DNA of 34,415 nt. Source: Verrucomicrobiota bacterium (GTDB lineage: Bacteria; Verrucomicrobiota; Verrucomicrobiia; Limisphaerales; JADLHS01). Below are positions 1-34,415 of this stretch, one piece after another (position 1 is the stretch's first letter; each line of letters opens with the position of its first letter). The position numbers and the translations under genes are program-made. Under the pieces are notes generated by a model, which worked only from the letters and a program-made list of their open reading frames with translations, did no database searches and had not been told where the DNA came from. The DNA lies in contig JANXWY010000447.1 of the NCBI GenBank assembly GCA_025350905.1, positions 1 through 34,415 of the forward strand, in the 5' to 3' direction.

Positions 1-1763
1 GGCCACACCCCGAACTTCGCCGGCGTGTAAATCCGGCCACGCCACATGCTGTCGCCAAAGGCATTGAAGTACTCCGGATGTTTACGGAGCAACAGCGCCT
101 CCGCTTCGCCATAGCCCCGCTGCTGTTCCAGGTACGCACCCACGGTCGAACGCCGGTAATGCCAGACGAACGCCGCCGGGCTGAACCCAATTTTAAATCC
201 CGCCTGCTGCAGACGCCAGCAGACGTCCACATCGTCGCCGGCCTTGCGAAAGATCGGGTCGAAGTTGCCGATGGCCGTCAGCGCCGTCTTGAAGCAGGCC
301 AGGTTGCAACCGGGAATATGCTCGGCCTGCCGGTCATCCAACATGACATGCGCGGGGCCGCCGGGCGAAACCATCACCGCCGCCGCAATGGCGGCATCGT
401 CCGACGGCAACAAATTCGGCCCGCCCATCGCGCTGAATTCCCCGGTCAGCAAATCCGCCACGAGATAATAAAGCCAGTCAGCATCCACGCGGCAATCCGC
501 ATCCGTGAAGGCGACAATCTCCCCGGCCGCCGCAGCGATACCCGTGTTGCGGGCGACGGAGAGCCCAAGGTTGGTGGCATGGCGAAAGTAATGGAATTTT
601 CCACCGACGGCGCTGCTCACGAGCTGATGCGTGGCGCCGCCGGCCGCGGTTTCCGTCTTGGCAGCCGGCCCGGCCCCGGGCTCGGCAGGCGTTTGGCCGC
701 GCCGAAACTCCTCGGCCAGTTGCGGTGTCGTATCCGTCGAACCGTCATCCACGAGGATGATTTCAAAGTCCGGGTAAACAATTTGGCGCAGCGATTCAAG
801 ACACGCCTTGAGCGTGCGGTCACCATTATAACTGGCGACCACCACGGAGACTTTCGGGGTGCGCGGCAACGGAAAACGCGGCGCGGCGTGGAACAGCCTT
901 TGGACGGTGGCGAAGGAGGCCTTGCGTTCGCGGGCGGCGGTCGTGAGGCCCATCTGCCAGTCGGTGATTTGCTTACCACTATGATACCAATCGTCCGTGA
1001 AACTAAACACCACGGCGCCCGCCAGGCCGCCACGAAAGGCGAGTTCGATTTGCCAGGCGAGCGTGGCGCCCTTGACCGGCTCGCCTTCACGCAAGGAATC
1101 CATTCCGAATTCGCCCAAGACCAGCGGCCGGGCCTCCGCCATCATTTGCAGCCGGGCGAGATAGCTTTTGAACGGCTGCGGCTGATGCAGATAAAGGTTG
1201 AAGCAAAGAAAGTCGAGCACTTGCGGACGCACAAATTCCGTGGGCGGAAAATTGGTGAACGTGCAAAGGCAGTGCGGATCCAAGCGTTTGGCCTCGCCAA
1301 CCAGTTCATCGATGAAATCCGCCACCCGCGCCGCGCCGCTCCAGCGGACGATGTCCGCCGGGATTTCGTTGGCCACACTGTAGGCAAACACCGCCGGGTG
1401 ATGCAGGCAGGCCAGGACCGCGTGGCAGACGGCTTGGCGTGCGGCGGACCGGCGCGCGGCGTCGTCGAGGAAAACCAGATGCTTGTCCCACGGGATGTCA
1501 ATCAGCAGGAGCAAGTCGTGCTGGGCGGCGAGATCCAAAAACCAGCGCGGCGGGACGTGATAGACGCGCAGCACGTTGGCCCCGAGCTCGCGGGCGAGCA
1601 GGAAGTCGCGCCCGGTTTGCTCCAACGACGCAAATGGCTCCCCGGCCGCATTGGGTGCAAACGGCCCGTACGTGACGCCTTTAAGATAAAATTTCTCGGC
1701 GCCCCGACGAAAGAATTTTCCATCCACCCAAACCCGGGGACGGTTGGCAAACAAATCAGCCAT
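1..1763 (-). CDS. Glycosidase-like TIM-barrel / family 2 glycosyltransferase fusion (C-terminus cut by window edge)
   Basis: Reading from ATG at 1763 to the left edge gives 587 codons with no stop, so the C-terminus is missing. Residues about 10-295 resemble the catalytic barrel of GH2/GH5-type clan A glycosidases. They start with a 'FYLKGVTYGPF' strand, then SVANE (N132-E133, acid/base position) and VLGEFG (E218, nucleophile position). Residues about 303-587 are a GT2 (GT-A) domain: VSVVVASYNG, then LVDDGSTD at D339-D340, a TDAD metal motif at 421-423, and a GDDVDVCWRLQQAG acceptor motif. A Gly/Ala/Thr-rich insert of about 35 residues (353-388) interrupts the GT domain. There is no signal peptide or membrane segment in the visible part, so a cytosolic or membrane-associated role in building a polysaccharide is likely. 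The substrate is unknown. The gene is divergent from ilvN. No clear ribosome site precedes the ATG. Confidence 0.85.
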   Translation of the reverse strand, partial: MADLFANRPRVWVDGKFFRRGAEKFYLKGVTYGPFAPNAAGEPFASLEQTGRDFLLARELGANVLRVYHVPPRWFLDLAAQHDLLLLIDIPWDKHLVFLDDAARRSAARQAVCHAVLACLHHPAVFAYSVANEIPADIVRWSGAARVADFIDELVGEAKRLDPHCLCTFTNFPPTEFVRPQVLDFLCFNLYLHQPQPFKSYLARLQMMAEARPLVLGEFGMDSLREGEPVKGATLAWQIELAFRGGLAGAVVFSFTDDWYHSGKQITDWQMGLTTAARERKASFATVQRLFHAAPRFPLPRTPKVSVVVASYNGDRTLKACLESLRQIVYPDFEIILVDDGSTDTTPQLAEEFRRGQTPAEPGAGPAAKTETAAGGATHQLVSSAVGGKFHYFRHATNLGLSVARNTGIAAAAGEIVAFTDADCRVDADWLYYLVADLLTGEFSAMGGPNLLPSDDAAIAAAVMVSPGGPAHVMLDDRQAEHIPGCNLACFKTALTAIGNFDPIFRKAGDDVDVCWRLQQAGFKIGFSPAAFVWHYRRSTVGAYLEQQRGYGEAEALLLRKHPEYFNAFGDSMWRGRIYTPAKFGVW

Positions 1764-1922
1764 GTTGCTCAGACGCAAGTCGGTTCGAATTTAGTCACAC
1801 GAACTCCGATAACAAATGGCGCGCGTCGACGCAAGCGGCGCGATGAACAGTCGTAACCGCCGGAACGCGGCGTTCTGGAGACCGTGTGAGGCCGCGACCG
1901 GCGCGATTGTGTTTTTTGCGAG

Positions 1923-1950
1923 TTGACCGGCTTTTCGTGGTTGTTAAACT
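1923..1950 (+). promoter_or_regulatory. Candidate sigma-70 promoter for ilvN-ilvC
   Basis: TTGACC at 1923-1928 and TAAACT at 1945-1950 are separated by 16 bases. This predicts a transcript start near 1957 and a leader of only about 18 bases before the ilvN ATG. It lies in the 211-base divergent gap between the glycosidase/glycosyltransferase gene and ilvN. Called from hexamer similarity only. Confidence 0.4.
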
Positions 1951-1956
1951 CCGCGT

Positions 1957-1971
1957 CCCGGAAAACCGGGG
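1957..1971 (+). promoter_or_regulatory. Small hairpin in place of a ribosome site before ilvN
   Basis: CCCGG-AAAA-CCGGG forms a five-pair stem with an AAAA loop, ending four bases before the ilvN ATG. No separate Shine-Dalgarno sequence is present, so the hairpin occupies the initiation region. A translational effect is inference. Confidence 0.35.
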
Positions 1972-1974
1972 TTT

Positions 1975-2448
1975 ATGCGACACACCATCTCTGTTCTCGT
2001 GGAAAACAAATTCGGCGTGCTGACCCGCGTGGCGGGATTGTTTAGCGGCCGCGGCTATAATATTGACTCGCTCAACGTCGCGCCGACGCACGACAACACC
2101 GCGTCCCGCATGAGCATTGTCACGCATGGCGATGAAGCCACGGTCGAACAGATCATTAAACAGCTCAACAAGCTGCCCGATGTACTCAAGGTCCAGGATT
2201 TTCGCGAGGGCGAATACGTCGATCGCGAACTGGTGCTCGTCAAGGTGGCCGTGAACGCCAAGTCCCGCGCCGAGGTGATGCAGATCACCGACATCTTTCG
2301 CGCCAAGATCGTGGACGTTCAGCCCCAAAGCCTGACCATCGAAATCACCGGGAACGAAAGCAAAGTGGAAAAGTTCATCGACCTGATGAAACCGTTCGGC
2401 GTGGTGGATCTGACGCGCACCGGCAAGGCCGCGATGCCAAGAAAATAA
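1975..2448 (+). CDS. ilvN: Acetolactate synthase small (regulatory) subunit
   Basis: 157 residues, the usual length for the IlvN/IlvH regulatory subunit. This subunit activates the catalytic subunit of acetolactate synthase and confers valine feedback inhibition at the first common step of branched-chain amino acid synthesis. An N-terminal ACT domain opens with RHTISVLVENKFGVLTRVAG and continues GRGYNIDSLNVAPT (residues about 2-75). The second domain contains REGEYVDRELVLVKV and ends with FGVVDLTRTGKAAM. ilvC follows 91 bases downstream on the same strand, so the two are probably co-transcribed. The catalytic partner ilvB is not in this window and the gene immediately upstream is divergent, so ilvB must lie elsewhere. 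The protein is cytosolic. The product assignment is secure; the ilvN/ilvH name is a convention. Confidence 0.97.
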   Translation: MRHTISVLVENKFGVLTRVAGLFSGRGYNIDSLNVAPTHDNTASRMSIVTHGDEATVEQIIKQLNKLPDVLKVQDFREGEYVDRELVLVKVAVNAKSRAEVMQITDIFRAKIVDVQPQSLTIEITGNESKVEKFIDLMKPFGVVDLTRTGKAAMPRK

Positions 2449-2534
2449 GTCTAAAGGCTGAAGTCTAAAGGCTAAAGTCGCCTCCGCATTCCAATCCCAG
2501 CCATCATTCAACTTTCAACCCTCAACCCTCAACT
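2447..2534 (+). repeat. Short direct repeats in the ilvN-ilvC gap
   Basis: AAGTCTAAAGGCT occurs at 2447-2459 and 2461-2473, followed by a partial third copy. A pyrimidine-rich stretch with tandem TCAACCC units follows at about 2512-2532. The ilvC start at 2540 has no evident Shine-Dalgarno sequence. The function of the repeats is unknown. Confidence 0.6.
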
Positions 2535-2539
2535 AACCA

Positions 2540-3565
2540 ATGCCCGCAAAAGTTTACACCGATAAGGACGCCGATCTCGGCGTGCTCAAGAACAAAACCC
2601 TCGCCGTGCTCGGCTTCGGCTCGCAAGGCCACGCTCACGCCCTCAACCTTAAGGAGAGCGGCTGCAACGTCATCATCGGCCTTTACGAAGGTAGCAAATC
2701 CATCCCCGTGGCCGAGGAAAAGGGATTCAAAGTTTATCCCACCGCCGAAGCGGTGCGGCTCGCCGACGTCATCTTTGTTGCGATTCCCGACACCAAGCAA
2801 CCATCCGCCTACGAGCGCGACATCCAACCAAACCTTACTCCGGGCAAGACGCTGCTATTCTCGCACGGGTTCGCCATCCATTTCAAAACGGTGGTCCCGC
2901 CGAAAAATGTGGACGTGATCCTCGTCGCGCCGAAGGGCCCTGGCCACATCGTGCGCCGCCAATTCACGGAAGGCAAAGGCGTGCCGGCCTTGATCGCGGT
3001 TTACCAGAACCCCAGCAAGCAGGCGAAAAAAGTCGCCCTTGCCTGGGCCAAGGGCGTGGGCGGCACCCGGGCCGGCGTGATTGAAACCACCTTCAAGGAA
3101 GAGACCGAAACTGATTTGTTCGGCGAACAGACCGTGCTCTGCGGCGGCGCGAGCGCGTTGGTGCAGGCGGGCTTCGAAACGTTGGTGGAGGCCGGCTATC
3201 AACCGGAGATGGCGTACTTCGAATGCTTGCACGAACTGAAACTGATCGTTGACCTCATGAATGAGGCGGGCATCAGCGGCATGCGCTTCTCGATTTCCGA
3301 GACGGCCAAATGGGGCGACGTGAGTGTCGGCCCGAAGATCATTGACGCCAGCGTGAAGAAGCGCATGAAGACCGCGCTCCAGGACATTCAATCCGGAAAA
3401 TTCGCCAAGGGCTGGGTCAATGAATACAAAGGTGGCTACAAGAAATACAATGCGCTGCTGAAAAAGGGCACGCAGCACCCCATCGAGAAAACCGGCGAAC
3501 GCCTGCGTGGGCTGATGCCGTGGATGAAGAAGCGCTCGATCAAGGGTACGCAGGCCGCCTACTGA
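2540..3565 (+). CDS. ilvC: Ketol-acid reductoisomerase (class I)
   Basis: 341 residues, the class I length. The enzyme isomerises and reduces 2-acetolactate or 2-aceto-2-hydroxybutyrate with NAD(P)H and Mg2+, the second common step of valine, leucine and isoleucine synthesis. The Rossmann motif [16 protein letters not shown] is at residues 22-37. Class I metal-site sequences are present: [14 protein letters not shown] and, later, [18 protein letters not shown] followed by [10 protein letters not shown]. The cofactor loop after the second strand reads GLYEGSKS (residues 47-54), with an acidic E50 and no arginine, unlike the Arg-containing loop common in NADPH enzymes. It follows ilvN and is ended by a strong terminator. 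The protein is cytosolic. Confidence 0.98.
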
Positions 3566-3601
3566 AATACAGACGCCGGAAATTGGAGCTCGGAGTTTAA
3601 C

Positions 3602-3640
3602 TGCCGCCAGAGCGAAAGCTTCGGCGGCACTTTTATTTTT
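3602..3640 (+). terminator. Rho-independent terminator after ilvC
   Basis: TGCCGCC (3602-3608) pairs with GGCGGCA (3623-3629). The stem continues inward to AGC-GAAA-GCT, a GNRA-type tetraloop. The T-rich tract at 3631-3640 follows directly. It lies 36 bases past the ilvC stop. Confidence 0.9.
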
Positions 3641-3834
3641 GCCCGGAACAACCAATAGCAGCGCGCGGCGTTCGTCCAAATTTCATGAAAACGGCCGGAC
3701 GCCGACGTTTAAATTCCCCGTCTCAACTTTGCGGCTTTGCACCTTTACGAGTAGGCGTTGAATTCCGACAAAATCATTACGGCTCAGCCCGCCGACCCGG
3801 CAACATTCGTCGCCCCGCGCAATAGTTCACCGGC

Positions 3835-5217
3835 TTACAACTCCCAGCCCGGGCGGTATTGATAGTGCAGCAAGCGATTCGCCTCCGCGTCATTGGTTAT
3901 CTTGAGGTTCGTACTGTCCCATTGCAAAGTGTCGCCGCCGTTGCGCACGCAGACCATCCCGAGCAAAACCGCTTCGGTCAACGGCCCGGCAAAACCGAAA
4001 TTCGATCGCGTCGGCGATCCGGTGCGGCAAGCCAGCAACCACTCTTTATGATGGCCGACGGAGCGGGGTAAAGTTTTTGGTGGGCGCTGATATTCCTTGT
4101 TGCGCGTTTCCGGAATCAGGCGCGGGGTCTCGCCGCCCCAACCTTCGACGAGCATTTTGCCGCGCTCGCCCACGAAGATGATTCCGTCTTCGCGGTTCAA
4201 CTCGCGATCGGGCTCCAATTCCGCGGGGCGCGGCGGCATGATGCCCCCATCGTACCAATGCAAGGTCACCGGTGGCAGTTCACCGCGCGCCGGAAACTCA
4301 TAATGGACGACATTGGCGACTGGTACGGTCTCCGGAAACACGGGGGTCGAGCTGGCCTGCACACTCGTCGGCGCGCCCAGATTCAAAGCCGAAAACACGG
4401 GTGCCAGGTTGTGAATGCCCATGTCCCCGAGGCCGCCGGAACCGAAATCCCACCACCCACGCCATTTGAAGGGAGCATAGGCGGGATGATAAGGCCGCAG
4501 CGGTGCTGGCCCCAGCCATAAATCCCAGTCGAGCGTGGCTGGGACGGGCGGCGTGTCGCTCGGTCGCTCGATGCCTTGCGGCCACCAAAATGGTAGTTTG
4601 CCACGATGAGTCGGACGGTCGGACCACACATGCACTTCGCGCACGGGGCCGATGGCGCCGTCGGCCAGCCACTCGTTGATGAAGCGGTTCCCTTCGAAGG
4701 CCATGCCCTGGTTGCCCATCTGTGTGGCCACCTTGGCCTCCCGCGCCGCCAGAGTCACAAGCCGCGCCTCTTTCACGGTACGGGTCAGCGGCTTTTCACA
4801 ATACACGCTGCGACCGAACTTGAGCGCCATCATGGTTACCGGGGCATGATTGTGATCCGGCGTGGCCACCACCACCGCGTCCAGGGTTTTCTCGGTCTCG
4901 AACATTTTCCGATAATCCCGGTAATGCTTCGCCGCGGGGAATCTCGTGCCGAGCCGGGTGATCCGGGTTTCATCCACGTCACAAAGCGCAAACACGTTCA
5001 CGTCTTCAGCGGCCACGATTTGATCGAGGTCGGCATTCCCCTGCCCGCCCAGGCCAACGAAAGCGATGTTCAGTTTTTCATTGGGCGAAAGCGGACGAGT
5101 CGCACCGGACGTCCGGCGGGGATGGAGCAAAAGATTTCCCACCGCGAGGGCGGAGGCAGCCTTGGTTGAGTCCGCCAGGAAACGGCGACGCGTGACGGGT
5201 GAGGGGTTGGTTGACAT
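3835..5217 (-). CDS. Tat-exported Gfo/Idh/MocA family oxidoreductase
   Basis: 460 residues from ATG 5217. The N-terminus has a twin-arginine signal (TRRRFLADS, residues 9-17, then ASALAVGNLLL), so export of the folded protein with its dinucleotide is expected. The Rossmann fold opens with NIAFVGLGGQGNADL (G55-G60). VVATPDHNHAP and YCEKPLTRTV follow, with the family's catalytic-type lysine at K142. The substrate-binding half contains GSGGLGDMGIHNLAP with the usual conserved His. Such Tat-exported members are abundant in Verrucomicrobiota and Planctomycetota and act on sugars or sugar acids; the substrate here cannot be read. A longer frame continues 91 codons upstream but lacks coding character, and the Tat signal fixes this start. 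The downstream minus-strand neighbours are prepilin-like genes with no clear link. Confidence 0.93.
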   Translation of the reverse strand: MSTNPSPVTRRRFLADSTKAASALAVGNLLLHPRRTSGATRPLSPNEKLNIAFVGLGGQGNADLDQIVAAEDVNVFALCDVDETRITRLGTRFPAAKHYRDYRKMFETEKTLDAVVVATPDHNHAPVTMMALKFGRSVYCEKPLTRTVKEARLVTLAAREAKVATQMGNQGMAFEGNRFINEWLADGAIGPVREVHVWSDRPTHRGKLPFWWPQGIERPSDTPPVPATLDWDLWLGPAPLRPYHPAYAPFKWRGWWDFGSGGLGDMGIHNLAPVFSALNLGAPTSVQASSTPVFPETVPVANVVHYEFPARGELPPVTLHWYDGGIMPPRPAELEPDRELNREDGIIFVGERGKMLVEGWGGETPRLIPETRNKEYQRPPKTLPRSVGHHKEWLLACRTGSPTRSNFGFAGPLTEAVLLGMVCVRNGGDTLQWDSTNLKITNDAEANRLLHYQYRPGWEL

Positions 5218-5360
5218 GGGCCAAGGATTCCAAAAAAAATGCCCGGTGGCAAGTCGTTGAGATTCCCTCCTCATCCCCGGAGGGACGGCGCAATTCGAGG
5301 ACGAGCACGAGTCCGACGACGAGGAGGAATGAATCCTATCAGTTTCCAGCAGGACGCCAT

Positions 5361-6194
5361 TCAATAATAATATCGAGTGTCCGGGCTGGGACCACCGATG
5401 GCGCGCACCCGGATCTGAGCTTTCGGGCGGACGACCACACTGCCATCGGCCTGGCCCACGAGTTGATCCGCCGTGACGGCCCAACTCCAAAGGGGTTTGG
5501 TTTGCGAGCCGCCATCAAATTTACCGAGATGGCCGAGATCCCAAAGCTTCGTGCCAGGGCTATCGCTGACGCGATGAGTGATGAACGCCCGGCGGCTGTC
5601 CAACTCCGCGCTCTTCATTGGCCAGGCCGGTTCATTCTCCGCTTCGTTCGCGCTGACGATCCCCTGGCTATTGACAAATTTCATGGATGGCGAGGCGGTA
5701 AAATTTGCCAGCCACATGTAGGGCGTAAAGACCATGGAAGCCGTGGTATCCCAGCCACCGTAGTCCTTGGTGGTGCTGTCGACAAAATTTGCCATATCCA
5801 CATAGTTCAACCAGGTCCTTCCGACACCGATCGCGGTAATGGGGCAGATGAGGATTTTGGTGTTCCTGACATAACTGCCGCGCATCGCATTCACGATGCT
5901 CTGCGCGCCGGTGGCCGTGCTGCGGTGATAGTCCGGGCTGCTATCGTCATGTTTTGGAAACTTTCCGATGAAATCATCCGCATACATGATCTGACTCAGG
6001 TATTGCTGTTTGATGTTGTTGAAGCAAACGGCGCGCTGGCCGCTGTACTTGGCTTTGCCCAAAGCCGGCAACAGCATCGCCGCCAGAATGGCAATGATAG
6101 CGATCACCACTAATAACTCGATCAGGGTGAAGCCACCGCCACAATGACGGTGAGGCCAGCGCGAACGGCAATTCGTTGGTTGGTTTGGTTTCAT
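5361..6194 (-). CDS. Prepilin-like secreted protein (type II secretion/pseudopilin N-terminus)
   Basis: 277 residues from ATG 6194. A short basic leader ([20 protein letters not shown]) is followed by [19 protein letters not shown], the prepilin peptidase cleavage and methylation motif with the +5 Glu and a hydrophobic helix. The remainder resembles the abundant pseudopilin-like family of Verrucomicrobiota and Planctomycetota, with a C-terminal ADGS element ([10 protein letters not shown]) and a TRYYY end. These proteins are thought to reach the envelope through type II secretion or pilus machinery; the individual role is unknown. The gene to its right (6353-7201) is a tandem paralogue that also starts MKPNQPT. 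No Shine-Dalgarno is seen. An upstream in-frame start at 6311 is less likely because it would put 39 residues before the leader. Confidence 0.85.
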
Positions 6195-6352
6195 ATTACT
6201 ATTTGGCCGCGAGCCCAGAACCGGCACTCGCTTTTCCCGATGCAAAATCGCGTCCCGTTGACAATCATGCCCAAGCCACAAGCAAGACCAGCCCGTTCGC
6301 CCCTGCGGCACGCGACCGGAATAACGCTTGGTCGAGCCACTTAAGCCGACGC

Positions 6353-7201
6353 TTACTTTTTCGCAGTCGTATGGTTGGCGATCCAGGCGAAATCCTTGTT
6401 GCCGGCCACGGCATCATCGTGATGGATATAATTGCCACCCGAAACGGTCTTCCGGGTTCTGGCATCCAACCATTTGTGCGACTCGATATGACTATCGGCA
6501 AAGGCCAGAACACCCATTCCCCGGTGCAGGAACGAAGGATAATGAATAATGGATTGCAGGTTCATGTCCACGCCAAAGCCTGGAGTGCAAATGTTGGCCG
6601 GATTGACATCCATAAATACGAATCGCTCGGCCGGTTTATCGGCCGCCACGCTGGAGGTTCTCAGGTGGACCTGGTAGGCCGGATTTAGGCTGATCGGGCG
6701 CAGGGCGTTAACGGTCCGCGTCCCCAAGTAGGAATTCAAAGAGTAACTGCGCAGTTCCGGGGCGATTTTCCCATTCCCAATCGGCCATTTGGATCGGTCG
6801 GCCGGACATTTATATTGATTCACCGTTTTCAGATACGGGGCAAAAAGGGCGTACTGGCTGCCCACGAGGTACTGAGAATTCGTCAGCGTCTGGTCGTCAC
6901 CGTGGTTGCCACCGTGAACCCACATATCCGGCAGCGCGGTCAGACCTTCGCCGCCATTCGGAACCAAGGCTTCACGATTGTCCCCCGAATAAATCGCCCA
7001 GATCAGAACCAACTGTTTTTGATTGTTAACACACTGCATCCGTACCGCGGCGGCCTTGGCTCTGGACAACGCTGGCAACAAGAGGGCCGCCAGGATGGCA
7101 ATGATGGCGATCACCACTAATAACTCGATCAACGTGAAGCCGGTGGCGGCAGGTCTTCGTGGCCCGCAGGAACGAAAAGCCGTTGGTTGGTTTGGCTTCA
7201 T
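6353..7201 (-). CDS. Prepilin-like secreted protein, tandem paralogue
   Basis: 282 residues from ATG 7201. The leader [20 protein letters not shown] precedes [19 protein letters not shown], then [21 protein letters not shown]. Internal features typical of the family are [11 protein letters not shown], the [10 protein letters not shown] segment and a C-terminal H-X-D element ([21 protein letters not shown] region). It lies 158 bases upstream of its paralogue at 5361-6194, with the same first seven residues, so a local duplication is likely. In layout it is closer to the third copy at 33428-34213 (CP-DRS, RSYS-NS, FADxHIExH). No ribosome site is visible. The frame stays open to 7585 but that part is not coding-like. 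Confidence 0.87.
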
Positions 7202-7626
7202 AAAATTTGTGTCGCCCCAAGCCCGCGAACCCGTTGGTTGAACTGAGTCCCCGTCGGCCAACTTTACCGGTTGCACCAGATTCCTAAACCCGGACCGGCA
7301 GTTTCGGTTTTGAGGTGGCGTTGGCCATCTTGATACGCCTCCCCGAAGGCAATGTCCACAAGCATTCCAGTACGGAGCGCGACCGGAAGTGGCGGTCAAC
7401 CAAGGTAGCGACCAGTCACCCCAGCCTGCCCTAAAGCCGTGGCTTACAGCCTGCGGCAATGCCCGCATTGTCGGTCGCGGTGGGGCTATCGGAAATCGAC
7501 CAGACTTCGCACCGTTACTTCCGGGCGGCAAGGATGCACGCCCTTTACGGCAGGCCGGGAGGCCTGACGCTACGTTGATCGCCACTTTCGGCCGCGCCCG
7601 ATCAGGCTAACCGCGATTGTTTTTTC

Positions 7627-7723
7627 CGTGTCGTTCGTGTATTTCGTGGTTGAAAAGACTCGTCCCGTTTGGGACTTGGACACGAAGCTGGATTAACCAC
7701 GAAACACACTAAACACACGAAAG
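7627..7723. repeat. AACCACGAAA palindromic element, copy 1
   Basis: The left arm ending TTCGTGTATTTCGTGGTT (to 7651) is inverted relative to AACCACGAAACACAC at 7695 onward. Between them is a conserved core with TCCCGTTTGGGACTTG and ACACGAAG. Related copies lie at 7883-7981, 28849-28950 and 29355-29457, with half copies elsewhere. The core of copies 1 and 2 is the reverse complement of that in the 28-29 kb copies. Confidence 0.8.
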
Positions 7724-7882
7724 CGTGGAAGTATTGAATTCAGGCGGACGCAGCGTAATTTATTCCCCTGACTTTCATTCCCCTGACCAAGTGGGCTGGA
7801 AATCAACTTCGGCAGAAGAATGGACGGCAGAGGCATATTGGCGAGTGTGAGTGCGCGGACCAGGCTGACGGTCGCATTGTTT

Positions 7883-7981
7883 GTTTCGTGTGGTTCGTGC
7901 ATTTCGTGGTTGAGAAGAATTTTCCCGCTTGGGACTTGCACACGAAGTTGGATTAACCACGAAATACACCAAACACACGAA
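7883..7981. repeat. AACCACGAAA palindromic element, copy 2
   Basis: Same structure and orientation as the copy at 7627-7723, about 256 bases away: outer arms TTCGTGCATTTCGTGGTT and AACCACGAAATACACC, core CCCGCTTGGGACTTGCACACG. Confidence 0.8.
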
Positions 7982-8190
7982 TGCGTGGAAGGAGTGAGTT
8001 TCCCGCATTACAATTTCAAGCTCGCGCGGCCGAGAGCAGTTTACAGTTTCCGGATCAGGCTAACTTCCAATTCCCTTGCCCAACATTCCCCTGCCGATTG
8101 TTTCTTGGGTCGAATGCAGGCCGAGAATGGCTCTGCTTTTTTGGGTTCTCTGTGATCTTTTGCGGCTGGCCTGAACATTTCACCAACTGC

Positions 8191-8260
8191 GTAGCCGCCG
8201 ACGTAAGGAGGCGGACCGGTGCGCGTTGCAAGTGAGTCCGCCTCCTCACGTCGGCGGCTA
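8191..8260. repeat. Long hairpin repeat of the GTAGCAGCCGACGTAAGGAGG family
   Basis: The arm at 8191-8215 (GTAGCCGCCGACGTAAGGAG and on) is the near-perfect reverse complement of 8236-8260, with a loop of about 20 bases. Single arms of the same family lie at 11721-11746, 12009-12034 and 32484-32510. The plus-strand arm contains TAAGGAGG, a full match to the anti-Shine-Dalgarno sequence. Confidence 0.8.
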
Positions 8261-8549
8261 TACTCCGTTGGCGTTTCGTGCATGGCATGAAATTCCCGGG
8301 CAACAAGGTCACGCGGGCGCGTGCCGTGAAGTTGATTCCGGTGCGCCAGCAGTCCGTCGCCCCCTGCCCAGCGGCACCGGAAACCAACCAGATAGTCTTA
8401 CGACTCCTCAGCCGCTGACCCGCAACATGGGGGTGCCGTTGGCACTTCACCGGAGGTGGCTCCTCCAATTCGCACCGGCGCGCCGGACAATTTCGAGGCC
8501 GCTGCAACTGCCGGACGATGAAAGTTGAATTGAGAAACCGAAACCCCGG

Positions 8550-11500
8550 CTACTCGTAGCTCAGCATCACCTGCCCACCATTAACCCGCACGTCACTGAT
8601 GCGGGTGCTGACCTCCCCCCGCAACCGGTAAAAGCAGGTGTTGCCGTGTTGCGAAATGGTGATGGTTTTGGAAACGGGGTAAACGAAGGTGCCACCGGCG
8701 TCCACGTAGGGACCATCCGCCACTGCGCTCCACTGCAAAGTCGGTGGGATAGAACCCATCGGGAATGCGGCAACTTCCAGCCCCATGCAGACCCCCGTCA
8801 GGCCCGCCGTATAATTCGTCAACCATACGCCACCCGGGCTGTAGCTTGCAATTTGGGAGGCGGCGCCATTGTATACGGATACGAAGAGATCACCGTTATC
8901 GGCTACCGCCAGCCCGACCGGCCGGTCCACCAGGGTGGTTAGGTTGCTCACCGAACCATCGGCCAGCGTCTGAAGGGCGCGCGCCCCGTAGCTGGATAAG
9001 TTGATCACCCCGCCAGTCGCCGCCAGTCCCCAAGGCTGACTGATCCCATTTGCTTGGGCCATCAGGTATTGCGTGTTGTTGGTTAGCGCCACCACCACCA
9101 CCGAGTTATTGACAAATGAGCTGACCGCCAGATGGTTCGCGTCCAGGATGGCGATCCCGTAGGGCCCGGAAATCAAACCGCCTTGGGTCACCGGCGTTGT
9201 CATACCGGTGGCGGGGGTGATTCGCACGATGCTGCTGTTCCCGGCGACGGCCACATATAAATCACCTTCGGCACTGATGGTGAGGGCACGCACGTTGGCC
9301 AAGCTCGAACCGGGATTCACGACCGAGATGCCACCCGTCAGCAGATCCAACCGCTCGATTTTGCCGCCCTGTTCGCTCACGAAGATTTCCCCGTTCGTAG
9401 ATAGCGCCACGTCCGTCGGACTCGGAAAACCGCCGAGCATCTGGGAGACACTCGTTGCTGGATCAATTTTGACCACGGAATTGGCGAAGTAATCGGCGAC
9501 CACGATGTCACCGGGGTTGAGCCGGTACCCGCCGCGAACTTCCACGACGAAAGCTTGCGACCGGCTCAACGGGGGCACCCCGCCATCAGTTACGGTCACC
9601 GTAAACGCATTCGTACTGGGCGCCTGGCCTGCCGCCGGCAACCAGTTGAATTCACCCGCCGACGAAATGGTGGCGCCTGCGGGCGCGCCCGATTGGAGCG
9701 CGAACGTCCGCCCTTGAACCGGCAGATCCGCATCCTGCGCTTGGGCGGTGAACGCCACCGATTCGCCGAATCGAATGATCCGGTTGGTAATAGCCGAAAG
9801 CGTCGGTGGCCGGTTCACCTCGTTGACGATCACCCTCACGCTGCCGGTCGCCGACAGCGGCGGTATGCCATTGTCCGTCACGCGGAGAGCGATGACGTAG
9901 GTACCCGGGCCTTGGACTTCCGCGGGCACCCATGTCAGCAGCCCATTGGTGGAAATGGCGACGCCACTGGGGCCATTCGTGACGAAGCTGTAACTCAGAT
10001 TCTGAGGAGGCAGATTGGAATCGGTCGCGATCATTTGCATGCTTAACAGCGTTCCCTCATCGACCATCCGGTCCGGGATCACATCAAAGCTCGGCGGGAC
10101 GTTGCGCTCGCGAACGACGACGGTAAAATGATTCGTGTCGGACAACATCGGCTCGGCGCTGTCGGTCACAATCACGCCGATCGGATAACTGCCCGGGCCG
10201 GGAACCTCGCCCGGGGTCCAGCTGAAATTGCCATCGCTGGTCAGGCTGACTCCGACCGGAGCACCGGGTTCGAGACTAAACGTCAAAGCCTGGCTGGGGA
10301 GGTCGGGGTCCGTCGCCGTGATTTGGAAGTTCAAGGGGCTGTCCACGGCAGCCAGCCGATCGCCCACTGGCGTCACAACGGGCGCGGTGTTCACCTCGCG
10401 GACGACGACAGTAAACGTCTGCGTCGCGGACAGGAAAGGCGTCCCGTCATCGGTCACAACCATGGTGAATAGGTTTGTCGAAGGCCCCTGGGCTTCGCTG
10501 GGCTTCCAGGAGAGGACGCCGTTGGCGGACATCCCGGCCCCCGCCGGCACCGCGCCCACCAAACTATAAGTCAACTCCTGCATTGGCCAGTCGGGGTCCG
10601 AGCCATTCGCAGCGAACGCCATAGCGGTGCCTTCGTCGGTCGCGAATTCCCCCGCCGCCGCCAGCTGCGGCGGAGTATTGCTTTGGTTTGCGGCGAGAAC
10701 ACTGATCCGGGAAACCTTCACGCCGGTAATTTCCCCGATGTAATTTCCCGAATAGTTGGGCAGCGGATTCCCTTGGGGATCGCGCATTTCCAGTGCGTAG
10801 GGTCCGACCAGGCCGCCGCTCACCCCGATCACGACGTTGCCGTTGGCGTCCGTGCCGATGCCGTAGGGCCCGCCGCCGAGCTTGGGTGACCAGGCGGGTA
10901 GGATATTCGTGATGTTGGTGCCCGTGATGCTGAAAAGCAATTGGCTGTCGTGCGCCCCTACGTAAATGATACCGTTGGAAACTGAAATTCCCCACGGCTG
11001 ATCAATTCCGTCGGCGCCCTGCGCGAGCACCGTCTGGGAATGGCTGGATAAGGATATCGAGACGACGCGGTTGTTGCCCCGGGAGGCCACCACCAGATGG
11101 TCCGGGTCCAGCAGATCAATGCCGGTCGGCGTGGATAGCTGCCCGCCTTGGACTACCAAGGTCTCTGCTCCGGTCGCCGGGTTGATCCGCACCACACTGT
11201 TGCTCACGCTGGTCGTGACAAAGAGATCACCGTCCGGTCCGAGCGCGAGTCCCCAGATTTGCGACAAGGTCGTGTTCGGGTTCACCGTGGTTTGGATCCC
11301 ATTCGTCAGGTTCACCCGTTTGATCAGCCCACCCAGTTCGCTCACGTAGAGATAACCATTCGGCGCCAGCGCCAAATCGGTGGGGAAATCGAACACGCCC
11401 ACGCGCCGGACCGCCCCCGTCTGCGGATCGACCCGCACCACCAAACTGCCCGCAGCGCGGTAATTGGCGGCGACAATTTCGTCCGCTTTCATGGAGTAAA

Positions 11501-12275
11501 TCTGCGCCGCAGAAGTCGAGGCTACGAGCAGCGTCAGGCACATGACCAGCAGCGAGCCAGCACTCAAAGCGTGTTTGAAAACTCCACTAGTCCTCCTAGT
11601 AGCCGAGGACCACTTTTCGCGGAGCGAACTAGTACCACTGGGTAGCAACTCCGTGGCGGTCTTGGGAAGCCAATCGAGGCTCAAATGTCCTGGTTGCTCG
11701 CTCCCAGCAGCAGAATAAATCAGAGCCTCCTTACGTCGGCTGCTACCTTTCAATTGGGCTTCGAGCGAAGCGGGAATCCCTTTACTCTTCGTAGCAGCCG
11801 AGGTGACGAGGCTCAAATGTCCTCGTTTTTCGCGCCCAGCAACGGAAAAAACCAAAGCCTCCTTGTGTTGCAACACTGCGGATTGAAACCTGGAGCCAGA
11901 TGGACACCCTGGGAACGCCGGCATCCCTGCCGGCAGGCTCCGAGCCCGCAACTTCGCGACTCGCCGGCAGGGATGCCGGCGCTCCCTGGACGGTCCGCCA
12001 TCGGAAGTCAGAGCCTCCTTACGTCGGCTGCTACCTACAAAACGGTTTCCGAGTCGGGCGAAAATTCCATGCAATTTGCGCGCGCGTTGCGCCTCCGAAC
12101 TGTAGCGCAGACTGGCAGTCTGCCGGGTCGCAGAAAATTTCGATGGCCAGCCGACTACCAGTCGGCGGTACAGCAGGTTGCCAGCCTGCGCTACGCCGGT
12201 AAGGATTAGGGGCATAGCAGAAGCCGCGCACATGCGACATTGGCTCGGCTTGGGTGGTTTTGATTGCGTTCTCAT
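8550..12275 (-). CDS. Exported protein: two beta-propellers (NHL/SMP-30-like) flanking four cadherin-like/He_PIG domains
   Basis: 1241 codons from ATG 12275, which has a perfect AGGAGG seven bases upstream and lies 23 bases after the C25 peptidase stop. Codons about 27-230 are repeat DNA read without a stop. The signal core (GSLLVMCLTLLVASTSAAQ) comes only after this, near 11565-11500. The mature part starts with a propeller of NHL-like blades (PTDLALAPNGYLYVSE, WGLALGPDGDLFVTT). Four Ig-like putative-Ig/cadherin units of about 95 residues follow, each with a TDPDLP...LTFSL...G..SWTP pattern. A second propeller repeats the first (PTDVALSTNGEIFVSEQGG), and the tail is FYRLRGEV. It is probably a surface or periplasmic binding protein. 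If the repeats are not translated, the start would be ATG 11543 or TTG 11567, both with poor signal n-regions. Confidence 0.85.
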   Translation of the reverse strand: MRTQSKPPKPSQCRMCAASAMPLILTGVAQAGNLLYRRLVVGWPSKFSATRQTASLRYSSEAQRARKLHGIFARLGNRFVGSSRRKEALTSDGGPSRERRHPCRRVAKLRARSLPAGMPAFPGCPSGSRFQSAVLQHKEALVFSVAGREKRGHLSLVTSAATKSKGIPASLEAQLKGSSRRKEALIYSAAGSEQPGHLSLDWLPKTATELLPSGTSSLREKWSSATRRTSGVFKHALSAGSLLVMCLTLLVASTSAAQIYSMKADEIVAANYRAAGSLVVRVDPQTGAVRRVGVFDFPTDLALAPNGYLYVSELGGLIKRVNLTNGIQTTVNPNTTLSQIWGLALGPDGDLFVTTSVSNSVVRINPATGAETLVVQGGQLSTPTGIDLLDPDHLVVASRGNNRVVSISLSSHSQTVLAQGADGIDQPWGISVSNGIIYVGAHDSQLLFSITGTNITNILPAWSPKLGGGPYGIGTDANGNVVIGVSGGLVGPYALEMRDPQGNPLPNYSGNYIGEITGVKVSRISVLAANQSNTPPQLAAAGEFATDEGTAMAFAANGSDPDWPMQELTYSLVGAVPAGAGMSANGVLSWKPSEAQGPSTNLFTMVVTDDGTPFLSATQTFTVVVREVNTAPVVTPVGDRLAAVDSPLNFQITATDPDLPSQALTFSLEPGAPVGVSLTSDGNFSWTPGEVPGPGSYPIGVIVTDSAEPMLSDTNHFTVVVRERNVPPSFDVIPDRMVDEGTLLSMQMIATDSNLPPQNLSYSFVTNGPSGVAISTNGLLTWVPAEVQGPGTYVIALRVTDNGIPPLSATGSVRVIVNEVNRPPTLSAITNRIIRFGESVAFTAQAQDADLPVQGRTFALQSGAPAGATISSAGEFNWLPAAGQAPSTNAFTVTVTDGGVPPLSRSQAFVVEVRGGYRLNPGDIVVADYFANSVVKIDPATSVSQMLGGFPSPTDVALSTNGEIFVSEQGGKIERLDLLTGGISVVNPGSSLANVRALTISAEGDLYVAVAGNSSIVRITPATGMTTPVTQGGLISGPYGIAILDANHLAVSSFVNNSVVVVALTNNTQYLMAQANGISQPWGLAATGGVINLSSYGARALQTLADGSVSNLTTLVDRPVGLAVADNGDLFVSVYNGAASQIASYSPGGVWLTNYTAGLTGVCMGLEVAAFPMGSIPPTLQWSAVADGPYVDAGGTFVYPVSKTITISQHGNTCFYRLRGEVSTRISDVRVNGGQVMLSYE
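11688..11880 (-). repeat. Two related repeat copies inside the 5' part of the propeller gene
   Basis: Copy one (about 11688-11746) reads GAGGCTCAAATGTCC...CAGAGCCTCCTTACGTCGG and ends GCTGCTAC. Copy two (11791-about 11880) reads GTAGCAGCCGAGGTGACGAG...CTCAAATGTCC...AAAGCCTCCTTGTG. Facing arms at 11721-11746 and 11791-11816 can pair. On the minus strand both translate in the gene's frame as KEAL-(I/V)-(Y/F)-S-x-AG...GHLSL. Confidence 0.75.
11911..11986. repeat. GC-rich inverted repeat inside the propeller gene leader
   Basis: GGGAACGCCGGCATCCCTGC (11911 on) is inverted relative to GCCGGCAGGGATGCCGGCG ending near 11986, with a central spacer of about 28 bases. It lies in frame within codons of 8550-12275. 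Confidence 0.8.
12009..12034 (-). repeat. Single arm of the GTAGCAGCCGACGTAAGGAGG repeat
   Basis: The minus strand reads GTAGCAGCCGACGTAAGGAG followed by GCTCTG, identical to 11721-11746. In the propeller gene frame it encodes GSSRRKEAL. Confidence 0.8.
12101..12194. repeat. Inverted repeat of the GTAGCGCAGNCTGGCA family
   Basis: GTAGCGCAGACTGGCAGTC (from 12102) faces GGTTGCCAGCCTGCGCTAC (to 12194), with an inner pair CGACTACCAGTCG. It sits just downstream of the ATG at 12275 of the propeller gene and is read through in frame. Confidence 0.8.
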
Positions 12276-12282
12276 GCACCGG

Positions 12283-12288
12283 CCTCCT
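12283..12288 (-). promoter_or_regulatory. Strong Shine-Dalgarno for the propeller gene, fixing ATG 12275
   Basis: The minus strand reads AGGAGG with seven bases to ATG 12275. It lies in the 23-base gap after the C25 peptidase stop. It is the best ribosome site in this gene group and supports translation from upstream of the in-frame repeats. Confidence 0.75.
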
Positions 12289-12298
12289 CATCATTGCC

Positions 12299-15200
12299 TC
12301 AAGGATAATTTCGCACCTCGAGCCGGTAATACCGGTTCGTCGCCGCGCCCCCCAAGTTCGTGTAGGTGTTGCTGGGCGGCGTGGCTGCGATTCCATTCGC
12401 CAACAACCCGAACACTCCGCCCGGTGCGTCCGCCTGAAATACCGAATACCAATGACCGGCAACACTCGGCCAGAAGAGGACCGGCGGCCCGCCCGGAACC
12501 GTAGCCACGGCGAGCGAGACACGCAGGACCGACGCGGGATCGACTGGACTCGTCCCCGCCACGTATTCGGCCCACGCGGCCATCCCGTCGGAATCGGAAT
12601 CGGCGACCGCAGCGGCTTCAAACTGATTGGTCCATCCGTAGCTGGCGAGCCACCACTCCGGCGTACCGTGCGAAGTGAGATTCGCCGCAAACACCGCCGT
12701 AAGACTGCGCGGTTGGTTTAGCGTCAGATTCAGGGTGGCGTTCGATTCCATCCCAGTCGGAACATCACCCGTCCACTGAAGGAAGTGATAATAGGTGGCG
12801 GAAACGGCTTGCACCGCCACCAAGGTCGCGGAGTCACGCCAGCCATTCGTGGTACTCACCGTCCCATTGCCCGTGGCGCCGGCGGCAAACCAGAATTGCG
12901 TCTTCCAGTTCCAGACGATTTGAGAATTATTGGTAATCGTAAACGTCAACTGCGTTGCATTGCCGCTGCTGGGAATGCTACCCGTCCCCGACCAGCCCGT
13001 ACAGACGAACTGCGTGCCTGCGCCAACAGAAAGCGGTGAATTCGTCACCGCACAATTCACCAGGCTCCCGGCGGGGATCCCATTGGTGCCGACCGCCGGG
13101 GTGGCGCCGCCATGAGCGGAGGCCACGATTAATTGGGTTGGCGTGGGCGAAGTCTGCCAAGCCACATGCGGATCCCCAAAAAGGGTGATCTCAAAATAAC
13201 ACCACCGATAGGTCATCAGCCCCGTCGTCTCGACTTGGCTGACCATGGCATGCTTGCTCAACTGGTTGGCCACGCCGAGCCGGGGGTGGCCATTGGTGAG
13301 CATTTCGCGGAAGAATTGAATTTGAAATTCACCGCTCCAGCGCCATTCGTTTTGGGGATCATACCAACCCAGCCGCGAATTTAAGATCGCGGCAAAGGCG
13401 CCATGCGAGTTGGTTTTCACCAGTTCCTCGCCAATGCAGTCCGGCGAGAACTGGTCATTGTCGAACTCGCCGGCGTTGCAACCGACGCTGTAACTCAGAA
13501 AGAGCCATTGGTTCGTCAGCAGCACCACGTCCTCGGTGAAGAGGCGCATCATGGCATCAGTGTCGCCGTGACCATTGAACAGTGCCAGATGCGGAGACTG
13601 GTTCATGGCGGTGATGGCATTGGCCGCGGTCCACTGGGGGGTAGTGGCCGGAGCATCGTCGAGCCGGGCAATCTGATAGGAGTTCGTAAAGTACGGCAAT
13701 AGTGGGACGAACATATCCCACCCCTGCGAGGGACCACTCCCGGTGCTGCCGAGGTACTCCGCCATGAACAGGACGTTCGTGGCGTGGGCGTGGGTTTGCG
13801 TTTCGTAACGTACTTGCTTCTCCACGAACACACTCACTTCGGCCGGAGTATCCACCGGGGCGCGCCCGACATAAACTTCCGCGAGCAGATCGACCTCGCC
13901 ACCCGCTGCGCCATCGGTGGGTTCGCCAAAAATATTGTTGCCATTTCCGTCCCAGGAACCATCCAGGCAGGCGTAATACAGGTCGGTCGGAATCGACGTC
14001 GTGGTCGCCAATGTGCCCATGTTGGCGTAACCATACCGGCACGGCACCGTCGGCGTGTCGCCGCCCAACAGGACGTACGTGATGCCCCAATTCGTATAGG
14101 CGTAGCGGATATAATTGCGAATCTTTTCGGCATCGTCCCGGCCCGGGTAACCGCTCTTGATGGCTTCCACCGTTGCAATTTGCACGGTCAAACCGTCCGC
14201 CACCTTCCGATCCAACAAAGGTTGAAACGCGGAGACCAGATTGCTTTTCGTGATCAACAGGTAATCGTACACGGCGCCGGAATCGGCCGTCACCAGGCCC
14301 GCGTCCTCCCGAGCGGCCAGCATGGCTGGATTATCCACCGTGCTTGCGACGCGTTGCCGGATGGCGGCCGAGGCGGGAACAAACGCCGGCGTGAGCGTCG
14401 CTGGATTGCGCGCGGCCAGGGCCAGCGTCACGCGCAAGCGCGAATGCGCCAGCAACGCTCCGGACAACGGGTGGTAAGCGACCGGATACACGCGAAGGAA
14501 AGCAATATCATATCCGTTCATGCGCTGGACAGAGGCGAGCTCGACCGGCGCCGCAGGATAGGCGGAGTCGGAAAGATAAATTGAGGAGTCAGGCTCGATT
14601 GAAGATGGCGGGACCGACGATGGAGTTTTCCCACCCGGTGTCGGAGTCGGCGCCGGCGTAGCCTCGACGCGCCAATATCCGGGAATCGACGTCGGCGCAA
14701 TTTCGGCCTGGGCGGTCACACCGGCCACATCGGAATCCGGCGGCAGGAGCAGTCGGACGGTGCGATAGGGCAAGGCCGGCTCGCCAACGCGTCCGTAGAT
14801 CGCGCAGCCCGCCACGGTTACCCGCGTGTTCTCACCCAACGTATCCAACCGGGGCGGCTCGAAATCACAAATTATTGAGAGCGACTTGGCAGGCGCCGAC
14901 TGCACCGCCAACAGCAGACTGGGTTGGAGGCAACAAAGCAGAGCGAAAAGAATACGGCCGATCCAAGGATGGCCGACACAGTAGGGAACAAGCGTGTGGC
15001 CCTGCGGAATGATTCCCGCTCTCCCCCGCGGTGGGGGAGAGGGCCGGGGTGAGGGGGAAAAGCCGCATGGCCATTGACCAACGCCATGTTCCGCCTCCCC
15101 ACGCAACCCCTCACCCTGACCCTCTCCCCTTCCGAAGGGGAGAGGGAAGCTTAAGGTAGGGACGGCGCGCTGCGCTGTCCCCGACCGCGTCGAGCGGTCG

Positions 15201-15331
15201 GCAAGGATGGAAACCGGACGCACGTTCGCCGAAATTCGTTCCGCGCCTGCTCGGGCGCGGGGACGGCGCAGCGCGCCGTCCCTACCCACTTCGGAGTTCG
15301 GGATTAACAGCACTGGAAGGTGCGATGTCAT
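12299..15331 (-). CDS. Secreted C25 (gingipain-like) cysteine peptidase
   Basis: 1010 codons from ATG 15331; the first 120 or so are mostly repeat DNA in frame, and the signal core (GRILFALLCCLQPSLLLAVQS) follows. A gingipain-type propeptide comes next (GEPALPYRTVRLLLPPDS, then DIAFLRVYPVAYHPLSG). The C25 catalytic domain runs from VYDYLLITKSNLVSAFQPLL through YVLLGGDTPTVPCRY to EITLFGDPHVAW. Catalytic His is H588 (FNGHGD) and Cys is C618 (SVGCNAGEF). The C-terminal part has InlB-like B-repeats (TATYYHFLQWTGDVP type), a calcium-binding DSDSDGMAAWAEY element and a YYRLEVRNYP tail. It probably cleaves extracellular proteins or matures neighbouring exported proteins; specificity is unknown. No clear ribosome site precedes ATG 15331, so the exact start is uncertain. 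Confidence 0.9.
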   Translation of the reverse strand: MTSHLPVLLIPNSEVGRDGALRRPRARAGAERISANVRPVSILADRSTRSGTAQRAVPTLSFPLPFGRGEGQGEGLRGEAEHGVGQWPCGFSPSPRPSPPPRGRAGIIPQGHTLVPYCVGHPWIGRILFALLCCLQPSLLLAVQSAPAKSLSIICDFEPPRLDTLGENTRVTVAGCAIYGRVGEPALPYRTVRLLLPPDSDVAGVTAQAEIAPTSIPGYWRVEATPAPTPTPGGKTPSSVPPSSIEPDSSIYLSDSAYPAAPVELASVQRMNGYDIAFLRVYPVAYHPLSGALLAHSRLRVTLALAARNPATLTPAFVPASAAIRQRVASTVDNPAMLAAREDAGLVTADSGAVYDYLLITKSNLVSAFQPLLDRKVADGLTVQIATVEAIKSGYPGRDDAEKIRNYIRYAYTNWGITYVLLGGDTPTVPCRYGYANMGTLATTTSIPTDLYYACLDGSWDGNGNNIFGEPTDGAAGGEVDLLAEVYVGRAPVDTPAEVSVFVEKQVRYETQTHAHATNVLFMAEYLGSTGSGPSQGWDMFVPLLPYFTNSYQIARLDDAPATTPQWTAANAITAMNQSPHLALFNGHGDTDAMMRLFTEDVVLLTNQWLFLSYSVGCNAGEFDNDQFSPDCIGEELVKTNSHGAFAAILNSRLGWYDPQNEWRWSGEFQIQFFREMLTNGHPRLGVANQLSKHAMVSQVETTGLMTYRWCYFEITLFGDPHVAWQTSPTPTQLIVASAHGGATPAVGTNGIPAGSLVNCAVTNSPLSVGAGTQFVCTGWSGTGSIPSSGNATQLTFTITNNSQIVWNWKTQFWFAAGATGNGTVSTTNGWRDSATLVAVQAVSATYYHFLQWTGDVPTGMESNATLNLTLNQPRSLTAVFAANLTSHGTPEWWLASYGWTNQFEAAAVADSDSDGMAAWAEYVAGTSPVDPASVLRVSLAVATVPGGPPVLFWPSVAGHWYSVFQADAPGGVFGLLANGIAATPPSNTYTNLGGAATNRYYRLEVRNYP
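14974..15150 (-). repeat. 177-bp two-hairpin repeat, copy A, in frame in the C25 gene
   Basis: It contains two hairpins: CTCTCCCCCGCGGTGGGGGA with its GAG partner, and CTCTCCCCTTCCGAAGGGG with AGAG. Their flanks GGGTGAGGG and CCCTCACCC can also pair. It aligns end to end, with equal length, with 16677-16853. On the minus strand both are read as FPLPFGRGEGQGEG...GFSPSPRPS. The repeat ends directly before the signal core. Confidence 0.9.
15155..15286. repeat. 132-bp element bounded by a perfect 21-bp inverted repeat
   Basis: GGTAGGGACGGCGCGCTGCG + C at 15155-15175 is perfectly inverted at 15266-15286. An inner inverted pair (GACCGC/GCGGTC) is present. 132 bp is 44 codons, and it is read through in frame within the first codons of the C25 gene. 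A related single arm lies at about 16878-16905. Confidence 0.85.
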
Positions 15332-15393
15332 CTTGCAAAAGTTGTCTCCCGAAAAACATGGCCGCGAACACTTCTCAACGACTGCCTTCTGGA

Positions 15394-16056
15394 TTAATTC
15401 ACCACCAAACCCTCGGTTCGGGAACCACCCAGAACGACCGTCACCCTGCTGCCGGACTCCACGCGCCCTTCCTTGTTCGGTAAGAGCGTGAAATAGGTTT
15501 TGCCCGCCACCAGCTTTTGCGAGGTCTGGTTCTCGCGTTGGAACGGCACCATGAGAACCTTGTTGTTCGATTGATTGTAAATGTAAACAAGATTAGTCAG
15601 GTACAGGAGCGAGGACGCCTTGGTGGCATCAACCACCTTGTAGCGCAGGTCCAGGGCGGCACCCCGCAAAGCCACCCCAACTTGGGTGATCTCAATGCCC
15701 CAGTGGTCCGCCATGCTCTCCGTGGACTCGGACGCAAAACCCACCACCGGCCCCCGAGGGTCGACGACGGCGCCGCTGGGCGACAACACCACCGGCTTGG
15801 CGGTATCCTGCGCCACGCGAGCTACCTTCGCCACCGGCTCCTGGCTCACCGGTGGTTCGCTCGGTGCGATCTCGGCTTCAACGGCTGGCGACGAAGCCTT
15901 CGGGCGGCTTGCGAAAAACAACGCCACCGTCATGGCTACCAATACGGTCGTGATAATCCACAGCCTCACCGTATTTGGGCGATCCGGAAGTTCGGCACCC
16001 GGCTGGCCGTTGCCTGGCGAATGGATCGCCGGCGATTTAATTACACTCGGTTTCAT
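15394..16056 (-). CDS. Membrane-anchored 'WGI-domain' protein (unrecognised family)
   Basis: 220 residues. A short Pro-rich N-terminus is followed by one membrane helix (RLWIITTVLVAMTVALFFAS, residues about 31-50) and an Ala/Pro/Glu-rich linker. A C-terminal domain (about 118-220) begins DHWGIEITQVGVALRGAALD. It matches the neighbour at 16174-16983 at WGIxIT, D(L/F)RY, DAxKA, GKTxxxLxxN and GSxVxVxxG.R.E.L.V. I do not recognise the family. The domain probably lies outside the cytoplasmic membrane. It is 62 bases upstream of the C25 gene and 117 bases downstream of its paralogue, all on the minus strand, so an operon with the exported proteins is plausible. No clear ribosome site precedes the ATG. 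Confidence 0.75.
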   Translation of the reverse strand: MKPSVIKSPAIHSPGNGQPGAELPDRPNTVRLWIITTVLVAMTVALFFASRPKASSPAVEAEIAPSEPPVSQEPVAKVARVAQDTAKPVVLSPSGAVVDPRGPVVGFASESTESMADHWGIEITQVGVALRGAALDLRYKVVDATKASSLLYLTNLVYIYNQSNNKVLMVPFQRENQTSQKLVAGKTYFTLLPNKEGRVESGSRVTVVLGGSRTEGLVVN

Positions 16057-16113
16057 ATATTAAGAATTACAAATCCGGCAAGATGCTATCGATCGGCGTC
16101 CTGACCTGCTCTG

Positions 16114-16146
16114 CTTTCGTGTAGTTCGTGTGTTTCGTGGTTAATC
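16114..16146. repeat. Half copy of the AACCACGAAA element
   Basis: CTTTCGTGTAGTTCGTGTG followed by TTTCGTGGTTAATC, one arm of the element seen complete at 7627-7723. It lies between the two WGI-domain genes. Confidence 0.75.
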
Positions 16147-16173
16147 AGAGCGAAGCGCTTCATGAGGACAGTC

Positions 16174-16983
16174 TCACTCGCCCACCGTTAAATTTTCAGC
16201 GCGAAAGTCGCCGATGATGATGTCCACCTTGCTTCCGGCTTTGACCAATTTTCCGGGGTTGCCAAACAGCGCCGTACAGGTCTTGCCGTTGGCGATCCGT
16301 TGCCCCGTGCTGCGCATGGTCCCAACCTTGGTGCTGGGAACGTGCAAACTCTTTCCACTCGCACGATCGAGCAGCTCGGTTTTGCTCTTGGGATTCCCCA
16401 AGGTCGCCGCTTTGACGGCATCCGTGATTCGGTAGCGAAAATCGATGACATTGCCGCCCGCGGAAATTCGTAACGCGGTAATTTGAATGCCCCACTTGGA
16501 TTCGAGTCCTTTGGCCGCGACGGCGGAGATCACGTTGGTGGAAACCACATTCGTCGAAACGTGGACGTTCGGCCGGGCCACGGGTGCGCTGGGATCCGCT
16601 TGGACGGTGGTCGCCAGGCATAACATCACGAAGCAGACGGCAACGACCGTGATGACTGATGAATCCCTGGGATAGGCGACACAGTTAGGAACCAGCCTGC
16701 GGCGCTGCGGAGCGATGCTCCCTCGCCCCCACAAAGGGCGCGAGGGCCGGGGTGAGGGGGAAAAGCCGTACGGCCGTTGACCAACGCCACCTTCCGCCTC
16801 CCCACGCAACCCCTCGCCCTGACCCTCTCCCCTTCCGAAGGGGAGAGGGAAGCGGACGCCGCGCGGCGGCGTTCGGTCGGCGCAGCGCGCCGACCCTACC
16901 TCGGAAAAGTACGGCGGCGAATCGTAAAGACTGAGGACCACTGCAACCAACCGATCACACCGACGCTGCCAGGAATTTTTCAT
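16174..16983 (-). CDS. Exported 'WGI-domain' protein with a repeat inserted in its signal peptide
   Basis: 269 codons from ATG 16983. The first residues, MKNSWQRRCDRLVAVVLSL, look like a signal n-region and the start of a core. Residues about 45-103 are the 177-bp repeat read in frame. A full signal core (SSVITVVAVCFVMLCLATT, ending VQA) begins immediately afterwards. The mature part (about 126-269) contains SKWGIQITALRISAGGNVID, DFRYRITDAVKAATL, a VPSTKVGTMRSTG stretch and GSKVDIIIGDFRAENLTV. It is a paralogue of 15394-16056 but lacks a retained membrane anchor. The family is not recognised. The start follows a small ORF by 20 bases; the only ribosome-like bases (AAGG) are two bases from the ATG, so the start is moderately supported. 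A secreted partner role for the upstream cupredoxin proteins is inference from position. Confidence 0.72.
   Translation of the reverse strand: MKNSWQRRCDRLVAVVLSLYDSPPYFSEVGSARCADRTPPRGVRFPLPFGRGEGQGEGLRGEAEGGVGQRPYGFSPSPRPSRPLWGRGSIAPQRRRLVPNCVAYPRDSSVITVVAVCFVMLCLATTVQADPSAPVARPNVHVSTNVVSTNVISAVAAKGLESKWGIQITALRISAGGNVIDFRYRITDAVKAATLGNPKSKTELLDRASGKSLHVPSTKVGTMRSTGQRIANGKTCTALFGNPGKLVKAGSKVDIIIGDFRAENLTVGE
16677..16853 (-). repeat. 177-bp two-hairpin repeat, copy B, in frame in the WGI gene
   Basis: Same length and order as 14974-15150, starting CGACACAGT and ending GAGAGGGAAGC. The first hairpin is diverged (CCCTCGCCCCCACAAAGGGC) but the pairing is kept. It is read in the same frame as copy A and ends directly before the signal core. 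A single GGTCGGCGCAGCGCGCCGACC arm follows at about 16884-16905. Confidence 0.9.
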
Positions 16984-17003
16984 GGCCTTATCTTCGCACA
17001 GTC

Positions 17004-17258
17004 TTACTCTCGCACAAGGGAGAGGTCGAGTCGGATCCCGATGCAACTAGCGACGGCATTCGCCGCCGTTCCCAGCGCAGAATGAGGGTCGAGCAGCGCC
17101 AAACCTTGAACGAAGCGCGGCTTCGATTCGACACTGGTGGGGATCGCCCCAGGCAAGGTCGCGGCCCCATTCCCGGAGAATCTGTTTGCGGGATTCGGGA
17201 CTGGATTTCCCGCGGCTTGGCTCCCCAGGCCACCGACTTCAATACGTGAGTCGTTCAT
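17004..17258 (-). CDS. Small hypothetical protein
   Basis: 84 residues from ATG 17258, with AGGAC about nine bases upstream as a possible ribosome site. The sequence is rich in Gly, Ala, Pro and Asn (MNDSRIEVGGLGSQAAGNPV, later SVESKPRFVQGLALL). It has no signal peptide, membrane helix or known motif. It sits between the third cupredoxin gene and the WGI gene, ending 20 bases before ATG 16983. Frame and spacing favour a real gene in the operon, but the ORF is short and a second frame across the same bases is also open. I do not recognise it. Confidence 0.3.
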   Translation of the reverse strand: MNDSRIEVGGLGSQAAGNPVPNPANRFSGNGAATLPGAIPTSVESKPRFVQGLALLDPHSALGTAANAVASCIGIRLDLSLVRE

Positions 17259-17365
17259 GATCTTATCGTCCTGTGATTGTATGCCCGGCGTCGCTTCGAG
17301 TTATCATCGATCCGAAGTCCTGTGCCAGCGCTAAAAGTGACTTTCCAATTTGGTTCTTGTACGCT

Positions 17366-17396
17366 GCGAAGCGCCGGCCCTACGCCGGCGCTCCGC
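17366..17396 (-). repeat. Hairpin between the third cupredoxin gene and the small ORF
   Basis: GCGAAGCGCCGGC (17366-17378) pairs with GCCGGCGCTCCGC (17384-17396), with one mismatch and a five-base loop. There is no T-tract on the minus strand, so it is more likely a repeat or attenuator than a full terminator. It lies 25 bases past the upstream stop. Confidence 0.55.
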
Positions 17397-17420
17397 ATTG
17401 AAACATTCGGTCCTCTCAGT

Positions 17421-19670
17421 TTAGGGATTGACCGTCAAATTGCCGAACGTCGCCGTGTTACCGCTATTGACTGATACGGCACAAGGATTGGTGACCACCA
17501 CGCGGTATCGGCCGGCATCGGCCGCCGTGACGCCGGTAATGGTCAACGTGGCGGTGGTGGCACCGCTAATGGTGCCGCCGTTGGTGACGTTGGCGTAGGT
17601 GCTGGTGTTTCCAACGCGCTTTTGCCATTGATAGGTTAACGGAGTGGTTCCCGTTACGACAGAACCAGTGAAACTCGCAGTTGTTCCAGTTGCGGTCGTC
17701 ACGTTAGCTGGAGGTAGGATCACAGTCGTGGCACAACCGACCGTCAGGTTACCGACCAGGGCGTTGTTGCCACTATCGACCGTTACCCCACAAGGATTGG
17801 TAACCAATACACGGTATCGGCCGGCATCAGCCGCGACCACCCCAGTCAAGGTCAGTGTTGCGGTGGTGGCGCCGCTGACATTCCCGCCGTTGGGAACGTT
17901 TGTGAAGGTGCTACCTGAATTTCCCGAACGCTTCTGCCATTGATAGGTTAACGGCGTCGAGCCCGTCGCTGCGACCGTAAAGTTGGCATGTTGCCCCGGC
18001 GGCACGGTGAGGTTGGCGGGCCCAACCAATAACGTCGTGGCGCAATTAACCGCGAGGGTGGCGTTTCCGCTCAAAGTTGAGCCGCAGCCATTGCCAACGA
18101 ACAGGCGATAGTTGCCAGCGTCGGCAGGGGTGACTCCGGACAAACTCAAGGTGCTGCTGGATTGCCCAGGCACAACCGTGAAGGTGCTGGTGCTCAAGGG
18201 ACCGCTGTACTTGCGCCACTGGAAGGTCAACGGCGCCGATCCGTTAAAGGAGCTGCCGATGGTCACATTCGCCCCATAAGTCACGGACTGGCTGGCCGGG
18301 GTGATGGTAGCGAGTGTCGGGGCTACACAAGGGAGCACTGACAACACGGCGGCTTGGCTGATAGCCGATCCACAACCGTTGCCCACCAACACATCGTAAC
18401 TGCCACTGGCAGCGCTCGTCACACCGACCAAAGTCAATGAGCTACTATTCGCGCCAGCGAGGTTTGCTCCATCTTTGCGCCATTGATAAACCAGCGGCGC
18501 CGTGCTGCTGGCACTAGCAGTGACGTTGAAAGTGACGTTCCCGCCCGGAGCTACCCCTTGGCTGGTGGGACCGACGGAAATGGCGGCTGCGGTGCAGACC
18601 GAAGCTTCATCCGCGGCAGCCAATTTGCGAAACATGCCGCCGCCGTTGGCCAGACCTAGCTTGCGGTCGGAGAATTGATATTCCTGCGACCCAGCCCCGG
18701 CGGGCGGCGTGAACTGAATGTCCATCGTCTTCAGCGCGGACATGTTTGGAGCATAGAGTGTCTTAGGGTAGGCATAGGGCTCGCCGTCTTCCGCGATTAC
18801 CTGGAGATAATTCGCGCTGCCCGAGGGCAAGGGTCCGGTCAGGGACGGGATGTGTGAATTCCAACCCGCATTGATCACGCGGAACAGCGTGGTCCAACCA
18901 TTTTTCAAAGCCGGCGCCAACTCCGGAGTCCCCGCGATCGAGCCTGCGGGATCATAGGTCCGGCCGTTGATCAGGAAGATGCTCGGTTTCGAATGGATGG
19001 TGCTGCTGATCGTTTTGCCGGCGCCATAATCGTTAGCGGCGACCGCCTCATGGAGTACGGGATCGATCTCGCTGAAGATCACCGGCACTTCGCCACCGAG
19101 GCCAAGGGCCACGCCCGGATAAGCCTGTGTGGCGGCGACCTTGATGGTGACCATGCCGAACAGACCCATTTGCACCTGAAGGGCTGGGTGGCTGCCGCTG
19201 TGGTAAACGAACGTGCCGGGTTTCAGATTGGTCCAGGTAAAGGTGCGACTACCGCCGTTCGCCACCTCGGGGACAAAGGATCGCACGCGATTCGCGTAAT
19301 TTGGATCGGCGGCATCGAACCGGACCGGTTGTCCCGCCTCCGCGCTGCCGTTGAGACTCGGAATGACCACGGAGATGGGCTCCGGCAATCCGTTATGAAC
19401 CGTGATGGCGAGGCCATCGTTCACAGTTAAGTCCACATTGATCTGCGGTCCAGGCACCGAGGCGAGCCCGTCGGCGGTGGCCGCAAAGCCCCACATCGGA
19501 ATACTGCCCGCGACGGCAGTGGCCGATGCGTCGCCCGTGGTGGGATTGAGATAGACGAGCTTGGCGTAGAGGTCCACGGCCAGCGAGGCGCTCGAACCGG
19601 TGTTCGCCGCGAGCATACTAGCGGCGCCTAAGAGGGCCAAGGCCACCCGATTGATAATTCGATTTTTCAT
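17421..19670 (-). CDS. Cupredoxin-pair (multicopper-oxidase-like) protein with four Ig-like domains, copper ligands lost
   Basis: 749 residues from ATG 19670, chosen because GGAG lies seven bases upstream. The signal peptide is MKNRIINRVALALLGAASML, then AANTGSSA. Two cupredoxin-like domains follow. The first has IPMWGFAAT, VPGPQINVDLTVNDG and GTFVYHSGSHPALQVQMGLF; H157 and H161 remain but the type 1 Cys is Ser and no HxHG is present. The second has NAGWNSHIPSL, VIAEDGEPYAYP and FSDRKLGLANGGGM, with no HCH. From about residue 370 there are four Ig-like repeats with the pattern YQW(R/Q)K...G...LTL.GV..A.AG.Y.V.V.N.CG. It is the last of three cupredoxin genes, 46 bases after the previous stop. 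A structural or binding role is more likely than oxidase activity. An upstream in-frame start at 19697 is less likely. Confidence 0.88.
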   Translation of the reverse strand: MKNRIINRVALALLGAASMLAANTGSSASLAVDLYAKLVYLNPTTGDASATAVAGSIPMWGFAATADGLASVPGPQINVDLTVNDGLAITVHNGLPEPISVVIPSLNGSAEAGQPVRFDAADPNYANRVRSFVPEVANGGSRTFTWTNLKPGTFVYHSGSHPALQVQMGLFGMVTIKVAATQAYPGVALGLGGEVPVIFSEIDPVLHEAVAANDYGAGKTISSTIHSKPSIFLINGRTYDPAGSIAGTPELAPALKNGWTTLFRVINAGWNSHIPSLTGPLPSGSANYLQVIAEDGEPYAYPKTLYAPNMSALKTMDIQFTPPAGAGSQEYQFSDRKLGLANGGGMFRKLAAADEASVCTAAAISVGPTSQGVAPGGNVTFNVTASASSTAPLVYQWRKDGANLAGANSSSLTLVGVTSAASGSYDVLVGNGCGSAISQAAVLSVLPCVAPTLATITPASQSVTYGANVTIGSSFNGSAPLTFQWRKYSGPLSTSTFTVVPGQSSSTLSLSGVTPADAGNYRLFVGNGCGSTLSGNATLAVNCATTLLVGPANLTVPPGQHANFTVAATGSTPLTYQWQKRSGNSGSTFTNVPNGGNVSGATTATLTLTGVVAADAGRYRVLVTNPCGVTVDSGNNALVGNLTVGCATTVILPPANVTTATGTTASFTGSVVTGTTPLTYQWQKRVGNTSTYANVTNGGTISGATTATLTITGVTAADAGRYRVVVTNPCAVSVNSGNTATFGNLTVNP

Positions 19671-19677
19671 TATTTTT

Positions 19678-19681
19678 CTCC
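19678..19681 (-). promoter_or_regulatory. Shine-Dalgarno fixing the third cupredoxin start
   Basis: GGAG on the minus strand, seven bases before ATG 19670, inside the 46-base gap after the preceding gene. It favours this start over the one nine codons upstream. Confidence 0.65.
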
Positions 19682-19716
19682 AGTTAAAGATTTGCAAATT
19701 GAGGCGTGTGAATCAT

Positions 19717-21075
19717 TCAAGGTGTGGTGGGCCAGGCCTCGACGAGGGCGAAGGTCATCATGCCGCCGGGGAAGATGTCATTGTTGACGATCTCCTTCTC
19801 GGCGTGGGAGTGCCACAGAAACATGAAGCCGTTGTTGGCGTTGAATTGATTTTCACCCGGCGGCAGAATCCCCGGCGTGCCCAAGAAAGGACTACCGCCA
19901 TACATCATGCCGTCCACGAGGTGCTGCTGTGCGGGCAGCGTGACCGGGAAGCCAAGCGGGTGAGCCGCCGTGGCGTGATCCGCTAACAGTTCGCCCTTGG
20001 CAAGCGCTTCACCGGGCTTGTGGCCATAGACATCCCAGCCTAAGCCCGTACCAGTCCAGGAGAAGATCGTGTCAATCGTGCTGCCAGGCGTGGAGGGCAC
20101 GGTGAACTCCAAGTTGCCCAAATCCGCGCCCGAGCCACCCGGACTCTGGAGCAGCCGCCCGTCTTGGGCGATCATCCGGGCATGGTTGCCGTGATGGTGA
20201 AGCGGATGTTCGTCGCTGCCGCCACCAATCACGCGCATCAACACATTCTCGCCGGGGTGAAACACCGGGAAGCAATCGTACGGTTGCACCGGCAGGCTGG
20301 GGTGGCTGCCGGGCATCATGGTGTCCGGGCCGCACCGGCCGTTCATGAACCAATAGACGGCGAAGCGTGTGCTCATGTCCACGGTGATCGGTAAGGTGCC
20401 GGCTTGCACCTGTTGCTCCACCGTGTTGTGAATCGTTTCGTCCATGTCCGAGAGCAGGAACAGATACTCGTGATCGAAGGTGGAGGAGGCATCCGCGTAA
20501 GCCTTGCGATTGGGGTTGGGCGTCCCGCTGACGTCGGCCGCCGCGCTGAATCCGCTCGGCCGCACGATGATGGCGCCAACCATTCCCATCTCGATTTGCA
20601 GGTCGGGCTGGGTGCCGCTTTGATACATGTAAGTCCCCGGCTGAGTGGGCGTGAAGGTATAGCTCACCACGCCGCCGCCGGTGCCGTCGAGGCCGGCCGC
20701 GCCGGCCTCCAACGTCAACAGGCCGTTGGCGCTCGGCGCTCTTACCTCCGCAACCGAAACGTTCGCCTGGCCGGGAAAGGTCATTGAAGTTGCCATCGGC
20801 AGGCTGTTACTCAGCGTGACGGTGACCTCGACGCCCTGCTCGAGGATAAGGGTAGGCCCGCTGTATTGGGCCGCCGTCATCCCGTAACCCCAGAAGTAAA
20901 GGCTGTTGCCTTCCGGGGTGCTGAGGTAGCCCGGCGCGGCTACGAGGTTGAACGAAGTGCCGGTCAGGCCTTCCACCAAGTGAGGAGCGGCCAAGCCGCT
21001 TCTAGCTGATGCCAACAGCAGGAGCGCTGCGGCGGCCAAGCTCAGTTTGCCGGGGATTGAAGTTTGCGTATTCAT
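19717..21075 (-). CDS. Two-cupredoxin multicopper-oxidase-like protein keeping only the HxH (trinuclear-type) ligands
   Basis: 452 residues from ATG 21075, with AGGA five bases upstream. The signal peptide is MNTQTSIPGKLSLAAAALLL, then LASARSGLAA. The first cupredoxin (LYFWGYGM, YSGPTLILEQGVEVTVTLSN, GTYMYQSGTQPDLQIEMGMV) has lost all copper ligands: Gln replaces the His of YHCH. The second keeps EHPLHHHGNHARMIAQDG (H290, H293-H295) and FLWHSHAEKEI (H422, H424), ending IFPGGMMTFALVE. The Cys of HCH is Ser, so no type 1 copper is expected, but four His suit half of a trinuclear site. An alternative ATG at 21120 overlaps the giant gene's stop (TGATG), implying translational coupling. It is probably periplasmic or extracellular. 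Confidence 0.88.
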   Translation of the reverse strand: MNTQTSIPGKLSLAAAALLLLASARSGLAAPHLVEGLTGTSFNLVAAPGYLSTPEGNSLYFWGYGMTAAQYSGPTLILEQGVEVTVTLSNSLPMATSMTFPGQANVSVAEVRAPSANGLLTLEAGAAGLDGTGGGVVSYTFTPTQPGTYMYQSGTQPDLQIEMGMVGAIIVRPSGFSAAADVSGTPNPNRKAYADASSTFDHEYLFLLSDMDETIHNTVEQQVQAGTLPITVDMSTRFAVYWFMNGRCGPDTMMPGSHPSLPVQPYDCFPVFHPGENVLMRVIGGGSDEHPLHHHGNHARMIAQDGRLLQSPGGSGADLGNLEFTVPSTPGSTIDTIFSWTGTGLGWDVYGHKPGEALAKGELLADHATAAHPLGFPVTLPAQQHLVDGMMYGGSPFLGTPGILPPGENQFNANNGFMFLWHSHAEKEIVNNDIFPGGMMTFALVEAWPTTP

Positions 21076-21119
21076 TTGTTTCCTTTTTCTATTTTGAATC
21101 TTTGTCATGGCGTCGTGCA

Positions 21120-24100
21120 TCAGGGAGCAATCACAATCTCCGTCATCAGACCGCCGTAGTCTTCCGTGTTATTGGACAGGTGGTTTAACCGGGTGGCATA
21201 CACCATATACGTCCCCGCGTTCACGTTGGTGGTGTCCAGAATGACGTCCGTCGTTTCGCCGCCACCCAGCTTCACCGAGGTGGAGTTGTAGGCGAGATTC
21301 TTGCCGGTCGGCCCGCGCAGCAACCGCGCGTCCTTGGCCACCACCTTCATGGGGATGCCCAACACGGTGATCGTATGAATGTCCGTCTCGGACACGTTCG
21401 ACAGGCGCAGGAGAATGCGCTGACCTTTCTTGGCCGTGACGAGCGAGGTTACTTTCTGGGTCACGCGACCGGCCTGGACGGCATAATCATTCGAAGGTGC
21501 CGGAGCAAGCGGGTTAGGATTAATCGTGTCCGGATACCCACGGCCATTGAACAGCGGGTAATCATCATGCAACTCGGCGAAGGGCAGCGGCTGCACGGCG
21601 ACATGCTGTTCGTGGAAGTTCTTGTCGAACCCGGTGACCTGCAGCGGCGCTTCCACGTCGTAACGGGTCGAGCCGTCGCCGTCGTTGTAGGCATACTTGT
21701 TGCCGGTCTGATGCACGTAGCTTCCCAGCACCGTGCCGTTGGGCAGGTTGTTCTGCTTGGGCAGAACCCAGAGATTTCCGATCATACCCATCTGCATGTG
21801 CTCGGTGGCCTCCACGTGGCAGTGATACAGATACGTGCCCGGTTCGACAATCTTGTAGTAGTAGCGCAGCGTACCACCCATGCCAATGGCGACGGAGGCC
21901 ATGGGCTCGCCGTCGAAGATCGAGGCGGCCTGGGCGAAGCCGTGGAAGTGGACCGAGTGCGGGTCGAACAAGTCCGGCCGCATCATCATGCCCACGTTGG
22001 ACAGATCGAGGTAGGCGTGACGACCCTCATGGAACACCATGGTGGGTGCAGCCAGGTTCGCCGAAAGCAAACCTTCGCTCATCACCTTCGGTCCGATCCC
22101 GCGGAGGATTTCCTCCACAGCCGGACTATGGGCGGCGGCAAAGCGACGAACCGCGGCCAAGTCGAGCAAGGCGGTTTGCGCCAGAAGGCCCTGAGCTTGA
22201 GTGCCGCCATTACTTGGGATAATCGCGCGGATGGCCAAAAGCTTTGCCCGCAGAAGCGTATCAGCATCATTACGCACAATGTTCTGATCCGCCAAGCTCG
22301 CGATTCGATCGCGTGCATCTCTCCGGGCGCTGGTGTCAGCACCGCCATTGGCCAGTGGCCCATTGGCGATTGCGGTGATTCTGTCAGCAATCACGTCGAC
22401 CGTCGCCAACGTCGCCTTGGCGGTCTCGTCCGTGACGGTTTTCGTCTGGTCCGAGAAGCCGAAGGTGTAGAGATCAGTGCCGTCGGCCATGGTGGCAAAA
22501 CCATCCCCAGCGGTCAGGTTGAAGTAATCCACATCGTTGGCCGGATTGCCGTCGCCGTCGCTATCAACACCGGGTTCGGGATCGAGCAACGGGTTCTGCG
22601 GGTCACCCGGCAGCGGATTCAAGCTCAGGGGCGCCATCGGAGCGCCCGGGAGCACACCGGGGCCAGTGACCGGGCCGGTTAAGGCGGGAGCATTTCCCGT
22701 AGCCTGCGGCCCGGACAAAGCCACCGCAATCGTCGGAGCGGCAGGCGGAACGATACTCAAGGCGGTGCCGAATTCGTCTGCGCCAATGTCGGGTGTGGTA
22801 TCGCGGGCGACCTTATCAAAGTCGGTCGCGAGCACACTGCGTTGCGCGTTTGAAAGTCCGTTAATGGTTGCAGTATTTGCCCCGCCGTTTCTCGCCGGGG
22901 ACCCCGTTGTGAGGTGATAGTTACCTTGGTTGGCGCCCGATGGAGTGAAAACACCAATCGGGGAGAACCGAACCGAGATGTTGTTGCCCGCTTCGTCAAT
23001 CACCGCAGCCGTAACCAGAGTGTTGGTGTATGGTTTCACAAACAAGGGGTCCACACTAGAAAGCGTGCAATTGACAGCACTGAGCGATCCGGCGACGCCT
23101 TCAACCAGCAAGTCCTGGAATAGGCCAGCCGAGTTGGGGAAGAGGTGGTTGCCAGTAGTGCCCACATTCGCTTTGTCATAGTAGAATGAGCGGTTCCGGA
23201 AGAAAATGTCGTTCCGCAATTGAGGATTGCAGTACGTCTGTCCGGAGGCGCTGGCCAAGTCCGCCGAAGTGGCATAAGTCACCAGACCAGCTCCATGCGG
23301 AGTTGAAACACTAGGATTCACGGTGAACGAGGGCAGTGCCGTCGAGGTGCTGTCGTTGAAGGCGACGGTGTTATTTATGATTCGCACGCGGGTGGCATCC
23401 ACCAACGAGATACCGCCACCCGACAAACCGGAGGCATTGTTCACGATGATGTTGTTGAAGATATCCAACGCGTACCAATTGCCCGAGTTGCCAGCGCCCG
23501 GTGCCGCCAGGACGTCCGCGCCGTTCACGCCAGCCGCGCGAATGCCGCCGCCATAACCCGCACCGGCAAGGTTACCTTGAATCAGGTTGTTGGCGATCGT
23601 GAGCGATCCCGAGCCATCGGTCAGCACGGCCCCCGGCGCCACGAGGCCGCCGATAAAGATGCCGCCACCGTCGCCGCTGAACGCAATGTTCGCCGCCGGT
23701 GTGCCGTAGAATACTTCGTTAAACGCGATCACGTTGTTGGCGATGAGGCCGCCGGGACTGAGGCCTTCGTGGCCGATGCCACCACCGCTGCCGCGGGTGA
23801 AGTTGCCCATGATGTAGTTGTTCTGGATCTTATAGCTCGTCGCGCCGGTGAAGATACCGATACCACCCGCGCCGGCGATGCCGCCGTTTTGAATGATCTC
23901 GTTATACGCGATGACAATATTAGGGTTGTCATACAGTGTGCCGGCCTGTGCTTGTTCGCCGATCGAGATACCGCCGGAGACACTACCCTGGTTGCCGACG
24001 ACGCGGTTATTGCTGATCCGCAGGTTGGCTGCTTGATCCCAGACCACGATGCCGCCGCCCGCAATCGCGCCTTTAATCTGCAATCCGTCAACGCGTGCCG

Positions 24101-27100
24101 CGTATCGCGGCGGGCGACTAGAGGGAGTCCCACCGGTAGTGGCGCGCAAAGCGAAGTCGCTGTTTCCGAGCACCATGACACCGGGCGCCTCGATCGCGGC
24201 GAATGGATCGTTCGCGTTCGCGTCACCCGTGAGGATGAAAGCCGCTTTGTGGTGCCAAGCCGAGAGCCGCTCGGCGGGGTTGGGATTGGCATTGATAACT
24301 GTGCCAACACCTGAACCCTGCAGGCGCAACGGTTTCGAGAGAATCGGATTTTCATTGTAATCGCCATAAGGGCTGGGCGGCACAATAACGAGGTCACCTC
24401 GAGTAGCGGCATCAATTGCATCCTGGATGGGAGTCGCCAAGGGCGAGATGATGGAGTCAGCCGGCACCACGAAGTGAACTCTGGAGTTACCGGAATTCGG
24501 AGTGCTATCGAAAGCGACGGTGACGCCGATCGGCGTGGTCTTGTTGCTGTCGGTGCGAGTCACCATCAGTTGGCCATCGGTCCCGTCCGTCAGACCAGCA
24601 GGCAACCGCACGGTGATTACATCGTTGTTCCATGCGCCAACCACGGTGCAGAGAGCGCCGTTAAAGGTAACTGTGCCGGCGGTGCCAAAGCCAAAATCAC
24701 GAGGCACTAAACTATTCTGACCGTAGCCTGGGCTCAGCGGATCGAGCACATTCACAGTGCCGCGGGAGGTGATCTTGATAGCATCCGTCAGACTATTAAC
24801 CCAGGCGCCTCGGAGAGTGAGAGGGCCACTCGGAGTGTTCGAGGTAACCGCAGTCCCTTCAACTAACTTGATAACCGGGGTACCGCTCGGGGGCTCAATA
24901 TCAAGTTGATTGTTCGGGCCGCCGACAAACCCAGCAACGGGTACGATTGGAGTGTCTGCATACAGATACGTCGCCGGATAGTAGTGCAAGGTCCAAGGCG
25001 TAGTCGCATAAGCCGGATTGTAATTGGGGTCGGGGATCCGATTGTTGGGGTTCGCCGGATCGGCCATGGTTGGATCGTTCAAGATCAAGGTCAGCATGTT
25101 GGGCGCGAAGCCGCTGGGCATGGGGATCGCGGCGCTGACGCCGGAAGGCAGGAGCGCTTCGTAGCTACCGTATTCATCTGAATAGGTGCGGGCAACTTCA
25201 TGACCGGCCCAGTCGCGGAAGGAGATCGGCAGCCAACCGGGCGCACCCTTTTCACCGAAGATCGGATTCTGGGCGTTAAACTCGGCGGTGAGATCGTTCA
25301 ACACAAAACCGACCACGCGGGTGGCCTTTGGAACTTCCGTATACACATGGAAGTCGGCGGCGGCATTCTTACCTTGAGCCACACGAATCCACTTCATGTC
25401 GGCAATGGGCCGTTCCTGTCCGGCAAAGTCGCAAGGGATGTGCTGGTCCGGGAAAAGGCTGAGCTCCGGCGCTACGGTGAACAGATTCGGCTGACTCTGC
25501 CGCACCGCGGGGAGAATGTTGGCCAAGTTGGTGTCGGCCCAGTGATTCGTCGGGGAACCAACCAATTCGGGCGGCAGCAGGAGCTTGCTGGGCTTGTAGG
25601 TATCACCCGTGGTGACATTGTAACTTTCTTCCGTCTGAATCAAATAGCCCTTGGGCGGGCAGGCTTGAACAATATACATGCCCGGCGGGAGGTACTTCAC
25701 TTCGTCAGAACCCGAAGCGACGCCGCCCGGATGATACGAACCGAAGAGATAGCCGCCGTCAAACACGCCTTCGCGAATCTGGTTCCACGTGGAGTAGTTA
25801 TCGCTGCCGATGATGGGCTTGCCTTGAATTACTGGCGGATTCGCTTGTTGCGACCCGGTAGGAGGCGCATCATCCCAACTGTCGGCCCACACAATTTGAA
25901 TCGCATCGCCCGCGTCGAAAACACCGTTGCCATTTCGGTCCACGTCTTCAGGACCAGGCAATCCGCCATCCCGCCATCCCAGTGGATAGTTGTCAATGTC
26001 CGCCAGTGTCACATGGCCGTCCCCGTCGACGTCATCAATCACCTTGTCGGCATTAGCATCCTGATAGAGGACCATCTCGACGCGCGGAATTCCCGATTCC
26101 CATGGATCAATGGTGCCCATGCGCGGATCCGTTTCCGCGCGAGTGGAGCCGTAACCGATGATGCCGGCAATACCACCGTTTTCACCGGGGCCGTAGTTGA
26201 TCTTGCCCCAGTCGATCCGGTTGTTTTGGTTCAAATAAAGTTGCATACCTTCGAGCAGCATCGGCGCGGCCGGATCTGGGGAACCCACGGTGCGGGAAAG
26301 GTTGTTGAGCGTGTTCGGGTTTATGTCCTGGGAGCCGGTCTGGGTGCCATCAGCGTTGACCAGAAACTGCGGCTGCGGATTACGAACGCCATCGGAAGGC
26401 ATGGTCCAACCTTGATCGGGAGGAATCGGTCCGCCTTCATCCACCACCATGGTCGCGCCGGTCGGTTTGAACCGGGTGAAATCCACTTCCGCAATCAGCC
26501 ATTTGAAGAACGGAAACACTTCGGTGAAGGAAAATTCGCCGGCGTTATCGGTGACGGTGGATTGATAAATCGTAGCGTCTCGCAGGCGAAGATTCAGCGT
26601 CTGATTCGGAATGCCAATCTCATTCGCGTCCTTGAATCCATTGGCGTTGCTATCATAGAACACGCTACCTTCGTAAGTACCGAACCAGCGCGAAGACATG
26701 ACTGAGCCAAGGTTCTGCACACTGCCGTTAGCACCCGCGACCGTGATGAAATGCGAACCGAACAGAGCGTCCAGCGGCTTGTCCCAGGTAACGAGTTCAT
26801 AATCGCCTGGCGGTACGTTCGGGATATTGAATACACCCGTGATCGGATCGCATGGCGCGGCGTAAAGGCCAGCCCCAGGCGTCCCCGCGCTGACTGCATT
26901 CAGGGCCACCCACGCTTCCGTCATGACCGGCCCTTCGAACACTTGCTGGTTCAAGGACGGGCGGCCGAAGTGGTTAAAGCGGTTCGTGCCGCGTAGCGTG
27001 ACGCCGCCACTTGGTGGCGGATTCGTGGCCCACACCAAGGTGTTGGGGTCTACGAAACCAAAAAAGACATGATAGTTGCCGGGACCAAAGCCTTCCATGA

Positions 27101-27953
27101 AGACCATCGGCTCATTCGCCTTCGCCCAAGCGTCCACGGTGGGAGTGCCTTCGATGGTCGCGGTTTGGTTCCAGGCGCCGATGACTTTGGGCGTGCTGCC
27201 GTGGCCACCCGTCCAGTCCGAACCGTTCGGAGGAATTAGCTGAACACCGTACTTGCCCATGGCAAGATTCTTGACGAGCGCCTTGCCGTTAGCGTCGGTA
27301 TAGATCTGACCGCTGCCACGAACGTCGACCACTGGCGCGCCATCCACCATATCAAACTCACCAGCCGTCATTTTGTATGTCGTGCCAAGTGGATTTCCGA
27401 AAGTGTCCGTCAAGATCGGGCCGCCCAAAAAATCCTTGAGCATGACATGAAAGCCGGGCAGACCCGCTTCGTTCGCGTCCGGAACGTTATTGACGGGGTT
27501 GTTATCATTGAACACCAAAATGTTGATCTGGGCCGTGGGCAAATCATGCTTGTTCAGGATGACTTTCGCCGTAGTATCCCCGACTTTCACGTTCAAACCG
27601 CCGGCGGAATAGCCATCGGCGAGCACGGAAAGGAGGTAAGGCATGGTCGCGTCCGGCAAGCTGATCGTAGCCGAACTGCCGGCGCTGCTGCCGGTAGCAG
27701 CCACGGCCGCGTGACTCTTGTGCATAATGACGGAAGCGGTGTCGTTCCGAGCGACACCAGGTTGACCAGGAGCGGTGTTGTCCTCTTCCAGCATCCAGCG
27801 AAATTTGGATACCGGCGCTCCCGACCCATCCACTACGGTCAGGTTGAGAGCGAAAGCTCGGGCTTGCAGCAACAAGCCGAGGCACAGCGCTAACGCGCCA
27901 GACAACCATTGCTTGAGGGGTGTGGTTTTGATTGCGAACATACGTTTATTCAT
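21120..27953 (-). CDS. Giant exported protein: SdrD-B/calcium-binding, TIG, beta-helix and C-terminal cupredoxin pair with a complete type 1 copper site
   Basis: 2277 residues from ATG 27953 (AAGG eight bases upstream; ATG 27980 is an alternative). The signal peptide ends ARAFA at 35. Residues about 36-1000 hold Cna/SdrD-B-like units with calcium-type loops: DNNPVNNVPDANEAG, DSNANGFKDANE, and DANADKVIDDVDGDGHVTLA near 645. A TIG/IPT-like domain covers about 1045-1155. A right-handed beta-helix (PIQDAIDAATRGDLVIVPP to PDIGADEFG) covers about 1165-1725. Cupredoxin A (to about 2065) has HSVHFHG (H1999, H2002, H2004) and HCHVEATEHMQMGM (H2044, C2045, H2046, H2052, M2057), a full type 1 set plus HxH pairs. 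A helical stretch of about 125 residues interrupts it. Cupredoxin B has the fold but no ligands. It is first in the operon. It is likely a surface oxidase or electron-transfer protein; substrate (Mn, Fe, Cu or phenolics) is unknown. Confidence 0.9.
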   Translation of the reverse strand: MNKRMFAIKTTPLKQWLSGALALCLGLLLQARAFALNLTVVDGSGAPVSKFRWMLEEDNTAPGQPGVARNDTASVIMHKSHAAVAATGSSAGSSATISLPDATMPYLLSVLADGYSAGGLNVKVGDTTAKVILNKHDLPTAQINILVFNDNNPVNNVPDANEAGLPGFHVMLKDFLGGPILTDTFGNPLGTTYKMTAGEFDMVDGAPVVDVRGSGQIYTDANGKALVKNLAMGKYGVQLIPPNGSDWTGGHGSTPKVIGAWNQTATIEGTPTVDAWAKANEPMVFMEGFGPGNYHVFFGFVDPNTLVWATNPPPSGGVTLRGTNRFNHFGRPSLNQQVFEGPVMTEAWVALNAVSAGTPGAGLYAAPCDPITGVFNIPNVPPGDYELVTWDKPLDALFGSHFITVAGANGSVQNLGSVMSSRWFGTYEGSVFYDSNANGFKDANEIGIPNQTLNLRLRDATIYQSTVTDNAGEFSFTEVFPFFKWLIAEVDFTRFKPTGATMVVDEGGPIPPDQGWTMPSDGVRNPQPQFLVNADGTQTGSQDINPNTLNNLSRTVGSPDPAAPMLLEGMQLYLNQNNRIDWGKINYGPGENGGIAGIIGYGSTRAETDPRMGTIDPWESGIPRVEMVLYQDANADKVIDDVDGDGHVTLADIDNYPLGWRDGGLPGPEDVDRNGNGVFDAGDAIQIVWADSWDDAPPTGSQQANPPVIQGKPIIGSDNYSTWNQIREGVFDGGYLFGSYHPGGVASGSDEVKYLPPGMYIVQACPPKGYLIQTEESYNVTTGDTYKPSKLLLPPELVGSPTNHWADTNLANILPAVRQSQPNLFTVAPELSLFPDQHIPCDFAGQERPIADMKWIRVAQGKNAAADFHVYTEVPKATRVVGFVLNDLTAEFNAQNPIFGEKGAPGWLPISFRDWAGHEVARTYSDEYGSYEALLPSGVSAAIPMPSGFAPNMLTLILNDPTMADPANPNNRIPDPNYNPAYATTPWTLHYYPATYLYADTPIVPVAGFVGGPNNQLDIEPPSGTPVIKLVEGTAVTSNTPSGPLTLRGAWVNSLTDAIKITSRGTVNVLDPLSPGYGQNSLVPRDFGFGTAGTVTFNGALCTVVGAWNNDVITVRLPAGLTDGTDGQLMVTRTDSNKTTPIGVTVAFDSTPNSGNSRVHFVVPADSIISPLATPIQDAIDAATRGDLVIVPPSPYGDYNENPILSKPLRLQGSGVGTVINANPNPAERLSAWHHKAAFILTGDANANDPFAAIEAPGVMVLGNSDFALRATTGGTPSSRPPRYAARVDGLQIKGAIAGGGIVVWDQAANLRISNNRVVGNQGSVSGGISIGEQAQAGTLYDNPNIVIAYNEIIQNGGIAGAGGIGIFTGATSYKIQNNYIMGNFTRGSGGGIGHEGLSPGGLIANNVIAFNEVFYGTPAANIAFSGDGGGIFIGGLVAPGAVLTDGSGSLTIANNLIQGNLAGAGYGGGIRAAGVNGADVLAAPGAGNSGNWYALDIFNNIIVNNASGLSGGGISLVDATRVRIINNTVAFNDSTSTALPSFTVNPSVSTPHGAGLVTYATSADLASASGQTYCNPQLRNDIFFRNRSFYYDKANVGTTGNHLFPNSAGLFQDLLVEGVAGSLSAVNCTLSSVDPLFVKPYTNTLVTAAVIDEAGNNISVRFSPIGVFTPSGANQGNYHLTTGSPARNGGANTATINGLSNAQRSVLATDFDKVARDTTPDIGADEFGTALSIVPPAAPTIAVALSGPQATGNAPALTGPVTGPGVLPGAPMAPLSLNPLPGDPQNPLLDPEPGVDSDGDGNPANDVDYFNLTAGDGFATMADGTDLYTFGFSDQTKTVTDETAKATLATVDVIADRITAIANGPLANGGADTSARRDARDRIASLADQNIVRNDADTLLRAKLLAIRAIIPSNGGTQAQGLLAQTALLDLAAVRRFAAAHSPAVEEILRGIGPKVMSEGLLSANLAAPTMVFHEGRHAYLDLSNVGMMMRPDLFDPHSVHFHGFAQAASIFDGEPMASVAIGMGGTLRYYYKIVEPGTYLYHCHVEATEHMQMGMIGNLWVLPKQNNLPNGTVLGSYVHQTGNKYAYNDGDGSTRYDVEAPLQVTGFDKNFHEQHVAVQPLPFAELHDDYPLFNGRGYPDTINPNPLAPAPSNDYAVQAGRVTQKVTSLVTAKKGQRILLRLSNVSETDIHTITVLGIPMKVVAKDARLLRGPTGKNLAYNSTSVKLGGGETTDVILDTTNVNAGTYMVYATRLNHLSNNTEDYGGLMTEIVIAP

Positions 27954-28072
27954 AACTATTGCCTTGTCGGTATTTCTCATTGCTCTTCGTGTTCTAAATT
28001 CCTTGGCGAACTTTTCGCCTCGAGGCTGCAGATAACGAAATCCAAGCCTCCTTTTTATTTTCGACTGCGCTT

Positions 28073-28101
28073 GTTATCGGGCATTGGGTCTTTTGCTTCA
28101 A
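28073..28101 (-). promoter_or_regulatory. Candidate sigma-70 promoter of the cupredoxin operon
   Basis: On the minus strand, TTGAAG (28101-28096) and GATAAC (28078-28073) are separated by exactly 17 bases. The predicted start near 28066 gives a leader of about 110 bases before ATG 27953. Confidence 0.45.
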
Positions 28102-28123
28102 TCGGTGTTCATCTGAAAACCGC

Positions 28124-28140
28124 GTAGGGGAATCCCCTAC
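28124..28140. promoter_or_regulatory. Perfect 17-bp palindrome upstream of the operon promoter
   Basis: GTAGGGGAATCCCCTAC is perfectly palindromic around the central A. Its centre is about 66 bases upstream of the predicted transcript start, a usual distance for an activator site. The binding protein is not known. Confidence 0.5.
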
Positions 28141-28612
28141 CCTGCCAGTGTTTTTGCGGACGAGGCTTAACGCGCCAGGGAGGCGTGACATTTCGACGCC
28201 ATCACTGCGAATGGCTTAATACCATTGCAAACACAGGACATTTTGTGATTTTGCCGAGTCGGAATCGGGCGAAGCATGTGCTGGTGGGAGACTCGCGAGG
28301 GTTTCCACCCGCCACGAGCGGATGAACCACCAAGGACCATTGTCGCGGCTGGAATAAACCGGCCGAAGTTTTTTGCACTCCCGGACCGTGCCGAAAAATA
28401 GGAGTGTCTTTCCGTAGCCGCCGCAGTTCAACCGGGGACAACTACGGACAGCAGCAAGGGCACGGAAACTATAGCCGCAAAAGATCGCAGAGAAGGCAAA
28501 AGAAACCGAGGATTGGTCGACCTGCATTCGGCCCAAGGACCAAGCGGCAGGGGAATGTTTGGCACAGGAATCGGGACGGGAATATTTTGTGTGCAAGTCC
28601 TAATCGGGAGGA

Positions 28613-28796
28613 TTTTTCCGGAGCGCGGGCGATCCCGCGCCCGCAGCGGTTCGCCAGCCGGGACAGGTCCGGATTAACTGACGATTGTTCGGCCGCTAAA
28701 CCGCTGCGACCGGGGACCGTCCGCGCTCCTTTATTTTATTCCCCTGACGCTCATTCCTTTGCCATTTTTGTTTCCGACCCAATGGGTCAGGGGAAT
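28613..28796 (+). repeat. 184-bp direct repeat, copy 1
   Basis: From TTTTTCCGGAGCGCGGG to GGGTCAGGGGAAT. It contains GCGGTT(C)/AACCGC and CCCCTGAC/GTCAGGGG inverted pairs. It matches 29119-29302 at all but a few bases. Confidence 0.85.
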
Positions 28797-28848
28797 AACC
28801 GGCAGCGGAATAAACTCCCTTGAGGCCGCCTGAATCCTCTTCTTCCAT

Positions 28849-28950
28849 TCTTTCGTGGATTTGGCGTATTTCGTGGTTCATCCAACTCCGGGTGCAAGCC
28901 CAAGCGGAACGTTTCTTTTCAACCACGAAACACACGAACGACACGAAAGA
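28849..28950. repeat. AACCACGAAA palindromic element, copy 3
   Basis: TATTTCGTGGTT on the left and AACCACGAAACACACGAACG on the right flank a core reading TCCAACTCCGGGTGCAAGCC. The core is inverted relative to the copies at 7.6-8.0 kb. Confidence 0.8.
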
Positions 28951-29118
28951 AACAATCGAGGTTAGCCGGATCGGATAGCTAGCCGCAAAAGATCGCAGAG
29001 AACGCAAAAATCAAATCGAAAATTTCTCGGACTGCATGCGACCCAGGAAACAAACGGCAGGGGAATGTTTGGCAAGGGAATTCGGAAGGGAAGACAACTT
29101 CATCCCGTCCGATGACGG

Positions 29119-29302
29119 TTTTTCTGGAACACGGGCGGTCCCGCGCCCGCAGCGCTTCGCCAGCCGGGACAGGTCCGGATTAACTGACGATTGTTCGGCC
29201 GCTAAACCGCTGCGACCGGGGACCGTCCGTGCTCCTTTATTTTATTCCCCTGACGCTCATTCCTTTGCCATTTTTGTTTCCGACCCAATGGGTCAGGGGA
29301 AT
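29119..29302 (+). repeat. 184-bp direct repeat, copy 2
   Basis: Counterpart of 28613-28796, with small changes only near the left end (TCTGGAACACGGGCGGTCCC) and in single bases. Confidence 0.85.
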
Positions 29303-29354
29303 GAAGGTCAACGGAATAAACTGCGCTGAGCAGACCTGATTTCACTCCTTGTAT

Positions 29355-29457
29355 GTTTTCGTGTGTTTAGTGTATTTCGTGGTTAATCCAACTTCGAGTG
29401 CAAGTCCCAAGCGGGACGGTGCTTTTCAACCACGAAACACACGAACGGCACGAAAGA
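29355..29457. repeat. AACCACGAAA palindromic element, copy 4
   Basis: Arms TGTATTTCGTGGTT and AACCACGAAACACACGAACG around a core with TCCAACTTCGAGTGCAAGTC, in the same orientation as 28849-28950. A left-arm half copy follows at 29615-29652. Confidence 0.8.
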
Positions 29458-29823
29458 ACAAATCCCGGTTAGCCGGATCGGATAGCTGGCCGCAAAAGAT
29501 CGTAGAGAACGCAAAAGCGACAGGGAATTTCTCGGCCCGCCTTCGACTCAAGATCCAAGCGGCAGGAGAATTCGCGGATAGCCCTATTGATCCAGGGAAC
29601 TCCCTCCTACCATGCTTTCGTGTGTTTTGTGTATTTCGTGGTTAATCCAACTGTCTTCTCTCGGCTGAGAGTTGAATCCTGCATTCAGCGCCGGCGGTCC
29701 GCCTTGCTTGATTGCTGATACTCGCGGCGTTCGGCCAGTCGCAGTCAACCCAGCCCGGCTCGCTCGGAGCGCCGAGGCGCAGACTCGGAAGTGCCCCGAG
29801 AGCCAAATTAGTAATTAAAATTT

Positions 29824-29852
29824 TTGCCAATCGGCCGCTTCTAGGTTAGATA
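29824..29852 (+). promoter_or_regulatory. Candidate promoter of the collagen-like gene
   Basis: TTGCCA (29824-29829) and TAGATA (29847-29852) are separated by 17 bases, with an A/T-rich run immediately upstream that could act as an UP element. The predicted leader is about 70 bases. Confidence 0.45.
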
Positions 29853-29930
29853 CGCCAGTCCAAAATCCGATTTATGGTTCGTTGACGGTTAATTCCTAAC
29901 CCTGGCGACAAGTTGATAATTCTCGAAATC

Positions 29931-32288
29931 ATGAAAAGAAAATTAATTGTAGTATGGACGTTGGCCGTTCTTTGCGCCCTCGGTTTCCCACTTGCCACCG
30001 CGCAAGCCCAAGGCACGGCCCTCACTTACCAAGGCCGGCTCAATGATACCACTGGCCCGGCCAACGGGAGTTATGATCTGGAGTTCACCCTCTATGCGTC
30101 CAGCACCGCCGGCCCGGTCGTCGCGGGACCCCGGACGAACTCGGCCACCGCGGTGAGCAACGGTCTGTTCACCGTGACCCTGGATTTCGGCGCTAACTTT
30201 CCCGGAGCGGACCGTTGGTTGGAAATCGGCGTGCGCACGAATGGCGGTGCCGCGTTCAACACTCTTATTCCCCGGCAGCAACTCACGGCTACGCCCTATG
30301 CCATCACCGCCATCGCGGTGTCGGGCGGCGTGGCGGCCAGTCAGGTGACGGGCACGATTGCTTTGGCCCAACTACCATTGGCCGTGGTGACCAATGGCGA
30401 GAGTGGTGTGAACCTGTCCGGCACCTTCTCCGGGAACGGCGCGGGTTTGACAGGGGTCACTGGCCTGACCGGTCCCCAAGGCCCCATAGGATTAACTGGT
30501 GCGACGGGGCCAACCGGCCCGCAAGGTCTGATTGGACTGACGGGCCCACAGGGCATCGCCGGGATCAATGGCACCAATGGGATTAATGGTACGAACGGTC
30601 TCACCGGAGCGACTGGCCCCCAAGGGCCCATTGGCTTGACCGGGGCGACTGGTGCGACGGGCCCGCAAGGCCCAATCGGTTTGACCGGGGCGGCCGGTTC
30701 CACGGGTGCTCAAGGGCCGATTGGTTTGACGGGGCCGCAGGGCATTGCAGGTATCAACGGCACCAATGGGGTTAATGGTACGAATGGTCTCACTGGCGCA
30801 ACGGGCCCGCAAGGTCCGATCGGTCTGACTGGGGCTACCGGTTCCACGGGTGCTCAAGGGCCGATTGGTTTGACCGGGCCACAGGGCGTCGCGGGTATCA
30901 ACGGTACCAATGGACTTACTGGCGCGACGGGTCCGCAAGGGCCCATTGGCTTGACCGGGCCCACTGGAGCGACTGGCTCGCAAGGTCCGATAGGTTTGAC
31001 CGGGGCCACCGGAGCAACCGGCGCCCAAGGACCGATTGGTTTGACGGGCCCACAGGGCATCGCTGGTATCAACGGCACCAATGGTGTTAACGGCACCAAC
31101 GGACTCACTGGGGCGACCGGTGCGCAAGGGCCCATTGGCTTGACCGGGCCCCAAGGTCCGATCGGTTTGACTGGAGCTACCGGATCCACCGGTGCCCAAG
31201 GGCCGATTGGTTTGACGGGGCCACAAGGCGTCGCCGGCATCCACGGCACCAATGGGGTTAATGGCACGAACGGGCCTCAAGGACCGATGGGCTTGACCGG
31301 AGCGACAGGTTCAACAGGACCCCAAGGTCCAATTGGTTTGACCGGAGCAACGGGAGCAACCGGCCCCCAAGGTCCGATCGGCTTGACGGGGGCAACGGGC
31401 CCCGCTGGCCCGACAGGTCCTCAGGGGCCAGCTGGCGCCTCGGCATCGACGACACCATTCGGCATGGTGCTGATTCCGGCGGGTGCCTTCACGATGGGTA
31501 ACTCGATTGGCGACACCGACATTACCGACGCCACGAATGTATCCGTGACCCTGTCCGGGTTTTACATGGACGCGAATCTGGTGAGTTTGAGTCAATGGCA
31601 GACAGTGTATACTTGGGCGACAAACTTTGGATACGAATTCTTCGATCTTGGAGCCGGCAAGGGGGTGACGCACCCGGTGCAATCGATAGATTGGTTTGAC
31701 GTGGTGAAATGGTGCAATGCGCGGTCCGAGCAAGCAGGGCTAACACCGGTGTATTATACCGACGCGGCATTGACGCGAATCTACACGAATGGCGAACCGG
31801 CAACGCTCTATCCGAAATGGGTCGCAAATGGTTATCGCCTACCCACCGAGGCGGAGTGGGAGAAGGCTGCCCGCGGAGGGTTGAGCGGACAACGGTTTCC
31901 TTTGGGCAACGTCCTTAAACAAAAACAGGCCAACTACTTTGGCGACACCGGCAGCTTCACCTATGACTTGGGTCCCGACGGTTATAATGCGATCGGACAG
32001 ATTGGTGGAACAACCCCAGCGACGAGCCCGGTGGCCACCTTTGCACCAAATGCATATGGACTCTACGATATGGCGGGGAACGTCTTCCAATGGTGTTGGG
32101 ATTGGTATGGGACGCCCTACGCCGGCGGCAACGATCCGAAAGGGCCCGTCGGTCCGTTGACCTTCCGGGTGCTGCGTGGCGGGAATTACGCATTCAACGC
32201 CGATTCCGTGCGTTGTGCGAATCGTTCCTACGACTTGCCGGATTTATCGGACACCGGCTATGGCTTTCGGTGTGTGCGCGGGCTTTAG
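29931..32288 (+). CDS. Secreted collagen-like protein with a C-terminal FGE-sulfatase-fold domain
   Basis: 785 residues from ATG 29931 (an in-frame TTG lies six codons upstream; no Shine-Dalgarno is seen). The signal peptide is [20 protein letters not shown], then LATAQA. Residues about 27-170 form a beta-rich domain ([20 protein letters not shown], later [14 protein letters not shown]), common at the base of bacterial fibre proteins. Residues about 172-503 are uninterrupted Gly-X-Y triplets, rich in [13 protein letters not shown] and GINGTNG. The tail (about 510-785) is an FGE/SUMF-type domain: [60 protein letters not shown], and [10 protein letters not shown] to GYGFRCVRG. One cysteine of the FGE active pair is absent, so it is probably a binding fold at the tip of a trimeric stalk. 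A surface adhesin or appendage is likely. Confidence 0.92.
30447..31437 (+). repeat. Gly-X-Y coding repeat region with long near-identical superunits
   Basis: About 110 collagen triplets. Larger units, ordered GPQG(I/V)AGINGTNG - GLTGATG - [12 protein letters not shown](S/A)TG, recur with highly similar DNA (for example GGGCCGATTGGTTTGAC repeated many times). Such arrays can change length by recombination. Confidence 0.9.
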
Positions 32289-32356
32289 TATGTGCTTGGT
32301 TTGAGATTTAATCCGACTAAATTTGCGAAGCGTAGTTCAGGCGAAAGCGACACGAA

Positions 32357-33019
32357 ATGATTACCGAGACTAGAATTCAGAAGCCGGAGGTCAGAGACCA
32401 GACTGCCACTGCGCGCAGCGCCCGGGCGCACGGTAGCCGGCGCCGAGCAACATCGCAGTTGGCCGCCGGATGGTGCCCGGCGGGTAGCAGCCGACGGAAG
32501 GAGGCTCTAACCTTGCCTGCTTACAAGCACGGAAATCCTACGCCGAATCGCTCGCGCGGCCTTGCGGCGCTTACCCCCACTAACAGCTGGCGGGGTTGGT
32601 TTGCCTCGTTGGCGATCCTGGTCGTCGCTTGCTCCGTCCACGCCCAATCCTATTCCATTGACTGGTCTAAAATCGCGGGCGGCGGCGGCACGAGCACGGG
32701 CGGGGTCTATTCCGTCAGCGGCACGCTCGGCCAACCGGACGCGGGTGGGCCCATGACCAACGGCCAGTATTCGGTCACCGGCGGATTCTGGAGTTTCATC
32801 AACGTGGTGCAAACTCCCGGGGCGCCGTTGCTCGCCATCACCTATGCCGCCAATCAGGCCATCGTGTCGTGGTCGCCGTCTGTCACCGGCTGGACATTGC
32901 AGACGAACAACAATCTTACCACGGGCACCTGGGGCAACTACCTGGGCGCGGTCACCAACAACCGCGTGACCAATTCCGCCCCGACGGGGAATGTTTTCTT
33001 CAGGCTCCAGCAACCCTGA
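32357..33019 (+). CDS. Small secreted protein with a repeat-derived N-terminal extension
   Basis: 220 codons from ATG 32357. Codons up to about 52 include repeat DNA (GSSRRKEAL, residues 43-51). The signal core (WRGWFASLAILVVACSVHAQ) ends near residue 97. The mature part starts SYSIDWSKIAGGGGTSTGGV and continues YSVSGTLGQPDAGG...YSVTGGFWSF. It ends with a W-rich beta element and VFFRLQQP, a tail type common on exported proteins of this phylum; the function is unknown. A TTG at 32513, eight bases after AAGGAGG supplied by the repeat, would start a 168-residue form with a shorter n-region and is a serious alternative. It follows the collagen gene by 68 bases and may be co-transcribed. Confidence 0.7.
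   Translation: MITETRIQKPEVRDQTATARSARAHGSRRRATSQLAAGWCPAGSSRRKEALTLPAYKHGNPTPNRSRGLAALTPTNSWRGWFASLAILVVACSVHAQSYSIDWSKIAGGGGTSTGGVYSVSGTLGQPDAGGPMTNGQYSVTGGFWSFINVVQTPGAPLLAITYAANQAIVSWSPSVTGWTLQTNNNLTTGTWGNYLGAVTNNRVTNSAPTGNVFFRLQQP
32484..32510 (+). repeat. Single arm of the GTAGCAGCCGACGTAAGGAGG repeat
   Basis: GTAGCAGCCGACGGAAGGAG followed by GCTCTAA, one base different from the arms at 11.7-12.0 kb. Its AAGGAGG (32498-32504) lies eight bases before an in-frame TTG. Confidence 0.8.
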
Positions 33020-33427
33020 GATTCAGGGAGTCATTGAAATCGGAGCCGCTCCGTCAGGCGGAGGCGGATAAGAGTTTTCAACCACGAAATTCACGAACGA
33101 CACGAAGGAAACAATAGCGGCTAGCCTGATCGGATAACTAGGAACTGCTCACGGCAGAATTTTAACGCAAAGACGCAACGGTGCAAAGCCGCGTGGGTCT
33201 TGAAAATCATTACCCGCCATCTTGGGCATCACTGTTTGGGGATCGTCAAATTGCCCGCACGCCCACGGTCCAGTCTTGGGTTTTGCTTTGCGCTTGGCGT
33301 TGAATTTTTGCGGAATTGTTGGGGCTAAGTTGAAATGATGCAGTTGCGGAAGGGGTAGCATCGACGCCCTCAAAAACTAGGGTCGTGGCAAATCAATCCC
33401 ACGCCAAACGCTCAATCGAATCGAACC
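33020..33427. other. Intergenic region without a gene
   Basis: It contains a half copy of the AACCACGAAA element (about 33076-33110) followed by the GGCTAGCCTGATCGGATAACT motif also seen after copies 3 and 4, then AACGCAAAGACGCAACGGTG. The 33149-33373 open frame on the minus strand reads through this repeat. Nothing else was recognised. Confidence 0.65.
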
Positions 33428-34213
33428 TCAGTTAACCCGAACGCTCGTACGTTCGCGCACCCATTGATAATCCGTGGGCGGCACCGCAGGAAATCCGCCG
33501 CCGGCACCGCCTTTGATAGCCGGGCGAATCGTGTCGGGCACCGCCCAACGATGCGTCTCGATATGTCCGTCCGCGAACGACAGGTTGCCGGCGCGGTTGT
33601 GGTGCGACCCCGGCAGGTTGCCCCACTTGTCCACGTCCAACCGGTTCATGAAAAACCCGTCGTTCAGCGTGTCGGGGTGCTCATCCAAAAAAACGAACGT
33701 GTTGGCCGCGGCACGGATCTCCGTGAGCTTGAAGAATTGAGCGTAACTCGGGTTGAATTTGTTGGTCAGCACGCCTGGGTTACCGACCAGCGAATTCATG
33801 GAATAGCTGCGGGTCCGCGGTCCGTTTTCCGCCAGGGAACGGTCGGACGGGCATTTGTACACCGCCGTGTTGAGGGCGAGCATCGGCGTGAGCTTTCCGC
33901 TGATGAGGTAGGCGAGGTTGGTGTTTTCCTCGGCCGTTCCCCAATCCATGACATTGTTCACCCAATTCTGGCGCGTGGCCCGCGTCTCATCAATCCCATG
34001 GTTGTTGACCAGCAACTCGCCATTCTCGTCCGCGTAGAGATTCCAAGCGAGGGCCAGTTGACGGATATTGTTGATGCAGCCGACCGTCTGGGCCTTCGTT
34101 TTGGCCGTGGTCAAGGCGGGCAGTAACATCGCGGCGAGGATGGCAATGATCGCGATCACCACGAGCAATTCGATGAGGGTGAAGCCGGGTGATTTCGATG
34201 CGGACGTTTTCAT
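33428..34213 (-). CDS. Prepilin-like secreted protein with H-X9-DG-type C-terminus
   Basis: 261 residues from ATG 34213. The short leader [10 protein letters not shown] precedes [18 protein letters not shown], then [20 protein letters not shown]. Family features follow in order: [50 protein letters not shown], and [18 protein letters not shown], the H-X-DG element. It is a paralogue of 6353-7201 and 5361-6194. Export through a type II/pilus-type system is expected from the N-terminus; its role is unknown. It is transcribed away from the right edge. No Shine-Dalgarno is seen. Confidence 0.92.
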
Positions 34214-34318
34214 TCGCGGCAGTGTGCCAGACCTCCGGTAAGCGTTCCAGAATAGTTTAAGCGGTATGGGGCTGAACCCCAGGGATGTTTCATCTGCCTA
34301 AGGCGAAGCGTTGGCGAT

Positions 34319-34358
34319 GCCGTTCTTACGGCGAGACGCGCCAGACGGGAAGAACGGC
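34319..34358. repeat. Short inverted repeat upstream of the third prepilin-like gene
   Basis: GCCGTTCTT (34319-34327) is inverted at 34350-34358 (AAGAACGGC), with 22 bases between. A smaller hairpin (TGGGG-CTGA-CCCCA-like, about 34267-34281) lies closer to the gene. Function unknown. Confidence 0.5.
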
Positions 34359-34415
34359 GTGCCGAAGGATCGGCGCCGAAGCCTCCTGCCGGTCCCGAGC
34401 GACCGGATCTCCGCT

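Follow-up and report, generated by a model that had tools for sequence, protein, structure and literature searches.

The window analysed here (34,415 nucleotides, positions 1 to 34,415 of contig JANXWY010000447.1 in Verrucomicrobiota bacterium assembly GCA_025350905.1) carries three neighbouring cupredoxin genes. They encode a giant exported protein whose C-terminal cupredoxin pair is referred to below as the first protein, followed by a second and a third protein (Table 1). One base is common to the giant's stop codon and a start codon of the second gene (TGATG), which fits coupled translation, and there are no co-transcription data. Residue numbers of the giant follow its open reading frame; those in a preliminary description of this DNA are lower by 9 for the giant and by 15 for the second protein than open reading frame numbering because later start codons were used there, and the motifs which that description had assigned to the two proteins were all found where it had placed them.

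Table 1 Features of the cupredoxin gene set in the window
Feature	Coordinates	Strand	Remarks
Giant, exported protein, 2286 aa	21120..27980	-	SdrD_B-like, beta-helix and other scaffold domains, with C-terminal cupredoxin pair ("first")
First, cupredoxin domain A, about residues 1965-2080	21741..22088	-	Full type 1 set and four cluster His
HSVHFHG, giant residues 2008-2014	21939..21959	-	Type 1 H2008; cluster H2011, H2013
HCHVEATEHMQMGM, giant residues 2053-2066	21783..21824	-	Cluster H2053, H2055; type 1 C2054, H2061, M2066
First, cupredoxin domain B	21123..21740	-	No copper ligands kept
Second, exported two-cupredoxin protein, 467 aa (452 from later ATG)	19717..21120	-	
Second, cupredoxin domain A	20551..20988	-	Ligands lost: TSMTFPG (residues 111-117), YQSGT
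Second, cupredoxin domain B	19720..20523	-	Four cluster His, without type 1 Cys
HPLHHHG, second residues 305-311	20188..20208	-	H305; cluster H308, H310
WHSHAEKE (WHSH = second residues 436-439)	19792..19815	-	Cluster H437, H439
Third	17421..19697	-	Two cupredoxin domains without cluster set, then four Ig-like domains; likely start is ATG near 19670

The first and second proteins align through both of their cupredoxin domains (E 6e-28), so that the ligand losses of the two are in register. The best profile match of both families was the two-domain oxidase 3g5w; domain A of the first protein aligned with domain 1 of this structure (HTIHWHG, YHCHV...EH...GM), and domain B of the second protein with its domain 2 (HAIHTHG, HDH). 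Each of the eight ligands in domain A of the first protein (type 1 H, C, H and M, and four cluster His) is invariant across all 46 homologues, in whose domain B the equivalent positions are not conserved metal ligands. Among the 45 homologues of the second protein, one of them truncated, the cluster His of domain B were kept in 44-45, and the positions in domain A equivalent to ligands were replaced. None of the 46 first and 45 second proteins has both ligand sets. The claim of the preliminary description that the giant and the second protein have kept opposite ligand sets was thus borne out, the sets being retained reciprocally in these homologues, and ligand conservation of this degree argues that the split pattern is not a product of chance. 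The description had also read the Ser in the HSH motif of the second protein as a replaced type 1 Cys. The Ser is present, but domain 2 of type C two-domain oxidases normally lacks a Cys at this position, as in the HDH of 3g5w, and the residue is therefore no sign that a type 1 site was lost.

A diverged but complete copy of the set, in the order first, second, third, is located on contig C465 of the same genome (G000:C465, L006:2727-14675); its proteins are 59, 51 and 43 % identical to the first, second and third proteins of the window, respectively, and show the same reciprocal ligand pattern. Homologous sets occur in the phylum of the window, in Gammaproteobacteria, in Burkholderiales (including Paraburkholderia, Noviherbaspirillum and a Rhodoferax MAG), as well as in Occallatibacter and its phylum. 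Dozens of bacteria belonging to several phyla show the reciprocal division, with no exception. At each of the 30 loci that extend far enough to reveal gene order, the genes ran first, second, third on one strand, with three separate cupredoxin genes at every complete locus and the six domains never in one chain. Routine absence of either protein, which the preliminary description had regarded as a refutation of its proposal, was not observed: both families were present in 23 of 925 sampled genomes (three samples, with 4/388, 7/300 and 12/237), the second was never found without the first (0/925), and the first was found without the second in one genome (G861), where it runs to the contig end. 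This standalone first protein was set aside as a counterexample, its gene being cut by the end of the contig. The lowest pairwise identities were about 41 % (first) and about 37 % (second), with 22 loci below 80 % identity, and the distance matrices of the first, second and third families correlate with r of 0.93-0.95, as is expected of genes inherited together. One large alignment (A4), which combined fused with single proteins, was left out, since MAFFT had put rows of the second and third proteins onto the first; alignment A8 was partly affected by the same misplacement, and every row of alignments A6 and A9 was checked.

The preliminary description gave a two-protein account, of which the split of the ligands was confirmed and the completeness was not, as the adjacent third cupredoxin gene had been overlooked. 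Homologues of the third protein have no copper cluster set, lack the type 1 ligands and the domain 1 half of the cluster as well, and form the least conserved of the three families. The SdrD/beta-helix scaffold is fused ahead of the first protein in the window, L006 and L035, is a separate gene at L018-L021, L023, L037 and L067-L070, and is fused behind the third protein in Burkholderiales and related loci; the scaffold of L068 has a match to PF14686 (polysaccharide lyase domain II). A single module that switches fusion partners is classical evidence of parts acting together, and the occurrence of the scaffold on the first protein, on the third, or separately therefore indicates that the parts of the set are functionally tied together. 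The role of the third protein in an enzyme, most likely the completion of a ring, is inferred solely from the order of the genes, their homology and the fusion of the scaffold, and its presence makes a ring of three subunits likelier than a simple heterodimer.

Type C two-domain oxidases (3g5w of Nitrosomonas europaea and 2zwn) resemble the set in having two cupredoxin domains per chain. In the type C enzymes, domain 1 carries the type 1 copper and half of the cluster, which in the set are found only in the first protein (46/46), and domain 2 of the same chain carries the other half, which in the set is on domain B of the second protein and is missing from domain B of the first. A type C oxidase is hence one polypeptide with both halves that forms a homotrimer, whereas in the set the halves are on two paralogues, accompanied by a ligand-free third paralogue and a giant scaffold. 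Two-domain oxidases, among which type C is also described, are homotrimers in which each cluster is common to neighbouring protomers (PMC13151041).

The folds of the models obtained here matched type C two-domain oxidases at 2.5-3.2 Å. The first, second and third proteins of locus L019 were modelled by AlphaFold as one chain (A6), which was possible because the three genes lie in one frame, with the intergenic stop codons read as Gly. These artificial linkers may bias the arrangement, and no coordinates were available from which His-His distances could be derived. The model was of moderate confidence (pTM 0.76, mean pLDDT 74.7), and its first protein alone matched 3g5w and 2zwn (Z 30). A three-domain oxidase, 6vow, aligned with the model at 2.8 Å over 374 of 409 residues (model 1..778, from domain A of the first protein to the end of the second, only the ends of the range being reported). 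In three-domain oxidases such as laccase the trinuclear cluster is positioned between domains 1 and 3. With moderate confidence, and from this one model, domain A of the first protein takes the position of domain 1, and the last part of domain B of the second that of domain 3, at the trinuclear interface, and it is because the 6vow alignment puts them there that the two domains are taken to be the halves of one site. The laccase-like arrangement was not among the best 50 matches of a poorer model of the first and second proteins of L025 (pLDDT 68.5, pTM 0.69), in which the region of domain B of the second protein has low pLDDT. The meeting of the two domains that the preliminary description had expected of a predicted structure is consequently supported by one model and did not appear in the other. 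Its proposal of a heteromer holding all ligands of one oxidase is supported by the reciprocal ligands, with the physical contact of the two domains inferred and not demonstrated.

The active site of a copper enzyme that is normally made of one kind of protein thus appears, on the strength of its ligand residues, to be divided over two neighbouring proteins. We consider it probable that the set specifies one exported heteromeric multicopper oxidase, with its site between domain A of the first protein and domain B of the second, the third most likely completing a pseudo-threefold ring, and the giant serving as an anchor. Gene order, three-way homology, reciprocal ligands, co-occurrence and swaps of scaffold fusion were computed; assembly, ring geometry, copper loading and the oxidation of metal, for instance Fe(II), are inferred. 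In such an enzyme the first protein would provide the type 1 copper (H, C, H, M), where electrons would enter from the substrate, together with four His as one half of the trinuclear cluster, and the second would provide the remaining four His, the two domains being opposed like domains 1 and 2 of adjacent subunits in the homotrimeric type C oxidases. Oxygen would be reduced to water at this interface, the ligand-free third protein would close a ring with a single live interface out of three, and the SdrD/beta-helix part of the giant would hold the enzyme outside the cell. The ligand pattern would demand a ring order of first, third, second, which is again an inference. The most economical reading of the origin of the set is that a two-domain oxidase gene was triplicated and the copies became specialised, the first presumably retaining the domain 1 half, the second the domain 2 half, and the third neither. 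We lean only slightly towards the stricter proposal of an obligate heterotrimeric oxidase of three paralogous two-domain subunits with a single catalytic interface between the first and second proteins, which would be a bacterial multi-protein counterpart of ceruloplasmin on a giant surface scaffold and would oxidise metal extracellularly. Complex formation, copper content, activity and substrate remain unproven, and there is no direct evidence for the first three.

An enzyme without the third protein, in the form of a simple heterodimer or an (first-second)n ring, would have the same split site, with the third merely a surface or adhesion protein outside the enzyme core. The absence of a copper cluster set from the third protein, its poor conservation relative to the other two families and the Ig domains of the window's copy speak for this arrangement, which we nevertheless regard as improbable, given that the third gene comes after the first and second at 30 of 30 complete loci, that its product has the same two-cupredoxin architecture and can itself carry the scaffold fusion, and that two-domain oxidases are trimers (PMC13151041).

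The two ligand-bearing proteins might also act independently, the first as a blue copper electron-transfer protein, for which its complete type 1 site could suffice, and the second as a copper-binding protein in its own right, the two sharing no cluster. This is very unlikely, as it leaves unexplained both the co-occurrence of the two proteins and the additional invariant His, four in domain A of the first and four in domain B of the second, that equal complementary halves of a type C cluster. A common site of mononuclear type 2 copper, as in NirK, is harder still to uphold. NirK was also matched in the sequence and fold searches, and its interdomain site lies between neighbouring subunits, but the type 2 site of NirK comprises three His and lacks the HxH/HCH trinuclear pattern, a description that does not fit the set. 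Its eight invariant His (HxH and HCH in domain A of the first protein, HxH and HSH in domain B of the second) have the trinuclear pattern, and the best profile match of both families is a two-domain oxidase.

Six-domain multicopper oxidases keep one trinuclear site of three possible (PMC3600357). Ceruloplasmin and MnxG have six cupredoxin domains, as does the set, in a single polypeptide as opposed to three genes. A sequential ring like those of ceruloplasmin, factor V/VIII and MnxG was considered for the modelled trio and rejected: Foldseek aligned the six domains with an rmsd of about 34 Å and a TM of about 0.2. The failed sequential superposition suggests that the modelled subunits have a different order, compatible with first, third, second. 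A heteromeric or pseudo-trimeric multicopper oxidase was not found in a literature search, from which subscription journals were largely excluded.

Three tandem multicopper oxidase genes of Sideroxydans lithotrophicus ES-1 are described in PMC5566968 as not homologous to previously suggested metal oxidoreductases. According to PMC12016527, Slit_1816-1818 (cluster Slit_1812-1818) are three consecutive uncharacterised cupredoxin proteins, two of them with oxidase motifs, and their abundance on magnetite exceeds that on Fe(II)-citrate; the third is large, with adhesin and polysaccharide-lyase-like domains, and similar clusters occur in Paraburkholderia. The plan of three adjacent cupredoxin genes, one of them large with adhesin/lyase-like domains, is matched by the Burkholderiales loci on the basis of the published description alone, and no statement on a split site or complementary half-sites was found for Slit_1816-1818 in the portions of PMC12016527 and PMC5566968 consulted. 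The giant extracellular oxidases MofA and OmpB are, like the product of the set, very large and exported (no MofA sequence was compared), and a mofC-like gene lies near the set at L068, as mofC does at mofA. As to the function of the set, only the expression data from Sideroxydans and the neighbouring genes point to metal oxidation.

To our knowledge, one gene provides all ligands of the trinuclear cluster in the known multicopper oxidases, either in a single chain or in a homo-oligomer. If the proposed enzyme exists, two gene products that each give half of the cluster would constitute a natural split oxidase, and the separate duplicated proteins would parallel the loss, within the single chain of ceruloplasmin, of all but one of three sites. 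One gene expressed alone should then yield no oxidase, which would be relevant to the assignment of function to such clusters. An uncharacterised gene set, linked in one case to growth on solid magnetite, would become a testable enzyme.

Several features were observed around the sets. In the window, a protein encoded at positions 29913-32288 combines collagen triple-helix repeats with an FGE-sulfatase domain, a similar-looking protein of this type precedes the set in L006, and the intergenic region at about 28400-29700 contains long blocks that appear repeated by eye (e.g. ttcgccagccgggacaggtccgg... and cacgaaacacacgaac... segments). Small exported-looking proteins with a common WGI... core are encoded beside sets (window 15394-16056 and 16174-17046, L006:14997-15461 and L035:15131-15601) and gave no Pfam match where they were searched. 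Each of the genome's two copies of the set has a peptidase C25 gene downstream of it (window 12299-15331 and L006:15458-17377), and putative copper-efflux periplasmic adaptor genes, recognised by eye from a YYQDSMHP... motif, are downstream of the sets at L006:18048-20000 and L035:19163-19999. Cytochrome c proteins are encoded near the set at L068:15372-16997, with a periplasmic-binding domain as in mofC, and at L020:10975-12429. Elsewhere in the genome of the window, L007:298-1926 (G000:C431) encodes a NirK-like protein that ends in a cytochrome-like segment with CxxCH.
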